This document shows, one piece after another, positions 1 to 64,000 of a stretch of DNA of 64,000 bases. Positions within the stretch are counted from its first letter, which is position 1. Each line of letters starts with the position of its first letter. Source of the DNA: Haloglomus halophilum (GTDB lineage: Archaea > Halobacteriota > Halobacteria > Halobacteriales > Haloarculaceae); NCBI RefSeq assembly GCF_024298885.1, contig NZ_CP101166.1, positions 3,905,149-3,969,148 on the forward strand. Direction: 5' to 3'. Position numbers and translations under genes: made by a program. The notes under the pieces were generated by a model. That model worked only from the letters and a program-made list of their open reading frames with translations. It searched no databases and had not been told where the DNA came from.

Positions 1-681
1 CCAGAGGTCGCGGACCTGCTCGACGCGCGGGTGCTGCTGGTGGCCCCGTACGGCGGCCCCGAGGATGTCGACGATGTCCTCGTGGCGAGCGAGCGGTTCG
101 GCGACCGCCTCTCGGGGATCCTGTTCAACGCGGTCGGCGACGCCGCGTTCGACGACCTCGCCAGCGACGTGGTCCCGTTCCTCTCCGGGCGTGGTGTCCG
201 GACCTTCGGGACGCTCCCGCGGGTCAAGGAACTCGCTGGCGTCGCCGTGGCCGACCTCGGGCAGGAGCTGGGGGCCCGGACGCTGACGGACGAGGCACCG
301 ACCGACGCCATCGTCGAGCGGTTCGTCGTCGGGGCGATGAGCGCGGGCGAGGCGCTGCCGGCCCTCCGGCGGACTCGCTCGGCGGTCCTCGTCAGCGGCG
401 GGGACCGCCCCGAGATCGTCACCGCGGCGCTCGACGCGTCCGGCATCGAGGCCATCCTCCTGACCGGCGGGTTCCAGCCGCCGGCGGCGGTCCTCGGCCG
501 TGCGGAGGAGGCCGGCGTCCCGGTCCTGCTGGTCCAGGCCGACACCACGACCGCCATCGAGCGGCTGGAGGGAGTCATCCGCTCGGGGCGGGCCCGCGAC
601 GCCCGGACGGTCGAACGGATGGGTGACCTGCTGGGGGAGTACGCCGACGTGGACGCGATGCTGCTGGGAACGGGCGACTGA
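1..681 (+). CDS. BioD-like/DRTGG-domain phosphotransacetylase-family protein (5' partial)
   Basis: The reading frame is open from the first base, so the true start lies upstream of the window. The visible C-terminal 226 residues hold the end of a P-loop BioD-like domain (segments DRLSGILFNAV and GTLPRVKELAG) and then a DRTGG domain, recognisable from SAVLVSGGDRPEIVTAALD and AILLTGGFQPP. This combination is typical of stand-alone relatives of the Pta N-terminal region (COG0857 type). These are usually annotated as phosphotransacetylase-family proteins of regulatory or unknown role; no catalytic PTA domain is visible here. It may be linked to an upstream acetate or acyl-CoA gene that I cannot see. 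Confidence 0.8.
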   Translation, partial: PEVADLLDARVLLVAPYGGPEDVDDVLVASERFGDRLSGILFNAVGDAAFDDLASDVVPFLSGRGVRTFGTLPRVKELAGVAVADLGQELGARTLTDEAPTDAIVERFVVGAMSAGEALPALRRTRSAVLVSGGDRPEIVTAALDASGIEAILLTGGFQPPAAVLGRAEEAGVPVLLVQADTTTAIERLEGVIRSGRARDARTVERMGDLLGEYADVDAMLLGTGD

Positions 682-770
682 GGATATCCGACGCCCACGG
701 TCGGGAGATGCAGAGCGGCGGTCCCCACGACCGGGGCCGTGGGCATCCGCCATGTCGTTCGGTAGTCGGC

Positions 771-1232
771 TCAGGCGGAATCGTCGCTCGCGTCCGTTCC
801 GGACTTCCGGGGCTCCGAGAGGAGGAGCACCGGGAGCGAGGTGTTGGCGGCGACGCGCTCGCTGGTGCTCCCCAGGACCCCACCCGGGCCGTGTCGGCCC
901 GTCGATCCCATCACGATGAGGTCCATCCCCTGATTCTCGGCGTAGTCGATGATGCCCCGATAGACGCCCATCCCCCGGACGACGGCGGTCTCGACGGGCA
1001 CGCCGTCGGCACGAGCGGCCAGTTCGGAGAGGAACTCCTCGGCCTCCCCCCGGAGCCGGTCGAACCGGTGGCCCATCGACTCCGAGGAGAGGAGCAGCGC
1101 CGTCGCCGACTCGTCGAGCACGAAGAGGAGATGGACCGTGCCGCCGTGCTCGCGGGCGACATCGAACGCCTCCGTGGCCGCGCGTTCGGCGGCCTCGCTC
1201 CCGTCGACGGGGACGAGGATGGATTCGTACAT
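771..1232 (-). CDS. universal stress protein, UspA family
   Basis: A 153-residue single-domain Usp protein. It begins MYESILVPVDGSEAAERA and carries the nucleotide-binding loop GSTGRHGPGGVLGSTSERV near residue 120 (a G-x2-G-x8-GS form, one residue shorter in the middle than the textbook motif). The length is normal for one Usp domain. Usp proteins bind ATP and help cells cope with stress; haloarchaea carry dozens and individual roles are mostly unknown. It stands alone between the upstream partial gene and the biotin operon. A TATA-like element on the minus strand near 1300-1312 would give a leader of about 40 nt. Confidence 0.9.
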   Translation of the reverse strand: MYESILVPVDGSEAAERAATEAFDVAREHGGTVHLLFVLDESATALLLSSESMGHRFDRLRGEAEEFLSELAARADGVPVETAVVRGMGVYRGIIDYAENQGMDLIVMGSTGRHGPGGVLGSTSERVAANTSLPVLLLSEPRKSGTDASDDSA

Positions 1233-1332
1233 ACCCGCGGACAGAACGGCAGGCAGTATGAGCCTTCGGCCCAGTGTGCGCCGGGCCGGCCGTGTCCCCG
1301 GGAATTTATGACCGAATCCGCACTACGAGTCC

Positions 1333-1353
1333 ACGGAGCCAAGTCGGCTCCGT
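1333..1353. terminator. perfect 8-bp inverted repeat downstream of the biotin operon
   Basis: ACGGAGCC and GGCTCCGT are separated by five bases. The hairpin lies about 80 nt downstream of the bioD stop codon and upstream of the uspA gene read in the same direction. It could end bio transcripts or act in the uspA leader. No T-run follows, so its role is inferred from position only. Confidence 0.4.
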
Positions 1354-1434
1354 AGTGTCACACGCGGGGCACACACCCCCGCGTCTCGACCACGCTCGAC
1401 CTCTCGCCCGTTCTCATCGCTCGCCAGCGCCGGG

Positions 1435-2094
1435 TCACGCGATGTCGACGTATCGGGGCAGGTCCGCGGCCAGGTCGACGGCCGCTGCCGGGTCCGAGAG
1501 GTCGCTCGGCGGGAGCGTCGCCACCTCGTGGCCCGTCATCTCCTCGAGGACGGCGGGGTTCGTCCGTTCGGCGACCGACGCGCCCTCGTACTCGTTGAGG
1601 ACGATACCCCGGACCGGCACGTCGCGGCGCTCCAGGGCCTCGACGGTCAGTGCGGTGTGGTTGAGCGTGCCCAGTCCGGAGCGCGAGACGACGACCGCCG
1701 GGACGCCAAGGTCGGCGACGAGGTCCACCACCTCGCGGCCCTCTGCGAGCGGCACCCGGAGCCCGCCGATTCCCTCCAGCACGCCGACCTCGGCGGCGTC
1801 GAGTTCGGTCGCACAGAAGTCACGGACCTCGTCGTAGGAGAGTTCCTCGTCGGCCTCGTCTGCGGCGACCTCGGGTGCGAGTGCAGGGCCGAGGTAGCGG
1901 CCACAGACCCCCGCCGCCTCGTCGTCGCAGGCCTCGCGGACGAACCCGGCGTCGTCGTCCGGCGGGTGGCCCGTCTGACAGGGTTTCACCCCGACCGCGT
2001 CGACGCCCTCGTTCCGGAGGCGCCCCACGAGTCCGGCGGTGACGACGGTCTTCCCGATACCGGTGTCGGTCCCGACGACAGCGATGTTCGACAT
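1435..2094 (-). CDS. bioD: dethiobiotin synthetase
   Basis: A 219-residue P-loop enzyme that closes the ureido ring of dethiobiotin from 7,8-diaminopelargonate, CO2 and ATP. It starts MSNIAVVGTDTGIGKTVVTA, which contains the BioD Walker A loop GTDTGIGKT, followed by the substrate-side motif KPCQTG near residue 38 and GVLEGIGGLRVPL near residue 105. Length is standard. It is the last gene of a leftward bioB-bioU-bioF-bioD operon and starts 51 bp after the bioF stop codon. The start ATG at 2094 places the P-loop at the usual distance from the N-terminus. Confidence 0.95.
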   Translation of the reverse strand: MSNIAVVGTDTGIGKTVVTAGLVGRLRNEGVDAVGVKPCQTGHPPDDDAGFVREACDDEAAGVCGRYLGPALAPEVAADEADEELSYDEVRDFCATELDAAEVGVLEGIGGLRVPLAEGREVVDLVADLGVPAVVVSRSGLGTLNHTALTVEALERRDVPVRGIVLNEYEGASVAERTNPAVLEEMTGHEVATLPPSDLSDPAAAVDLAADLPRYVDIA

Positions 2095-2145
2095 GGGAAC
2101 GCGAAGAGCGGACGAGGTATTGAAACCCGGCGGGTCGCACCGGGC

Positions 2146-3393
2146 TCAGCGGAGGTCCAGTTCGGTGCCGGCGGCCTCGAACGCCGCGAGACAGCGGTCG
2201 ACATCGGCGCGGGTGTGTGCCGCGGTCGGCGCGAGTCGAATGCGACTGGTTCCCTCGGGCACGGTCGGCGGCCTGATGGCGGGGGCGACGAGGCCGGCCT
2301 CGTGGAGGCGGTCGGCCAGGGCGACGGCATCGGCACGATCACCGACGACGACGGGGAGGATCTGTGTCTCGCCGAGCACCTCGTACCCCAGCGCTTCGAG
2401 TCCCTCGCGGGTCCGCTCGACGATGTCCCACAGCCGGTCACGGCGCCGGTCCGCGCGAGCGATGCGGAGGGCCTCGCGTGCGGCGCCGGCCGCCGGCGGC
2501 GCCAGGCCCGTGGAGAAGACGAACGCGCGTGCCGTGTTGAGCAGGTGTTCGACGAGCGGCTCGCTCCCGGCGACGTAGCCGCCCTGTGCGCCGAGCGCCT
2601 TCGACAGCGTGCCGAGCTGCACGTCCACGCGCTCGCTCAGGCCCTCGCGCTGGACGATACCGCCACCATCGACGTACAGGCCGGTCGCGTGGGCCTCGTC
2701 TACCATCGTCCACGCGCCGAAGTCCTCGGCCGCGTCGCAGACCGCCGCCAGCGGGGCCACGTCACCGTCCATGGAGAACACGGTGTCGGTGACGACGAGC
2801 CACGACTCGCCGCTCGCATCGACCTCCCGGGCGCGTTCGCGCATCGCCGCGCGGAGCGCGTCGGGGTCGCAGTGGTCGTATATCTCAACGTCCGCGCCCG
2901 AGAGCCGGCAGCCGTCGATGATACTCGCGTGGTTGAGTTCGTCTGAGAAGACGGCGTCCGGGTCGAGCGCGGTGATGGTACCGACGTTGGCAGCGTAGCC
3001 CGAGGAGAAGACGAGCGCGCGCTCGGTCCGTTTGGTGGCAGCGAGGTCACGTTCCAGCGCACGGTGCGCGGGCGTGTCTCCGACGACGAGCCGTGACGCC
3101 CCGGCGCCCGCGCCGACCTCGCGGGCCGTCTTCGCGGCGGCCTCGGCCAGCCGCGGGTCGCCCGCGAGTCCGAGGTAGTCGTTCGACGCGAGGACGAGGC
3201 GCTCCTCGGTCCACTCCGCCGGTTGGCCCTTCGGGTCGGGCGCGGTCCGGGCGCGGGGACCTACGCGGTCGACGGGGGCGAGGTCGCGCCGGAGGTCGAC
3301 AGCCTCGCGACTGGCGAGGCGCGCATCGAGGTCGAAGCCCCGCTCGACACGCGCCTCCCGGGCGTCGTCGGTGTGTCGCGATTCGAAGCTCAT
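2146..3393 (-). CDS. bioF: 8-amino-7-oxononanoate synthase (KAPA synthase)
   Basis: A 415-residue PLP enzyme of the alpha-oxoamine synthase family that condenses pimeloyl thioester with alanine to form KAPA. Visible marks are LVLASNDYLGLAGDPRLAEA near residue 65, GAGASRLVVGDTPAH near 100, ELNHASIIDGCRLSGA (PLP-stacking His region) and the PLP-lysine motif GTLSKALGAQGGY near residue 255. A N-terminal stretch of about 40 residues before the conserved core is slightly longer than in bacterial BioF. It is third in the bio operon and begins 19 bp after the bioU-like gene ends. Confidence 0.93.
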   Translation of the reverse strand: MSFESRHTDDAREARVERGFDLDARLASREAVDLRRDLAPVDRVGPRARTAPDPKGQPAEWTEERLVLASNDYLGLAGDPRLAEAAAKTAREVGAGAGASRLVVGDTPAHRALERDLAATKRTERALVFSSGYAANVGTITALDPDAVFSDELNHASIIDGCRLSGADVEIYDHCDPDALRAAMRERAREVDASGESWLVVTDTVFSMDGDVAPLAAVCDAAEDFGAWTMVDEAHATGLYVDGGGIVQREGLSERVDVQLGTLSKALGAQGGYVAGSEPLVEHLLNTARAFVFSTGLAPPAAGAAREALRIARADRRRDRLWDIVERTREGLEALGYEVLGETQILPVVVGDRADAVALADRLHEAGLVAPAIRPPTVPEGTSRIRLAPTAAHTRADVDRCLAAFEAAGTELDLR

Positions 3394-3412
3394 CGAGCGT
3401 TCGGAGGTTGGC

Positions 3413-4459
3413 TCAGAAGCCAGGCATCAGCTCGGCCGGGCCGAAGACGCCGTAGTCGCCGGCGCGGTTGTGCCGGACGGCGGCCTTCAGGTAGCCCAGC
3501 GCGGGCCCGTTGACGTTGGCCTCCATGCTCGTGTCGTCGCCGAGTTCGAACGTGTTGGTGGCGACCTCGCCGTCGAACGTCTCGCCGGTGACGGTGACGG
3601 TCGTCGTGGTCGGCTTCTCGTCGTTGCGGAGGTCCAGTACGCCGCCGACGGTCACGTCCTCGGCGTCGCAGATGCCCGCGCGTTCGAGCAGCACGTCGTC
3701 GGCGTGCTCCATGTCGTGGAACTCCAGCACACCGTCGTGCTCGTCGACCAGTGCCTCGATCTCCTCGTCCGTCATCGCGCGGGCGGTCTCGATGTCGTAG
3801 CCGTCGAGGTGGGCGATGTCCTCGCGGACGGTGCCGCGGTTGTCCTCGTAGCCCGACTTCAGCCCGACGCCCCACCAGATGTCGACCTCGTGGACCTCCA
3901 CGAACGACTGCGCGGCGAGCGCGGCGGCGCCGGTGAGGAAGCCCGGCGTGGCACCCGCGCCGCAGACGAACGTGATGCCCGAGTCCTGCAGCGTCTCCTC
4001 GCGGTCGTCGAGCATCCCGATGACGCGAGAGCGCTTGAGCACGTCCACGAGGACACCCTCGTAGTCGGCCTCCGCGAAGCGCTCGGCCACGCGCGGGATG
4101 AAGTCGTGCTCGAGGTTCGGGAGCGCGATGAGGACGGCGTCGATGGCATCCGATTCGTCGATGATGTCGTCGATGGGCGTCTCTGTCGGGTCGGCCTGCA
4201 CGGAGGCAGCGACGCCCTTGTCGGTGCCGGCCTGTTTGATGCCGCCCTCGCTCTTGGCCGCTGCAGTGCCACCGTCGGAGGCGATGTTGCCCTCCGTCGC
4301 CGCCAGCAGTTCGTCCACGTCGAGGCCGTCGTGGTCGACGGCGACGCCGTGGCGGTCACAGGCCGCGACCGGTGTCAGTTCCTCCTTGTCCTTCGAGACC
4401 TCGAGTGCTCGCCGCCCGATGCCGCCCGTGCCGAGTACCGCGAACGTCGTTTCGTGCAT
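3413..4459 (-). CDS. bioU: BioU-like suicide enzyme (KAPA to DAPA), saccharopine-dehydrogenase-like fold
   Basis: A 348-residue NAD(P)-binding protein with an N-terminal Rossmann motif (FAVLGTGGIGRRALEV). It would often be labelled saccharopine dehydrogenase-like. It sits between bioB and bioF in an operon that lacks bioA. Established knowledge: in cyanobacteria BioU replaces BioA, donating the amino group of one of its own lysines (Lys124 in the Synechocystis enzyme, as I recall it) to KAPA, and haloarchaeal homologues have been noted. Candidate lysine here: K142 in VDVLKRSRVIG. The glycine-rich GAGATPGFLTGAAAL follows at about 167. Inference rests on context and fold; an unrelated oxidoreductase remains possible. 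An upstream gap of 75 bp may hold its own weak promoter. Confidence 0.7.
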   Translation of the reverse strand: MHETTFAVLGTGGIGRRALEVSKDKEELTPVAACDRHGVAVDHDGLDVDELLAATEGNIASDGGTAAAKSEGGIKQAGTDKGVAASVQADPTETPIDDIIDESDAIDAVLIALPNLEHDFIPRVAERFAEADYEGVLVDVLKRSRVIGMLDDREETLQDSGITFVCGAGATPGFLTGAAALAAQSFVEVHEVDIWWGVGLKSGYEDNRGTVREDIAHLDGYDIETARAMTDEEIEALVDEHDGVLEFHDMEHADDVLLERAGICDAEDVTVGGVLDLRNDEKPTTTTVTVTGETFDGEVATNTFELGDDTSMEANVNGPALGYLKAAVRHNRAGDYGVFGPAELMPGF

Positions 4460-4534
4460 AGGTTCGTAATTCGCTGTGTTCGTCGTGAAGTGTTCAGATT
4501 GTTCGCTTCTGCGTCGAATCGAACGATAATCTCG

Positions 4535-5644
4535 TCAGTCGTCGAGTTCGGCGTTGCTGGTGGCCGTTCCGGCCGCCGTCGCGGGGCCGTCGTCGCTGTG
4601 TCGCGCCCGGACCGCCGCCTCGTCGAAGTCGTTGACCGACTTGTTCGGTTCGAGGCCGGCCTTGCGCATGATCTCGATGTCGTCGGCGGGGTCCTGGCCC
4701 TCGGTGGTGAGGTAGTCGCCCGTGAGCATCCCGTCCGCGCCGGCCTCGAAGGGGAGGTGCTGCTCGTCGCCTTTCAGGTTCACCTCGCGGCCGCCCGTGA
4801 GGCGGACGCGGGCGTGCGGGTGGAGCAGCCGGTAGACGGCGATGGTCGCGATGACCTCCTCCGTGCTGATGAGCGCGGTGTCGTGTTCCTCGCCCAGCGG
4901 CGTCCCTGCCACCGGGTTGAGGATGTTGACCGGGAGCGAGGAGACGCCGATGTCCTGCAGTTCGATGGCCGCGTCGACGCGGTCCGTGGGCGACTCGCCC
5001 ATCCCGAGGATGACGCCGGCACAGAGGTCCATCCCCGCCTCCTTCGCGACACGGAGCGTGTGGAGTCGGTCCTCGAAGTCGTGTGTCTCGACGATCTCCG
5101 AGAAGTAGCGCCGGGAGGTCTCGATGTTGTGGTTGTAGTGGTTGAGCCCCTCCTCAACGAGTATCTCGGCCTCCTCCTCCGTGAGGATGCCCAGCGAGGC
5201 GTCGACCTCCACGTCCGTCTCGTCGCGCACGAGGCGCACGGCGCGGATGACCTTCTCCCACTCGTCGGGCCGTTGCTCCTTGGAGACGCCCTTCTCCGCG
5301 ACCACGATGCCGAACCGCTGGGCGCCGTCGGCCTCGGCGCGTTTGGCCGCGTCGAGGATCTCCTCGGGTTCGAGGAACCCGTAGGTGTCGATGCCGGTGT
5401 CGAAGTGGGCCGACTGGGCGCAGAAGCCACAGTCCTCCGCGCAGTTGCCGGCCTTCGCGTTCACGATGGAGCAGGCGTCGACCGTCCCGTCGGAGAACTC
5501 CTTGCGCACCATATCGGCGGCGGCGGCGAGTTCCTCGACGGGCTGGGCGATGAGCGCCAGCCCATCGCGGCGGCCGAGCTGCTCGCCCGCCAGCACGCGC
5601 TCGACGGCGTCGTCTATCGTCCGGTTGCCTGTCTCGTAAACCAC
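4535..5644 (-). CDS. bioB: biotin synthase (radical SAM)
   Basis: A 369-residue radical SAM enzyme that inserts sulfur into dethiobiotin. The 4Fe-4S/SAM motif is GNCAEDCGFCAQSAHF near residues 67-82. YNHNIETSRRYF, GMGESPTDRVDAA and the second-cluster arginine region ARVRLTGGREVNL are all BioB-specific. The start is GTG at 5644; it begins VYETGNRTIDDAVERVL and places the cysteines as expected. The C-terminus carries a short Ala/Ser tail beyond the usual end. It is the first gene of the bio operon, with a TATA-like CTTTATC about 28 nt upstream, so the mRNA is probably leaderless. Confidence 0.96.
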   Translation of the reverse strand: MVYETGNRTIDDAVERVLAGEQLGRRDGLALIAQPVEELAAAADMVRKEFSDGTVDACSIVNAKAGNCAEDCGFCAQSAHFDTGIDTYGFLEPEEILDAAKRAEADGAQRFGIVVAEKGVSKEQRPDEWEKVIRAVRLVRDETDVEVDASLGILTEEEAEILVEEGLNHYNHNIETSRRYFSEIVETHDFEDRLHTLRVAKEAGMDLCAGVILGMGESPTDRVDAAIELQDIGVSSLPVNILNPVAGTPLGEEHDTALISTEEVIATIAVYRLLHPHARVRLTGGREVNLKGDEQHLPFEAGADGMLTGDYLTTEGQDPADDIEIMRKAGLEPNKSVNDFDEAAVRARHSDDGPATAAGTATSNAELDD

Positions 5645-5650
5645 ACTTCC

Positions 5651-5685
5651 AGAGTTGGTTGACGTGTTGATAAAGGTTGGTGAAC
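5651..5685 (-). promoter_or_regulatory. biotin operon promoter with repeated ACCAAC elements
   Basis: On the minus strand a TATA-like AACCTTTATC is centred about 28 nt before the GTG start of bioB. Short copies of ACCAAC flank it on both sides (one upstream as CACCAAC, one downstream as CAACCAAC). Such flanking repeats are a plausible site for a biotin-responsive regulator. No match to the bacterial BirA operator is evident. Confidence 0.4.
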
Positions 5686-5737
5686 GTGTGACATGCGGGA
5701 GGGGAGTTGCAACGGCCGGCGCGTGTCCGACCGTTTC

Positions 5738-6604
5738 CTACAGGACCACCACAGTCCGTCCGACCACGAACGAGGCCATCGCGAGGAACATCCCGTACTT
5801 GAGCCGCGACTGGCCTGCGGTCGCGTCCGAGAACGACTCGTAGGCGGCGGCGGCCATCACCGCGTCCGCCGGGAGCACCAGCACCAGATACGCGGCGCCG
5901 AACGTGCCCGTCACGTAGGGCAGCGGACTCGCGAGCACTGCCAGCCCCAGCGCGGCGGCCGCCACGACCAGCGACCGGCGCTCCCCGACGGCGATGGGCA
6001 GCGTGTTCAGCCCCTCCTCGCGGTCGCCAGCGATATCCTCCACGTCCTTGACGACCTCGCGCGCGAACGTCGAGAGCGCGGCCAGCGCGAACAGCACGCC
6101 CGCCGTCGAGAGATCACCGCCGACGGCCGCGCCGCCGAACAGGAACGTCGAGCCGCCCAGATACGCGACCACGAGGTTCCCGACCCCGGGCAGGCCCTTG
6201 AACAACTCCGTGTACGCCACCAGCGCCACGAGATTGAACAGTGCGATACCGATGGCGAGCGGGGGAAGGAGGAGCGTCAGTCCGACCGCGAGTCCGAACA
6301 GGCCCACCGAGAAGCCGAGCGCCCCACGTGGCGAGACGGCCCCGCGCGGGATGGGGCGCCCCGGGGCGTTGATGCGGTCGATGTCGCGGTCGAAGTAGTC
6401 GTTGATGGCGTTCCCGCCCCCCACGGCCAGAACGGTCGCGAGGACGGCCGCGCCGGCCCGGAGTTCGGGCGCGGTATCGACGACGAGCCCGCCGGTCGAC
6501 CCCGCGAGCCCGGCGACGAACGCACCGATGAACGTGAGGACACCCGACGCGACGGCGTTCCCCGGCCGCGTGAGTTCGAGCAGCCCCCCGGCAGTCTCGC
6601 GCAT
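5738..6604 (-). CDS. digeranylgeranylglyceryl phosphate synthase (UbiA family)
   Basis: A 288-residue integral membrane prenyltransferase that adds the second geranylgeranyl chain in archaeal ether-lipid synthesis. Visible marks: MRETAGGLLELTRPGNAV at the N-terminus, first Asp-rich site NDYFDRDIDRINAPGRPIPRG near 60-80, second site VVKDVEDIAGDREEGLNTLP near 175-195, and about eight hydrophobic helices. I chose the ATG at 6604 because conserved sequence begins there; an in-frame ATG nine codons upstream adds only unconserved residues. Stand-alone gene upstream of tRNA-Arg. Confidence 0.92.
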   Translation of the reverse strand: MRETAGGLLELTRPGNAVASGVLTFIGAFVAGLAGSTGGLVVDTAPELRAGAAVLATVLAVGGGNAINDYFDRDIDRINAPGRPIPRGAVSPRGALGFSVGLFGLAVGLTLLLPPLAIGIALFNLVALVAYTELFKGLPGVGNLVVAYLGGSTFLFGGAAVGGDLSTAGVLFALAALSTFAREVVKDVEDIAGDREEGLNTLPIAVGERRSLVVAAAALGLAVLASPLPYVTGTFGAAYLVLVLPADAVMAAAAYESFSDATAGQSRLKYGMFLAMASFVVGRTVVVL

Positions 6605-6680
6605 ACCCGTCGGCTGTCGGGGTCGAAGCATAAACGGCGTGGAACGGCGGGGCCGTGCTCACGAGCCGGCCGCGGGGTAT

Positions 6681-6696
6681 GGACAGAATTATGTCC
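6681..6696. promoter_or_regulatory. GGACA/TGTCC inverted repeat in the tRNA-Arg promoter region
   Basis: GGACA and TGTCC flank AT-rich GAATTA, 24-39 bp upstream of the tRNA-Arg 5' end. The AT-rich centre is at the right distance to be the tRNA TATA element, so the symmetry may be incidental. Confidence 0.35.
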
Positions 6697-6719
6697 GGGA
6701 GGGCGCTTCGCTTCGATGA

Positions 6720-6794
6720 GGGGCCTTAGCTCAGCTCGGACAGAGTGCGTGGCTTCGGACCACGTTGCCGGGGGTTCAAATCCCTCAGGCCTCG
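6720..6794 (+). tRNA. tRNA-Arg(UCG)
   Basis: A full cloverleaf can be folded by eye. The acceptor stem GGGGCCT pairs with AGGCCTC (one G-U pair). The D stem is GCTC/GAGT. The anticodon stem CGTGG/CCACG encloses loop CTTCGGA, giving anticodon TCG. The T arm is GGGGG-TTCAAAT-CCCTC, with discriminator G. No intron, and CCA is not encoded. TCG reads the CGA arginine codon. Confidence 0.95.
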
Positions 6795-7099
6795 CTTCTC
6801 GCGAACAGATGTGACCGAGAGCGGCGGCCGCGGGATTTGAATCAGGGAGGACGCACGCAGCGAAGCGAGCACGTCCGACCGTGGTTCCAATCTCTCAGGC
6901 CTCGTCCCGCCGTGATGTGACAGGGAGTCGGATATGCTGCCGCCGCCAGCCCCGTAGAGTGTTCTTACACGGAGTCTCGAGTGATGCCGGTCCGGATTTC
7001 AATCCGCTGGGGTCGTCTCCGTCCGTACTTGAGATGCGGCAGGAGCGACGCGGGAACCGAACCAAGCGAATCGGGCAGTGACCGCCGCAGGCCGGCCAC
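6795..7099. other. gene-free tRNA-Arg trailer with inverted and direct copies of the tRNA 3' end
   Basis: No convincing gene. At 6832-6843 there is an inverted copy of part of the tRNA T arm (GGGATTTGAATC). At 6883-6904 there is a direct copy of the last 22 bases of tRNA-Arg, with 20 of 22 matching. Between them lies a palindromic block GACGCACG...GAGCACGTC (6850-6875). The same arrangement follows tRNA-Lys at 51 kb. From 6905 to 7099 I see only degenerate sequence. Confidence 0.7.
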
Positions 7100-8278
7100 C
7101 TAGTTCAGCTCGGTACCACAGTCCGGGCAGAACGCCGGGTCGTCGAGCGGCGACAGGTCGCCACCACACTCCCGACAGCGGTCGCGGTCGTCGAGCTTAC
7201 CGGTTTCCGATTCGTCTTCGGGGAGGCCTTTCGACTCGTCACCCTCAGAGGCCACCCTGTCGGTCGACGGCTGATCACCGGGGAGTGCGGCGTCATCGCT
7301 GGCCCTGAGCGCGTAGAGGGTACCGTCGGTGCCACCGACGTACACACTCCCGCCGGCTACCGCCGGTGTGGCCTTGACCCGGCTGTCGGTCTCGAAGCGC
7401 CACCGCTCCTCGCCGCTGTTCGCGGCCACCGCGTACAGATGGCCGTCGTGACTTCCGACGTAGACCGTTCCGGCGGCGATCGTCGGCCCGGCCCGGACGT
7501 ACAGGTCGGTCTCGAAGCGCCACCGCTCCTCGCCGCTGTTCGCGGCCACCGCGTACAGGTGGCCGTCGTCGCCTCCGAAGTAGACCGCGCCGCCCGAAAC
7601 GGCCGGCGGGGACCGGAGGTTCCGGCGGGTCTCGAAGCGCCACTGCTCCTCGCCGGTCGTCGCGGCCAACACGTACAGGGTGCCGTCCTCGCTCGGAGCG
7701 TACACCGTCCCGTCGGCCACCGCCGGCGAGCCGACGACGGGACCGTCGGTCACGAGATGCCACTGCTCCTCACCGGTCGCGGCGTCTATCGCGTACAGAT
7801 GGTCGTCGTACCCGCCGGCGTACACTGTCCCGTCGGCGACGGTCGGTGATGTCGCGATTCCACCGTCGGCCGCGAAACGCCACTGCTCCTCGCCGGTCGT
7901 CGCGTCCACCGCGTACAGATGGTCGTCGTTGCTCCCCAGGTAGACGGTCCCGGACGCGGCCGTCGGCGACCCGTGGATGGGGCCCCCGGTCTCGAAGCGC
8001 CACTGCTCCTCGCCAGTCACCGTGTCGATAGCGCGGAGCCCTCCCTTGCGTCCACCGACGTACACCGTCCCCGCCGTTACCGCCGGCCGGGAGGTCCCGT
8101 TGGTGAACGCGTGCCACTGCTCGGTGCCGTCCGTCGCGGACACCGCGTGCAGGTGCCGACCACTCCCGACGTACAGGGTCCCGTCCGCCGCTGCGAGCTG
8201 TTCTATCGGGTCACCGGTATCGAATCCCCACCGCTCCGTGCCGACGGTCCCGCTCCCGCTGTCGTCGTTCCGGCTCAT
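7100..8278 (-). CDS. PQQ/BamB-like beta-propeller repeat protein with C-terminal zinc ribbon
   Basis: A 392-residue protein of about eight repeats of some 40 residues, each with GTVYVG(S/G)..DG.LYAVDA.TGEEQWRFET-type sequence, the hallmark of PQQ-like WD/BamB propeller blades. No signal peptide, TAT motif or membrane segment is visible, so it is probably cytoplasmic. The C-terminus after a polar linker ends with a double CxxC zinc ribbon (CRECGGDL and CPDCGTEL). The function is unknown; such propellers usually bind proteins or ligands. The repeats are also nearly identical at DNA level (7385-7438 equals 7505-7558), so array length may vary between strains. Confidence 0.85.
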   Translation of the reverse strand: MSRNDDSGSGTVGTERWGFDTGDPIEQLAAADGTLYVGSGRHLHAVSATDGTEQWHAFTNGTSRPAVTAGTVYVGGRKGGLRAIDTVTGEEQWRFETGGPIHGSPTAASGTVYLGSNDDHLYAVDATTGEEQWRFAADGGIATSPTVADGTVYAGGYDDHLYAIDAATGEEQWHLVTDGPVVGSPAVADGTVYAPSEDGTLYVLAATTGEEQWRFETRRNLRSPPAVSGGAVYFGGDDGHLYAVAANSGEERWRFETDLYVRAGPTIAAGTVYVGSHDGHLYAVAANSGEERWRFETDSRVKATPAVAGGSVYVGGTDGTLYALRASDDAALPGDQPSTDRVASEGDESKGLPEDESETGKLDDRDRCRECGGDLSPLDDPAFCPDCGTELN

Positions 8279-8365
8279 CTGCCCGGGGTACGCGGGCCGC
8301 CGGCAAAAGTGGTCCTCCGGATGGCCGGCGGACGGCGGCAGCGCCGTCCGACAGCAGTCCTGTCG

Positions 8366-8629
8366 TCACTCGAACACGCGGCTCTCCTCCTCTAACATCT
8401 CGATGCCCCGGGCAACCTCGCTCGCCTGGTCCGGGGCGAGGGCGATCTCGACCTCGCTCCCGTCCTCGTCCTCGAAGGTGAGTTTGACCCGGCGGTCGCC
8501 GTACTCCCGGACATCGATGCCCTCGACGTCGTAGAGCTTCGCGGTGGCACTCCGGTTCGAGGCCCCCGCGTGCTTGATGGCGCCGTCTTTCAGCTCGAAC
8601 ATGAAATCCTCGAGGTCCAGCAGCAGCAT
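8366..8629 (-). CDS. conserved small haloarchaeal protein of unknown function
   Basis: 87 residues starting MLLLDLEDFMFELKDG. The body is a compact acidic alpha/beta protein (YDVEGIDVREYGDRRVKLTFEDEDG) with no motif I recognise. I chose the ATG at 8629 over one ten codons upstream because the conserved-looking hydrophobic start begins there. It is a monocistronic gene between the propeller gene and a bactofilin-like gene read in the same direction; the context gives no functional clue. Confidence 0.65.
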   Translation of the reverse strand: MLLLDLEDFMFELKDGAIKHAGASNRSATAKLYDVEGIDVREYGDRRVKLTFEDEDGSEVEIALAPDQASEVARGIEMLEEESRVFE

Positions 8630-8724
8630 GGGAGCGACCGCGTACCGCGGCCACCTCAACGTTGGCGTTCTGGTGGCTCACCGGTCGCCCCGCCCCCGGG
8701 TCTCGGGAGGTCGTCCGCACCCGG

Positions 8725-9771
8725 TCAGAGCGCGCTGGACTGCCGGGCGCGTCGGTCGCCCACCGACTCGTAGGCGACGTAGAGCCCGAGCGTAACGCTG
8801 CCCAGCCCCGCGACGACCAGGAGCAGGCGGACGAAATCACCGACGAGTGGAACGAGCGAGAGGACGGCCATCACGAGCACGCCGACGAGGAGTGCGAGAT
8901 AGCGGTCCTCGCGGGTCGTGTACGAGAGGACCCCCGACCCGAGCAGGTAGCGGCCGTAGATGCTCCCGACCCAGAGGAGCACGACGTACGCGGCCAGTCC
9001 AGCGAGCGCGAGCGGGAGACCGATGATGGTGAGCGCGGCCAGCGCCACGGCGAGAGGGATGCCGACGATGGCCGCCGCGCCCGCCGCCGCGACGCGCTCT
9101 GGTTGCTCCCCCACCGTCTCGACCGCGTCGCTCGCGAACGCCGGGAAGACGTACAGCAACAGGGACCCGGCGAGGAGGTCGGCGACGAGCAGGTACAGGG
9201 TGAACAACACCCCGCCGGCACCCGACAACGGCGGGAGGAGCGAGAGGTCACTCACGTGGCGGGCCCCGAGCGAGACGGTGCCCCCACGGTCGTCGAACTC
9301 GCCGACGTACGTCAGGAAGCCGTCGACATCGGCCGACGGAGCCAGCGTGACGGTTCCCGCCACCGTCGTGGCGTCGTCGTCGACCGTCCCCGCGAGGACG
9401 GCGCTCCCGGCGACGGCGCCGAACGACCCGCCGACCCGGCCGGATTCAGCTACCTCGACGTGGCCGGCGTACGTCACCGTGTTCCCGCCGGTGGACCCGG
9501 CGACGACGACGGACCCACCGAACGCTCTGACACGGCCGGTGACCGTCGCACCCTCCTCGATGACCACCCGGCCACCGAACGCGGTGAGGTCGCCCTCCAC
9601 GCGCCCACTGACGACCACGCGACCGGCGTACGCGGTGAACCCGGAGACCGTCTCGCCCTCCTGGACGACGACGGTGCCACCGAGTCGCTGCTGTGACTGT
9701 GCCGAGGCGACGCCGGCGAAGGTCGGGAGGACCAGCATGAGCATCAGTACGGCGACGAGGACCTGTCGCAT
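8725..9771 (-). CDS. bactofilin-like (polymer-forming) membrane protein
   Basis: 348 residues. An N-terminal signal peptide (RQVLVAVLMLMLVLPTFAG, then ASAQS) is followed by about 150 residues of short beta-helix repeats rich in G-x-V/V-x-G (GGTVVVQEGETVSGFTAYAG style), typical of bactofilin or polymer-forming cytoskeletal folds. The C-terminal half has four or five hydrophobic helices. The repeat domain should lie outside the membrane, unlike bacterial cytosolic bactofilins. The start at 9771 is chosen because it yields a clean signal peptide. A role in envelope organisation is inference. Confidence 0.8.
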   Translation of the reverse strand: MRQVLVAVLMLMLVLPTFAGVASAQSQQRLGGTVVVQEGETVSGFTAYAGRVVVSGRVEGDLTAFGGRVVIEEGATVTGRVRAFGGSVVVAGSTGGNTVTYAGHVEVAESGRVGGSFGAVAGSAVLAGTVDDDATTVAGTVTLAPSADVDGFLTYVGEFDDRGGTVSLGARHVSDLSLLPPLSGAGGVLFTLYLLVADLLAGSLLLYVFPAFASDAVETVGEQPERVAAAGAAAIVGIPLAVALAALTIIGLPLALAGLAAYVVLLWVGSIYGRYLLGSGVLSYTTREDRYLALLVGVLVMAVLSLVPLVGDFVRLLLVVAGLGSVTLGLYVAYESVGDRRARQSSAL

Positions 9772-9822
9772 ACCGGGAACGACCGGGCCTCCCACATAGC
9801 AGTTCTGACGTGGACGTGAGGC

Positions 9823-9996
9823 CTACACGACGAGCGTCACGAAGTAGGCCACGGTCAGCAGCACCAGCGTGAGCATGAGGAGGAGCTGACCGGTCGAGAA
9901 CGCCCCGTCGCTGTCGAGCGATGTCGGGGTCGCTGGTCCGGCATCACCGTCGTCGTGTGACGTGGCCGTCGCCTCGGAGGAACTCCTGGGGGACAT
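9823..9996 (-). CDS. small single-pass membrane protein
   Basis: 57 residues: a polar, Ser/Asp-rich N-terminus (MSPRSSSEATATSHDDGD) and one C-terminal hydrophobic helix (LLLMLTLVLLTVAYFVTLVV). I recognise no family. The ATG at 9996 is preferred to an upstream in-frame start at 10080 because the extra residues look like non-coding translation. It is in tandem with the bactofilin-like gene, separated by about 50 bp. Confidence 0.5.
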   Translation of the reverse strand: MSPRSSSEATATSHDDGDAGPATPTSLDSDGAFSTGQLLLMLTLVLLTVAYFVTLVV

Positions 9997-10093
9997 AGTG
10001 ACCACTGGCCGTTCGAGACCCAAAAGCGGACTGAAACCGCGAGCGGTCGGGCGGCCCGGCGACGTATGGGGGATGTCCACCCGGAACCGACCC

Positions 10094-10585
10094 TCAGAGC
10101 TCCGCCAGTGCGCGGTGGTAGAAGAGGCCCAGCACGAGATGCTGGCGCATCTCCGCGGCGATCCGCTCGCGGCAGGCCTCGGCGTCGTCGAGCTGGTACT
10201 CCTTGGTCCGGACCAGCTCGTGGCGCTCCAGCAGCCCCTCCTCCTCGAACTCGTGGAGCTGCGGGTACACCGTCCCCGGCGACAGGTCCGCGTCGAACAC
10301 TCGACCCAGGTCCTCCATCAGCCGCTTCCCGTTCGTCTCCGCCGACCGGTGGGCCACCAGGGTCAGCAGGATCTCACTCAGGTCACCCTTCACCGTCTCC
10401 TCGCTGAACGCGAACTCACCTGCCGGCGCGAACGACTCCAGCACCTCCGACAGGAACTCGTCCGCCGACTGCACCGAGTCGGGAGAGCCTTCCTCCTCGT
10501 CTCCTCCAGTTACCTCGGCGTAGAGGCGCTGTAAATCAGAGATCGAGCTATCTCCGTCCATGGTGTCGTCGGATCGCGATGACAT
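10094..10585 (-). CDS. PadR-like winged-helix regulator, copy 1
   Basis: 163 residues. A variable acidic N-terminus of about 60 residues precedes a winged-helix domain with the PadR-type segment DADLSPGTVYPQLHEFEEEGLLERHEL, where recognition helix and wing are clear. A C-terminal helix ends in LVLGLFYHRALAEL. A TATA-like run (GGGAATAAAAAC on the plus strand, 10608-10620) is about 27-33 nt upstream of the ATG, consistent with a leaderless mRNA. A near-identical paralogue lies at 40347-40832; 211 consecutive bases are the same. It sits at the left edge of the archaellum/taxis island, so control of that island is a reasonable guess. Confidence 0.82.
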   Translation of the reverse strand: MSSRSDDTMDGDSSISDLQRLYAEVTGGDEEEGSPDSVQSADEFLSEVLESFAPAGEFAFSEETVKGDLSEILLTLVAHRSAETNGKRLMEDLGRVFDADLSPGTVYPQLHEFEEEGLLERHELVRTKEYQLDDAEACRERIAAEMRQHLVLGLFYHRALAEL

Positions 10586-10631
10586 CGTGTGAGCGGGGGA
10601 TATCGAGGGGGAATAAAAACCCCCGAGGGGC

Positions 10632-10650
10632 GTTATCTGGCCATGAAAAC
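10632..10650. promoter_or_regulatory. candidate operator: GTTATC-N7-GAAAAC inverted repeat, copy 1
   Basis: Lies just upstream of the TATA element of the PadR-like gene at 10094-10585. The 16 bases TCTGGCCATGAAAACC closely match TCTGGTCGTGAAAACG at the same place upstream of the second PadR-like gene. Conservation of both sequence and position supports a binding site, most simply for the regulator itself. Confidence 0.55.
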
Positions 10651-10695
10651 CGCATTTATAATAGATGGGGCCGTCGCGGAGTGATCACGGGGGAT

Positions 10696-10719
10696 TTTAT
10701 CCCACATATGGGTGAAAAC
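10696..10719. promoter_or_regulatory. 24-bp near-palindrome TTTT-N2-CCCA-N4-TGGG-N2-AAAA
   Basis: Found in the intergenic region between the PadR-like gene and its upstream neighbour. It contains the GTGAAAAC half-site seen in the candidate operators. It could be an additional regulator site or a terminator stem for the gene at 10807-11238. Confidence 0.35.
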
Positions 10720-10806
10720 ATCCCTCCCCGTGTGTGACCTGTCCGGCACGCGCACGTCAGACGGCTGGGCCGGATTCCCGAGCATCCAGAGCAGGCGGGC
10801 GTGGGG

Positions 10807-11238
10807 TTACCGCTGGTGGGAACGGCGGGGGGAGCAGAGGACGAACAGGTCGGTCTCGGCGTCGGAGGGTGCCGAGCAGTGTGTGACCGTCCTTGCCATC
10901 CGGCGGTGGACATCCCGGGCGGCGACGGCTTCCCGCTGATCGACCTCGCCGGCAGCCTCTACCGACCGCCAGACGCTACCGGGGAGGTGGAACACGGCAC
11001 CCGGCATCTCGCACTGGACTGGGACCCCGACCGACCGGAGTTCCTCCTCCCGACGCTGGCCCTCGTGCTCGACCGTGGCCAGCACGGCCCGCAGCTCGCG
11101 TCGGGAGACTGGATGCTCGACCGAGACCTGTTCGATGAGTTCGCCGAAGTGCCACTCCACCGTCGCCCGCAGGTCGCAGCTGTCGGGTACCTCACCCCCC
11201 GTCGAGGAGGACCCACCGCCCGGACGCTCGGATGCCAT
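10807..11238 (-). CDS. conserved 143-residue protein, partner of the PadR-like gene, copy 1
   Basis: A soluble, mostly helical protein with no recognised domain. It is paralogous to the 141-residue protein at 38574-38999: both share the pattern LRA(T/A)V(E/D)W(H/Y)FG(E/D)L(I/V)(E/D)QV near the N-terminus and the HRRMAR(T/A) segment near the C-terminus. Both copies occur beside a copy of the PadR-like regulator, so the two genes may act together. A TATA-like ACTATTGAG about 25 nt upstream of the ATG suggests a leaderless mRNA. Confidence 0.65.
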   Translation of the reverse strand: MASERPGGGSSSTGGEVPDSCDLRATVEWHFGELIEQVSVEHPVSRRELRAVLATVEHEGQRREEELRSVGVPVQCEMPGAVFHLPGSVWRSVEAAGEVDQREAVAARDVHRRMARTVTHCSAPSDAETDLFVLCSPRRSHQR

Positions 11239-11338
11239 TACTCCTCGTCCGTATCCGTACTCAATAGTCCTCGGGGGGGTTACGCGACCCCGAAACCGGG
11301 TACAGAGTTATAACCCCCACCGCGCCGAGCGGGTCGGC

Positions 11339-11668
11339 TCAGGCCGTGTTGATGATGAGGAGGTTCCAGCCGGTCACCACGACGCCCGTGACCGCGAGCG
11401 CGAGCGGGAGCGCCACGCGCCCCGGCGTCCGGACGGACCGCCACACGAGATAGAACGCGGCGAGAACGATGCACTTCAGGCCGATGAGCCCCAGCGGTCC
11501 GAACGTCGCCAGTGCCGGTCCCGCGATAGGTCCCCCCTCCGCGACGTTCGGCGTCGAGAGCCCCCAGAGGGTTGCGACGGTGTCACCGACACCGTAGAGG
11601 AGGACCGCCGCGACCCAGAGCTGGGTGTCGCGGTCGCCGAGCCGTCTGACGGCACCCTCCGTGTTCAT
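11339..11668 (-). CDS. four-helix membrane protein of unknown function (DUF5658-like)
   Basis: 109 residues beginning MNTEGAVRRLGDRDTQLWVAA. Three to four hydrophobic helices span most of the length (AAVLLYGVGDTVATLWGL, IGLKCIVLAAFYLVW and the C-terminal WNLLIINTA helix). The pattern resembles small haloarchaeal DUF5658-type membrane proteins; I am not certain of that name. The ATG at 11668 is chosen because upstream in-frame residues are low-complexity and lack membrane character. Confidence 0.65.
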   Translation of the reverse strand: MNTEGAVRRLGDRDTQLWVAAVLLYGVGDTVATLWGLSTPNVAEGGPIAGPALATFGPLGLIGLKCIVLAAFYLVWRSVRTPGRVALPLALAVTGVVVTGWNLLIINTA

Positions 11669-11711
11669 GCGTGACTCGTACGCCGGAACGGTGGTAACGG
11701 CTTCGCCCACC

Positions 11712-11858
11712 TCACAGGACGAGCACGCTCGCAGCCAGTAGCGCGATGCCCATCGAGAGGGCAAAGAGCGCCAGGAAATCGACCGTCGGGGAGACGTACC
11801 CCTCTGGGGCCCGCTCTCCCGGTCTCCCCGCCTGCTTGAAGGATTCCTCGGTCGCCAT
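11712..11858 (-). CDS. 48-residue single-pass membrane protein
   Basis: A short frame starting MATEESFKQAGRPGERAP, a 23-residue polar N-terminus, then one hydrophobic helix (FLALFALSMGIALLAASVLVL) to the stop codon. It falls between two membrane and transducer genes, in a stretch otherwise without a gene. The shape (polar head, clean C-terminal helix) and the codon usage match haloarchaeal small membrane proteins, but no family is recognised. Confidence 0.5.
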   Translation of the reverse strand: MATEESFKQAGRPGERAPEGYVSPTVDFLALFALSMGIALLAASVLVL

Positions 11859-11995
11859 GGCAGGGATGTCGCCCCCCACCCTGAAGGTGACTCGCCGCGT
11901 TTCGAGTCTCGATTCGGGCCACGACCCCCTCGTCGACCGTTTCGAACGCTGAGTCCGTGCCGCGACTTATCACCGGTACTAGTGATGTCGGTGAC

Positions 11996-13723
11996 ATGCT
12001 TGGACTCGTCGAACGCATCCGCGCACGAATCGGTGGCCGTGAACGGCACCCACTCCGCAGTGACGGTGGTCAAGAGATGAACGGAGGGGAAAGCGCGACA
12101 GTCCTCGACTCGAGTACAGCGGACGGTACCGAGGAGCCGAACGCCTCGGCCGAGCCGGCCGAGCCGGATCCCCCGGCCGCACCCGAGGCGACATCGGGTA
12201 CGGCCGGAGCGCGGGACGGACCGACCGGGTCAGCGATGACCGACGGTTCGGAGCGCCCGAGCACCGAGACGACGACCGAGGCGGGGCCGATGGCGGCCGC
12301 CGGGCACGTACAGGTGCTCGATGCGCTGGGGGTGCCCGCGTTCGTCCTCGACGCCGACGGGACGGTGGCGGGCTGGAACGACGCCATCGAGGAGCTGACG
12401 GGGGCCACACGCGACGATGCCATCGGTCACGCCCACGTCTCGGAGCTGTTCTATCCCGACGGCCGGCGGGCGAAGACGCTCGCCGACAAGGTGACCGAGG
12501 CCCCCCAGCGCGCGGCCAGCGAGTTCGGCGTCGGGGTGAAGGACCCGTCGGTCCCGCGTTATGGCGACACCAGTACGATGGTCGACCAGTACGGGGAGGA
12601 GAAGCACATCGACTTCCACGCGACACCGCTGTACGACGGCGAGGAGTTCGTCGGCGTGCTGGAGGTGGTCATCGACCAGACCGAGGAGGTTCGCGAGCGC
12701 GAGGCCGTCGAGTCGCTCGTCGGCGAGGTGCGCGATACCGCCCACACCATCGGCGCGGGCGACCTCGACGCCCGTGTCACCCGCGATGACGAGTTCGCGA
12801 CCCTCGACGACGACCTGCTCGCGGTCGTCACCGCGGTCAACGAGATGGCCGACAACCTCGCCGGGCTCGTGGCGGAGGTGACCGAACAAACCCACGAACT
12901 CGAGACGGGCGCGGAGGCCGCCACGTCCGCGGCCGAGGCCATCTCCACGACGGTCACCGAGCAGAACGAGAGCCTGGAGGAGAGCGTCCACGAGATCCGG
13001 AACTTCTCGGCCGGGATGGAGGAGGTCGCGGCCACGGCCGACCGCGTCAACGACGCCACGACGACCGCCCGGGAGGCCGCGACCGACGGCCTCGAAGCCA
13101 GCGAGGAGGCTCGCGAGGCGACGACGGAGGTCGTCGAGATCGGTGACGAACTGGCCGAGAGCGTGGCCGCCCTCGACGAGAAGATGGACGACATCGAGGC
13201 CGTCACGGAGATCATCGCGGACGTGGCCGAGCAGACGAACCTGCTCGCGCTCAACGCCAACATCGAGGCTGCACGCGCGGGCGAGGAAGGTGCCGGCTTC
13301 GCCGTCGTCGCGGAGGAGGTCAAGAACCTCGCCGACCAGACCCAGGCCCACACCGAGGAGATCGGCGAGAGCCTGGCCGAACTCCAGTCCCGGACGGACG
13401 CGACCGCCGCGGCCACGGAGCGCTCGCACGACCGCATCGAGGCGGCAGAGGACAGCCTGAGCGAGGTGTTCGACTCGCTGGAGGCCATCGCCGAGGAGGT
13501 CGACGAGGCGGCCGACGGCGTCGCCGAGGTCGCACGCACGACCGACGACCAGGCCGCCCGCATCGAGGAGGTGACGGCCACCCTGGAGGCGACCCTCGAA
13601 CAGTCCGAACACGCCGGCGACCGCGCCGCCGACATCGTCAGCGTCACCGAGGAGCAGTCACAGCGCGTCGACGCGCTCGCGAACTACGTCGCAGACCTCT
13701 CGGTCGACGGAACCACCCAGTAG
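11996..13723 (+). CDS. soluble PAS-domain methyl-accepting transducer
   Basis: 575 residues. An acidic low-complexity region (about 20-100) is followed by a PAS domain (about 100-230; [22 protein letters not shown]), a HAMP-like linker and a long coiled-coil signalling domain with the hairpin tip [26 protein letters not shown] near residues 400-430. No membrane helix is visible, so it is a cytosolic taxis receptor that docks to CheA/CheW. The ligand is unknown; PAS could hold FAD or haem. Start chosen at 11996: a TATA-like CTTATCA lies about 28 nt upstream. It is transcribed toward the archaellin genes. Confidence 0.85.
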
Positions 13724-14192
13724 CACGAGGACCACTTCTCCGCGACGACGCGACAGGAAACCGTCGGTTCGGTTCTGCAAGCTCTTCGATAGCCTCGAGT
13801 TGCTCCCGGAGACACCTGCCCTATGCGTCACTCCGCACCGATGATTCGGTCCCCGTATTCTCGTCCCCACGCGTGGCGCGGGCCCGTACACGATGAAATC
13901 GAGACACTGGCCAGCAGCGACCGCCCCCCAGCAGGCCGTCGTGCCGACCGGGACCACCGATAGCCGGAGTGGTGCGGCTGCGAGCTGCACGACCCGTCGT
14001 CTCGTCCGAGAGAGTACTTAAATCATCGTTCTACTCCGGCTTCTCATTTTTAATAGTTTCCCCCCATTCCGTTTCGAACCTCGATACTGGCTTTAGTGGA
14101 GTAGGGTGGTTCGGTGGTGGTAACGCCCGGGGCCGTCCCCCAGCGCCGACACGCGTCGGCCCGGGACTGGCTGGGCGTCGAGTCAAAGTAAC
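13724..14192. promoter_or_regulatory. archaellin promoter and leader region
   Basis: A 469-bp stretch with no gene. AT-rich elements TACTTAAAT (14015-14023), TTTTTAATAG (14047-14056) and GCTTTAGTG (14090-14098) are possible TATA boxes; the last would give a leader of about 70 nt. The leader contains the stem-loop listed at 14126-14166. The upstream part, 13724-13990, shows nothing recognisable. Confidence 0.5.
14126..14166 (+). other. leader stem-loop with two exclusive pairings before the archaellin genes
   Basis: GCCGAC (14145-14150) can pair perfectly with GTCGGC (14155-14160). The same right arm, as CGGCCCGGG (14157-14165), can instead pair with CCCGGGGCCG upstream (14126-14135) with one bulge. 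The structure ends about 27 nt before the first archaellin ATG, so it may affect translation or mRNA stability. It is predicted by eye only. Confidence 0.4.
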
Positions 14193-14741
14193 ATGTTCGA
14201 AAACATCGAACGCGACGCGGACGAGCGCGGGCAGGTGGGAATCGGTACCCTCATCGTGTTCATCGCGCTGGTTCTCGTCGCCGCGATCGCCGCCGGTGTG
14301 CTCATCAACACCGCCGGCTTCCTGCAGAACCAGGCCGAATCGACCGGTGAAGAAAGTACACAACAGGTGTCGAATAACGTGGAGGTCCTGAGTGCGACCG
14401 GCTCAATGTCGAGCTCCGGTGGCCCAGTGGATACCGTCACAATCACGATTGGACTTGGGCCGGGTTCCGACCCTGTTAACATCGGTGAAACCCGGTTCGA
14501 ACTGCTTGATGAGCAGGCGAACGCAGTCCTCGGCAAAAATCTTGGCACCCCTGTAACGACCAATCTGGAAGAGGGCGACCGCGTTCAAGTCGAGTTCGAC
14601 CTCGATTCTGACTTCGCACAGAACCTCCAAGAGGGTGATGAAGCGGAGCTGACCCTCACGACTCCGGATGGCTCGCAAACGGTCGAGGTTCTGAACGTTC
14701 CGGACCCGTTCGACGGGAGCGGCAACGACGTGCGTCTATAA
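14193..14741 (+). CDS. arlA1: archaellin 1
   Basis: 182 residues. The class III signal peptide ends before [36 protein letters not shown] has charged residues up to the prepilin-peptidase cleavage site in front of GQVGIG. The conserved hydrophobic helix with [17 protein letters not shown] forms the filament core; the variable C-terminal domain is beta-rich and exposed. It is cleaved by PibD/ArlK, which is not in this window. First of three tandem archaellin genes; only four bases separate it from the next, and all three probably share one mRNA. Confidence 0.95.
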   Translation: MFENIERDADERGQVGIGTLIVFIALVLVAAIAAGVLINTAGFLQNQAESTGEESTQQVSNNVEVLSATGSMSSSGGPVDTVTITIGLGPGSDPVNIGETRFELLDEQANAVLGKNLGTPVTTNLEEGDRVQVEFDLDSDFAQNLQEGDEAELTLTTPDGSQTVEVLNVPDPFDGSGNDVRL

Positions 14742-14745
14742 AACA

Positions 14746-15324
14746 ATGTTCGAGACAATCAACAACTCAGACGAGGAGCGCGGGCAGGTGGGAATCGGTA
14801 CCCTCATCGTGTTCATCGCGCTCGTCTTGGTCGCGGCAATCGCCGCCGGTGTCCTCATTAACACCGCCGGCTTCCTGCAGAACCAGGCCGAGTCGACTGG
14901 ACAGGAGAGTAGCGATCAAGTGACGAACGGCGTGAATGTGGTCTCTGCCTCTGGCATCTCTGACGATGCCAATGATACGGTCGATAGATTCACTATTACC
15001 GTTTCGCAGTCACCAGGCGCAGACCCTATTGACCTGACCGACGCGAAGTTCGAGTACCTAGACGAATCCGCGACGACAGTCGATTCTACGGATGCAGACG
15101 TAAGCTTGAACGCGGTTAAAGGCGGTTCAACGACGCTTACACAATCGAGTGACCGCGTTGAGATTACTGTCAAGCTTCAAAATGGGCCGGGTTCAATTCC
15201 CGTAGGGGGACTGGACCCAGGCGATGAGGCAGAGTTCAAGATTATCACCAAATCCGGAGCTACGACCACAGAAGTCCTGAACGTCCCCGACCCAATCGGT
15301 GACGACAACGCAGTGGTGCTATAG
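14746..15324 (+). CDS. arlA2: archaellin 2
   Basis: 192 residues. Residues 1-60 match archaellin 1 almost exactly, including signal peptide and filament-core helix ([20 protein letters not shown]). The C-terminal domain is unrelated at sequence level apart from the closing segment [10 protein letters not shown]. Third-codon positions in the C-terminal half are visibly richer in A/T than in neighbours, suggesting a different history. Several Asn-x-Ser/Thr sites, such as NDT, could carry N-glycans as known for haloarchaeal archaellins. Confidence 0.94.
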
Positions 15325-15328
15325 AACA

Positions 15329-15898
15329 ATGTTCGATAATATCAACAACACCGACGAGGAGCGTGGACAGGTGGGAATCGGTACCCTCATCGTGTTCATC
15401 GCGCTCGTCTTGGTCGCAGCGATTGCCGCCGGTGTGCTCATCAACACCGCCGGCTTCCTGCAGAACCAGGCCGAGTCGACTGGACAGGAGAGTACAAATC
15501 AGGTAACCCAGTCACTGGATGTCCAAAACACCCTCGGGACCGCCGATGGTAGCGGTAACATCGATACCATCGAGCTGGTCGTTTCAAAATCGCCCGGGGC
15601 CGGACCAGTCAACGTGACCAACTCCACCATCCAGTACGTCAGCCCCGATGATGCGACGACGCTAATCGGAGCAGAGCAATCGTCAGCGGGGTTCACTACT
15701 GATAGTGATATTCTGACTGACGACTCCAGCCCGATTACCATCACCATCAGTCTCGCTGATTTGGGTGTGAACAATCTTCAGGCCGGCGATGAGGTCGAGA
15801 TGACAATCACCACGCCTTCGGGGGGCCAGTCAACCGTCATCGCGACGGTGCCCGAGCCACTAACGACGGACGACGACGGCGATCAGGTCCGGCTCTAA
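15329..15898 (+). CDS. arlA3: archaellin 3
   Basis: 189 residues, starting [16 protein letters not shown] at the ATG four bases after archaellin 2 ends. It has the same conserved signal peptide and core helix, with a divergent C-terminal domain ([19 protein letters not shown]) containing further N-glycosylation sequons. Three archaellins allow mixed or alternative filaments; which is the major subunit cannot be told from sequence. The C-terminal half again shows lower GC than neighbours. Confidence 0.94.
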
Positions 15899-15963
15899 CG
15901 AATCTCAACTCCCTCGTCTCGCCCGCTAACTAACCCTCTCAAATCTCCCGCGAACAAACACAA

Positions 15964-16410
15964 ATGGGCTTCAGTGTCTCCGGCGCGACGGCCATCGTCT
16001 TCCTCGGCGCGGTCATCGCCTTCGGTAGCGCCTACCCTGCTGTCGTCGACAGTACGGAGGCCATCTCGCAGGCCCAGGGTCAGCAGTCCGACCGGATGCT
16101 CGAACAGCAGAACAGCGAGCTCACGGTCGAGACCGCGACCTATTACGCGGGCAACGACACGTTGACAGCCAACGTGTCCAACAGCGGCACGACCGCCCTG
16201 GCGGTAGGTGAGGTCGACGTTCTCGTCAACGGCACCTACCGCGACGGGGCGACAGTCGACGTCGTTGGGAACAGCGGTTCCGAGGTGTGGCTCCCCGGCG
16301 AGGTCCTCCGGGTGGAGGTATCGGCGACGCCCGGGACGGCCGGGGCCGAACTCCGGCTCAAGCTCGTGACGGGGCCGGGCGTCGCCGACGCCACGGAGGT
16401 GGCCACCTAG
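15964..16410 (+). CDS. arlF: archaellum stator-associated protein ArlF
   Basis: 148 residues. One N-terminal membrane helix (SGATAIVFLGAVIAFGSAYP) and an extracellular beta-sandwich domain (TLTANVSNSGTTALAVGEVDVLVNGTY) of the FlaF type. In studied archaea ArlF and ArlG form a complex that binds the S-layer and acts as the stator of the archaellum. It follows the archaellin genes by 65 bp and abuts arlG directly, so the pair should be co-translated. Confidence 0.93.
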   Translation: MGFSVSGATAIVFLGAVIAFGSAYPAVVDSTEAISQAQGQQSDRMLEQQNSELTVETATYYAGNDTLTANVSNSGTTALAVGEVDVLVNGTYRDGATVDVVGNSGSEVWLPGEVLRVEVSATPGTAGAELRLKLVTGPGVADATEVAT

Positions 16411-16872
16411 ATGGCCAGCGCCTCCGTCTCCTCGCTCATCATCTTCATCGCCAGCCTGGTGGTCGCGGCCTCCGTCGCGGGCACGCTCGTCACGCAGGTC
16501 GGGGATATCACCCACTCCGTGACCGACAGCGGCGAGGACGTCGAGGAGAACATCAACACGGACATCGCCATCATCAGCGACGCCGGGCGGCCGGACTCCA
16601 TCTACGACGGGAACGCACCCATCACGGTGCTGGTGAAGAACACCGGCTCGGGGACGCTCGCGACCGACCCCGGGCAGTTGGACGTGCTGGTGAACGGCAG
16701 TTACGTCGGCGAGAGCGACCTCACGGTGACGAAGGCCGGCGGAGGCGGTGGCTCCTGGGGCCCGGGCGAGGTGGTGAAGGTGGCAATCGACTACGGCGGC
16801 CTCGCCACCGGCGACCACCGCGTGACAGTTATTGTCAATGGGAACGAAGAGGTCCTGCGGTTCAGACACTGA
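16411..16872 (+). CDS. arlG: archaellum stator protein ArlG
   Basis: 153 residues. N-terminal membrane helix SSLIIFIASLVVAASVAGTL, then a coiled segment and an immunoglobulin-like domain (APITVLVKNTGSGTLATDPG, DVLVNGSYVGES) similar to ArlF. It partners ArlF in the periplasm-like space between membrane and S-layer. Its ATG begins on the base after the arlF stop codon, and the DUF7500-like gene starts six bases after its end, indicating one operon. Confidence 0.93.
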   Translation: MASASVSSLIIFIASLVVAASVAGTLVTQVGDITHSVTDSGEDVEENINTDIAIISDAGRPDSIYDGNAPITVLVKNTGSGTLATDPGQLDVLVNGSYVGESDLTVTKAGGGGGSWGPGEVVKVAIDYGGLATGDHRVTVIVNGNEEVLRFRH

Positions 16873-16878
16873 TTCCAG

Positions 16879-17601
16879 ATGAGCGACGATACCCCGCCGT
16901 CCGACCGAGACAGCCCGGACGAAGAGCCCGACGACACGGACGAGCCACTGTTCCCGGTCGACGAGTCGGGCGACAGTCCGTCCGGGGAGGGCCCGCCGGA
17001 GGGGCGGCCCGAGAAGGGTCGCGTCCTCTCGCCGAACGACCTCGACATTACCGACGACGAGGCCGTCGAGGAGATAGACGACGGGCGATTCGTCGTCTCC
17101 GCGGGCGGCGGCCCGCCGAACGTACCGGACGACCCGCCCGACCCCACGACCGGCGCGGACCGTGGGAACGACGGTTCGAACTCCGGTTCCGGTCCCGCTG
17201 GCGCGGGGAACGAGCGGGGTGGCGTCGGCACTCCGGGCATGGGAGTTGGCGGGCCGGCGAGCCCCGAGGCCGCCCGGAACCTGCTCGGCGAGGAACTCGG
17301 CCGGACCCGGGCGCGCTACGGCATCGACGTGGTCGGGCGGTTCGACGGGGAGTCCGCCCGGCATCGGACCGTCTCCAACGACGTGGTGGCGACGTTCGAG
17401 AACCTGGTGCTCTGGTACGCCCGCCACGTCTCCGACGAGACGCCGGCCGAGGAGGTCATCGAGATCCTCCTCCGCGAGGCGAGCGTGGTTCCGGACCCGG
17501 GGACCCCGAACCTGAAGGAACTCCTGGACAAACACGACCTGACCCCCCACGACTCCATCGCCGAGCTGGTCGCGGCCATCACGGCAGAGTCTGGCGACTG
17601 A
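16879..17601 (+). CDS. archaellum-cluster protein, DUF7500-like
   Basis: 240 residues in two parts. The N-terminal 135 are an acidic, Pro/Gly-rich linker that contains RVLSPNDLDITDDEAVEEIDDGRFVVS; I associate this motif with the haloarchaeal DUF7500 family found in archaellum clusters. The C-terminal 100 are a helical domain (NLVLWYARHVSDETPAEEVIEILL ... LKELLDKHDL). Role unknown; position right after arlG suggests a cytosolic archaellum accessory. It might be a distant ArlD-like protein, but it lacks the ArlD/E signature present in ArlCE. Confidence 0.7.
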   Translation: MSDDTPPSDRDSPDEEPDDTDEPLFPVDESGDSPSGEGPPEGRPEKGRVLSPNDLDITDDEAVEEIDDGRFVVSAGGGPPNVPDDPPDPTTGADRGNDGSNSGSGPAGAGNERGGVGTPGMGVGGPASPEAARNLLGEELGRTRARYGIDVVGRFDGESARHRTVSNDVVATFENLVLWYARHVSDETPAEEVIEILLREASVVPDPGTPNLKELLDKHDLTPHDSIAELVAAITAESGD

Positions 17602-17778
17602 CCGGCACGCAGACCGTCTTCGCTCGCGAGGTCGGCAGCCACGGACCACCGTTCGGCGGGCGAGTCGTCGGCTCGTCGAAGGTGACCCGGCCGGTCGGGT
17701 GGCGTAAAAAGTCTGGTCCGCGTTTCGGTCGCCGAGGGCTGCCGGACGTTAACGGGGGTATCCGTCCTGTCGTGGAGT

Positions 17779-18138
17779 ATGGAGCTGGACGTACTGATCG
17801 TCGACGACTCGGACTTCATGCGTGACCTCCTTCGGGAGATCCTCGAGGAGGACCACGACGTCGTCGGCGAGGCCGAGAACGGCGTCGAAGCGGTGGAACT
17901 GTACCAGGAATCCGAGCCGGACCTCGTGATGATGGACATCACGATGCCCATCCGGAACGGCATCGAGGCGACCGACGAGATCACGTCGGGCGACCCCGCC
18001 GCGAACGTCATCATGTGCACGAGCGTCGGGCAGGAGGAGAAGATGAAGAGCGCAATCAAGGCCGGAGCGAGCGGCTACATCAAGAAACCCTTCCAGAAGC
18101 CGAGCGTGCTCCAGGAGATACAGAAGGTCACCGGCTGA
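17779..18138 (+). CDS. cheY: chemotaxis response regulator CheY
   Basis: 119 residues, a single receiver domain. Acidic pocket D9/D10, phospho-acceptor D53 (LVMMDITMP), T81 (CTSVG) and K103 (IKKPF) are all in place. CheY-P, made by CheA, carries the switching signal to the archaellum motor through CheF. The stop codon overlaps the cheC start by one base, so the two are translationally coupled. A promoter may lie in the 177-bp gap upstream, which is otherwise without features. Confidence 0.96.
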   Translation: MELDVLIVDDSDFMRDLLREILEEDHDVVGEAENGVEAVELYQESEPDLVMMDITMPIRNGIEATDEITSGDPAANVIMCTSVGQEEKMKSAIKAGASGYIKKPFQKPSVLQEIQKVTG

Positions 18139-19325
18139 TGCAGATCGACATCGACGCCCTGGAGACGTACAACGAGTTGGCGCGTGACGGGGCGGAGTCG
18201 GCGGCCGCGTCGCTCTCGCAGCTGACGGGCATCCAGACCCGGGTCGACGTGACCAACGTCTCGCTGGCGTCCGCGGCGGACCTGCGCTACGAGTTCGTCG
18301 GTCGGGAGTTCGCCGGCGTCCGCATCGCGCTGGGCGGCGCGTTCTCGGGCGAGACGGTGATGGCGTTCGATAACCAGGCCCGGGAAGCCATCACGGACGT
18401 GCTGGCACCGGACGGAACGATGGAGCGCAGCGCCGTCGAGGAGGTGGGCAACATCATGATGAGCGGCTTCATCGACGGCTGGGCCGACCACCTCGACACG
18501 GGTATCGACATGAGCCCGCCGACGTACGTCGAGGGGTCCGGCGAGGAGGTGCTCCCGACGAACGTCGCCAGCGGTGAGCAGCTGATGATGTTCCGGAGCC
18601 GGGTGCAGGCGGTCGACGAGGCCGTGGACTTCCGCATCTGCCTGATGCCCGAGCGGGCGACGATGGCCGAGGCGATGGAGCCGGCCGCCGACAGCGGCAT
18701 CGACTTCGAGAAACTGGAGGTGTTCAACGAGATGACCGCCGCCGGGAGCGCCAACGCCGCCGGCAACATCAGCACCATGACCGGCATCGACGCCGACCTC
18801 GAGGTCAACCGGATGAGCTTCGTCCCCATCGAGGACGTCCCGGCACAGGTCGGCGACGAACGTTACGTCGGAACGGTCCTCCAGTACGAGGGCTCCATCG
18901 GCGGCTACCTGGTCATCCTGTTCGACCAGCCCTCGGCCCGGGCAGTGGTGGACGCGATGATGCCCGGCGGGAGCGAGGACGGCTGGGGCGAGATGGAACA
19001 GAGCGCGCTGGAGGAGCTCTGCAACATCATGACCAGCGGCTTCATCGACGGCTGGGCGAACGTCCTCGAATCCGAGATCCAGCACTCCCCGCCGCAGTTC
19101 GTGGCGGACATGGGGTCGTCCATCCTGAGTCCCGTCGTCGGCCGGATGGCCGAGAGCCAGGAACACGCGTTCCTGCTGGACTCGACCATCGAGACGGCCG
19201 ACGACCGGGCGTTCCGGTGTGAGCTGTTCGCCCTGCCGAACGAGGCGGAGCTGACCGCCGCGCTGGACGCGCTGCTGGTCGAGCGAGCGGACCAGCTGGA
19301 GGCCGACCCGAGCGAGGTGTTCTGA
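18138..19325 (+). CDS. cheC: double-domain CheC phosphatase
   Basis: 395 residues made of two tandem CheC-like domains (about 1-195 and 196-395). The CheY-P phosphatase motif (D/S)-x3-E-x2-N...P is intact in each: SAVEEVGN...SPP near residues 95-125 and SALEELCN...SPP near 288-318. Single-domain CheC is usually about 200 residues, so this is a fusion or internal duplication, as seen in some haloarchaea. It lies between cheY and cheD with one-base overlaps on both sides, matching the known CheC-CheD interaction. Confidence 0.92.
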   Translation: MQIDIDALETYNELARDGAESAAASLSQLTGIQTRVDVTNVSLASAADLRYEFVGREFAGVRIALGGAFSGETVMAFDNQAREAITDVLAPDGTMERSAVEEVGNIMMSGFIDGWADHLDTGIDMSPPTYVEGSGEEVLPTNVASGEQLMMFRSRVQAVDEAVDFRICLMPERATMAEAMEPAADSGIDFEKLEVFNEMTAAGSANAAGNISTMTGIDADLEVNRMSFVPIEDVPAQVGDERYVGTVLQYEGSIGGYLVILFDQPSARAVVDAMMPGGSEDGWGEMEQSALEELCNIMTSGFIDGWANVLESEIQHSPPQFVADMGSSILSPVVGRMAESQEHAFLLDSTIETADDRAFRCELFALPNEAELTAALDALLVERADQLEADPSEVF

Positions 19326-19834
19326 TGTCGGTGCCGGCGAGTGACGACGCTCCCGGCGCAGCGGATCTCTCGGTCTCGGTGGCCGATAGCGGCGTTTCGG
19401 CCGGCGGCTGCCTCCGGACCAGCGGCCTGGGGTCCTGTCTCGGTATCGCGCTCCACGACCCGGAGGCCGGCGTGGGTGGACTGCTCCACCCCATGCTCCC
19501 GTTCCGCGAGGACGAGACGCGCCGCCGGGAGCGGTACGTCGATTCCGGCGTCGAGCGGCTGGTCGACGACCTCGTCGACATCGGGGCGGACCGGCGGCGC
19601 CTCGTCGCCCGCGTGGTCGGCGGCGCCGCAGTCGTCGAGTTCGGCTGGAACGACGACGCCGGCGGCTCCATCGGCCAGCGGAACGTGGCGGCCGCGGAGG
19701 AGGTCCTCGACGAGGCCGGTATCGACATCGTCGGCCGGGAGGTCGGCGGCGACCACGGCCGGTCGATGCGCTTCGACACGGCCACCGGCGAGCTGACCGT
19801 CGAGCGTACCGACGGCGAACGGACCGTCCTGTAG
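19325..19834 (+). CDS. cheD: receptor glutamine deamidase CheD
   Basis: 169 residues. The catalytic triad fits the family spacing: T32, C38 (SGLGSCLGIALHDP) and H55 (GGLLHPMLPF), which corresponds to T21-C27-H44 of the Thermotoga enzyme. CheD deamidates glutamines in taxis receptors and modulates CheC. The C-terminus carries the conserved RNVAAAEEVLDEAGI and GG.HGRSMRFDTATGEL segments. The ATG overlaps the cheC stop codon. Confidence 0.94.
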   Translation: MSVPASDDAPGAADLSVSVADSGVSAGGCLRTSGLGSCLGIALHDPEAGVGGLLHPMLPFREDETRRRERYVDSGVERLVDDLVDIGADRRRLVARVVGGAAVVEFGWNDDAGGSIGQRNVAAAEEVLDEAGIDIVGREVGGDHGRSMRFDTATGELTVERTDGERTVL

Positions 19835-19947
19835 TCCTCCCCGGGCACGGCGGCGGGGCTGCCCGGGTAACTTCAACCTGTCCCTCGTTCCGGGGCTCGA
19901 AGTGGGCCTGACGTAATAGGAGGGTGCCGGACAAGTGGTACCAACCC

Positions 19948-20091
19948 ATGCCTCTCACCCGCGAGACCTCAGCACGAGCCCCCTTCGGACACGAGCGGGG
20001 CCCGACGGCGACCGGCCGGCCGGCGTCCGCCACGCCGACCGCGGCGAGTCCGGTGACCGACGACGTGACCGTTCCGGGAGGTGGTCACTGA
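19948..20091 (+). CDS. possible 47-residue protein preceding arlCE
   Basis: An open frame starting MPLTRETSARAPFGHERGPT and ending with a TGA that overlaps the arlCE ATG (TGATG). Composition is Thr/Pro/Ala-rich without a recognised domain, so it could be a genuine small protein or a coupled leader reading frame for arlCE. A TATA-like GTAATAGG lies near 19914-19921, about 30 nt upstream of the ATG. Evidence is limited to frame, coupling and promoter spacing. Confidence 0.35.
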   Translation: MPLTRETSARAPFGHERGPTATGRPASATPTAASPVTDDVTVPGGGH

Positions 20092-21881
20092 TGGGGTTGT
20101 TCGGTGGCGGCGACGAGGAGGACACCGCGGACGAGGAACCCGAGGAGGCGACCGACCCGCTCCTCGACGACGGCGGCGACGACCTCCTCGACGGGGACGA
20201 CGACATGACCTTCGGCGACATGGAGGAGGACGACGGCGGTGCCGGCGGCGCCGGGAACGCCGAACTCGAGAACCGGATGGACGAGCTGGAGAACGAGGTC
20301 GGCTCCCTCTCCTCGACGGTGAACACGGTCAAGAGCGAGAACGAGCAGATCAGCGAGTCCGTCGACGACATCGAGGAGAACATCCGGAAGCTACTGGAGG
20401 TGTACGAGATGGTCACCCGCGGCGTCAACCCGTTCGTCAACGAGGACGACCTGGGCGACGCCTTCGACGGCGGCGGAGGCGGTGGCGCCGCCGGCGGTGG
20501 CGCCAGCCTGTTCGGGGGCGACGACGGCGACGGGGACGAGGAAGCACTCGACGAGGATGTCGCTGGCGCCGACGCCGAGGACTTCTTCGACGAGGACCTC
20601 GGCGAGGACGAGTTCGACGACGGCATGGGCGACTTCGACGAGGGGGGCGACGAGTTCGGTGGCGGCATGGACGACTTCGACGATGATGCGGACGCCCTCG
20701 ACGGTGGCATGGACGACTTCGACGATGATGCGGACGCCCTCGACGGTGGCATGGACGACTTCGACGATGATGCGGACGCCCTCGACGGTGGCATGGACGA
20801 CTTCGACGATGATGCGGACGCCCTCGACGGTGGCATGGACGAGTTCGACGACAGCGGCGACGACCTCGGTGACGGCGGCGACACCGACGACGAGGGGAAG
20901 TCGTTCGAGGAGCTGAAGGCCGAGTACGACGCCGGCGACGCGGACTGGCAGGGTGAGGAGGCCGACGCCGGGGAGGCGCTGGACGCCCCGGACTCGGGAC
21001 CGGCCGGGATGGACGGTGACGGGACGGACGGGGCTCTCGATGATGCTCTCGGCGGGGACGCTCCGGACGCGGACGAGACGTTCGGCACCGACGGGCTGGA
21101 CGAGGACGCGGCCGACGATGCGGGGGCCACGACCACGGACGCGGCGGCGAGTGGCCCCTCGGACGGCCGTCGCCCCCATCTCGATTCGCTCCCGGACGGC
21201 TACGCCAGCGACGTGGTCGTGATGGAGTGGCTCGAGTTCCTGGTCGACCAGGGAGGTGTCGACGGTGCGGCCCGGACCATCGCCTACTACGAGTCCATCG
21301 GCTGGCTCGGCGAGGCCGCCGCCGAGGACCTGCAGACGTATCTCGGTGGCTTCGGCGAGGCCACCGCCGAGGGTCTTCCGGACCCGGAGACCGTCGAGGC
21401 CCGCTCGCCGCTCAGCGTGCAGTGCCACCGGACGAGCCTGCGCTACGTCAGCCGGCTCTCCAGCGCCTCGATGGGCATGGACGTGATGGACCGGCTGGAC
21501 GAGGGGGATGCCGCCCGTGCCCCAGCGCCGGACGCGCGTTCGCCTCGCCCGGACTGGCTGGCGGGCAACGGTCACGACTCGGCTGCACGCGCCGCGCCCG
21601 CCGCGGAGGCGGCCGGTGGGCCGGCGACCGACGGTGGAACGGACCCGACCGACAGCGGGACGGACCCCGCAACCGACGACGGCCGGGAACCGGCCTGGCA
21701 GCACCCGCCGGAGTCGGGGGCGACCGATACCGGGGAGGCCCACGACCCAGCACCCGAGGGACGGCTGACCCGGGCCCGGGGGACCGACGACGGGCCGCCG
21801 CCGGGTGGCCGCCGCGGTGTCGAGCGGGCCGGGGCCGAGGCACCGACCCCCGAATCGACCGACGACCCCACCGACCAGTAA
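20091..21881 (+). CDS. arlCE: fused archaellum cytosolic ring protein ArlCE with acidic repeats
   Basis: 596 residues, longer than most ArlCE. Order: acidic N-terminus; coiled coil at about 58-105 leading into the ArlC-type motif LEVYEMVTRGVNPFV; Gly-rich linker; acidic tandem repeats of 14 residues (GMDDFDDDADALDG, residues 192-247); linker; ArlD/E domain at about 365-470 (VVVMEWLEFLVDQGGVDGAA); and a disordered Pro/Asp tail of about 100 residues. ArlCDE proteins form a ring under the motor and receive CheY-P/CheF. The ATG at 20091 gives the conserved MGLFGGGDEE start. Confidence 0.92.
   Translation: MGLFGGGDEEDTADEEPEEATDPLLDDGGDDLLDGDDDMTFGDMEEDDGGAGGAGNAELENRMDELENEVGSLSSTVNTVKSENEQISESVDDIEENIRKLLEVYEMVTRGVNPFVNEDDLGDAFDGGGGGGAAGGGASLFGGDDGDGDEEALDEDVAGADAEDFFDEDLGEDEFDDGMGDFDEGGDEFGGGMDDFDDDADALDGGMDDFDDDADALDGGMDDFDDDADALDGGMDDFDDDADALDGGMDEFDDSGDDLGDGGDTDDEGKSFEELKAEYDAGDADWQGEEADAGEALDAPDSGPAGMDGDGTDGALDDALGGDAPDADETFGTDGLDEDAADDAGATTTDAAASGPSDGRRPHLDSLPDGYASDVVVMEWLEFLVDQGGVDGAARTIAYYESIGWLGEAAAEDLQTYLGGFGEATAEGLPDPETVEARSPLSVQCHRTSLRYVSRLSSASMGMDVMDRLDEGDAARAPAPDARSPRPDWLAGNGHDSAARAAPAAEAAGGPATDGGTDPTDSGTDPATDDGREPAWQHPPESGATDTGEAHDPAPEGRLTRARGTDDGPPPGGRRGVERAGAEAPTPESTDDPTDQ
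20622..20873 (+). repeat. 42-bp in-frame tandem repeat inside arlCE
   Basis: Four perfect copies of a 42-bp unit start at 20664, 20706, 20748 and 20790. A degenerate unit precedes them (20622-20663) and another follows (20832-20873). Each unit encodes 14 residues, so copy-number change keeps the frame. The DNA-level identity, including synonymous positions, points to recent slippage or recombination. Confidence 0.95.
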
Positions 21882-21882
21882 G

Positions 21883-22653
21883 ATGCCAGGCACCAACGCC
21901 GAACGGAACCTGCTCTCGCTCGGGCTGAGTGACCACGACCGGCTGAACAAGGAACTGGGCGGCGGTATCCCGAGGGGGAGCATCGTCCTCGTCGAGGGCG
22001 ACTACGGTGCCGGCAAGAGCGCGCTCTCACAGCGGCTCGCCTACGGGTTCTGTGAGACGGGGACGAGCGTCACCTACCTCTCGACGGAGCTGACCATCGG
22101 CGGGTTCATCGACCAGATGCACTCCCTGGAGTACGGCGTGGTCGACCACCTCCTGAACGAGGACCTCCTCTTCCTCCACGCCGACATCGACACGGGGGGC
22201 GTGCTGTCGGGCGGCGGTGACGCCGAGAACGAGCGGATGGACCTCCTCTCGAGCCTGATGGAGGCCGAGACGATGTGGGAACCCGAGGTCGTCATCATCG
22301 ACACCTTCGACGCCATCCTCCGGAACGACCCCACGTTCGAGGCGCTCATCCGACAGAACGAGGAGCGCCAGGCCGCCCTCGAGATCATCTCCTTCTTCCG
22401 GAACATCATCTCCAGCGGGAAGGTCATCGTGCTGACGGTCGACCCGTCCACGGTAGACCAGGAGGCGATCGGCCCGTTCCGGGCCATCGCGGACGTCTTC
22501 TTCGAACTGGAGATGATAGAGGTCGGCAACGACGTGCGCCGGCAGATCGCGGTCAAGCGGTTCGCCGGCATGGGGGAACAGGTGGGTGACTCGGTCGGGT
22601 ACAGTGTCCGGTCGGGCACCGGAATCGTCATCGAGAACCGCTCCATCGCATGA
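21883..22653 (+). CDS. arlH: archaellum regulatory ATPase-fold protein ArlH
   Basis: 256 residues of the RecA/KaiC fold. Walker A is EGDYGAGKSALSQRL near residue 30-45 and Walker B is VVIIDTFDAI near 140. ArlH binds ATP, sits on the motor ATPase ArlI and is thought to switch it between assembly and rotation. The start ATG at 21883, one base after the arlCE stop codon, fits the conserved N-terminus MPGTNAERNLLSLGLSDHDR. The stop codon overlaps the arlI start (ATGA). Confidence 0.94.
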   Translation: MPGTNAERNLLSLGLSDHDRLNKELGGGIPRGSIVLVEGDYGAGKSALSQRLAYGFCETGTSVTYLSTELTIGGFIDQMHSLEYGVVDHLLNEDLLFLHADIDTGGVLSGGGDAENERMDLLSSLMEAETMWEPEVVIIDTFDAILRNDPTFEALIRQNEERQAALEIISFFRNIISSGKVIVLTVDPSTVDQEAIGPFRAIADVFFELEMIEVGNDVRRQIAVKRFAGMGEQVGDSVGYSVRSGTGIVIENRSIA

Positions 22654-24326
22654 CGGAACTGGGAACCGCTCGGCCCACGGACGAGCTGCGCGAGGAGGCC
22701 GCCCGCAGGCCCCACCTGCGCGAGCATCTCAAGAAGTTCAAACAGATCACCGGCGAGTTCCCACTCCTCATCGACGAGCCGTCCGGCGAGTACGAGACGC
22801 ACCGGCCCAACGTGCTCTACTCGGTCGGCGGCCCCATCTACTGCCACATCTACGGCGACCTCGGCCGGGACACGAAGTACTACGCCATCGAGCCGACGCT
22901 CTCTGGCGCGGAGCGAGAGGTGTACGCGGACATCAAGGACGAACTGCTGCGCCGGAGCGTCAGCAAGCCGGCGCCGGAGAACGAGTCCGAGTACGGCGAC
23001 CGCATCGAGGAACTGCTCTCCGAGACCACGCAGGTCGAGGAGGACGGTGGCCCGGACAGCCTCCTCGAACAGATCAAGTTCCGCTTCGACCCCTCGGTCC
23101 AGGAGGTCTCGCGCTCCACCTACGAGAACATCCGCTACCGGCTCAACCGCGACATCGTCGGGCTGGGCCCGCTCGAGCCGGTGATGCGCGACCCTGCGAA
23201 CGAGGACATCCACGTCATCGGGCCGGAGGGGTGTTACGTCGACCACGGCACCTACGGGATGCTGGAGACGACCGTCGAGTGGGAGTCGGACAAGGCGTTC
23301 GACACCTGGCTCCGGAACATGGGCGAGCGCATCGGCGACCCGCTGAGCGACTCGGACCCCATCGTCGACTCCACGCTCCCCGACGGCTCGCGCCTGAACG
23401 TCATCTACTCCGACGACGTGTCGCTGAAGGGCCCCTCGCTCACCATCCGCCAGGGCGAGGAGGTGCCGCTCTCGGTCAACCAGATCACGAAGTGGGGCAC
23501 CCTCTCGCCGGAGCTGGCCGCCTACCTGTGGCTCTGCCTGGAGAACGAACAGACCGTGTTCGTCGTCGGCGAGACGGCCTCGGGGAAGACGACGACGCTC
23601 AACTCCATCATGGCGTTCATCCCACGGGACGACAAGATATACACCGCAGAGGACACCGCCGAGGTCCTGCCACCCCACGACACCTGGCAGCAACTGCTCA
23701 CCCGCGAGGGCGAGGGTGAGGGCAGTCAGGACGTCGACATGTTCGACCTCGTCGCGGCCGCGCTCCGGTCGCGCCCGGACTACATCGTCGTCGGGGAGGT
23801 CAGAGGGGCGGAGGGGCAGATGGCGTTCCAGGCCGCCCAGACGGGCCACCCCGTGATGCTGACCTTCCACGCGTCCGACATCGTCTCGATGATCCAGCGG
23901 TTCACCGGCGAGCCCATCAACGTCCCCGAGACGTTCATCGACAACGCCGACGTGGCCCTGTTCCAGAACCGCGTCAAGCAGGGCGACGACGTGCTCCGGC
24001 GCGTGACCTCGGTCCAGGAGATCGAGGGCTACTCCAAGGAGATGGACGGCGTCGTCACGCGCCAGGCGTTCTACTGGGACCCCGTCGACGACGAGATCGT
24101 CTTCCAGGGGATGAACAACTCCTACGTCCTCGAGGAGCAGATCGCCAGCCTGCTGGGGTACGCGGACACCCGGAAGATCTACGACGACCTCCAGTTCCGG
24201 GCCCGCGTCATCGAGCGGATGATCCAGGAGGGTATCCTCGACTACCACGACGTCATCGAGACCATCGCGGACTTCCAGCGCGACGGCGTGGAGGGGCTTC
24301 CCTTCGACATCCACAGACAGAACTAG
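22650..24326 (+). CDS. arlI: archaellum motor ATPase ArlI
   Basis: 558 residues, VirB11/GspE superfamily. Walker A GETASGKTTT near residue 310, an Asp box (KIYTAEDTAEVL), Walker B region (RPDYIVVGEVRGAEGQMAF) and His box (TGHPVMLTFHA) are all intact. It powers both filament assembly and rotation from the cytosolic face, forming a hexamer under ArlJ. It is coupled to arlH by a four-base overlap and followed two bases later by arlJ. Confidence 0.96.
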   Translation: MTELGTARPTDELREEAARRPHLREHLKKFKQITGEFPLLIDEPSGEYETHRPNVLYSVGGPIYCHIYGDLGRDTKYYAIEPTLSGAEREVYADIKDELLRRSVSKPAPENESEYGDRIEELLSETTQVEEDGGPDSLLEQIKFRFDPSVQEVSRSTYENIRYRLNRDIVGLGPLEPVMRDPANEDIHVIGPEGCYVDHGTYGMLETTVEWESDKAFDTWLRNMGERIGDPLSDSDPIVDSTLPDGSRLNVIYSDDVSLKGPSLTIRQGEEVPLSVNQITKWGTLSPELAAYLWLCLENEQTVFVVGETASGKTTTLNSIMAFIPRDDKIYTAEDTAEVLPPHDTWQQLLTREGEGEGSQDVDMFDLVAAALRSRPDYIVVGEVRGAEGQMAFQAAQTGHPVMLTFHASDIVSMIQRFTGEPINVPETFIDNADVALFQNRVKQGDDVLRRVTSVQEIEGYSKEMDGVVTRQAFYWDPVDDEIVFQGMNNSYVLEEQIASLLGYADTRKIYDDLQFRARVIERMIQEGILDYHDVIETIADFQRDGVEGLPFDIHRQN

Positions 24327-24328
24327 CC

Positions 24329-26053
24329 ATGAGTGTCGGACAGCGCAGCGCACAGGCCGCAGACCTCCTCGGCAGCATCATCACGGCCTACGAGGAGATG
24401 GAGATGCCGGCCCGGCGCTACGTGCTGGCCGTCCTGCTCCCGACGTCGTTCCTGTTCCTCATCACCATCGTCGCCGCGATTGCGGTGGAGACGCTGTTGC
24501 TGGTCCGGCTCCTGCTCCCCCTCTTCGGCCTCCTCATCCTCGGGGCGGGCGTCGCCTATCCCCGGGTGGCGCTGGACCGACGCCGCATCGAGATGGAGAA
24601 CCGGTTCCACCTGATGGTCACGCACATGACGGTCCTGTCGACGACGAACATCGACCGGATGGAGGTGTTCCGCAAACTGGGCGAGGAGGAGGAGTACGGC
24701 GAGCTCGCGAAGGAGATCCGCCGCATCGTCCAGCTGGTCGACACCTGGAACCAGAGCCTCGACGACGCCTGCCGCCGCCGGGCGAAGTCGGTCCCCAGCG
24801 AGTCGCTGACGGACCTGTTCGACCGACTGGCCTACACGCTGGGCGCGGGCCAGGCGCTCGATGATTTCCTCCTCAGCGAGCAGAGCGTGATGATAGAGAA
24901 CTACTCGACCGTCTACGAGTCCGCGCTGGACAACCTCGACGTGATGAAGGACCTCTACCTGTCGATGATCCTCTCGATGACGTTCGCCCTGGTCTTCGCC
25001 GTGGTCCTCCCCATCCTGACGGGGACCGACCCGACGCTGACGGTGGCGGCGGTCATCAGCATGTTCGGCTTCGTCCAGCTGGGGTTCTTCCTCGTCATCC
25101 GGGCGGTCGTCCCGTACGACCCGGTCTGGTACGTCGCCGAGGACGTCGACACGGAGGCCGAGCGGAAGCTGTTGCTGGTGACGGCCGTGAGCGGTATCCT
25201 GTTCGTGCTGCTGGCGGCCGTCTTCGCGGGCGCGCTGGTCGGTGTCGGCGTCTTCCGGATGCTCATCCCGGGCTGGCTCCCGACGCCGCTGTACGTCGCC
25301 ATCCCGACGCTCCCGTTCCTAGGGGTCGCGCTCGCGTTCCGGGCCGAGGAGAAGCGCATCCGGAACCGCGACGAGGAGTTCCCGTCGTTCATCCGGGCGC
25401 TGGGTGCGACCGAGAGCGCGAAGCAGGCGACCACCTCGAAGGTGCTCTCGACGCTCCGCGACAAGGACTTCGGCTCGCTCACAGGGACCATCGACGACCT
25501 CTACCGGCGGCTCAACATGCGCATCGACACGAGCAAGGCGTGGCGCTTCTTCACCGCCGAGAACGGCTCCTACCTCATCCAGAAGTTCAGCGAGATGTAC
25601 CTCATCGGCCGGGAGATGGGTGGTGACCCCAAACAGCTCGGTGAACTCATCAGCCGCAACATGAACGAGATCAACCAGCTCCGCGAGCAGCGCAGCCAGG
25701 CCACGACGACGCTCATCGGCCTGCTGTACGGCATCACCGCGGCCGCATCGTTCGCGTTCTTCACCGGGCTGGAGATCGTCGGCATCCTGGCCGGGTTCGA
25801 CATCGGAACGGCCTCGGCCGGCGGGATGGACTTCGGGAAGCTGCTCCACACGGACGTCTACAACCTGCCGCTGCTGCAGGCGCTGTTGCTCTGTGTCATC
25901 ATCTTCAACGCGGTCGTCTCCGCGCTGACCATCCGGACCGCCGACGGCGGTCACCCCGGCAACGGCTACCTCCACTTCGTCCTGCTGACGTGGGTCGGCT
26001 GTGGGACCGCCGTCGCGACACAACAGCTCATCAGCATGCTGCTCAGTATCTGA
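24329..26053 (+). CDS. arlJ: archaellum membrane platform protein ArlJ
   Basis: 574 residues, TadC/GspF-like. There are about nine hydrophobic segments, in groups near residues 30-70, 210-260, 285-335 and 460-570, separated by two large basic/acidic cytosolic loops. It anchors the filament and contacts ArlI. Length agrees with haloarchaeal ArlJ. It is the last arl gene; cheF1 follows after two bases. Confidence 0.95.
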   Translation: MSVGQRSAQAADLLGSIITAYEEMEMPARRYVLAVLLPTSFLFLITIVAAIAVETLLLVRLLLPLFGLLILGAGVAYPRVALDRRRIEMENRFHLMVTHMTVLSTTNIDRMEVFRKLGEEEEYGELAKEIRRIVQLVDTWNQSLDDACRRRAKSVPSESLTDLFDRLAYTLGAGQALDDFLLSEQSVMIENYSTVYESALDNLDVMKDLYLSMILSMTFALVFAVVLPILTGTDPTLTVAAVISMFGFVQLGFFLVIRAVVPYDPVWYVAEDVDTEAERKLLLVTAVSGILFVLLAAVFAGALVGVGVFRMLIPGWLPTPLYVAIPTLPFLGVALAFRAEEKRIRNRDEEFPSFIRALGATESAKQATTSKVLSTLRDKDFGSLTGTIDDLYRRLNMRIDTSKAWRFFTAENGSYLIQKFSEMYLIGREMGGDPKQLGELISRNMNEINQLREQRSQATTTLIGLLYGITAAASFAFFTGLEIVGILAGFDIGTASAGGMDFGKLLHTDVYNLPLLQALLLCVIIFNAVVSALTIRTADGGHPGNGYLHFVLLTWVGCGTAVATQQLISMLLSI

Positions 26054-26055
26054 CC

Positions 26056-26934
26056 ATGGCAGAAGAGAGACCAGTCGCCGACTTCACGGGTCGGTTCGCA
26101 CTCGAACGGGGGAACGGGGGACGGCCGGAGCCGACGCAGGGCCGGGTGGTCATGAGCCGCCAGCGGCTCGTATTCGTCACAGCCGACCGGCGGACGACGG
26201 TGCCCCTCGAGAGCGTCGTCGACGTGGTGGTCGGGCAGGTGCCCAGCGACATGCGGGCCCTGTTCGACGACTCGCTCACCATCGCCTACCGGGACGGCTC
26301 CGCCACCCGGACCGCGGTCGTCGAGGGCGGCGGTGACACCATCGACCGGTTCACGACCGTCCTCTTCCGGGCGCTGGTGACCGGCCGCGATGCACTCGTG
26401 AAGCATCCCGCGCGCGTCGGCGGCCGGGTCACCGACGCGACCGCCAGCCCCGCGAAGATGCAGGTCTCCGACGACGGCGTCCGCTTCCGGACCCCCGACG
26501 GCGGGTTCTGCATCGACCCCGGGCAGGTCATCGACTTCACTCGGACGGAACGGTCGCCGGACGGCACCGAGCGCCCGACGCTCCTCGTCCAGCACACGGA
26601 CGACGGGGAGGCGGTCACGTCGCTCGCGGCGCCCGCCTCGGCGCGACTGGTCAACCTCCTCGGGCGCTACCTCCGCGTCGAGTACGACACGCTCCGCTCG
26701 AACATCGCCGACGTGGAGCTGACCGAGGCGGAGAAGCAGGTGCTGGTCGGCATCTACGCGACCGGCGGACACATCGACTTCACCAGTCTGCTCGACGGCG
26801 ACGCGGCCCGTGTCACGCGCGTCCTCAACGGTCTCGGCGAGAAGGGCCTCGTCGACGACGGCCCGGACGCCGTCTCGCTCACGCCGGAGGGCCGCGTCGT
26901 GGTCACCGAACGCATCGAGGATGTCAACGTCTGA
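26056..26934 (+). CDS. cheF1: archaellum-chemotaxis adaptor CheF1
   Basis: 292 residues of the archaea-specific DUF439 family. It has a PH-like N-terminal half (ADFTGRFALERGNG ... GRVVMSRQRLVFVTADRRTTVPL) and a C-terminal winged-helix-like region (LTEAEKQVLVGIYATGGHIDFTSL). Work in Halobacterium showed that CheF proteins bind CheY and archaellum components and are needed for switching. The start at 26056 immediately follows arlJ. A second family member is encoded convergently at 27427-28293. Confidence 0.93.
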   Translation: MAEERPVADFTGRFALERGNGGRPEPTQGRVVMSRQRLVFVTADRRTTVPLESVVDVVVGQVPSDMRALFDDSLTIAYRDGSATRTAVVEGGGDTIDRFTTVLFRALVTGRDALVKHPARVGGRVTDATASPAKMQVSDDGVRFRTPDGGFCIDPGQVIDFTRTERSPDGTERPTLLVQHTDDGEAVTSLAAPASARLVNLLGRYLRVEYDTLRSNIADVELTEAEKQVLVGIYATGGHIDFTSLLDGDAARVTRVLNGLGEKGLVDDGPDAVSLTPEGRVVVTERIEDVNV

Positions 26935-27140
26935 GTACGACCTCGGGCGAGAGGACCTCCGACGAGCCGACCGGGGGGTCGGCGGACGCCACATCCGACC
27001 ACCCAGCCGGGCTCGACGGACGCCGCGACGACCGGCCGCCGTTCGCTGGCCGCACCCCGCATGACGCTGCTCCCCGATACGTGGTACAATATAGCATGCC
27101 CGATAGTAACATAACACAATATTCTCGATTTACCGCTCGA

Positions 27141-27152
27141 AAATTATTTATC
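27141..27152 (+). promoter_or_regulatory. TATA-like element of the small zinc-finger gene
   Basis: AAATTATTTATC, in a marked AT-rich patch (27085-27176), lies about 27-30 nt upstream of the ATG at 27177, the spacing of a leaderless haloarchaeal promoter. Confidence 0.6.
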
Positions 27153-27176
27153 CGCCCAGGAGAATATCCAGATACC

Positions 27177-27290
27177 ATGATGGAATGTGACACCTGCGGC
27201 AAAACGCCGGAGTTCGACGAGCGGAGCGTCTTCGAGACAGCGGACGGCGAGCACATCTGTACGGAGTGCCGCGTTCCGGTCGTGGCCTGA
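27177..27290 (+). CDS. 37-residue double-CxxC zinc-finger protein
   Basis: Starts MMECDTCGKTPEFDERSVF and ends with CTECRVPVVA; the two CxxC pairs (CDTC, CTEC) are about 24 residues apart, as in a zinc ribbon. Haloarchaea encode many such zinc-binding micro-proteins, several affecting motility or biofilm. It lies between two cheF genes, with its own promoter and a T-run after the stop codon. An adjacent ATG at 27180 would remove one residue. Confidence 0.72.
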   Translation: MMECDTCGKTPEFDERSVFETADGEHICTECRVPVVA

Positions 27291-27320
27291 TTCGGCAGAG
27301 GTATTTTCGACTAATCTCGC

Positions 27321-27353
27321 TTTTTTCTACCTCTAATCGGCATATTGAGGTAG
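27321..27353 (+). terminator. T-run terminator and 7-bp inverted repeat between convergent genes
   Basis: Six Ts at 27321-27326 follow the small zinc-finger gene. CTACCTC (27327-27333) and GAGGTAG (27347-27353) form a hairpin immediately after. Position between convergent transcription units supports a termination zone for both. Confidence 0.5.
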
Positions 27354-27426
27354 GGGAGCGGTTCTGAGTACATCTATTCCGACTCGGCAGATATATCCCG
27401 TTTAGAATCATATCGAGCCGGGCGAG

Positions 27427-28293
27427 TCACTGGTCGTTCATCGACTCGCTGGCGATGTTGCGCCCGCGGGGGCGCAACGCGACCTCACGGCGGATACGGA
27501 CCTCCTCCAGCACGTCGAGGTCGATGAGTCGGTCGAAGATCTCCTCGACGTCGTCCGGCGGGAGTTCGACGAACTCCGGGATGTCGAACGAGGAGACCCC
27601 GGAGTACAGCGCCATCAGGACCTCCTCCTCGGAAGGGTCGAGGTCGAGGTCCGTCTCGTTCCGGGCCGCACCTTTCCCGAGGACGGAGGCGATGATGGAA
27701 CAGTGGCGCGGGTTGCCCGAGAGGTACGTCTCGACGCTGGTTCCATCGTCGGTGTGTGAGGCCTCGATGACGGGCCGCTCGCTCCCCCGGACGGACCGCT
27801 GGTCACGCTCGACGGCGCTCGTGTCGTCGACCTCGATCTCGACGAGTTTGCCGGATTCGGTGGCCAGGTTGATGCGCTCCTCCTCGAGTTTCACGCGGGC
27901 CTTCTGCCAGTCCACGTCGCGGACGACCCCGCCCTCCACGGCGGGGTGGCGGATGAGGACGACCTCGCCGTCGACCATCGCGCCGTACAGCGTCCGCTCG
28001 AAGGCGGCGGCGTCCTCGGGCGAGACGAGGAACACGTCGTCGCCCTGTCGGACGCTGACGTAGTTCGACACCTGTGCGATGGTCTGGTTGATGTCGAACC
28101 GTCCCTGTGCGGCCTCGATGCCCGAGAGGGGTACCGTCCGCTTGCCCTCGTTGCCCGCGAGGACGAGCCGGCGCGTCGAGAGGACGATGCGGCCGCGCTG
28201 CCAGCCCACGTCGCCCAGCTTCCGGCCGTCCTCGATGACCTGGGCGAAGCGGCCGGTCGTGTCGGCCAGTTTCCGCTCGGGCGTCTTGCTCAC
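27427..28293 (-). CDS. cheF2: archaellum-chemotaxis adaptor CheF2
   Basis: 288 residues, paralogue of CheF1 with the same layout (ADTTGRFAQVIEDG ... GRIVLSTRRLVLAGNEGKRTVPL; C-terminal LDLDPSEEEVLMALYSGVSSFDIPEFVEL). Two cheF genes also occur in Halobacterium, where loss of one changes the switching phenotype. Last gene of the minus-strand operon cheB-cheA-cheR-HEAT-cheF2; its ATG overlaps the HEAT gene stop codon by four bases. Confidence 0.92.
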   Translation of the reverse strand: MSKTPERKLADTTGRFAQVIEDGRKLGDVGWQRGRIVLSTRRLVLAGNEGKRTVPLSGIEAAQGRFDINQTIAQVSNYVSVRQGDDVFLVSPEDAAAFERTLYGAMVDGEVVLIRHPAVEGGVVRDVDWQKARVKLEEERINLATESGKLVEIEVDDTSAVERDQRSVRGSERPVIEASHTDDGTSVETYLSGNPRHCSIIASVLGKGAARNETDLDLDPSEEEVLMALYSGVSSFDIPEFVELPPDDVEEIFDRLIDLDVLEEVRIRREVALRPRGRNIASESMNDQ

Positions 28294-29612
28294 GACAGCT
28301 CACCCCCCGGCGCACCACCGAGTTTCGAGAGCGCCGAGAAGGCCCGCTTGCGCAGGCGTTCCTCCTCGGTCTCGTCGACGAAGCGACCCAGCCGCTCCCG
28401 GGCACGCTCGTCACCGACCTTGCCGAGGACGAACAGCGCCTGCGCCCGGGCGTCCATCGAGGCCCCGGGATCGTCCAGCAGCGCGAGCAGTCGCCGCTCC
28501 AGGCCGGCGCCGTCGAGGCTGGTGAGGCTGGACGCCGCGAACTGTGCGGTCCGGTCGTCCCGGTCGTCGAGGGCTTCGATGAGCGCCGCCTGGGCCTCGC
28601 CGCCGCCCGTGCCGCTGGCGACGCGGCCGAGGAGCCACGCCGCATTGCGGCGCTGTGGCGACCCCGACGCCTCCGTCAGGATTGCCGCCAGCGGTCCCAC
28701 GGCCGAACCGTGGTCCACGTCCTCCAGCCGGTCGACAGCCATCTCCCGGGCCTCGTGGCTCTCGGCCGCGGGTGCGTTCGACAGCACCTCCACGAGCGCG
28801 AAGACGGCCGTCCGGCGGACTCCCTCGCTCGGGTCGTGGAGCGCGTCGACCAGCGGGTCGACCGGCTCGACGCTCCCGAAGTCACCGAGCGCGTCGACTG
28901 CCGTCCGGCGGATGGACTCGGACTCGTCGGCCACCAGGGGTTCGAGCGCCCGGCGCGCGGGTGGTGTCCCGATGGCCCCGAGGGCCGACGCGACCGCGCG
29001 CCTGACCGGTGCCGAGTCGTCGTCGGTCCGGTCGGCCAGCGCCTCGACGGCACGGGGGTCGCCGACCCGGCCACAGGAGCGTGCCGTCCGGGCCCGGACC
29101 CGCTGGTCGGGGTCGTCGAGCCGGTCGACGAGCGCCGGCGTCACCCGTTCGTCGCCGACCTGCCCCAGCCCGACGGCGGCGGCCATCCGCAGCTCCGGCC
29201 GGTCGGCGTCGAGCAGCTCCGCGAACGCCTCGGCCGTGACCCAGTCCGCGTCGCCGCCGATATCGCTGCCGGTCAGCTCGCCGACCAGCCGCTCGATGGC
29301 TGCCTGCCCGTGCCGGTCGAGCGCGTCGACCGCCGCCCCGCGGACGCCGGGGGCGTCGTCGTCCGTCGCCGCGGTCACCAGCGCGTCGACGACGCCGTCC
29401 GCGTCGGTCACGCCGGCATCGCCACCGCCCGCGTCCGACGCCTCGGCCCCCAGCAGGTCGTCGGCGTCGCCAGGGTCGGGGGCACGTGAGGGGTCCTCGA
29501 TATCGCCGAGGATGGCCGCCGCTCGCCGTCTGACCTCCGCCTGCGACCCGTGGCGGAGGTACTCGACGAGCGTGTCGGCGTCGGCCTCCCGTTCGAGCTG
29601 GTACAGTGACAT
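28290..29612 (-). CDS. HEAT-repeat taxis protein
   Basis: 440 residues, almost entirely HEAT/PBS-lyase-type repeats of about 31 residues (pattern VRRTAVFALVEVL, IRRTAVDALGDFGS), with an acidic Asp/Gly-rich insert near residues 50-75. Starts MSLYQLEREADADTLVEYL at the ATG at 29612. In Halobacterium a HEAT-like protein encoded beside the cheF genes interacts with Che and archaellum proteins, and the context is the same here. It probably serves as a scaffold. The longer in-frame extension to 30179 overlaps cheR and is not coding. Confidence 0.88.
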   Translation of the reverse strand: MSLYQLEREADADTLVEYLRHGSQAEVRRRAAAILGDIEDPSRAPDPGDADDLLGAEASDAGGGDAGVTDADGVVDALVTAATDDDAPGVRGAAVDALDRHGQAAIERLVGELTGSDIGGDADWVTAEAFAELLDADRPELRMAAAVGLGQVGDERVTPALVDRLDDPDQRVRARTARSCGRVGDPRAVEALADRTDDDSAPVRRAVASALGAIGTPPARRALEPLVADESESIRRTAVDALGDFGSVEPVDPLVDALHDPSEGVRRTAVFALVEVLSNAPAAESHEAREMAVDRLEDVDHGSAVGPLAAILTEASGSPQRRNAAWLLGRVASGTGGGEAQAALIEALDDRDDRTAQFAASSLTSLDGAGLERRLLALLDDPGASMDARAQALFVLGKVGDERARERLGRFVDETEEERLRKRAFSALSKLGGAPGGELS

Positions 29613-29614
29613 GG

Positions 29615-30457
29615 TCAGCAGTGGCGGTAGACGTGGGCTCCCCGCTCGACCGCGTCGAACGACGTGCGGAACTCGCGGGGGAGCGTCTCGGATTTCCCGA
29701 TGGTGAGGTAGCCGTCGGGGACGACGGCCGCGGCGAGACCGTCGAAGATGTCCCGCGTGTGGTCCCCGTCGATGTAGATGAGCAGGTTCCGGCAGAGGAC
29801 CAGTTCGAACTCGCCCAGCGGGTCCTCCCGGAGGAGGTCGTGGCGGCGGAACTCGACCAGCTCCCGGACCGGCCGGCGGACGGTGAACGAGTCGCCATCG
29901 CGGTCGACGTGGGCGTCGAGGTCCGACAGCGGTGCGAGTTCCTCGGCGATATCCGTGGTCCGGGTGGTCTCGTACGTCCCGCGGCGGGCGGCCGCCAGCG
30001 CCTCGCCGTCGATGTCGGTGCCGACGATGTCCAGTCGATTCGCGTCGATGGCGGGGTCGTCGCGCGCGAGCATCGCCAGCGAGTAGGGCTCGCGCCCGTC
30101 CGCGCAGGGAGCGCTCCAGCACCGGACCGTCCGGTTGGCAGCCGTCAGCTCCGCGAGCACGTCGCGGAGGACCGCCCACACGTCCGGGTTGCGGAAGAAC
30201 CGGGTGACGTTGATATTGAGCGCGTCCAGCAGGGCCGTCTGCTCGGCCTCGTCGGCCTCGAGGAGGCCGCGGTACTCGCGGTAGGTCTCGGCGTCGGTCC
30301 GGCGGATGCGCGCGGTCACCCGCCGGTCGAGGTAGGCGTCGTTGTACGGGCCGGGGTCGAACGCCATCTCGCCGGTCACGAACGAGAGGACGGTGTCGAG
30401 GCTGCCGCTCGCCGCCTCCGACTCGTCGGCCTCGCCGCGGGCCCCCCGGCCGCTCAT
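29615..30457 (-). CDS. cheR: chemoreceptor methyltransferase CheR
   Basis: 280 residues. N-terminal helical substrate domain (FDPGPYNDAYLDRRVTARIRR), then a SAM-dependent methyltransferase domain with NVTRFFRNPDVWAVL, RCWSAPCADGREPYSLAM (glycine-rich SAM loop in diverged form), DIVGTDID and LVLCRNLLIYID. It methylates glutamates on transducers. Starts four bases into the end of cheA and is followed two bases later by the HEAT gene. Confidence 0.95.
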   Translation of the reverse strand: MSGRGARGEADESEAASGSLDTVLSFVTGEMAFDPGPYNDAYLDRRVTARIRRTDAETYREYRGLLEADEAEQTALLDALNINVTRFFRNPDVWAVLRDVLAELTAANRTVRCWSAPCADGREPYSLAMLARDDPAIDANRLDIVGTDIDGEALAAARRGTYETTRTTDIAEELAPLSDLDAHVDRDGDSFTVRRPVRELVEFRRHDLLREDPLGEFELVLCRNLLIYIDGDHTRDIFDGLAAAVVPDGYLTIGKSETLPREFRTSFDAVERGAHVYRHC

Positions 30458-32718
30458 AGCTCCCTCACGTTCAGGATGGGGATGATGTTCCCGTCGCCGA
30501 GGATGGCGGTCCCGGAGAGCTCCGAGATGCCGCTCAACGCGCCGTCGAGCGGTTTCACGACCACCTCCTCCTGGTCCTGTACCCGGTCACACCGGAGCGC
30601 CACCTCACGCTCGGAGGGGCGGATACGGACGAGCATCCCTCCGCTCCGGTCCATCGGACCCTGTCCGGCGGTGAGCCCGTCGATGCCGTCCCGGCCGGCC
30701 CCGCCGGTCGCCGACCCGCCCGTATCGGGACCGGAGCCGGCCGCCGACCCGCCGTCCGCGGCGAGTTCGCCGCGGCCGTTTCCGGTGTCGAGGGCCTCCG
30801 AGAGCCGGACGACGGGGACCACGTCGTCGCCGTGTCTGACCACGTCGTCGCCGTGGAGCTGCTCGATGTCGTCGTCGCGGGTTATCTCGTCGATGTTCTT
30901 GATGGGGATGCCGTAGCTCTGTTCGCCGACCGCGACGAACAGGACGTCGACGATGGCGACCGAGACGGGCAGCTGCAGCCGGAAGGTCGTCCCCTCGCCG
31001 GGTATGGACTCGACGTTCACGGAGCCGTCCAGCTGCTCGACCGTCCGATGGACCACGTCCATCCCGACGCCGCGGCCGCTGAGGTCGGTCACCTCCTCGT
31101 TGGTCGAGAGCCCGGGGTGGAACACGAGGTCGTGGGCCTCGTCGTCAGGCATCGCGGCCGCTTCCTCCTCGGTCAGGACGCCTTCGCTCACGGCCTTGCG
31201 CCGGAGTCGGTCGGCGTCCAGCCCGGCACCGTCGTCCTCGACGACGATGGTGACGTGGTCACGCTCGCGCTTCGCGCGGAGTTCGACCTGTCCCTCGGGC
31301 GGCTTGCCGGCGGCCTCGCGCTCCTGAGGCGGCTCGATACCGTGGTCGACGGCGTTGCGCAGGATGTGGATGAGCGGGTCGCCGATCTCCGCGAGGATGG
31401 ACCGGTCCAGCTCGATATCCTTCCCGTACATCTCGAAGTCCACCTCCTTCCCGGAGTCGCGGGCGGTGTCCCGGACCACGCGCGGGAGCTTGCTCACCAC
31501 GCGACGGAGCGGGATGAGCCGCATGTCCATCACCGTGTTCTGGAGCCGGCTCGTCACCTTGTCGAGGTCGCTCATACTGTTCTTCGCGCTCTCGAACTCC
31601 TCGGCCTCGACGGCCCGCCGGATGTTGATGCGGTTGGTGACCAGCTGCTCGACGAGCCCGTGGAGTTCGTCCAGCCGGTCCACGTCGACCCGGACGGAGG
31701 CGATCTCGTCGGCCGACGGCCCGGCATCCCGGCCGGCCGCCGCGTCTCCGCCCGCGTCATCGCCGGCGTCCGGGGTGGACCCGGAGCCGTCGGTGGCCGC
31801 CGGCGACTCGTCCGCCGCCGCGGCGACATCGAGGGCTTCGGACTCGCCGGCTGGCGCGCCGGCGCCCGCATCGCCTTCCGCGCCGGGGGGCTCGTCTTCC
31901 GACTCGGACTCGCCCGCCGCCTCGCGGATCGTGGTCACCTCGAAGGAGTCGACCGCGCCGACAGTCTCCAGCCCGGCCGCCAGGGCCGCGGGCTCGTCGT
32001 CCGGGAGGAACACGTCGAACGCCCCGCTGTACTCGCCGCCCTCGATGGCCTCGCGGGACGGCGCGAGTTCGAACCCCTCGAACCCCTCCGCGAGTGCCTC
32101 CAGCACGAACATCGCCTCGACACCCGGCATCTCGCCGGTGTCGACCGTCACCCGGGCGTGGACCACGCGGTCGGCGCCGGGAAACGCCGGCACCGCGTCG
32201 GCGTGGGCGAACTCGGCAGCCTCGTCGCCGGGACCGGAGGCGCCGTCTACGGGGGCGCCGTCTCCCCCGGCGTCGTCAGTCACCCCGGCCGCGGGGTCGC
32301 TCTCGTCCCCTGTGACCGTCTCGCGGTCACCCTCGGCATCGGCGTGGTCCATCGTCCGGCGGAGGCTCTCGACGGTGTCGCTCACGTCGACCTCCTCGTC
32401 CTCGCCGGCCTCGATGGCCGCGACGGCCGCCTCGATGCGGTCGACCGCGTCGAAGGTCACGTCCATCACCTCGCTGGAGACGGTCATCTCGCCGGCACGG
32501 ATCTCGTCGAGGAGGTCCTCCAGCGCGTGGGCGAGGCTGCTCGCGTCGGTGAAGCCCATCGCCGCGAAGTTCCCCTTCAGCGTGTGGGCCGTCCGGAAGA
32601 CCGAGTCCATGGCCTCCGCGTCGGTGGGGTCGTCCTCGAGTGCCAGCAGCGCGTTGTTCAGGTCGGTGATATGCTCTCTCGCCTCGGAGACGAAGGTGGT
32701 TCTGTGGTCGTCGTTCAT
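30454..32718 (-). CDS. cheA: chemotaxis histidine kinase CheA
   Basis: 754 residues. P1 Hpt domain with phospho-acceptor H45 (FRTAHTLKGNFAAMGF); a CheY-binding P2-like domain at about 175-270; a long Asp/Gly/Ala linker; P3 dimerisation helices near 345-405; P4 ATPase domain with N box region ILRNAVDHGIE, G1 VEDDGAGLD and G2 SGRGVGMDVV; P5 CheW-like domain to the C-terminus, split by a Gly/Ser-rich insert near 645-680. It phosphorylates CheY and CheB in response to transducers. Overlaps cheB and cheR by four bases each. Confidence 0.96.
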   Translation of the reverse strand: MNDDHRTTFVSEAREHITDLNNALLALEDDPTDAEAMDSVFRTAHTLKGNFAAMGFTDASSLAHALEDLLDEIRAGEMTVSSEVMDVTFDAVDRIEAAVAAIEAGEDEEVDVSDTVESLRRTMDHADAEGDRETVTGDESDPAAGVTDDAGGDGAPVDGASGPGDEAAEFAHADAVPAFPGADRVVHARVTVDTGEMPGVEAMFVLEALAEGFEGFELAPSREAIEGGEYSGAFDVFLPDDEPAALAAGLETVGAVDSFEVTTIREAAGESESEDEPPGAEGDAGAGAPAGESEALDVAAAADESPAATDGSGSTPDAGDDAGGDAAAGRDAGPSADEIASVRVDVDRLDELHGLVEQLVTNRINIRRAVEAEEFESAKNSMSDLDKVTSRLQNTVMDMRLIPLRRVVSKLPRVVRDTARDSGKEVDFEMYGKDIELDRSILAEIGDPLIHILRNAVDHGIEPPQEREAAGKPPEGQVELRAKRERDHVTIVVEDDGAGLDADRLRRKAVSEGVLTEEEAAAMPDDEAHDLVFHPGLSTNEEVTDLSGRGVGMDVVHRTVEQLDGSVNVESIPGEGTTFRLQLPVSVAIVDVLFVAVGEQSYGIPIKNIDEITRDDDIEQLHGDDVVRHGDDVVPVVRLSEALDTGNGRGELAADGGSAAGSGPDTGGSATGGAGRDGIDGLTAGQGPMDRSGGMLVRIRPSEREVALRCDRVQDQEEVVVKPLDGALSGISELSGTAILGDGNIIPILNVREL

Positions 32719-33821
32719 GGTCGGAGAAAGGTGTTGCAGATGGCGCCGGCGACCGCCCCGGCCGGGCGGACCGCGTCGACGACGCCGGTCTCGATGGCGC
32801 GCTTCGGCATCCCGAACACCGCCGAGGTCGCCTCGTCCTGTGCCACGACGGTCCCGCCGGCGGCCGCCACGGCCTCGACACCGGCCGCACCGTCGCCGCC
32901 CATGCCGGTGAGGATAGCCGCAGTCAACGGCCCGTCGACGGTCGCCGCGGCGGATTCGAGCGTCCGGTCGACCGCCGGCCGGACGCCGTGCAGCGGTTCG
33001 TCCTGCGTGAGTTTGACCCGGAGCCGGCCGCCGCCGAACCCCGAGACGACGAGGTGGTGGTCGCCCTTCGCGACCAGCGCCTCGCCGCCGCCGATGCGGT
33101 CGCCGTCGGCCGCCTCGCGGACGTCGTAGTCGGAGGCGTCGTCGAGCCGCTGGGCGAACCGACCCGTGAACGCGTCGGGCATGTGCTGCACCACGAGGAC
33201 CCGGAGGTCGGCATCGAGCGGGAGTCCCGCCACGAGTTCCTCGACCACCGGCGGGCCGCCGGTGGAGGCGCCGACGACGAGCGTCGCGTCCGCCGCGTAC
33301 TCGCTCGCCGCGCCGTCGGCACCGTGCCCTCCGGCCTCGCCGCCACTGTCCTCCGCGGCCCGGGACTCGGGCGCGCCGGCCGCGGTCGGGTCGACCGTCG
33401 CGACCGACCGGACGGTCTCGACCAGTTGCTCCCCGTGGTCGTGCATCGCCATCGACACCTCGCCGCCGGGTTTGGTGAAGAAGTCGACGGCGCCCCTGTC
33501 CAGTGCCTCGAAGGTGGACCCGTCCGCCGAGCCGGCGTGTGCCGAGAGCACCAGCACCGGCGTCGGGCGCTGGGCCATCACCCGCTCGACGGCCTCGACG
33601 CCGTCCACGTCGGGCATCCGCAGGTCCATCGTCACGACATCCGGGTCGTGTTCGACGACGGCCTCGACCGCGGCCGCGCCGTCGTCGGCCGTGGCGACCA
33701 CCTCCACGCCACCCGACTCGAGGATGTCGCTGATGACGGTCCGCATGAACTGCGAATCGTCGACGACGACGGCCCGGAGCTGCCCGTCGGTCGCGTGCCG
33801 CGCTCCCGTGGTGTGCGTCAT
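32715..33821 (-). CDS. cheB: chemotaxis methylesterase CheB
   Basis: 368 residues. Receiver domain with phospho-acceptor D66 (DVVTMDLRMPDVDG), a linker rich in Gly/Ala near 150-175, and the esterase domain with catalytic Ser in VVGASTGGPP, His in VVQHMP and Asp in GMGGDGAAG. It demethylates or deamidates transducers. First gene of the minus-strand che operon; its ATG overlaps the stop codon of a 15-codon leaderless frame (see 33818-33865), with GGGGAG just upstream as a possible ribosome-binding site. Confidence 0.96.
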   Translation of the reverse strand: MTHTTGARHATDGQLRAVVVDDSQFMRTVISDILESGGVEVVATADDGAAAVEAVVEHDPDVVTMDLRMPDVDGVEAVERVMAQRPTPVLVLSAHAGSADGSTFEALDRGAVDFFTKPGGEVSMAMHDHGEQLVETVRSVATVDPTAAGAPESRAAEDSGGEAGGHGADGAASEYAADATLVVGASTGGPPVVEELVAGLPLDADLRVLVVQHMPDAFTGRFAQRLDDASDYDVREAADGDRIGGGEALVAKGDHHLVVSGFGGGRLRVKLTQDEPLHGVRPAVDRTLESAAATVDGPLTAAILTGMGGDGAAGVEAVAAAGGTVVAQDEATSAVFGMPKRAIETGVVDAVRPAGAVAGAICNTFLRP

Positions 33822-33865
33822 ACTCCCCGCGGGAGCTGCGGGGGTTCGACTGGCGACGCTGTCAT
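33818..33865 (-). CDS. 15-codon leaderless upstream reading frame coupled to cheB
   Basis: Encodes MTASPVEPPQLPRGV. Its TGA overlaps the cheB start as ATGA. A TATA-like TTAAATAG at 33888-33895 is about 27 nt upstream of its ATG, exactly the leaderless spacing, whereas cheB itself is about 70 nt from that element. The likely role is to load ribosomes for coupled translation of cheB rather than to make a functional peptide. Confidence 0.5.
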   Translation of the reverse strand: MTASPVEPPQLPRGV

Positions 33866-33887
33866 AGGCGGGCGGTGGTCGCAGTCG

Positions 33888-33895
33888 CTATTTAA
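33888..33895 (-). promoter_or_regulatory. TATA box of the cheB-cheA-cheR-HEAT-cheF2 operon
   Basis: TTAAATAG on the minus strand is the only AT-rich element in the region upstream of cheB. Predicted transcription start is near 33865, at the ATG of the short upstream frame. Confidence 0.6.
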
Positions 33896-33963
33896 CACTC
33901 GTCCGGACTCACGTCTCGACACCGACGGGGCCCTCTTGTCGCCAGCAGTGCTGGCAGGAGGTG

Positions 33964-34077
33964 ATGACAGGACCCCTCGACGACAGGGCGGTGGGCCACG
34001 GGCTGATGATCGGCCTGATGCTCGGGGCGACGGTGCTCCTCGGAGGGCTCCTCGCGCTGACCGTTCTCACCGCCTGA
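33964..34077 (+). CDS. possible 37-residue membrane protein
   Basis: MTGPLDDRAVGHG followed by one hydrophobic helix (LMIGLMLGATVLLGGLLALTVL) to the stop codon. GGAGGTG sits directly before the ATG, closer than an ideal Shine-Dalgarno. It lies in the divergent gap between cheB and the next gene. No family recognised; supported only by composition and frame. Confidence 0.4.
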   Translation: MTGPLDDRAVGHGLMIGLMLGATVLLGGLLALTVLTA

Positions 34078-34139
34078 GACGGCACTCCTTTCGACGGTCT
34101 TGTCAGAACTGCATTACTACCTCACGGACAGGTGGGGGT

Positions 34140-34766
34140 ATGTTCCGACGTGTGGCCGCTGTCGGAGCCCGTATCCCGTGGGGGGATGGGGCCGACGACC
34201 AGCATTCGGCGGGGGCATCGACCGACGACCCGACCTCGGGCGCCGACCGGGTGCAGACCGACCGACGGACTTCGGACGCACGAGGCGACCGCCCGCACGG
34301 ACGCGCTGGGACCGACCGGAGCACCCGGGGGGACGGGAACACGGAGACGGCGACGGACACGACCCCGCTCGAGGCCGTGTCCGAGCGGCGGACGCTGGCC
34401 GACGTGGTCGACGCCGCGGCACTCACGCGGTGGCTCCCGACGGCCTGGACCGCCCGGACGACGGTGACGAAGTTCGGCGAGGAGCCCGTGACCGAGGTCC
34501 TGGAGCTGTCGGGGCGCGGGCACCGGGTCGTCGTCGACCCCCTGCGCACGGTCGCTCCCGAAGGGCCGGCGACCTGTTACGCACGGCCTGCAGGCACCGC
34601 ACAGCGTCGCGAGATCGCGACGACCGACAGCCTGCACGAGGCACTCGCTATCGCGCTCGACCACATCACCACGCTCGACGAGCACGTCGACCCCATCGTG
34701 CCGGCCGAGCAGCGAGCCACGGATCTCTCCGAGGCGCTGGACACGTCGGGGCGCGTACTGCGGTAG
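34140..34766 (+). CDS. conserved hypothetical protein with disordered N-terminus
   Basis: 208 residues. Residues 1-75 are a Thr/Asp/Gly/Arg-rich disordered region. The rest is a small alpha/beta domain beginning LADVVDAAALTRWLPTAW, with short strands (TKFGEEPVTEVLEL, HRVVVDPLRTV) and a C-terminal helix-rich part. No membrane segment or known motif. A TATA-like GCATTACTA about 28 nt upstream of the ATG supports the start. Function unknown. Confidence 0.6.
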   Translation: MFRRVAAVGARIPWGDGADDQHSAGASTDDPTSGADRVQTDRRTSDARGDRPHGRAGTDRSTRGDGNTETATDTTPLEAVSERRTLADVVDAAALTRWLPTAWTARTTVTKFGEEPVTEVLELSGRGHRVVVDPLRTVAPEGPATCYARPAGTAQRREIATTDSLHEALAIALDHITTLDEHVDPIVPAEQRATDLSEALDTSGRVLR

Positions 34767-34808
34767 CCACGGCGTCGGGCTCCGGCGCCTGCCAGTACCG
34801 GGGTGGCG

Positions 34809-35495
34809 TCAGTCGCTGGTGTCCGCGTCGGAGTCGGTCCCGCCCGGCTCCCGTTCGGTGCCGACATCCGTGGTCCCCGTCGCGCCGGTTCCGGCTGGCT
34901 CGGCGAGTGCGTCCTCGATTCGTCGGAGAGCACGCCGCTCGCCGCCGGCAGCGGCTCGACACTGCACGGGGGAGCCGCCCGCGACCTCGACGACGACCAC
35001 GTTCCCGCCGGTCGCGAGCCGGTAGCCGAGGGCACCGAGCGCCCCGACGAGCGCGACGGCACCGAACAGGATGGCGGCGTCGCCGAGCAGCTGGAGGCCG
35101 CCGGTCAGCACCGTGACGAACCCGAAGGCGCCGGCTGCCGGGGAATCCTGCGGGATATCCACCGACGCCGCGGGGACGAGCGCGCCGAACAGGAGGCCGA
35201 CGAGGATACCGACGACGCCGTACGCCGCGACGCGAGGTGCGTACCGGACGACCGGGCCGTCACCCGAGCGCCGGATGGCGACGCTGGTCACGTTCGGCCG
35301 TGGAATTGTCACGAGCGGCGGCGCGCGGTCGGTCCGGTAGACGAGGACCTGCCGCGGGGTGACGGCGAGCCAGCCGTCCGAGAGCGAGACCCGGGTCGTG
35401 ATGGGCTCGCAGGACGGGACGCAGTCGGCCGGCTCCGGGACCGGCGGCTCGACCGACACCCGTCGCACCGTCCGCGGGTCGGGGTCCGCGTCCAT
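34809..35495 (-). CDS. two-helix membrane protein of unknown function
   Basis: 228 residues starting MDADPDPRTVRRVSVE. A PH-like cytosolic beta domain (TRVSLSDGWLAVTPRQVLVYRTD, then VTSVAIRR) precedes two hydrophobic helices (YGVVGILVGLLFGALVP; LLGDAAILFGAVALVGALGALGY) and a second soluble part with an acidic tail. The layout resembles haloarchaeal PH-domain-like membrane proteins. Convergent with the gene at 34140-34766. Start at 35495 is preferred because earlier in-frame residues overlap the promoter of the divergent gene. Confidence 0.62.
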   Translation of the reverse strand: MDADPDPRTVRRVSVEPPVPEPADCVPSCEPITTRVSLSDGWLAVTPRQVLVYRTDRAPPLVTIPRPNVTSVAIRRSGDGPVVRYAPRVAAYGVVGILVGLLFGALVPAASVDIPQDSPAAGAFGFVTVLTGGLQLLGDAAILFGAVALVGALGALGYRLATGGNVVVVEVAGGSPVQCRAAAGGERRALRRIEDALAEPAGTGATGTTDVGTEREPGGTDSDADTSD

Positions 35496-35620
35496 CGGAT
35501 CGTCCGGGGATGGACGCGGCGCTCGTAAAGCGTCGCGGACGGTTTCGAGCGCCGAGCCGGGGCTTTCGAGCCTCGATTTCCCCGTGACGGGTTTTAGGTG
35601 GGGACACGGAGTGTTCCCGC

Positions 35621-36679
35621 ATGGCAGTCCACGGGGGTGCCGAGACGACGCTCGCCGACTTCGAGCTGGAGAACTCATGCGAGGGCCACGAGCCGGTCCT
35701 GCACGCCCGTGACCGACTCGTCCGCTGTGGTCGCTGCGGCCGCACCGTGCCCGTCACGGTCGTGGCCGAGTACACGCTTCGCGACGCGCTAGCCGAGCTC
35801 TCCGAGGCACCCTGCCGGAACGACCGCATCCCCGCGGCGGCCGGCGGCGAACACACCCTCCGCCTCGGTCCGGAGTCGGACCGCGGGGCGCGACGGGTGC
35901 TCTGTGAGACCTGTGGCCGGTCGGCCCCGCTCCGCGGTGACGGGTCGCGCGCACTGCACTCGCTCGCGGAGATTCCCTGTGTCGAGGGATGGAGCTATCG
36001 GGAGCTGCTGGACGCGGTCGTCGACCCGACGCCGGCGACGCCGCCGCTCTCGGCGCTGGGAATCAGTTCCTGGCGCGGCGTCGAACCGTCCGGCCAGGGG
36101 GACGAGACGGTGCGGCTCCTGCGCCATGGCGGCTTCCAGTACACGCTGTACGTCTCGCGCACCGACGACGTACCGGACGACGGGGCGGACCCGGACACCG
36201 ACCCGAGCTACGAGGTGACGCTCCGGAGCGGGCCGAGCACCACCCACGAGGCGGTCGAGACGGTCCCGCTACCGGCCGCCGACCCGGCGGACCCGACCAT
36301 CCAGGTACGGGCCGAGCGGCTGGTGACGTTCCTCGTCGCTACCGACGAGCTCGGTGCCGGCGAGTTCGGCTCGCTGGTCGACCATCACGCGAGCACCGAC
36401 GACGCCCATCGGGAGTCGTGGCTGGACGACGCGTACGCGGCCGCCAGCGAGACGTTCACCGAGCAGGTGGGTGGGAGCCCGGAAGCGTTCGCGGAGACGT
36501 TCGCCGACGGTGGCGACACCCGTGAGGTCCTCCGCCGTGTCGTCGAGGGGGACGATTTCGACGACGTCGACGAGGCCGCCTTCGCCGACGCGCAGGTTGG
36601 GGACCGCCCGCACTTCCCGAGCCTCTTCGAGTACGTGGCCGACCAGTACGGGTGGCGCCCCCCGGTCGCGAACCGCTGA
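35621..36679 (+). CDS. zinc-ribbon hypothetical protein
   Basis: 352 residues. The N-terminal region has two CxxC pairs (RCGRCGR near residue 37 and CETCGR near 95) that may bind zinc, plus other cysteines. The remainder is an acidic alpha/beta region with HREVL-like helices and the C-terminus [14 protein letters not shown]. No catalytic motif recognised. GTTTTAGG about 27 nt upstream of the ATG suggests a leaderless mRNA. It lies inside the taxis island but its role there is unknown. Confidence 0.65.
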
Positions 36680-36813
36680 GAGAGCCGACGGAAAGCCGAC
36701 GGAGAGTCGGTGGCCTCCTCTGGAACCTGCGAACGGAGAGTTACTCGGCACCGCGGGTATCGAGCCTCGATTCGGGGACCCCTGCTAATAATTCCCGGCA
36801 AATAGCCGGGTGT

Positions 36814-38397
36814 ATGACGGATGACGGTATCAAGATCGACGACGAAACGCGACGGGACGTCAACGGCTCGTCCCTGTCGGCCAGTATCGGCATCGACGAG
36901 CGCGAGATCGACTGGCGGAAGTCGTTCACCGGGTTCGACCCGGCGGACGCCGAGCAGCTCGAGGCCATGTCGGACACGTTCGACCGCATCGCCGAGGACC
37001 TCGTCGAGGACTTCTACGACCATCTCACGGGCTACGAGGAGGCCCGTGAGATCATCGGCAGCTCGACCAAGAGCGTCGAGATGCTCAAGCAGTCCCAGCG
37101 CCAGTACCTGAAGGACCTCGGGAGTGGCCAGTACGGGCAGTCGTACTTCGACCGGCGGGCCCGTATCGGGAAGATCCACGACATGCTCGACCTGGGGCCC
37201 AAGGTGTACATGGGCGCCTACCACATCTACTACGAGGGCATCATCCGTGCCATCGCGGAGGACGTCAAGGAGGGGCTGGTCCTGACCGACGGCGGGGCGG
37301 CTGCCGAGTCCGGCGGGGCGAGCGACGAGGGGACGGAAGCGCCGGAGGTACCGGGCGAACCCGCAGCCGAAGCCATCGACGAGGTCGTCGAGCGGACGAT
37401 GTCCGCCCTGAAGCTGCTGAACCTCGACCAGCAGGTCGCGATGGACACGTACATCCATTCCTACAGCGAACAGGTCGAGGAGCAGCTCGCGAGACAGCAG
37501 CAGCTGAGCGAGGATGTCAGCCAGGAGGTCGAGCAGCCGGTCGACCAGCTCTGGGACCTCTCCTCGGATGTCACCGAGACGGTCGAGGAGATCAACGACC
37601 TCACCGACCAGCAGGTCGACCGGATGCGCAACGTCTCCAACGAGGTCGGGCAGCTGAGCGCGACGGTCGAGGAGATCGCCTCCACGGCCGAGGGCGTCGC
37701 CGACACCAGCGAGGAGGCCGAGGAGCTCGCCGAGGAGGGCCGCGAGTCCGCGACCGACGCCATCGACGTGCTCGAGGACGTCGACGAGGCCGCCGAGAAC
37801 GTCACGGAGGACGTCGAGCAGCTCCAGTCCAACGTCGACGAGATCGACGAGGTGGTGGAGGTCATCGACGAGATCGCCGACCAGACGAACCTGCTCGCAC
37901 TGAACGCCTCCATCGAGGCCGCGCGCGCCGGCGAGGCCGGCGAGGGCTTCGCCGTCGTCGCCGACGAGGTCAAACAGCTCGCACAGGACGCCCAGGAGCA
38001 GGCCGGGCGTATCGAGGAGATGGTTGCGGAGATCCAGAACGAGACCGCCGAGACCGTCGACAGCCTCGAGGAGACCAACGAGGTCATCGACGAGGGGCTC
38101 GGCCAGGCCCAGGCCGCGATGGACAGCCTCGAGGATATCGCCGAAGCCGCCGAGGAGACCGCCACCGGCATCCAGGAGGTCTCCGACGCAACCGACGACC
38201 AGGCCGCGAGCACCGAGCAGATCGCCAGCATGGTCGAGCAGGCCACCGACGAGTCCGTCACCGTCGCCGACGAGGTCGAGACCATCGCCGAGATGAACCA
38301 GCAACAGCAGGCCAACGTCGAGGAGATCCGTGATTCCGTCGGCCGACTCACCGCGAACATCAGCGACAACGACGACGTGGACGTGAACCGCGGCTGA
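36814..38397 (+). CDS. hemAT: HemAT-type globin-coupled aerotaxis transducer
   Basis: 527 residues. Globin-coupled sensor domain at about 25-175 with proximal-haem-ligand candidate H122 in [18 protein letters not shown], matching the HemAT motif. A linker rich in Gly/Ala/Glu follows, then a methyl-accepting coiled coil with signalling tip [20 protein letters not shown] near 355-375. No membrane segment. HemAT proteins sense O2 and signal to CheA. The ATG at 36814 follows TAATAATT by about 25 nt, fitting a leaderless transcript. Confidence 0.92.
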
Positions 38398-38426
38398 CCG
38401 CGGGATGGACGTGAGCGGCTGACCAC

Positions 38427-38461
38427 GGGACCGGCGGCCGTCCTTCCACGGCGCCGGTCCC
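38427..38461 (+). terminator. strong hairpin after the HemAT gene
   Basis: GGGACCGGCG pairs perfectly with CGCCGGTCCC. An inner CCGT/ACGG extension around a six-base loop gives a 14-bp stem with one bulge. It begins 30 bp after the stop codon. No T-run follows, so it may stabilise the 3' end rather than terminate. Confidence 0.45.
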
Positions 38462-38573
38462 GTCATCAATCACTGTTCCTGTCACGACCAGCGTCCTCAG
38501 CGGTGGCTCGCTTCAGCGTAGCCACGGCTCGACCGACGGTTCACAGGACAAGGGACCCAGGGCGGCGGAGATG

Positions 38574-38999
38574 TCAGTGGAGGTCGGACGGTTCCGCGGC
38601 GAAGACGACGGCGTCGGTGGAGTCGTCCTCCGGCAGGCTGGCGATCGCGCGTGCCATCCGCCGATGGACCGACCGGACCGCCTCCGCCTCCTCGCCGGAC
38701 AGGTCACACGCCCGGGTCAGCACCTGTAACGTGCCGACGGGGAGCGCCAGAACCTCACCCGGCGCGCCGGCGGTCGAGACCACCCGACCGCGTTCGGCGA
38801 GCTGGTCGCGGCGCGCGCTCGCTTCCTGCTCGATGCTTGCCAGGGCACGGATCAGTTGCTCATGCGAGACCCCGCAGTCGGCCACCACCTGGTCGACCAG
38901 GTCCCCGAAGTACCAGTCCACGGCCGCTCGTACGTCGGTGGCCGCTCCCGCAGCAGCCTCGTCGTCGTCCCGTCGAACTGGCCCCTTGTCGGGCTCCAT
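38574..38999 (-). CDS. conserved 141-residue protein, partner of the PadR-like gene, copy 2
   Basis: Paralogue of the protein at 10807-11238: shared segments (V)RAAVDWYFGDLVDQV and VHRRMARAIA, similar length and helical composition. No recognised domain. TATA-like ATAGTAAAGG lies about 25 nt upstream of the ATG (minus strand), with TTCTGGCCG next to it, which resembles one half of the candidate operator at the PadR-like genes. It is divergent from the KaiC-like gene at 39164. Confidence 0.65.
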   Translation of the reverse strand: MEPDKGPVRRDDDEAAAGAATDVRAAVDWYFGDLVDQVVADCGVSHEQLIRALASIEQEASARRDQLAERGRVVSTAGAPGEVLALPVGTLQVLTRACDLSGEEAEAVRSVHRRMARAIASLPEDDSTDAVVFAAEPSDLH

Positions 39000-39163
39000 A
39001 CACCCTCGTACGCTGACGAACCTTTACTATCTTCTGGCCGCAGCGTCGAAATCTCTCGGAATCGGGTCCGTGAACGGATTTCGGCCTCAGATCCTGTCGA
39101 TCGCCCGTTTCACATCCCGATGTGGAGCGAACGACGATAATAGGGGGTCACATAGCGGGCGGC

Positions 39164-39844
39164 ATGCGCGTTCCGAGTGGCGTCCCGGGGTTCGACCAGC
39201 TCGTCGACGGGGGCTTGCCGGCCAACAGGCTGCACGTCGTCAGCGGTCCCCCGGGAAGCGGCAAGACGACGTTCTGCTCGCAGTTCGTCACCCAGGGTGT
39301 CGAGACCGGACAGGACTGCCTGTACGTGACGATGCACGAGACGAAAGCGGAGCTCCGCCAGGACATGGCGAACTTCACGTTCGGCTTCTCGGGCGCCATC
39401 GAGTCCGGAGCCATCGAGTTCCTGAACCTGATGACCAACGAGGGCAAGCGGACGCTCTCGAAGTTCGGTTCCGAGTCCGGACTGACGAACCGGCTCGTCG
39501 GCGCCATCCAGGAGAACGATATCGACCGCGTCATCATCGACTCGACGATGCTGCTCGAACACTTCGCGGGCGAGACCGGGACCACGAACTTCCTCTCGGC
39601 GCTGAAGCGCACGGACGCGACCGTCCTCCTCATCTCGGAGATGACGGACCCGGGCTCGTACGCGAACGAGCACTACCTCGCCCACGGGGTCATCTTCTTC
39701 CACAACTTCCTCGACGGGAGCGGGATGACCCGTGGCATCCAGGTCCTGAAGATGCGCGGGACGGCCATCGACACGGATATCAGGCGCCTGACGTTCTCCG
39801 ACCGGGGCCTGCGAGTGAACCCCGACCGGACGGTCGAGACCTGA
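39164..39844 (+). CDS. KaiC/GvpD-like RecA-fold ATPase (HTR-like protein)
   Basis: 226 residues. Begins MRVPSGVPGFDQLVDGGLP, then Walker A GPPGSGKTTF near residue 33 and Walker B region IDRVIIDSTMLLEH near 120-135. It is of the single-domain KaiC/RAD55 family, often called HTR-like in haloarchaea, several of which are light- or clock-linked regulators. The start at 39164 is supported by GATAATAG about 25 nt upstream. The stop codon overlaps the ATG of the next gene, so the pair are coupled. Similar to ArlH in fold but not its copy. Confidence 0.8.
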   Translation: MRVPSGVPGFDQLVDGGLPANRLHVVSGPPGSGKTTFCSQFVTQGVETGQDCLYVTMHETKAELRQDMANFTFGFSGAIESGAIEFLNLMTNEGKRTLSKFGSESGLTNRLVGAIQENDIDRVIIDSTMLLEHFAGETGTTNFLSALKRTDATVLLISEMTDPGSYANEHYLAHGVIFFHNFLDGSGMTRGIQVLKMRGTAIDTDIRRLTFSDRGLRVNPDRTVET

Positions 39845-40239
39845 TGAGCCGTTACGAGCGGACCTACGGGACCGATTGGGAGAGCCTGACCGCCGACGAG
39901 GCCGTCGAGCGAGCGTACGCGGTCGGCGTCGCCGAGCGCCTCGGCGAGCGCAACCGTGCCGAGCTCCGGCAGCTCTACGAGAGCGTCGAGACCACCTACG
40001 ACCGGAGCATGGTCGAACTCGCCTACGAACAGGGGCGGACCGAGGCGAAGGCTGCCGCGGCCGATGCCGGCACACCCGGTGCCCTCTGGTCGACGCTCGT
40101 CACCGAGGGTTCGGTCGAGCTACCCGACGGGGACGACGACCCGAGCGGCCTTCCGCCGGCACTCTCACGGGTCGAGATGCTCGACCTCTCCTCGCCCGAC
40201 TCCACCGACTCGCTCGACCTCCCGGAGTTCCTCGACTGA
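39844..40239 (+). CDS. conserved 131-residue helical protein coupled to the KaiC-like gene
   Basis: MSRYERTYGTDWESLTADEAVERAYAVG begins a helical domain (about 1-75), followed by a Ser/Asp/Pro-rich tail ending SLDLPEFLD. No known motif. The one-base TGATG overlap with the ATPase gene suggests a complex or shared regulation. Function unknown. Confidence 0.7.
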   Translation: MSRYERTYGTDWESLTADEAVERAYAVGVAERLGERNRAELRQLYESVETTYDRSMVELAYEQGRTEAKAAAADAGTPGALWSTLVTEGSVELPDGDDDPSGLPPALSRVEMLDLSSPDSTDSLDLPEFLD

Positions 40240-40346
40240 CCGTCCCTCGTTCTCGGGACACCGTGTGACTGCCCATCCGGAGGAACCGGCGGCTCCTCGG
40301 CATCGGCGGCGAGACGACAGAACTCGCAAGCAGTGCTCGCGTGCCG

Positions 40347-40832
40347 TTACAGGTCGGCCAGCGCGCGGTGGTAGAAGAGGCCCAGCACGAGATGCTGGCG
40401 CATCTCCGCGGCGATCCGCTCGCGGCAGGCCTCGGCGTCGTCGAGCTGGTACTCCTTGGTCCGGACCAGCTCGTGGCGCTCCAGCAGCCCCTCCTCCTCG
40501 AACTCGTGGAGCTGCGGGTACACCGTCCCCGGCGACAGGTCCGCGTCGAACACTCGACCCAGGTCCTCCATCAACCGCTTCCCGTTCGTCTCCGTCGACC
40601 GATGCGCCACCAGCGTCAGCAGGATCTCGCCCAGGTCACCTTTCACCGTCTCCTCGCTGAACGCGAACTCACCTGCCGGCGCGAACGACTCCAGCACATC
40701 CGACAGGTACTCGTCCGCCAACTGCACCGCGTCCGGGCCGTCGGACTCCTCGCCGGAGACTTCCGCGCGGAGTCGTTCGAGTGCCTCGGGCGCTTCCGTG
40801 CTCATCACATCATCGCCTTCTCTGGTCCCCAT
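40347..40832 (-). CDS. PadR-like winged-helix regulator, copy 2
   Basis: 161 residues, nearly identical to copy 1 (10094-10585) from about residue 45 to the end, including DADLSPGTVYPQLHEFEEEG; only the N-terminal acidic part (MGTREGDDVMSTEAPEALER) differs. 211 consecutive bases (40363-40573) are identical to copy 1, including synonymous sites. A second in-frame ATG at 40805 is a possible start. A TATTAT element (40862-40867) is about 33 nt upstream of 40832. It closes the right side of the arl/che core. Confidence 0.8.
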   Translation of the reverse strand: MGTREGDDVMSTEAPEALERLRAEVSGEESDGPDAVQLADEYLSDVLESFAPAGEFAFSEETVKGDLGEILLTLVAHRSTETNGKRLMEDLGRVFDADLSPGTVYPQLHEFEEEGLLERHELVRTKEYQLDDAEACRERIAAEMRQHLVLGLFYHRALADL

Positions 40833-40877
40833 TGTACGACCAACTCTTAGACCGGATACTCATAATAGCTGGAGCGG

Positions 40878-40896
40878 GTTTTCTGGTCGTGAAAAC
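40878..40896. promoter_or_regulatory. candidate operator: GTTTTC-N7-GAAAAC perfect inverted repeat, copy 2
   Basis: Perfect six-base arms around TGGTCGT, placed just upstream of the TATA element of the second PadR-like gene. It matches the repeat upstream of the first PadR-like gene in sequence and in distance from TATA (about 22-26 bp, centre to centre). Confidence 0.6.
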
Positions 40897-41016
40897 GGAG
40901 GTTTACAGTGGTAGCTTTCGCACATATCTGCGCACCACTGGACAGTATTCCTCCAAATAACCGAACAGAAGACGCCAGATGCCGTTGGAAAGTTACCGAC
41001 CGTATATTCGGGCGTG

Positions 41017-41472
41017 TCAGTCCGCCGCCGGGGCGGCTTTCGAGCCGGCAGCATCCATCTCGCCGGGGTCGACCCAGATGACGAAGCCGTCGTCACGCTT
41101 GACGATGCTGCGGACGTGGTCGCGCTCGACCGGCGGGTCGTCGACCGACTCCGGCGCGACGCGGGCGACCTCGCGGACGCTGTCGACGGCCCAGCCGACG
41201 GACCGCTCGTCGTCGAACACCGCCGAATCGAAGATGATGATGCGGTCCCCCACGGTGCCGTCGAGATCCAGTCGGACCTTCGGGTCGATGATGGCCGTGG
41301 TCTCCCCGCGCAGGTCCATCACGCCCTTGACGTGCCGTGGTGCGTTGGGAATCGGCGTCAGATCACCCATATCGACGATCTCGGTCACGTAGTCGATGCT
41401 CACACAGTAGGCCTCCCCGTCGAGACGGAACTCCAGCACCTGCCGGGCCGTCTCTTCGTTGGTCTCTGTCAT
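41017..41472 (-). CDS. cheW: chemotaxis coupling protein CheW
   Basis: 151 residues, one CheW domain: RQVLEFRLDGEAYCVSIDYVTEIV at the N-terminus, PNAPRHVKGVMDLRGETTAIIDP (core motif) near residues 55-75, and a C-terminal strand DGFVIWVDPG. It links transducers to CheA P5. Start at 41472 is preferred over the ATG 13 codons upstream because the CheW fold begins there. Separate from the main che operon and read leftward. Confidence 0.93.
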   Translation of the reverse strand: MTETNEETARQVLEFRLDGEAYCVSIDYVTEIVDMGDLTPIPNAPRHVKGVMDLRGETTAIIDPKVRLDLDGTVGDRIIIFDSAVFDDERSVGWAVDSVREVARVAPESVDDPPVERDHVRSIVKRDDGFVIWVDPGEMDAAGSKAAPAAD

Positions 41473-41615
41473 TGTCGCCACCGGCTCTTGCCGAGGTATC
41501 GGACCATCCACACAAGAAGCGTCGCCACGACTCAGTTCCCGAAACGCGGGGCTCCGCCCGATTCACGTGTCGAAATCGACCGGACGGCTATGAGTGGCAC
41601 GTCCGTTCGGGGCCC

Positions 41616-42647
41616 ATGGAGAACCGTTCGCCAGCGGGCGACCCGGGGACGGAGGAGGCCGTCAGCGGCCGGGAGCCCGACGCGGCGAGCCTGCCGCGCT
41701 CGCCCCTGGCACTCGTCCAGCGGGCCGCGGCCGCGCTCGTCCTGGCACCCGGCCGGAGCGCGGCGGTCGTGCTGACGGTCGTCCCCTACCTCTGGTTGGC
41801 CTGGTACGTCACGGGGACGGCGCTCGGGGTCGTCGCGGACCCCATCATCGGCGGGGACTGGCTGACCCTGGGGTTCACCTGCTACGCGCTGGTGTTCCCG
41901 CTCGCGCTGGCCCACCGGACACTGGCCGTCGGCCTGACCGAACTCACGCAGGAGTATCTCGTCGACATCGTCGCGCTCGTGTGGCTGACGACGTTCTACG
42001 TGGTTTGGATGCTGGCCCGGGAGCCGGTCGACCCGGGGACCTCGACCCGGGAGCTGTACGGTCCGGTCGCGGCGGGCGACCCGATGGGTGTGCAGTGGGC
42101 GGCCATCGCGGGGGCCATCGCGGTCCTCGTCGTGGGGCTGAGCGCCGAGCGCGACGAGGACCACGCGCTGTTCCGGAGCCCCTTCCGGACGGCCCTCGTG
42201 ACCGTCCCCGGGCTCGTGACGCTGGTGGTCCTGCTGTCGTCGCCGGGGCCCGACTCGCTCGTCTGGCCGGTCGTAGCGGGGGCCTTCGGTGGGACGCTGC
42301 TGGCGGGCGTCCGGCATCTGCCGACCGTCGCGAGCGGTCTCGCCAGGGCCGCGTTCGTCTGTCTCGCGGCGCTCGTCTGGGCCGTCGGGGGACTCCTCTG
42401 GGTCGCCGTCTACCGGCGTCCCCCACCGACGAGGGAACTCCTGCTCGCCCACGTCGATTTCGACCTCCCCGACGGCGCCCCCGAACCGACGGCCGACCCC
42501 GAACCGACGACCGACCCCGAACCGACGGCCGATTCCGCACCGACGACCGATCCAGGAACGGACGAACCGGACGACGGGACGGCCGCGGGCAGCGACCACG
42601 TGGCCACCGACGGAGGCCACGGCGACGTGCCCGATAGCCGTCGATGA
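41616..42647 (+). CDS. polytopic membrane protein with acidic PT-rich tail
   Basis: 343 residues. Seven or eight hydrophobic helices between residues 35 and 265 (VVLTVVPYLWLAWYV, WLTLGFTCYALVFPLALAH, DIVALVWLTTFYVVWML, ...), then a cytosolic tail with short repeats of PEPTADPEPTTD-type and many Asp/Thr. No family recognised. Four-base ATGA overlap with the small zinc-binding gene downstream. Membership in the taxis island suggests, but does not show, a link to motility. Confidence 0.65.
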   Translation: MENRSPAGDPGTEEAVSGREPDAASLPRSPLALVQRAAAALVLAPGRSAAVVLTVVPYLWLAWYVTGTALGVVADPIIGGDWLTLGFTCYALVFPLALAHRTLAVGLTELTQEYLVDIVALVWLTTFYVVWMLAREPVDPGTSTRELYGPVAAGDPMGVQWAAIAGAIAVLVVGLSAERDEDHALFRSPFRTALVTVPGLVTLVVLLSSPGPDSLVWPVVAGAFGGTLLAGVRHLPTVASGLARAAFVCLAALVWAVGGLLWVAVYRRPPPTRELLLAHVDFDLPDGAPEPTADPEPTTDPEPTADSAPTTDPGTDEPDDGTAAGSDHVATDGGHGDVPDSRR

Positions 42648-42871
42648 GCTTCGATATCCACGACCACCGGCACCGGCTCAAGCAGCTCCGCGACGGCGGG
42701 GAGACGAAGCTGTTCGAGAACCGGGACGGGATGTCGTGCCCAGCGTGTGGGGAGCCGTTCTCGCGGCTGTTCTCGACGCGGAAGACCGCCACCCGATTTC
42801 CACCCCCCGGAGATGCACGCTTCTGTCTGGTGGTGCCGGACGACGAGTTCGTCCACCTCTTCAGCCATTGA
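42644..42871 (+). CDS. small archaellum-cluster protein, DUF7385-like
   Basis: 75 residues. MSFDIHDHRHRLKQLRDGGETKLF, then CPACGEPFSRLF (one CxxC) and a beta-rich end RFCLVVPDDEFVHLFSH. The combination matches small zinc-binding proteins annotated in haloarchaeal genomes as fla-cluster proteins (DUF7385, from memory). Overlaps the upstream gene by four bases, so it is co-translated. Exact function unknown. Confidence 0.75.
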   Translation: MSFDIHDHRHRLKQLRDGGETKLFENRDGMSCPACGEPFSRLFSTRKTATRFPPPGDARFCLVVPDDEFVHLFSH

Positions 42872-42977
42872 CCCCCATCGAGCCCTCCGGAGACGGCATC
42901 AGCGGGACGGTCAGGGTGCGGACGTGGTCCGAACACTTTAGCCTGGGCGGCGCCTCCATCGAAGCGATACGAATCGG

Positions 42978-45752
42978 ATGGTCCCGCCTAACGACGAGAC
43001 GATCGACCCAGGGGACCAGGCGACCGACGACGATGGTGGGGAGGGGGAGGTGACGGACCTGCGCCGGAGCCACGAGGCACTGCAGGAGCTGTACCTGGTC
43101 ACGTCGGAGCCCGGCCTCGACGAGACGGAACGGATCGAACGGATGCTGGATATCGGCCGGCGCCGACTCGGCGTCGCGAACGCGCACCTCTCGGTCATCG
43201 ACCCGGAGACGGACGACTACGACGTGGAGCTCGCCGTCGGGCCCGGCGGCATCGAGTCCGGCCAGTCGTTCCGCTTCTCGACGACGTACTGCCGCGAGAC
43301 GGTCGAATCCGGCGAGCCCCAACTGATTCCCGATCTCGATGACTCCATCTGGGACGGCACACCCACCCAGGAGACGCACGGTCTCTCCTGCTACGTCGGC
43401 GGGCGCGTGGAGGTCGACGGGGTGCTGTACGGGACCGTCTGCTTCAGCGGCGACGAGCCCCGCGAAGCGTTCTCCGAGGACGAGCGGACACTGGTCAAGC
43501 TGCTGGTGGAGTGGATCGGCAACCGACTGGAGGAGCGCCGCCTCCGGGAGACGGTCGAGCAGCAGCGACGGGCCATCGAGGCCGCGAACAGTGCCATCAC
43601 CATCACCGACAACGGGGCCGAGGGCGACCGCGCACTGACCTACGTCAATCGCGGGTTCGAGGAGCTGACGGGGTACGACCGCGACGCGGTGCTGGGGCGT
43701 GACTGTCGGTTCCTGCAGGGCCCCGAGACGGACCCCGAGCGGACCGCCGAGCTGGCCCGGGCGCTGGACGCGGAGGAACACGTCCAGATGGTCCTGCGGA
43801 ACTACCGGGCCGACGGGACGCCGTTCTGGAACGAGATCGAGGTGACGCCCGTCCACGAGGACGGGGAGGTGGTCCGCTACATCGGTACCCAGCGCGACGT
43901 GACCGAGCGTATCGAACGCCAGGAGACCGTGACGGCACTGCTGGAGCGGACCCGCTCGCTGCTGGCCGCCGAGACCCGCGACGAGGTCGCCACGGCCGCG
44001 GCGCGGGCGGTCGAGGAGGTCCTGGGCTACGACTGCCTCATCCGGCTCTACGACGAGGAGACCGAGCGGCTCGTTCCCGTCGCCGGCACCGGGACCGAGC
44101 CGACGGCGGTCGCCCCCGTCGCCGTCGGAGAGAGCCTCTCCGGGCGGGCGTACGAACGGGGAACGACGCTCGGCTTCGACCGCGAGCTGTTCGAACCGGG
44201 CGGCTACGGCCACCAGGCCGACGCCACCGACGGGCTGGTCATCCCGCTGGGCGAGCACGGGACGCTGGGGCTGGAGACCGATGGAGCCCGGACGAGCGAC
44301 TTCGAGCGGCGGATCGCAGAGATCCTGTCCGAAAGCGTCCAGGCAGCACTCGAACAGGCGGCCCAGCGCGACCGGCTCCGGCTCTACGAGACCGTCATCG
44401 AGCAGGGGAGCGAGATGGCGGCAGTCGTCGGCGAGAGCCTGCGGGTGGAACTCGTGAGCGACTCGCTGGCCAGCTACCTCGAACTCGACCCCGAGGACCT
44501 CGTCGGCGAGCAGGCCCGGGACCTGCTCCCGGAGGACGACCTCGCCGAGATGGTCGCCGCGTCCGAGAGCGCTGCCCCGGGCGAACCGGGGCGGTTCGAG
44601 ACCACGGTCACCGTCGAGGGAACCGCCCGGCCGGTCGAGCTGGAGGTCTCACTCGGCGAGGGGGGCGAACCTCCACTCGTCGTGGTGGTCCGGGACATCT
44701 CGGAGCTACAGGAGACCCGCGGTGCGCTCTCGCGGGAACAGGACCGGTTCGCCTCGCTGTTCACCCACATCCCCGACCCGGTGAACGAGGTCCGGTTCGA
44801 GGACGGCGAGCCGATCATCTGCCGATGCAACGAGCCGTTCGCCGAGGCGTTCGGTGGGGGGCGCGACCCGGAGGAGCTGGTCGGGCTTCCCGCCAACGAC
44901 CTGGTCCTGGAGGACGACCGGGAGGACGACGAAGGACGGGAGATCGACGCGCGGGTCCGTGCCGGTGAACCGGTAACCCGACAGGTCCGTCGGCGGACGG
45001 CCGACGGCTACCGCGAGTTCCTCTTCCGGGCGGTCCCCTACGAGACCGCCGACGGCCTCCGGGCCTTCGGGACCTACACCGACGTGACCGACCAGCAGCG
45101 CCGCCAGCGCCGGATCGAGGTCCTCAACCGCGTCCTCCGGCACAACGTCCGCAACCAGATCAACATCGCGGACGGCAACGCACGTCTGCTCGACGAGCGG
45201 CTCGACGACGAGGAACTCCGGCCGGTGATCGACGGACTCCGCACCGCGACCGAGAGTGTCCTCTCGGTCAGCGAGAAGGCACGCGAGGCGGAGCGAGCGC
45301 TCTCGCACGACCACACCGGTAGCGCACCCCCGGGGACCGCCGTGGGGAACGTCGTCGAGCGGTTCCGGTCGGCGTATCCCGACCTGCGCATCGAGTTCGA
45401 CCCGCCGAGCGAGCCGGTCGCCGTCATCGGCCCGGACCGGCTGGGGCCCGTGGTATCGAACCTCATGGAGAACGCCATCGACCACAACGGCCCCGACATC
45501 TCCGTCCGGGTCGGGATGCAGGCGGCCGGGGACCGGCTGGAGCTCCGGGTCGCCGACGACGGCTCCGGCGTCCCGGAACTCGAGCAGTCGCTCATCGCGG
45601 GCGACCGGGAGATAACCCAGCTCCACCACGGCAACGGAATCGGGCTGTGGGTGGTCCGGTGGATCGTCGACGAGATGGGTGGTGATATCCGCTTCGAGGA
45701 GGCGGACGGCTGGCATTCGGTCGTGGTCTCGGTGCCGAAGGCGAACGGCTGA
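42978..45752 (+). CDS. soluble LOV/GAF/PAS sensor histidine kinase
   Basis: 924 residues. GAF domain (about 30-185); LOV-type PAS (about 196-325) with GRDCRFLQG, in which C243 matches the flavin-binding cysteine of LOV photoreceptors, and RNYRADGTPFWNEIEVTPV; second GAF (about 325-460); two PAS (about 470-585 and 595-710); HisKA-like helix with H722 in RVLRHNVRNQI; HATPase with NLMENAIDHN and DDGSGVPE. No membrane segment. Probably a blue-light or redox sensor; its response regulator is not adjacent. The canonical Asn before the Cys is Asp here. Confidence 0.88.
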   Translation: MVPPNDETIDPGDQATDDDGGEGEVTDLRRSHEALQELYLVTSEPGLDETERIERMLDIGRRRLGVANAHLSVIDPETDDYDVELAVGPGGIESGQSFRFSTTYCRETVESGEPQLIPDLDDSIWDGTPTQETHGLSCYVGGRVEVDGVLYGTVCFSGDEPREAFSEDERTLVKLLVEWIGNRLEERRLRETVEQQRRAIEAANSAITITDNGAEGDRALTYVNRGFEELTGYDRDAVLGRDCRFLQGPETDPERTAELARALDAEEHVQMVLRNYRADGTPFWNEIEVTPVHEDGEVVRYIGTQRDVTERIERQETVTALLERTRSLLAAETRDEVATAAARAVEEVLGYDCLIRLYDEETERLVPVAGTGTEPTAVAPVAVGESLSGRAYERGTTLGFDRELFEPGGYGHQADATDGLVIPLGEHGTLGLETDGARTSDFERRIAEILSESVQAALEQAAQRDRLRLYETVIEQGSEMAAVVGESLRVELVSDSLASYLELDPEDLVGEQARDLLPEDDLAEMVAASESAAPGEPGRFETTVTVEGTARPVELEVSLGEGGEPPLVVVVRDISELQETRGALSREQDRFASLFTHIPDPVNEVRFEDGEPIICRCNEPFAEAFGGGRDPEELVGLPANDLVLEDDREDDEGREIDARVRAGEPVTRQVRRRTADGYREFLFRAVPYETADGLRAFGTYTDVTDQQRRQRRIEVLNRVLRHNVRNQINIADGNARLLDERLDDEELRPVIDGLRTATESVLSVSEKAREAERALSHDHTGSAPPGTAVGNVVERFRSAYPDLRIEFDPPSEPVAVIGPDRLGPVVSNLMENAIDHNGPDISVRVGMQAAGDRLELRVADDGSGVPELEQSLIAGDREITQLHHGNGIGLWVVRWIVDEMGGDIRFEEADGWHSVVVSVPKANG

Positions 45753-45788
45753 GCGCGCTCCACCCCGTCACATGGGGGACGGCGACGG

Positions 45789-46790
45789 TCAGTCGTCGGC
45801 CGACACGTCCGTCGCATCCGCAGCCGACGACCCGTCGCTCGCTCGTGGGTCCGGCAGGTCGTAGCCCACGCCGGTCTGCTCCTCGGAGACGGACCAGAGC
45901 CGGTAGGCGGTACCCTCCTCGTAGGACCGCTTCGAGGAGCGCTGGCGCTCGGGGGCGCCGCGCATGTTCGCGAGGCCGCCCGGGCCGTAGTACTCGCCGC
46001 CGGACGCGTCGGGCATCGTCGCGGCGTACAGGTACGGCAGGACGCCCTGTTCTGCGGGCTGGGCCAGCACCGCGTTGGCGAGTCTCATCCCGACCGTGCG
46101 GAGCGTCGAGCCCATCATCTCGGGGCCGCGGCGCTGGAGGTCCGTCGCGGCGTAGCCCGGGTGCGCGGCCAGGCTCTCGACGGGCGCGCCGGCGGCCTCG
46201 AGCCGCCGGTCGAGTTCGTAGGCGAACAGCAGGTTCGCCAGCTTCGACTGCGCGTACGCGTCCCACTTGTCGTAGGAGCGCTCGCCGTGGAGGTCATCGA
46301 AGTCGATACGGCCACGTTCGTGGACACCACTGGACATCGTGACCACGCGAGCGGGGTCAGCCCCGGTGCCCGTCGCCCGGAGCGCGTCGAGCAGGAGCCC
46401 CGTGAGCGCGAAGTGGCCGAGGTGGTTGACGCCGAACTGCGTCTCGAAGCCGTCGGCCGTCTCGCGACGGGGGATGGCCATGACGCCCGCGTTGTTGGCG
46501 AGGACATGTAGGTCGTCGAAGGCGTCGGTGAACGCGTCGGCGAACGCCCGAACCGAGTCGAGGTCCGCGAGGTCGAGCTCCAGCACGGTCAGCGAGCCGT
46601 CCGGGCCGTCGGCCTCGATGTCGGCCTTCGCGTCGCGGGCCTTCGCCTCGGACCGGCAGGCCAGCACCACGTCGGCTCCTTTCGCGGTGAATGCGCGGGC
46701 CGCCTCCTTGCCCAGACCCGTGTTTGCGCCCGTCACGACGACGGTCCGTCCCGTCTGGTCCGGCATCTCCGCGGCCGTCCACGTACTCAT
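45789..46790 (-). CDS. SDR-family oxidoreductase (retinol dehydrogenase/protochlorophyllide reductase-like)
   Basis: 333 residues. Cofactor loop VVTGANTGLGKEAARAF near residue 17, NNAGVMAIPR near 95, and catalytic YAQSKLANLLF (YxxxK) near 165. Length and the extended C-terminal region fit the NADP-dependent WWOX/retinol-dehydrogenase-like SDR group. Substrate unknown. Start at 46790 is preferred because a 20-residue N-terminus precedes the first strand. Monocistronic, convergent with the histidine kinase gene. Confidence 0.88.
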   Translation of the reverse strand: MSTWTAAEMPDQTGRTVVVTGANTGLGKEAARAFTAKGADVVLACRSEAKARDAKADIEADGPDGSLTVLELDLADLDSVRAFADAFTDAFDDLHVLANNAGVMAIPRRETADGFETQFGVNHLGHFALTGLLLDALRATGTGADPARVVTMSSGVHERGRIDFDDLHGERSYDKWDAYAQSKLANLLFAYELDRRLEAAGAPVESLAAHPGYAATDLQRRGPEMMGSTLRTVGMRLANAVLAQPAEQGVLPYLYAATMPDASGGEYYGPGGLANMRGAPERQRSSKRSYEEGTAYRLWSVSEEQTGVGYDLPDPRASDGSSAADATDVSADD

Positions 46791-46842
46791 GACTCGTCCG
46801 AGAGGTGGGCGCATTATCAACCTCGTCCCTCATTCTCACGCC

Positions 46843-47244
46843 TCAGCGCGCGTCGACGGTGTCGGCGAGGATGGTCGCGTGGTCGAACCCCATCGCCGGC
46901 GGGTCGTCGGGGTCGAACGTGTCCACGCGTCTGGCCTCCTCGCGGGCAACCGGCTCATCGTCACCGGTCGGCACGCAGAGGTAGGCGGCGGAGACGTTCC
47001 CGCGGCTGTCCCGGCCGGGCGCGTCGTAGAGACCGACGAACGAGACGGGCCGCACGTCGAGCCCCACCTCCTCTCGGACCTCCCGAGCACAGGCGGTCCG
47101 AGCACGTTCGCCCCGCTCGACCATTCCCCCGGGGAGTACCCACTCACCCTCGTGGGGTGGATGGTCGCGTTCGAGGAGCACGACGCCCCGCCCCGTGAGT
47201 AGCACCGCGTCCGTCGCCAGCGCGCGCAGGTCGCTCGGGTCCAT
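46843..47244 (-). CDS. Nudix hydrolase
   Basis: 133 residues. The Nudix box GGMVERGERARTACAREVREEVGLDV lies near residues 39-65, with REVREEVG intact, so it should hydrolyse a nucleoside-diphosphate-linked substrate. The flanking segments (VVLLERDHPPHEGEWVLPGG) resemble ADP-ribose or 8-oxo-dGTP pyrophosphatases; specificity is not predictable. Start at 47244 (MDPSDLRALATDAVLL) is favoured over an ATG 14 codons upstream by composition. Confidence 0.9.
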   Translation of the reverse strand: MDPSDLRALATDAVLLTGRGVVLLERDHPPHEGEWVLPGGMVERGERARTACAREVREEVGLDVRPVSFVGLYDAPGRDSRGNVSAAYLCVPTGDDEPVAREEARRVDTFDPDDPPAMGFDHATILADTVDAR

Positions 47245-47430
47245 GGCTGGCGGCTGGCACGCCTGCCACCTGAATCCGACTGTCATCGACGAACGGAGAG
47301 GTTTCGTTCCGGAAATCCAGCCCTCTGTCCGAGAGCGACAAGTATCACGATAATCTCGGAACTAGTATAGATATCTCGGCGTGGCCCATCGGCTCGAACG
47401 ATCAAGTACCCCGGGGGCGAGATACCGGGC

Positions 47431-48294
47431 GTGACGGTTCACGACGAACGCATCGAGGCGGCCGGCGTGGGCATCCACTACCTCCGGGACGACCCGGCCG
47501 AGCAGGACGGGGGGCCGCCGGTGGTCCTGCTGCACGGGGGTATCGTGGATTCGGCGCGACTCTCCTGGGGCGGTATCATCGAGTCGCTGGCGGCCGAACT
47601 CGGCCGTCCGGTGCTGGCGCCCGACCTCGCGGGCTACGGCGACAGCGACCGGCCCGTGGCGGCCTACTCGACGGCCTACCACGTCGAGGTCGTCCGGGGG
47701 CTGCTCGACGCGCTCGGGCTGGCGCGTGTGGACCTCTGTGGCTGCTCGCTGGGCGGCGGCGTGGCGCTGGGCCTGGCGCTGGCCGACGACCGTGTCGAGC
47801 GGCTGGTCGCCATCGACAGCTTCGGCCTGGGGACCGAGCTATCGAGCGGCCGGCTGACGTGGGCGCTCGCGCAGGTCCCCCTGTGCAACCGGCTGTCGCT
47901 CGCGGTGCTCGCACGGTCGCGCCGACTGGCGCGGGCGAGCCTCGGGGGCATCGTCGTCGACCCGGGCGCCCTCCCGGACGAGGTCGTCGAGACGCTGTTC
48001 GACCTCCTCCAGCGCGAGGACCCCGGCCACCCGTTCCGGCAGTGGCGGTCGGCCGAGGTGACACGCCAGGGGTACGCGACATCGTACGTCCCGCTGCTGC
48101 CGGAGCTCCAGCAACCCGCGCTGTTCCTGCACGGCGCCGCGGACGAGGTGTTCCCGCCGGCGTGGTCGGAGCAAGCCGCGGAGCTCGCCCCCGACGGCGA
48201 GTGCGTGGTGCTGGACGACTGTGCACACTGGCCGCCGCGCGAGCGACCCGACGCCGTCGTCCAACACGTGTCGCGCTTCCTCGGCGAGGCGTGA
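47431..48294 (+). CDS. alpha/beta hydrolase
   Basis: 287 residues from a GTG start. Oxyanion-side HGG (VVLLHGGIVDSARLSW) near residue 34, nucleophile elbow GCSLGGGVALGLAL near residue 107, and catalytic His in CAHWPPRERPDAVV near the end. Length matches small esterase/haloalkane-type hydrolases. Substrate unknown. Stands alone between a Nudix gene and a thioredoxin gene; a convergent neighbour follows. Confidence 0.88.
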   Translation: MTVHDERIEAAGVGIHYLRDDPAEQDGGPPVVLLHGGIVDSARLSWGGIIESLAAELGRPVLAPDLAGYGDSDRPVAAYSTAYHVEVVRGLLDALGLARVDLCGCSLGGGVALGLALADDRVERLVAIDSFGLGTELSSGRLTWALAQVPLCNRLSLAVLARSRRLARASLGGIVVDPGALPDEVVETLFDLLQREDPGHPFRQWRSAEVTRQGYATSYVPLLPELQQPALFLHGAADEVFPPAWSEQAAELAPDGECVVLDDCAHWPPRERPDAVVQHVSRFLGEA

Positions 48295-48367
48295 GGGCAG
48301 GAGCCGTGCGGTCGCCAAGGTATCGCCCGGTCCTCTCGGACGAGAGCGCCGTCCGGTCGCCCGGCCG

Positions 48368-48802
48368 TCAGGCGGCCCGGATGGCGCTCACGTACGTGTT
48401 CTTGTCCTTGACGCCGACCCACTCCTGTGCGGGGTCGCCGTCGCGGAACAGGTACACCGTCGGGACGCCCCGGACGCCGTAGCGCTGCGCGAGTTGCTGG
48501 TTCGCGTCGATATCGATCTTGATGACCGTGGCGTCCTCCTCGGCGGCGATCTCCTCGATGGTCGGTGCGAGCATCTTGCAGGGCCCACACCAGTCGGCGT
48601 AGAAGTCCGCCAGCACCACGTCGTGCTCGGCGAGCACGGATTCGAGGTGGTCGGCACCGTCGATATGGATGGGGTCGGTGGCTCCGCCGTCGGTGACCGT
48701 TCCCCCCTCGTCGCCGCCCGTCTGCGAGAGCAGTTCCTCGCGCTTCTGCTCGCGGATGGTCTCGATCTCCTCGTCGTCGGGTCCGTCTCCTGACTCGCTC
48801 AT
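48368..48802 (-). CDS. thioredoxin
   Basis: 144 residues. About 45 acidic residues precede a thioredoxin fold with active site ADWCGPCKMLAP near 70-80 and cis-Pro loop RGVPTVYLF near 115. The N-terminal extension is common in haloarchaeal thioredoxins. Cytosolic disulfide reductant. Start ATG at 48802 chosen because the extension contains typical acidic composition. Confidence 0.94.
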   Translation of the reverse strand: MSESGDGPDDEEIETIREQKREELLSQTGGDEGGTVTDGGATDPIHIDGADHLESVLAEHDVVLADFYADWCGPCKMLAPTIEEIAAEEDATVIKIDIDANQQLAQRYGVRGVPTVYLFRDGDPAQEWVGVKDKNTYVSAIRAA

Positions 48803-48975
48803 ACCCTCCCTAATGTCCGGCCGAGATTAAGAGCCTCGGGGTCGTGCCCGCTCGCCGCATTGCCGAACGCGGCGAACGCGTCTCGGGGGCGGGGACTCAG
48901 TGCCGTCGGACCGGGGACAGACGGGCGTCTGACGCGCGGGGAAGCTTGATAATCGGGGACCGCAACCGCCCGTCC

Positions 48976-49281
48976 ATGACCGAGGAACCCCAGGAGATAA
49001 CGACGCTGGTCGGTCGCGAGGTCTACTCGAACAACGGTGTCTTCGTCGGGCAGGTCGAGGACCTGCGCCTCGACGTCGACAGTCGTTCCGTGACGGGGCT
49101 GGCGCTCACCCAGCTCAACCGTGAGCTGTTCAACGAGGAGGTCAACGGGAGCCGCGGTGTCATCCTGCCGTACCGCTGGGTCCGGTCGGTCGGCGACGTC
49201 ATCCTCGTGAACAGCATCGTCGAGCGGATGCACGGGACGAACGAGGAGGAGGAGCCGCTGGCCGTGGCCGGGTCGGCCTGA
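48976..49281 (+). CDS. PRC-barrel domain protein
   Basis: 101 residues. TTLVGREVYSNNGVFVGQVEDLRLDVDSRSVTGLAL is a classic PRC-barrel beginning, with a GVILPYRWVRSVGDVILV end. Archaeal single-domain PRC-barrel proteins are implicated in RNA processing or, in haloarchaea, cell division (CdpB family). The sequence here is similar in size to those, but I cannot assign a paralogue. GATAATCG near 48950 gives a leaderless-type spacing to the ATG at 48976. Confidence 0.82.
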   Translation: MTEEPQEITTLVGREVYSNNGVFVGQVEDLRLDVDSRSVTGLALTQLNRELFNEEVNGSRGVILPYRWVRSVGDVILVNSIVERMHGTNEEEEPLAVAGSA

Positions 49282-49314
49282 CCCGGTTCTCGTCACCGGC
49301 GCGGAGCGCGGCGT

Positions 49315-50784
49315 TCAGGTGCCGTTCGAGGACTCGCCACCGCTCCCCCCCTCGACCTCCACGTCGACCCCCATCGCCTCGAACAGCTTCGTCTTCACCG
49401 CCTGCTCGGTCAGGTTCAACAGCGTCTCCCGGTTCCCACTGTTCCCCTCCAGTCCCGTGAAGATTCCCAGCGGGATCTCCGCCGTGGCGTCGGTCGAGTG
49501 CCCGCGTGCCTCGCCGATGCCCCCGAAGGCGTCCTCCAGCACGCTGCCGATGTTCATCCGGATGTCCTTCGAGCGCGCCGCGAGGTGGATGGTGTCGTCG
49601 GTGACCGCGAAGACGGCCGTCGTCGTGATGCCCTCCAGATTGAGGAGCTGCTGAGCGGCCTGCGAGACGGCGGTCTTGTCGCGGATGAACCCCGCGTTCG
49701 AGACGAGGTGCGAGCCCTGCACGTCGCGGTTCCGGATGGCCTCGGCGAGTACGTCCAGCGTCTCCGGCGAGAGCGACGGCGACTCGACCTGTTCGAGCGT
49801 GTCGTGGTTGGCGAACGGGTAGAGGTACGCCGCCGCGGTGAGGTCCGCCGGTGTCGTGTCGCGCTTGAAGTCCAGCGTCTCCTCGCGGATGCCGTACAGC
49901 AGCGCCGTGGCCACCTCCTCGCTCAGGTTGAGGTCGAACTCCTGGATGTACTTCGTGAGGATGGTCGAGGTCGAGGAGACGTTCGGTCGGATATCAGCGA
50001 ACTCGGCCTCGTACTCCAGCTCCGGCTCGAAGTGGTCGATGAGGATGTCCGGCTGGCGCTCCAGTTCGTACTCCGTGACGCGGGCGTAGTCGACCAGCGC
50101 GAGGGTGTCGTAGGACGCGAGGTCGTCGTCGGCCAGCGGCGCGAGGTCGATGCCCAGGAGGTTGACGAACGCGCGGTTCTCCTGGTGACCGATCTCGCCC
50201 TCGTAGCGGATGTCGGCCTCGACACCGAGCGATTCGGCGATGGCCTTCAGCGCGACGGCGCTGGCGATGGAGTCGGGGTCCGGCGAGCGGTGCGCGAGGA
50301 TAGCGAGTCGTTTCCCCTCGCTCAGCACCTCCGCGAGCCGCTCGGCGCGATGTTCCAGTTCGCCGGTCTCCAGCGCCCGGAGCGCCGAGTCCGCGATGAC
50401 CTCGGAAGGGTTGATGACCACGTCGACGCCGAGTTCCGTGAGCTCGTCGGCTGTGACGGGGTCGGAGGCCCGAACGACGATGAACTGGTCGTCGCCCCGG
50501 GCCCGGATGTTCTCGACGGCGGCCTTGTTCGCCGACACGTCCGAGGACATGATGAGGATGACATCGCGGTCGCCGATGGCGTCGGCCACCTCCGGCTCCG
50601 CGATGTCGGCGGTCCGTGCGTCGAGGTCCTGGTCGCGCAGCGCCTCGACGCGGCCCTCGTCGTTGTCGAGGATGAGGACGTCCTTCCCCTCGGACTCGAG
50701 TTCCTCGGCCACGGCGTGCCCCACACTCCCGCACCCGAGGATGGCGTATGTAGACATCGAGGCCATCGAGACGGCGCTGCTCAT
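49315..50784 (-). CDS. TrkA-N/DHH-family phosphoesterase
   Basis: 489 residues. TrkA-N NAD-binding domain (about 10-130; STYAILGCGSVGHAVAEELE) fused to a DHH phosphoesterase domain (about 150-300) with HRSPDPDSIASAVAL, DYARV and IDHFEPE, then DHHA1 (GGIGEARGHSTDATAEIP) near 430-450. The DHH motif is DHF here, with Phe in place of the second His. RecJ/NrnA relatives act on short nucleic acids or dinucleotides; the NAD domain may sense redox or nucleotide. Start at 50784 is favoured by TTTTTGTAG about 30 nt upstream. Confidence 0.85.
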   Translation of the reverse strand: MSSAVSMASMSTYAILGCGSVGHAVAEELESEGKDVLILDNDEGRVEALRDQDLDARTADIAEPEVADAIGDRDVILIMSSDVSANKAAVENIRARGDDQFIVVRASDPVTADELTELGVDVVINPSEVIADSALRALETGELEHRAERLAEVLSEGKRLAILAHRSPDPDSIASAVALKAIAESLGVEADIRYEGEIGHQENRAFVNLLGIDLAPLADDDLASYDTLALVDYARVTEYELERQPDILIDHFEPELEYEAEFADIRPNVSSTSTILTKYIQEFDLNLSEEVATALLYGIREETLDFKRDTTPADLTAAAYLYPFANHDTLEQVESPSLSPETLDVLAEAIRNRDVQGSHLVSNAGFIRDKTAVSQAAQQLLNLEGITTTAVFAVTDDTIHLAARSKDIRMNIGSVLEDAFGGIGEARGHSTDATAEIPLGIFTGLEGNSGNRETLLNLTEQAVKTKLFEAMGVDVEVEGGSGGESSNGT

Positions 50785-50971
50785 ACTGGCTGGCACTGCG
50801 GTGGCGTGCTACAAAAACCCCGGCTTCCCTTCCCAGACGGGATGTGGCGGTGGGGCCACGGCCGAGACCGGCCGACAACACCGGGCCGGGCGGCCGTTGT
50901 CGGAAGTGCGTAACGTGCCAGGGATGGGGAAACGCAACCCTTTAGCGTCGCACCTCGCTACCCGGTTGTGA

Positions 50972-51045
50972 GGGCTGATAGCTCAGCCAGGCAGAGCGTC
51001 TGGCTCTTAACCAGACGGTCGAGGGTTCAAATCCCTCTCAGCCCG
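50972..51045 (+). tRNA. tRNA-Lys(CUU)
   Basis: Acceptor stem GGGCTGA pairs fully with TCAGCCC. D stem GCTC/GAGC; anticodon stem TCTGG/CCAGA around loop CTCTTAA, giving anticodon CTT; T arm GAGGG-TTCAAAT-CCCTC; discriminator G. No intron; CCA is not encoded. Confidence 0.96.
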
Positions 51046-51375
51046 TGATTCTGCGACGAACGAACGTGAGGAGCGAATCTCGACGTGAGAGGGATTTGAA
51101 CCCCGCAAGTCGCGCACAGCGAACGCAGTGAGCGAGCACGTCTTGCTCCGGTTCACAATTCCTCTCAGCCCGCTCGATTTTCACACGGAGAGGAGCCAAC
51201 CCCACCAGCCTGCCGTCTTTCGATTCTGATAGCCTCACCCGCGGCTCCCGAACTGAACCCGAACGGAGAACGAACGGCCACCGTCACACGATTTCAGCAG
51301 GCGAGGGGGCCACTCCCCTCCCGACCCCAGGCCACGGGGATAACGTTTTCACCGAGCAACCACCTACGAGGAGAT
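51046..51375. other. gene-free tRNA-Lys trailer with inverted and direct copies of the tRNA 3' end
   Basis: At 51086-51102 there is a perfect 17-base inverted copy of tRNA-Lys bases 51024-51040. At 51150-51172 there is a direct, one-insertion copy of the last 22 tRNA bases. A palindromic block ending GAGCGAGCACGTC (about 51109-51142) lies between. The same layout is present after tRNA-Arg. From 51173 to 51375 nothing is recognisable except a possible promoter for the downstream antitoxin gene. Confidence 0.75.
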
Positions 51376-51564
51376 ATGACCGAGGAAGCCGCCGGAGCGT
51401 ACGAGTGGGCCCGGCGGGCCGACACCACCGCCGAGGAAGCCTGGGAGCGGATCCAGGAACTCAACGAGTCCACCGACTGGGACCCAGAGCAGATGCTCGC
51501 GGCGATGGAGTCCGACCCCGACCAGCGAGCTGAAGAGGGTACCGAGCGCGGCGAGGCCCACTAA
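51376..51564 (+). CDS. putative antitoxin (VapB-like)
   Basis: 62 residues: MTEEAAGAYEWARRADTTAEEAWERIQEL, all helical and acidic, without a recognised DNA-binding motif. GAGGAGAT just before the ATG is a good Shine-Dalgarno. It lies eight bases upstream of the PIN-domain gene, the normal order of a VapBC operon, so an antitoxin role is inferred from position. Confidence 0.6.
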   Translation: MTEEAAGAYEWARRADTTAEEAWERIQELNESTDWDPEQMLAAMESDPDQRAEEGTERGEAH

Positions 51565-51572
51565 TCTCTTCT

Positions 51573-52040
51573 GTGGACGTATACGACTCGAACGTCTGGG
51601 TCTGGGGACTCACCGAGAAGGCTCCCGCCGCCGTCGAGAAGATCGACGAAGTCCGGGCAGGTGACCGGTACGTCGGCATCAGCGCCTACATCCACGGCGA
51701 GGTGACCGAAGCCTTCAACCGGGCCGCCAGTGCTGAGAACTCCGAAATCCGGGAGATGAAGCGGGAGTTCAATGTCATCGTCGCCAAACGTCACAACGTC
51801 GAGTTCCCCGGCCACGAGGCCATCGGGAGCATGGACATCCACGAGGTACGACGCCAACAGCCCATCCGACTACTCGCGAGCGCCTGGGGTATCCAGGCGA
51901 AGGATGTCCCTATCATCATGTTCGCAGAGGAACTCTCAGGCGAGACTACCGTGTTCACCACCGACGACCCGCTTGCCGACTTCGATCCCGAACGCGCTGA
52001 CGTCGACGGCGTCGTCGTCGAGCACATTCCGACGGCTTAG
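51573..52040 (+). CDS. PIN-domain ribonuclease toxin (VapC-like)
   Basis: 155 residues from a GTG start. Acidic PIN residues are visible at D5 (VYDSNVW), E43 (HGEVTEAF), D111 (AKDVPIIMFAEE) and D131 (TTDDPLADF). The PIN fold in a small two-gene operon with a short upstream protein is typical of VapC toxins that cleave RNA. Located in the accessory segment behind tRNA-Lys. Ends GVVVEHIPTA. Confidence 0.85.
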   Translation: MDVYDSNVWVWGLTEKAPAAVEKIDEVRAGDRYVGISAYIHGEVTEAFNRAASAENSEIREMKREFNVIVAKRHNVEFPGHEAIGSMDIHEVRRQQPIRLLASAWGIQAKDVPIIMFAEELSGETTVFTTDDPLADFDPERADVDGVVVEHIPTA

Positions 52041-52223
52041 GATGTCAGCGTCTTCGCGTTGTTCTAGAGAAGTACGCAGAATCCGCAACCGTGGTCGCCA
52101 CCGATACCGGTGAACCGCCCGTAAATCGACGTTTCAGTAGTTCGTTTGTCGACGGGTTGCGCGCTTCTACAGAAACATGAATCTCAGAAATCCTCTCAAC
52201 ATGCCGGAGTAGACACAACGGTA

Positions 52224-52643
52224 TCAGTCGGATTCCACTCTGCTGATGGCCTCGCCGAACCGGTAATCGCTGATGTGATTAGCCCGATCCTGGTTTTCCT
52301 TAGAACCCATCCTCTCTAACTCTGTGAAGGTAACCCGCTGGCGCTTCCCACTCGCCTCGCTGACCGGAATATAGAATGTAGCTACCTCATCTTCCGAGTA
52401 GCCTGCGAGCAGATCGACGTACTCCTCATCGTATTGTCCTGCGTCAGCTTGGATGTAGTATCGATTCCCGTCCTCGATCTTCGCCGTCTTGACCTGAATT
52501 CTGTATAAAGCTCCGTCCTTGTCGACGATGAGGTCGTATTGATAATCGTGCCCGAAGGGGAACGACACGCCGTACCCCTTCATCATCAGTTCCGAAGCGA
52601 CGGCTAATTCGGATTTCTCCCCTTGACGGGGGGCATTGGTCAT
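52224..52643 (-). CDS. PD-(D/E)XK nuclease-like protein
   Basis: 139 residues. Small restriction-type fold: GEKSELAVASELMMKGY (E12 and helix), D37 in YQYDLIVDKDG and Q50-x-K52 in RIQVKTAK, a Q-x-K version of the (D/E)xK motif; similar to group I intron/PDDEXK-5-type proteins. Clearly AT-richer than neighbours, consistent with foreign origin. TTTATAATACC lies about 23 nt upstream of the ATG. Confidence 0.72.
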   Translation of the reverse strand: MTNAPRQGEKSELAVASELMMKGYGVSFPFGHDYQYDLIVDKDGALYRIQVKTAKIEDGNRYYIQADAGQYDEEYVDLLAGYSEDEVATFYIPVSEASGKRQRVTFTELERMGSKENQDRANHISDYRFGEAISRVESD

Positions 52644-52910
52644 GCTGCCAATCCCTGCTACGGTATTATAAACATTAACCGCAATCGATGGATCTCAGAG
52701 CCGATATACGTCCTCATCTCCACCAGGAACCGGACAGCCCTCACTTTGACTCCTGCTTCTAATCGGCCTCTGACTGCCCGGTCGCCTCCTGCTCGGCTCA
52801 CTGCTTGACCTTCGGCGGGAATCCGGACCGCACCCGTGGTCTCTCGGATACGCTCACACCCTCTCGATTCTGCGCTTGTCGTCGCCAGTCAGTTTCCACC
52901 GCCCCACAGT

Positions 52911-53099
52911 TCAGTCGCTCGCCCGTAGCTCGACGACACGCCCCCGCGACTCGGGCTCCGCAGTCCGTGTCGGCAGCGTCGCGGTCACGACCTCGTGCTC
53001 CGCGTGGGCCTCGAAGAAGCTCGCACGGCCGGCGACATCGTCGGCGATCTGTTCGGCGGGGCAGGTCCGGCATACACAGTGGAACAGTCCATCGGACAT
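52911..53099 (-). CDS. small conserved haloarchaeal protein with Cys cluster
   Basis: 62 residues starting MSDGLFHCVCRTCPAEQIAD. Three cysteines (HCVCRTC) and a later EAHAEHEV could form a metal site. The rest is a helix and strands ending GRVVELRASD. Function unknown. Start at 53099 chosen since upstream in-frame residues look non-coding. Confidence 0.6.
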   Translation of the reverse strand: MSDGLFHCVCRTCPAEQIADDVAGRASFFEAHAEHEVVTATLPTRTAEPESRGRVVELRASD

Positions 53100-53151
53100 G
53101 GCTCCACCGTCGGTACAAGCGGGTATGAAGGTAGTTACCAATGTCAGGCAG

Positions 53152-53167
53152 CTGAATTTACATTCAG
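53152..53167. promoter_or_regulatory. CTGAAT-TTAC-ATTCAG inverted repeat
   Basis: A perfect six-base inverted repeat about 53 bp upstream of the small Cys-cluster gene (minus strand). It could be an operator or hairpin. The rest of the 53100-53349 gap holds nothing else recognised. Confidence 0.35.
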
Positions 53168-53349
53168 GACTTCGGATAGAGTACCCTCGGCTGTCAGAGT
53201 CCATATGCGGCCAGTTCTCGCCTCGCAGGGCGGATGTCAGCGGCCGGGGTCGTCCCGCGGGAGAGGCGGCATCCTCCGGTCGTTTATGTCTCGGTGAGTC
53301 CGGATAGCGAGCGACTCGCGGCAGAAGGGGTTCTCGTTCGGGACGGTCG

Positions 53350-54837
53350 CTACTCGTTCTGCGGCGAGTAGTTCGGCGCCTCGTCGGTGATCATCACGTC
53401 GTGGGGGTGACCCTCGGTCTGTCCGGCCGCGGAGACGCGGACGAACTCCGAGCGCTCCTTGAACTCGGGGATGGTCTCGGCACCGACGTAGCCCATGCCG
53501 GACTGCATCCCGCCGACGAGCTGATGGAGCTCGTCCGCGAGCGGGCCCTTGTACGGGGTCGCCGCCTCGACGCCCTCCGGGACGTACTCCTCGTCCTCGT
53601 CGTCCTCCTTGAGGTAGCGGTCGCCGCCGCCGCTCTGCATCGCGCCGACGCTCCCCATCCCGCGGTACTGCTTGTAGCGCTTGCCGTTCATCGTGATGAC
53701 CCGACCCGGAGCCTCGTCGGTGCCCGCGAAGTACGAGCCCAGCATGACGGCGTCCGCGCCCGCGGCGATGGCCTTGATGGCGTCACCGGAGTAGCGGATG
53801 CCACCGTCGGCGATGACCGGCACGCCCGCGGGGCCGGCCACGTCGGCGACCTCGGCGACCGCGGTCATCTGGGGCATCCCGGCGCCCGTCACGACGCGGG
53901 TCGTACAGATGGACCCCGGCCCGATGCCGACCTTGACACCGTCGGCGAAGTCGACGACGGCCTCAGCGGCCTCGCGCGTGCCGATGTTCCCGACGACGAC
54001 GTCCGCGTCGACCTCGTTCTTGATGGAGCGGGCACTGTCGATGACGTTCGCGTTGTGCGCGTGGGCACAGTCGATGAAGAGGATGTCCGCGCCGGCGTCG
54101 TCGGCCGCGGTCGCGCGGTCCTCCTCGAACGGGCCGACGGCGACGCCGACGCGGAGGCCGCCCTGCTCGTCGTGGACGGCGTTGTCGTACTCCCGGCGGG
54201 CGAGGATGCCCTGCATCGTGACCAGGCCCGTGAGGCGGTCGTCCTCGTCGACGACGGGGACGCGCTCGATCTTGTGCTCGTACATGAGTTCGAGCGCCTC
54301 GCGGGCGCTGACGCCCTCCTGTGCGGTGACGACCTCGTCGGTCATCGCCTCGCGGACGGCGTCGGTCTCGCCGACCTCGAGGAACGGCCGGATGTCGGTC
54401 GCGGAGATGATGCCCAGGACGCGGTCGTCCTCGTCGACGACCGGCGCGCCGGAGACGCCCTCGCGGCCCATCATCGCGTCGACCTCGCTGACGGTCTGGT
54501 CCGGTTCCGCGGTCACGACATCGCGGATGACCAGTTCGTCGGCACGCTTGACGCGCTCGACGTGCTCGACCGTCTCCTCGACATCCATGTTGCGGTGGAG
54601 GACGCCGATGCCGCCCTGCCGGGCCATCTCGATGGCCAGGTCGGCCTCGGTGACGGTGTCCATCGCGGCCGAGAGGACGGGGATGTTGAGGTCGACGGAC
54701 TTCGAGACGCTCGTCCGGGTGTCGGCCTCGTCGGGCTCGACACGGCTCTCCTTCGGGCGCAGGAGAACGTCGTCGAAGGTCAGCGCCTCCGGTACACGAA
54801 GCTTCTCCGAGAACGGCTGTGGAGCGTCGTTCGCCAT
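53350..54837 (-). CDS. guaB: inosine-5'-monophosphate dehydrogenase
   Basis: 495 residues. N-terminal catalytic start [13 protein letters not shown] and [21 protein letters not shown]; two CBS domains (about 100-215) with [10 protein letters not shown] and [13 protein letters not shown]-site [14 protein letters not shown]; active-site loop [15 protein letters not shown] near residue 310 with the catalytic Cys; flap region [15 protein letters not shown]. First step of GMP synthesis from IMP. Start ATG at 54837 fits family length. Confidence 0.96.
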
Positions 54838-54952
54838 GTCAACGGTGCGGTGTGACCGCCCAAAAACGTTGTGCGACCCGTCGAGCCACGGGAGAGGTGG
54901 GCACACCACGGGCCCCCACACGGGGGCGGCAGCCGACACCCGTTCCGGTCGC

Positions 54953-55858
54953 TCAGCGCGAGACCTCGATGCCGTCCCCCTCGACCGCCACCGAACACTC
55001 GCCACGCTCCTCGAGGTGGCGGGCGTACTCGTAGACGACCATCGTGAGGAAGCCGACGGCGGCGCCCTCCGCCCCCAGCACATCGCTGGCGAACTCGCGG
55101 GCGAAGAAGCTGCCGCGGTCGTCGAGCCAGTCCAGCAGTCGGGACTCCGTCCGCTCGGCCTTCGCGAGGCAGTCATCGATGCGCTCGCGGGGGTTCTCCA
55201 TCGGCGGCCCGTGCATCGGGACCAGCCGGTCGGCCTCCAGCGCCCGCAGCCGCCGGAACGACTGCTTGTAGTCGCCGATATCGCAGTACAGCGGTGCGTA
55301 CATGAAGTGGCCGTTCTCCGAGACGATGTCGCCCGGGAGACAGGTGCCCGAGGGTTCGTGCCAGAAGGTGGCGTGCTGTCCGGAGTGGCCCGGCGTCGAG
55401 AGCACGTCCAGTTCGTACTCGCCCAGCCGGACCGTGTCGCCGTCGGCGAGGACGCGCTCGAACTCGATGCGGTCCTCCTGGTACTCCCGGTCGACCGGGA
55501 AGTAGCTGTCCCACATCGAGTCCGTCGCGCCCAGACCGGCACAGAGCCGCGTCATGTCCGCGCGCGCCTCCAGCAGGTACTCGCGGTAGTCGTGGACGAT
55601 GAACGGGACGCCCTCGAGCGCGACGTGGGGCAGGTCGGCGAGTTCGTCGAGTACCTCGGAGCCGCCGACGTGGTCGATGTGGGGGTGCGTCAGGACGACG
55701 CGCTCGACACCGCCGAGTCGGTCGGGGTCCGATAGCGCCTCGGCGAGGGCCTCGGCCGAGCGGACGTGTCCGGTGTCGATGAGCGTGTCGCCGACCCGGA
55801 GGACGTTGACGCTCGGGCCCCAGGTGGGTTGCGGGAACTCGAACCGCTGGATATCCAT
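54953..55858 (-). CDS. metallo-beta-lactamase-fold hydrolase
   Basis: 301 residues. Metal motif [11 protein letters not shown] (HxHxDH) near residue 58, further ligands in [17 protein letters not shown] near 135 and [13 protein letters not shown] near 155, and PMHGPP near 195. A C-terminal winged-helix-like tail of about 70 residues follows, as in LACTB2-type members. Substrate unknown. Start at 55858. Confidence 0.88.
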
Positions 55859-55925
55859 GGCGTCCCCAGTCCCGGGAGGGACTAATCGCTTGCCGTGACC
55901 GTGACGGAGGCCGTGGCTGGGCGGC

Positions 55926-56933
55926 TCAGTCGGCGCCGAGTTGCGTCATGTTCTCCAGCCACCCCCGCCCGGCGACCTCGCCGTCCTTCCGCTGTTCGAA
56001 CGGCGACCGGTTCAGCACCGCCCGGTGGCCCGTCTCCTCGTCGGTCCAGTCGACAGGTGTCGTCGCGCCCGGGTCGACGGCGAGGTCGGCGCTCCCCCCG
56101 TCCCAGCCGAGCGTGAGGTCGATGGTCGGCGCCGCGCCGTCGTTCATCCAGGTCCGACCCGTCTCGACACCGAACGCCGGGTCGGCCGACAGGTCGGCGT
56201 CCGTGATGGTGTGGACCTCGTCCCCGTCGAACCAGAACCCGTTGGTGATGACCGGGTCCATCTCGCTGGGCCCGTAGCCGGCGGCCCACGCCGAGAGGTG
56301 GTTGTACGCCGAGCCGTCGTCGAACGAGCCCGATATCCAGAGCCACTCGCCGTCGGTCCAGTCGCGCCGGCCCCAGGAGTGGTCACGCTCGCCGGGGCCC
56401 TCCAGCGCGAGCGTCCGCGCGTCCTCGCCGGTCCCGACCGTGGCCGTCCCCTCGACCTCGGTGGCGACCTCGTAGCGGTCCTCGTCCTCGCCACCCGGCC
56501 AGTCGGTACCCCCCGAGTACAGGAACGGCTCGTGTCGGGCGTGGGTCACGAGCTCGACCTCGATATCGACCGGCTCCCCCGCGCCCGCGACGACCTCGCC
56601 GGCGTCCTCGCAGCGCGCGGCGGTCCCGCCGAAGGCGACGCGCCAGTCCCGGCCGACCTCCTCGGGCACCATCTCGAAGGAGAGATCCGGCGCGTCCACG
56701 GTCAGCCCGTGGACGTGCCGGAGGTCGACCTCGTCGTCACGCAGCCGGTAGACGGTCGCATCCGGGCCCGTCCCCTCCAGCAGGTACGCGAAGACGTTGG
56801 CCGCGTCGCGGTTGGGGTAGAAGCCGATGCGGGCGTGTGCGGCCACGCCGTCACCGACGACATCGAGGTAGTGGCTCTCGGACCAGAACTCGCCGTCGCC
56901 GGGCGCGTGGAAGAACTCGTGCCGTGCGTCCAT
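55926..56933 (-). CDS. CrtC/lipocalin-like protein of unknown function
   Basis: 335 residues starting MDARHEFFHAPGDGEFWSES. Two beta-barrel-like halves with GERDHSWGRRDW near residue 175 and GFWFDGDEVHTITDADL near 240, the pattern of CrtC/AttH-like and DUF7064/7065-type proteins. No signal peptide. Divergent from a phosphotransferase gene 64 bp away, so a shared regulatory region and related function are plausible. Confidence 0.7.
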   Translation of the reverse strand: MDARHEFFHAPGDGEFWSESHYLDVVGDGVAAHARIGFYPNRDAANVFAYLLEGTGPDATVYRLRDDEVDLRHVHGLTVDAPDLSFEMVPEEVGRDWRVAFGGTAARCEDAGEVVAGAGEPVDIEVELVTHARHEPFLYSGGTDWPGGEDEDRYEVATEVEGTATVGTGEDARTLALEGPGERDHSWGRRDWTDGEWLWISGSFDDGSAYNHLSAWAAGYGPSEMDPVITNGFWFDGDEVHTITDADLSADPAFGVETGRTWMNDGAAPTIDLTLGWDGGSADLAVDPGATTPVDWTDEETGHRAVLNRSPFEQRKDGEVAGRGWLENMTQLGAD

Positions 56934-56997
56934 GTCCGGTGCTGCGGTGGATGGGGGATAACGTTTACCACGGGTGGCCCCGCGCTGTAGGGAAGCC

Positions 56998-58137
56998 ATG
57001 GACATCGAGGCGCACGCGGACCGGGTCGGGGACGGGACAGCGCTCGCGGCGGAACTGGAGACGGCCTTCGGGCCGGCCGAGACGGCCGGCATCCGTGAAC
57101 TACCGGGTGGGAACGCCAACGACACGCTCCTCGTCGAGTGGGGCGACGAGTGCTACGTCGTCCGCATTCCGCCGACCTCGACGCCGGCGCCGGAGATGCT
57201 GGCCGACGTGGGACGGGAGTACGCCGCGCTCGCGGCCGTTGCGGAGACAGACGTCCCCGCTCCTCGCCTGCTGCACCGCTGCCGCGACGAGTCGGTCGTC
57301 GGAGACGAGTTCTTCGTGATGGAACTGCTCGACGGGGAGGTCATCGAGGACCGGGTTCCGGACCGGTTCGATTCGCCGGCCGCCCGGGAGCGCATCGTCG
57401 ACGAGACGACCGACGCGCTCGCGGCGTTGCACGACGTGCCCGTACCGGACGCGTTCGACGCGGACCCCGACACACCGGAGGCGTACCTGGAGCGGGAGCT
57501 GCGGACCTACCGCGACCAGCTCGCCTGGGCCGAGGAGCGTACGGCGGAGGAGCGACGGGTGAGTGGCCTGCACGAACTCGCGGACCGGCTGGAGGAGCGT
57601 CTCCCCGAGCGCCCCGCGGACGCGACGGCGTTCGTCCACGGTGACTACAAGCCGGACAACCTCATGTTCGCCCCCGGCGACGAGGCCGACCTCGTGGGCG
57701 TGCTGGACTGGGAGATGGCCGCCCGGGGCGATCCGCTGGCGGACGTGGGCTGGCTCCTCTCGTACTGGGAGCAGGACTCGGACCCGTCCATCATGACCGA
57801 CGAGGTGCGCGAGCGGTACGGCGACCACAACTACTTCGAGATGCTCCGGGTGTTCGTCGAGGACTACTCCGGGTTCACCAGCCACCCGGACTCGCCGGGG
57901 CGCGGCCACATCGTCGACCGCTACGAGGAACGGACGGGCCGAGAGTACCGCCACGACGAGTTCTACCGCGCGCTCGGAACGCTGAAACTGGGTGTCATCA
58001 CGGAGGGGTTCTTCCGGGCGCATCTCGATGACTCCCCGAACGCGAAGCCGACGTATCCCGTGATGCGGATGGTGCCGTTCGTGCTGGCCGAGCAGGGCCG
58101 ACAGATTCTGGATGGCGAGGTCCCGCTCCGGGGGTGA
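56998..58137 (+). CDS. phosphotransferase-family protein (APH/ACAD10 N-like)
   Basis: 379 residues with a protein-kinase-like fold: GGNANDTLLVEWGDECYVVRIPP (ATP loop and Lys region) near 35-60, catalytic VHGDYKPDNLMF near 210-222 and VLDWEMAARGDPLADVGWLL (metal Asp) near 235-255. Related proteins in bacteria often sit with acyl-CoA dehydrogenases. The substrate is unknown. Paired with the divergent CrtC-like gene. Confidence 0.85.
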   Translation: MDIEAHADRVGDGTALAAELETAFGPAETAGIRELPGGNANDTLLVEWGDECYVVRIPPTSTPAPEMLADVGREYAALAAVAETDVPAPRLLHRCRDESVVGDEFFVMELLDGEVIEDRVPDRFDSPAARERIVDETTDALAALHDVPVPDAFDADPDTPEAYLERELRTYRDQLAWAEERTAEERRVSGLHELADRLEERLPERPADATAFVHGDYKPDNLMFAPGDEADLVGVLDWEMAARGDPLADVGWLLSYWEQDSDPSIMTDEVRERYGDHNYFEMLRVFVEDYSGFTSHPDSPGRGHIVDRYEERTGREYRHDEFYRALGTLKLGVITEGFFRAHLDDSPNAKPTYPVMRMVPFVLAEQGRQILDGEVPLRG

Positions 58138-58144
58138 GTCCCGA

Positions 58145-58531
58145 CTACTCCCCGTCGAGAATCGAACCGACCGCGGCGGCGACCTCGTCGAAGTCCCGGA
58201 GTGTGAGCCCGTCGGTCGTCAGGAACACGCCCTCGTCGGCGGTCGTGATCCGACACAGGAACCCGTTCTCGAAGACCCGGATGGTGTACTCGTAATCCCC
58301 GAGTTCGGAGTCACGGTACGCGGTGTTGGCCTGGAAGCCGAGGCTCTCGTGCTCGACGAATCCGGACAGGTCCGCGTCCGAGTCGAGGTCCGAGCGGAGG
58401 TACAGCTGCCTGAAGTCGTCGAGTGTGAAGTACGTGACCGACCGGACCTGGTCGCCGACCGTCGTCCGGCAGGCACTCACGAGTTCCGAGGACCGGGGGT
58501 CGTCTATCGAATCACCCTCGTGTACCGACAT
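58145..58531 (-). CDS. conserved haloarchaeal protein, DUF7522-like
   Basis: 128 residues from MSVHEGDSIDDPRSSELVSAC. A small alpha/beta fold (RSVTYFTLDDFRQLYLRSDLD ... YEYTIRVFENGFLCRITTADEG) as in haloarchaeal DUF7522-type proteins, by memory. No catalytic motif. The start at 58531 is favoured because residues before it overlap a promoter-like region. Stop codon lies 7 bp from the end of the phosphotransferase gene (convergent). Confidence 0.68.
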   Translation of the reverse strand: MSVHEGDSIDDPRSSELVSACRTTVGDQVRSVTYFTLDDFRQLYLRSDLDSDADLSGFVEHESLGFQANTAYRDSELGDYEYTIRVFENGFLCRITTADEGVFLTTDGLTLRDFDEVAAAVGSILDGE

Positions 58532-58632
58532 CTGTGGTTCACCTATCGTGGGTATTGTTCTCACTGAACATAGATTTGTCTGCCACCACGATCACGGGAC
58601 CCAGCGACCCGGAGGAGAGCAGCGAGGGCGGT

Positions 58633-59430
58633 TCACTCCCCGCCGTAACTGAAGTACGAACCGGCGACCAGCGTTCCGGGGGATTCCCCTGCCAGGAACG
58701 CGTCCAGGCCGTCGAGGTCGAAGACGGACGCCGGAGTGCCGAGGTCGAGCAGCGTCCGGACCTTCGCGGCCATCCCGCCCGTCACGTCCGTCGCGGCGCT
58801 CTCGCCGAGCACGTCCGCGACATCGTCGAACGCCTGGATGCGCTCGATGACCGCGCCGTCCCGATCCAGCACGCCCGGTACGTCCGAGCAGAGGCCGACG
58901 CGGTCGGCATCGAGGCCCTCGGCGAGTTCGGTCACGAGTTCGTCGCCCGAGACGACCGTCACGCCCTGGCCGGCCGTCGCGACCACGTCGCCGTGGAGGA
59001 CGGGTACGAACCCCTCCGCGAGGAGGGCGGCCACGGCACCGGCCGGCTGCTGGAACTCGCCGCCGACCCGGTAGCCGGTCGAGAACGGCGCTACCTGGAC
59101 CGCGGGCACCCCGGCGTCGGCCAGCGTGTCGACGACCGCGCGGTTGAGGTCGCGCATCGCGCCGTGGATGTCGCGGACGGCGCTGGCGTCGTGGGTACCG
59201 TCGCTGGTGGTGACGCCGTAGCGCTCGGCGCTCGGGTGGCCGAACGAGCCGCCACCGTGGACGACGACGAGTTCGGCCGGCTCGGGCGTGGTCCCGTCAC
59301 CCTCGCTCCGGTCGCGTCCGTGGACCGCGCCGACCGCGTCCGCGGCCCGTTCGAGCCGTCCCGTGTCGACCTGCTCGACGGCCCCCTTGTCGGTGACGAC
59401 GCTCCCGCCGAGTTTGAGGACGGTGGTCAT
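58633..59430 (-). CDS. ipk: isopentenyl phosphate kinase
   Basis: 265 residues, amino-acid-kinase fold: MTTVLKLGGSVVTDKGA, VVHGGGSFGHPSA with the catalytic His characteristic of IPK, SGDELVTELAEGL, CSDVPGVLD and DVTGGMAAKVRTLL. It converts isopentenyl phosphate to IPP in the archaeal mevalonate pathway. Overlaps the upstream mevalonate kinase gene by four bases, so they are co-translated. Confidence 0.93.
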   Translation of the reverse strand: MTTVLKLGGSVVTDKGAVEQVDTGRLERAADAVGAVHGRDRSEGDGTTPEPAELVVVHGGGSFGHPSAERYGVTTSDGTHDASAVRDIHGAMRDLNRAVVDTLADAGVPAVQVAPFSTGYRVGGEFQQPAGAVAALLAEGFVPVLHGDVVATAGQGVTVVSGDELVTELAEGLDADRVGLCSDVPGVLDRDGAVIERIQAFDDVADVLGESAATDVTGGMAAKVRTLLDLGTPASVFDLDGLDAFLAGESPGTLVAGSYFSYGGE

Positions 59431-60419
59431 GCCTCCCTCCGGACACCGTCGGTGTCGAGTTCGGCCCGGAACGCCTCCTCGCAGCCGGGCGTGTAGTCGA
59501 GCGCGGTCTTCGCGCCCTCGCTGTCGTCGAGCACGACGATGCAGCCACCGCCACCGGCGCCGGTGAGCTTCGCGCCGTAGGCGCCGGCCTCGCGGGCGGC
59601 CCACACCATCGAGTCCAGCGAGCGCGCGGAGACGCCCAGCGCCGACAGGAGGCCGTGGTTGAAGTTCATCAGCTGCCCGAGTTCGTCGAGCGGCGTGTTC
59701 TCGCCCTGGAGCAGCGTCTCGCCCTCCCAGACGAGGTCGCCGATGGCCTCCACCGTGTCGGCGGCGAACGGGTGTCGGTCCCGGAGTTCGCGGACGCCCG
59801 CGACGAGTTCGCCGGTGTCGCCCGCACCGCCGTCGTAGCCCACGACGAACGGGAGGTTGCCCACGCCGTCGAGTTGCCGGCGGTCGTCGCCCTGCACCCG
59901 GACGGCCCCACCCATCGTCGAGCAGAACGTGTCCGCCCGCGAGGCCTGGCCGTCCTGCACGTCGTGTTCGACCCGGAAGGCGCGGTCGGCGAGCGCCTCG
60001 CGGCCGAGTTCGGTCCCGAGTTCGCGCGCCGCCGCGTCGATGGCGGCCACGACCACCGCCGCCGAGGAACCCAGGCCGGCACCCAGCGGGATATCCGACT
60101 CGACGCTGATGTCCAGTCCCGCGTCGGGTGCCTCGGCCGCGTCGCGGGCCTGCTCGACGGCGCCGTCGAGGTAGCCCATCGCGGCCTCGACGAGGTTGTT
60201 CGGCACGTTCAGCTCCGGCGCGTCGCTCTCGCCGCCCCACGCGACGGTGAAGCCGTCGAGCGTGAGGTCGTCGGCGTTCACCCGGACGCGGTCGTCGTCG
60301 CGGCGCTCGACGGTCACACGCGCCCGGCGCTCGATAGCACATGGGACCGCAGGCTCGCCGTAGACGACGGCGTGCTCCCCGAACAGGTACACCTTCCCGG
60401 GGGCCGAGGAGACTGTCAT
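59427..60419 (-). CDS. mvk: mevalonate kinase
   Basis: 330 residues, GHMP kinase. N-terminal SAPGKVYLFGEHAVVYGEPA, ATP loop DIPLGAGLGSSAAVVVA near residue 115-130, and C-terminal KLTGAGGGGCIVVL near residue 285. Phosphorylates mevalonate for isoprenoid lipid synthesis. Followed by ipk, with which it overlaps; the Nudix-like gene is divergent. Confidence 0.94.
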   Translation of the reverse strand: MTVSSAPGKVYLFGEHAVVYGEPAVPCAIERRARVTVERRDDDRVRVNADDLTLDGFTVAWGGESDAPELNVPNNLVEAAMGYLDGAVEQARDAAEAPDAGLDISVESDIPLGAGLGSSAAVVVAAIDAAARELGTELGREALADRAFRVEHDVQDGQASRADTFCSTMGGAVRVQGDDRRQLDGVGNLPFVVGYDGGAGDTGELVAGVRELRDRHPFAADTVEAIGDLVWEGETLLQGENTPLDELGQLMNFNHGLLSALGVSARSLDSMVWAAREAGAYGAKLTGAGGGGCIVVLDDSEGAKTALDYTPGCEEAFRAELDTDGVRREA

Positions 60420-60528
60420 ACCCCCGCGTCGGGTGGGTGGGCACTTGACTCTGACCACACGAGCGGCGGTTGCCGGCCACGCCCTCCGAGCCGACACGCC
60501 CTTGCCGTCGCCGGTCCTCGACCGAGAT

Positions 60529-61077
60529 GTGTACCGCTCGGGCGCCGCCGACCGACTCCGCCGCCACGTCGCCGCCCTCGTCAGCGACCTCGCCGCCGAA
60601 CACGGTGAGCTGGACGTAGTCCGCCGGGGCTGGGAGTGCGAGGCCTCGTCGTACGACGCGCTGGCCGAGACGTTCGAGGCGTTCGACGTGGTCGGTGGCG
60701 CCACCGCACGCGTCCGCGACGCCGAGGGGCGCCTCCTGCTCGTTCGTCACGGAGACAGCTGGGCCGACCCGGGCGACGCCCGGCGCCCCGGCGAGGACTA
60801 CCGCGAGTGCGCCCGTCGGGCCGTCGAATCGGCGACCGGCATCGAGGTCCGCCTGGACGACCTCTCGGAGGTCCACATCCACGTCGCCCGCGACCCGTTC
60901 GACCGCCCACCGCTCCCTGACCCGGCGCTCGTCTTCGAGGCCTCCCCCCGACGCGGCGGGAGTCCCGACCCCACGCCGGGCGACGGCGTCACCGAGGCCG
61001 GCTGGTTCGGCTCCGACGAGTTGCCCGACGACCTGCTGTACGGGGACCTGCGGCCGACGGCGCCGGACGCGCAGTGA
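60529..61077 (+). CDS. Nudix-fold protein with degenerate Nudix box
   Basis: 182 residues if GTG at 60529 is used (YRSGAADRLRRHVAALVSDL); a GTG at 60433 would add 32 residues. The Nudix region reads RRPGEDYRECARRAVESATGIEV: the REx2EExG core is replaced by RAVESATG, so metal-dependent hydrolysis is doubtful. Flanking elements (GGATARVRDAEGRLLLVRHGD and a late AGWF) still fit the fold. It may bind nucleotides without cutting them. Divergent from mvk. Confidence 0.7.
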   Translation: MYRSGAADRLRRHVAALVSDLAAEHGELDVVRRGWECEASSYDALAETFEAFDVVGGATARVRDAEGRLLLVRHGDSWADPGDARRPGEDYRECARRAVESATGIEVRLDDLSEVHIHVARDPFDRPPLPDPALVFEASPRRGGSPDPTPGDGVTEAGWFGSDELPDDLLYGDLRPTAPDAQ

Positions 61078-61214
61078 GTTCCAGCCCAGATAAGACATAT
61101 ATTCGGACAGTCTGCCGATAGTATTCGGATCTCTCGCCGAAAGTCCCAGGTTATCGCCCTACCCGGCACTGTCGCTGGCCGGTCGATGGCTGGAGAACGA
61201 AAGTCGTCGCGCGT

Positions 61215-62003
61215 CTACAGTTCGGTCTCGAAGTCCTCGAGGGCGTAGGTCGGCTCGGCGCCGCGGTTGTCGAGCGTCTCGTTGGCCAGCAGCCAGTAGA
61301 CGACCGACAGTGCCTTGCGCCCCTTGTTGTTGGACGGGACGACCAGGTCCACGTTGGACGTGGTGTTGTTGGAGTCGCACATCGCCACGACCGGGATGCC
61401 GACCGTGATGGCTTCCTTGACGGCCTGGCTGTCACCGATGGGGTCGGTGACGACCACGACGTCCGGCTCGATGTAGCCGTCGTACTTCGGGTTCGTCAGC
61501 GTACCCGGGATGAACCGGCCGGTCCGGGCACGGGCGCCGACGGCCTCGGCGAACTTCTCGGCCGGGAACCGGCCGTACTGTCGCGAGGACGCGACCAGGA
61601 TCTGCTCGGGGGCGTAGTTCGAGAGGAACGATGCCGCCGTGCGGATGCGCTGGTCGGTCTGGGAGACGTCCAGCACGTACAGCCCGTCCGTGCGGACGCG
61701 ATGGATGAACCGCTCCATCGATTTGGTCTTCTGCTGGGTCCCGATGTGGACCCCGTTCTGGAGGTACTCCTCGACCGGGATGAGGAGGTCGGCCTCCTCG
61801 TCCGGCATGACGTCCTCGTCGAGGACGGGCGTCTCCTCGGCCTCCTCGGCCTCGGCCGCAGCCTCGTCCTCGCCTGTCTCCTCGGCCGCCTCCTCGGCGG
61901 CGGGCGGTGCTTCTTCGTCGTCGACCTCGGCGACCTCGGCCGGCGTGTCCTCCTCGGACTCGGCGTCGGCGTCGGTCTCCAGGCCTTCCTCGTTGTCGCT
62001 CAT
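61215..62003 (-). CDS. rpsB: 30S ribosomal protein S2
   Basis: 262 residues. An acidic N-terminal extension of about 70 residues (Glu/Ala-rich), then the S2 core: [75 protein letters not shown]. The long acidic extension is typical of haloarchaea. Last gene of the rpsI-rpoN-rpoK-eno-rpsB block; its ATG overlaps the eno stop codon by four bases. Confidence 0.97.
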
Positions 62004-63199
62004 GCGGATTCCTCGATTCTGATGAGTTCGTTCAGCTTGGCGGTGCGCTCGCCACCGACCGCGCCCGTCTTGATGAACGGGGCCGCGGTCGCGACGGCGA
62101 GGTGTGCGATGGTCGTGTCCTCGGTCTCGCCCGACCGGTGCGAGACGACGGCGTCGTAGCCCGCGCGGTGTGCGGTCTCGACGGCGTCGAACGCATCCGA
62201 GAGCGTCCCGATCTGGTTGGGCTTGACGAGGATGCTGTTGGCGGCACCCTGGTCGATGCCCTCCTGCAGGCGCGCGACGTTCGTGACGAACAGGTCGTCG
62301 CCACAGACCAGACAGTCGTCGACCCGTTCGGTCAGGTCGGCGAAGCCCTCGTAGTCGTCCTCGTCCAGCGGGTCCTCCACGTAGACGAGGTCGTAGTCGT
62401 CGACCAGGTCGGCGATGTAGTCGCGCTGCTCCGCGGGGGTGCGCTCGCGCTCGCCGTACCGGTAGACGCCAGCGTCGTTGTCGTACAGCTCGGCGCCGGC
62501 GACGTCCAGACCCATGCGGATCTCGAAGCCGACGGCCTCCTCGACCTGTTCGATGGCCTCGTCGACGATCTCGAACGCCTCGGCGTCGTCGATGCTGGGT
62601 GCCCAGGCGCCCTCGTCACCCTTGGCGGCCGGGATGTCCCGGTCGTCGAGGATGTCGGCGACGGCGGCGTGGACCTCGGCGTTCGCGAACACGGCGTCCG
62701 CGACCGAGGGGGCGCCGACCGGCGCGGCGAGGAACTCCTGGATGTGCGTGGCGTCGGCGGCGTGCTCGCCGCCGCCCACGACGTTGCCCAGCGGCGTCGG
62801 GAACTCGTTGCCGCGGAAGGCGCCACCGAGGTGCTGGTACAGCGGGGCGCCGAGCACGTCCGCGGCGGCCTTCGCCGCGGCCATCGAGATGGCGACGGCG
62901 GAGTTGGCGCCGATCTCGGAGAAGTCCTCGGTGCCGTCGGCCGCGCGGAGCGCGGCGTCGACCGACCGCTGGTCGCCGGCGTACACCTGCCCCTCGATAC
63001 GCGGGACCGCCAGTTCGCGGGCGGCGGCGATGGCCTCGCCCGCCGGCCGCTCGACGGCCTCGTACTCGCCGGTCGACGCCCCGGAGGGCGCCGCGGCGCG
63101 GCCGTGACCGCCGGACTCCGTTCGGACCTCGGCCTCGACCGTGGGCGAGCCACGGGAGTCGAGGATGCGCCGGAGTCGCACCTCGGTGACGAGCGTCAT
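62000..63199 (-). CDS. eno: enolase
   Basis: 399 residues. [14 protein letters not shown] near the N-terminus, [13 protein letters not shown] loop, metal ligands in [12 protein letters not shown] and [17 protein letters not shown] regions, catalytic lysine in [13 protein letters not shown] and [17 protein letters not shown] near the end. Interconverts 2-phosphoglycerate and phosphoenolpyruvate. It overlaps both rpoK and rpsB by four bases. Confidence 0.97.
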
Positions 63200-63393
63200 G
63201 TCTCCTCGGCCCCCGGCTTGTCGCTCCGGCGGACGGTGAACGGGAGAACGCCCGCGTCGTACTCCTCGGCCGCGATGAGGATGGGCTCGGTCTGTTCCGT
63301 GTCGATGAGCACGGGCGCCCCGAAGGACACCTGCAGCGCTCGCGCGCCGATGATGCGTGCCTTCTCGTAGCGGTTGTCTGGTCCCGCCATCAT
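63196..63393 (-). CDS. rpoK: RNA polymerase subunit K (Rpo6)
   Basis: 65 residues. [24 protein letters not shown] is the Rpo6/omega core, followed by [21 protein letters not shown]. Two consecutive ATGs; the upstream one at 63393 gives an ATGA overlap with the rpoN stop codon, so I chose it. Assembly subunit of archaeal RNA polymerase. Confidence 0.95.
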
Positions 63394-63584
63394 TGATAGG
63401 GTGCCACCACGTCGACCAGGTCCTTGTGCGAGACGAGCATGCGGCGACAGCAGTGCCGCTCGACGCCGAGCTCGTCGAGCACCTGTTCGGGGTCGTCGTC
63501 CCCCTCGCGGGTTCGGGACTTGAACTCCTCCCAGTGCTCGCCGACGACCTTGCCGCACGTGAAGCAGCGGACGGGTACCATCAT
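63390..63584 (-). CDS. rpoN: RNA polymerase subunit N (Rpo10)
   Basis: 64 residues. [19 protein letters not shown] supplies the CxxC zinc site, and the second pair is [11 protein letters not shown]; the atypical CC pair is normal for Rpo10. It ends VDVVAPYQ. Structural zinc subunit of RNA polymerase. Tandem ATGs at its start (63584 and 63581). Confidence 0.96.
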
Positions 63585-63626
63585 TGGTGTATCACCTTGT
63601 GTGTTGGATTCTGGGGTGTGCGGCTG

Positions 63627-64000
63627 TTAGCGGTACGACTTCTGGTAGCGGGCCCGTGCGCCGGGGCCGCCCCACTTCTTGGGCTCGGACTGACGCACGT
63701 CGTTGACCAGCAGCGAGCGGTCGAAGCTCATGTACGCCTCTCGCAGCTCGGCGTCGTTGGTGTGCTGGACCAGCCCGCGGGCGATGGCGGTCCGGGCGGC
63801 GTCTGCCTGCCCGGAGAAGCCACCACCCTGCACGGTGACATCGATGTCGACGCCCTCGCGGAGTTCGTCCTCGGCGATGCGGAACGGCTCCGTCATCTTG
63901 AGGCGGGCGAGTTCCGGCTCGACCAGCTCGACCGGCTGGGAGTTGATACGTACCTTGCCGCTCCCGTCCGTGACGGTGGCGCGGGCGACGGCGGTCTTCT
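63627..64000 (-). CDS. rpsI: 30S ribosomal protein S9 (5' partial)
   Basis: The gene runs off the right edge; about 123 C-terminal residues are visible. [15 protein letters not shown] and [22 protein letters not shown] are S9 core segments, and the C-terminus [17 protein letters not shown] is the conserved basic tail that reaches the ribosomal P site. The rpl18e/rpl13 genes that normally precede it would lie outside the window. Confidence 0.96.

Follow-up and report, generated by a model that had tools for sequence, protein, structure and literature searches.

Do the related regulator genes at the two ends of an archaellum and chemotaxis island in Haloglomus halophilum control motility, and does each PadR-like gene work with the small partner gene encoded close to it? 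We addressed this question in a window of 64,000 nucleotides, by which we mean the whole stretch of DNA that was analyzed, and in related haloarchaeal genomes.

Layout of the island

The features at the island are the following:

10094 to 10585, minus strand: left PadR/GvpE-like winged-helix regulator, 163 aa (Pfam PadR, 7.4e-7; family profile against GvpE, 5.4e-29)
10807 to 11238, minus strand: left partner, 143 aa, a stand-alone form of a domain that elsewhere lies C-terminal to a CsmR-type helix-turn-helix (HTH)
14193 to 26053, plus strand: archaellum core with cheY, cheC and cheD, from the archaellins to ArlJ, between the two PadR/partner copies
27427 to 33821, minus strand: che genes CheF, CheR, CheA and CheB, between the two PadR/partner copies
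38574 to 38999, minus strand: right partner, 141 aa, in divergent orientation to cirA, the two genes sharing 122 bp of intergenic DNA
39122 to 39844, plus strand: cirA, a CirA-type KaiC-like ATPase (KaiC PF06745, 1.5e-40)
39844 to 40239, plus strand: small gene after cirA, with no Pfam family over the cut-off
40347 to 40832, minus strand: right PadR/GvpE-like winged-helix regulator, 161 aa (Pfam PadR match)

Gene names in the archaellum core, except archaellin and CheF, were assigned by us from the sequence, with ArlJ as the search marker; CheR, CheA and CheB were likewise named from the sequence, without a family scan, while CheF matched PF04283 (1.2e-68) in a Pfam scan. The two PadR proteins score 29.5 and 29.8 bits against PF03551 (cut-off 27) and share 82% protein identity and 96% DNA identity over 386 bp, their genes being direct repeats approximately 30 kb apart. 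The two partners share 37% identity over 115 aa (E = 3e-20), and no family over the cut-off was found for either in Pfam or NCBIfam. A sequence-only reading of this DNA had described four open reading frames as two paralogue pairs around the arl/che island, and all four are indeed present where it placed them. Neither family has copies in the 4.4-Mb genome beyond its two at the island, and the bracketing is therefore not due to chance. The same reading had called each pair a two-gene cassette. Both pairs are real, but the right one is not adjacent, as cirA and the small gene separate the partner from PadR. Among congeners, G002 harbors both pairs in the same arrangement as the source genome (G000), and neither family was found in G001 and G003.

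Several other features of the region were observed. The small gene (approximately 131 aa) is also located 3' of cirA at four other loci (L053, L055, L056 and L063). The island encloses a transducer with a protoglobin domain, resembling the HemAT aerotaxis sensor (36652 to 38397), and a 352-aa protein without a Pfam family carries CxxC-type clusters near its N-terminal start (35621 to 36679). G000 and G002 share 97.7% identity in the region upstream of the archaellins (13724 to 14200); for most of the other intergenic stretches that we compared, identity was 79–91%, and for one it was 94%.

Kinship with GvpE and linkage to archaellum genes

Using a profile of 11 PadR relatives (A2), we found the PadR family in 100 of 293 genomes of the order. 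The family profile aligned to that of GvpE with E = 5.4e-29 and 39% identity over 103 residues (hhalign), and the homology spans the winged helix as well as the C-terminal region. GvpE itself matches Pfam PadR and has already been termed a PadR regulator in a transcriptome study (PMC11218638), so this assignment is not new. In a tree of 82 family members, GvpE forms a separate and well supported clade; the outgroup clade is largely GvpE, its inspected members being located between gvpD and gvpF. The copies in the window are surrounded by arl and che genes, not by the gas vesicle genes of a gvpDE-type operon, and we therefore regard these copies as relatives of GvpE rather than GvpE itself. The suggestion of an undescribed control system thus needs qualifying, as the proteins are homologues of a known haloarchaeal activator. 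In the same tree, the window copies cluster with L109, L110, L041 and L111 (clade support 90/85 and 89/68); these four represent three families and are all found near archaellin or ArlD-like genes. The clade has one further member, L043, in whose genome no arlJ was detected. The A2 profile also matched the solved structure of Rv3488 (E = 2.8e-7), and an AlphaFold2 model of the PadR fold, with an input of two sequences only, reached a pLDDT of 42, too low to be informative. No relatives of the PadR or partner family were found in viral contigs. Beside the gas vesicle cluster of L186 (2263-4173), a second short GvpE/PadR-like gene adjoins a KaiC-like gene.

Genomes having both arlJ and PadR numbered 65, a count that leaves out G002, and in 19 of them a PadR copy was located within 20 kb of arlJ, compared to 0.84 expected for random placement. 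The search for ArlJ covered 80 genomes, and some 20 further PadR-positive genomes stand outside the distance count. The Poisson probability for this linkage (1e-19) is too small because the genomes are related, 13 of the 19 coming from a single family (f7), where PadR is frequently the final gene of the arl operon; linked copies were also found in families f1, f4 and f12. Other members of the PadR family have cheB, cheD and cheW as neighbors (L171) or occur close to CsmR and transducer genes (L172, L176 and L178). The expected co-occurrence with motility genes is thus borne out in that PadR genes are recurrently found near arl, but the majority of the family is located elsewhere. For example, a separate clade is divergent from a CsmR-like gene and adjoins a helicase gene in several genera, and three genomes (G022, G091 and G170) carry a PadR copy where arlJ was not detected. 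We found no mention of a link between the PadR family and archaellum clusters in the literature searched. From gene position, we infer that the PadR pair is linked to the archaellum and that its output would include arl/che expression; the link to swimming likewise rests on gene position. In several families, PadR is found at one end of a second type of arl cluster, which lacks che genes and comprises archaellins, ArlCE, F, G, H, I and J, and a small ArlE-like gene (L094-L101, L107 and L109-L111).

Gene conversion, operator-like palindromes and the partner

A four-way alignment of the left and right PadR genes of G000 and G002 separated two histories. Within the tract encoding the winged helix, 12 sites group by genome and none group by position before the last four codons, whereas the N-terminal codons and the flanks group by position. 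Similarly, core identity is higher within genomes (96.7% and 98.1%) than between orthologues (94.0–94.3%), while N-terminal identity is 51–53% between paralogues and 73–89% between orthologues. Taken together, the grouping of sites and the identities imply that the DNA-binding part, a tract of approximately 390 bp, was homogenized in each lineage and that two differing N-termini were retained. Judging from the sequences, gene conversion has acted in both species to preserve the likeness of the two winged helices, and the N-termini have kept their differences. Gene conversion limited to a DNA-binding domain would be an unusual means of holding two regulators on one operator.

Both PadR genes are preceded by an operator-like palindrome:

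10632 to 10650, minus strand: GTTTTCATGGCCAGATAAC, 46 nt 5' of the left PadR start, with the TATA-like box TTATAAAT immediately upstream
40878 to 40896, minus strand: GTTTTCACGACCAGAAAAC, with perfect arms, 45 nt 5' of the right PadR start

The two sites follow the pattern GTTTTC-N7-GA[A/T]AAC, which is kept in G002 and recurs 5' of PadR relatives in other genera. Allowing up to 2 mismatches, we found it upstream of 20 of 47 PadR members outside families f5 and f7, compared to 10 of 1075 control gene starts, and upstream of none of the 37 members within f5 and f7. Strand matches numbered 14/13 in the G000 genome (1/0 for the reversed pattern) and 12/10 in that of G002 (0/0). The position of the palindrome suggests repression of the padR gene that it precedes, and the PadR pair is probably self-regulating. 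Near-identical winged helices together with a common palindrome 5' of both genes also fit the earlier idea of one DNA target with different N-terminal inputs.

The palindrome has TGAAAAC as its half-site, which is similar to the TGAAAC repeats of gvp promoters; the upstream activating sequence (UAS) layout of these promoters has been described (PMC4390858). Direct TGAAAC repeats of this GvpE type are present in the gvp loci L185 and L186, and none was found in the window, including the arl, che and cirA promoters. Two other candidate motifs were rejected. The CsmR operator had no match at arl promoters at up to 1 mismatch and nine at 2 mismatches, none of them convincing, and a motif common to the upstream regions of archaellin and MCP genes, CGTTTCGAA, did not occur above chance.

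The distribution of the palindrome bears on what the PadR pair controls. Elsewhere in the window no copy was found at up to 2 mismatches, including the archaellin, other arl, che and cirA promoters, and the earlier proposal of motility control therefore lacks an operator copy at every arl/che promoter of the window. About 10 places are conserved between G000 and G002, upstream of nac-like, HalX-type response regulator-like, DUF5658-like membrane protein and other genes (names read from the sequence, not by family search); these sites (L226-L234 and L239-L245) form a candidate regulon. Such a pattern would suit autoregulated regulators of general functions that merely sit at the island edges, with scattered palindromes rather than arl/che genes as targets, and we regard this reading as possible though not probable. 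It is also favored by the neighbors of the family in several genera, namely a helicase gene and a CsmR-like gene in divergent orientation, and by the copies kept in genomes without a detected arlJ. On the other hand, the arl linkage recurs across families, and the window copies group with arl-adjacent members.

The partner leads in a different direction. It is related to the C-terminal domain that follows a CsmR-like HTH in fusion proteins of other genomes, and also to a free-standing gene flanked by gatA and an HTH gene in Natrinema and similar genera. The HTH of the fusion proteins has CsmR as its nearest relative among those compared (45% identity, E = 4e-19). No HTH match was found in the 141–143 residues of the partner itself in Pfam or NCBIfam, and we rejected homology of the partner to CsmR, as its similarity is to the non-HTH part of the fusion protein. 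AlphaFold2 gave a fairly confident alpha/beta model for the right copy (pLDDT 80.7), for which a fold search returned no PDB match (best E = 0.19). The partner probably works through protein contact, in the role that the C-terminal module has in the CsmR-HTH fusions. The fusion protein is near-identical across several genera (L195, L200-L203 and L206, and also L077, L081, L086, L089 and L090), with conserved upstream DNA, and is found once on a plasmid (Halorientalis marina); the gene looks mobile.

We also considered that PadR and partner constitute one two-protein unit, a sensor plus a DNA binder, with the entire unit duplicated so as to flank the island. In its favor, both families have exactly two copies, all at the island, in two species, partner domains elsewhere are fused to a CsmR-type HTH, and CsmR-like genes neighbor PadR relatives. 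However, outside this genus no partner was seen beside motility genes or next to a PadR gene, the context in Natrinema-like genomes being gatA and an HTH gene; cirA splits the right pair; and the partners diverged to 37% identity while the PadR genes were homogenized. A single duplicated unit thus appears improbable, the presumed cassette is not a conserved unit, and the partner is a separate story from the PadR pair. Finally, the direct orientation of the PadR copies, their homogenized tract of approximately 390 bp and their spacing of about 30 kb could reflect repeats left by island insertion or duplication, alike through recombination alone and with possible island deletion as their main effect, but this is very unlikely given that promoter palindromes are conserved at both copies despite diverging flanks, both frames are intact and each copy keeps its own N-terminus across species.

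A proposed circuit and its relation to known systems

The explanation that we prefer, and to which we give about an even chance, is that the window encodes duplicated archaellum-linked GvpE-like winged-helix regulators that are autoregulated and possibly restrained by CirA, with arl/che among their outputs and the partner acting by protein contact. Each PadR dimer would bind the palindrome at its own promoter and at that of its twin, and binding at both would keep the total level constant by negative autoregulation. The differing N-termini would provide differing inputs or contacts. CirA would hold the pair in check in the manner of GvpD, a KaiC-domain protein that restrains GvpE, and arl/che expression would be part of the output in a genus where CsmR was not found. 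The relation of CirA to PadR is a reasoned proposal drawn from the following points: cirA deletion leads to hypermotility in Haloferax volcanii (PMC13286277), GvpD binds the activator GvpE and lowers its level (PMC4390858), and GvpD carries a KaiC domain, as CirA does. Sequence comparison indicates that CirA and GvpD are only distantly related, at the level of the KaiC superfamily. If the proposal is true, the mechanism of CirA, which the CsmR study left open while proposing phosphorylation (PMC13286277), would be to bind a GvpE-like protein and remove it, in the way of GvpD.

Among known motility regulators, EarA, the archaellum activator of Methanococcus and Pyrococcus, is also a winged-helix regulator of arl genes and is absent from Hfx. 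volcanii according to the CsmR study (PMC13286277). RosR of Halobacterium is a PadR-like winged-helix protein, and a rosR mutant of Haloferax is non-motile (PMC13286277). The A2 profile matched RosR weakly (E = 0.0015), the matched chains are shorter (116–127 residues) and the published motif TCGnCGACGAGnTCGnCGAC (PMC4287449) is unlike the window palindrome; given the weak similarity and the differing motif, we rejected orthology.

The CsmR/CirA system of Hfx. volcanii is similar in that a regulator gene is located at the arl cluster and a KaiC-like CirA is present (PMC13286277). CsmR itself, a 13-kDa protein with an N-terminal HTH that binds TATCA-N4-TGATA (PMC13286277), belongs to another family than the window PadR. 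We recognized CsmR genes by synteny and size following that study (PMC13286277), not from HVO_1209 itself, and found them in 228 of 293 genomes at E ≤ 1e-25; matches in f7 had weaker scores only and may be a paralogue. None was found in G000 at this threshold, and the window contains no CsmR-like open reading frame, CsmR being a protein of about 112 aa encoded upstream of archaellins. CsmR was likewise not found in genus g10, in most members of which arl genes occur together with one to four PadR copies. G000 retains a CirA orthologue, which is encoded within the right pair; CirA orthologues are 57–97% identical, with a clear gap to other KaiC-like proteins in relatives. Regulators of this PadR type would be candidates for controlling the archaellum in genomes without CsmR. 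A bolder version, in which a GvpD/GvpE-type switch of CirA on GvpE-like PadR activators replaced CsmR and gene conversion keeps two inputs on one target, seems to us rather unlikely. Such a replacement would concern this genus and perhaps also lineages resembling Natrinema in which no CsmR gene is seen at the arl clusters.

Another close comparison is with GvpE and its repressor GvpD. If our explanation is true, homologous regulators and KaiC-superfamily partners would run both buoyancy, through gas vesicles, and swimming, a simple common logic in haloarchaea. The systems differ in that the window PadR is linked to archaellum rather than gvp genes and has two copies, in that its palindrome lies just downstream of a TATA-like box whereas the gvp promoters have a direct-repeat UAS beside the BRE, and in that cirA and padR do not form one operon. 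They are alike in their homologous PadR-type winged helices, in having a gene for a KaiC-superfamily protein in the vicinity (cirA in the window, gvpD in the gas vesicle system) and in similar half-sites, TGAAA(A)C.
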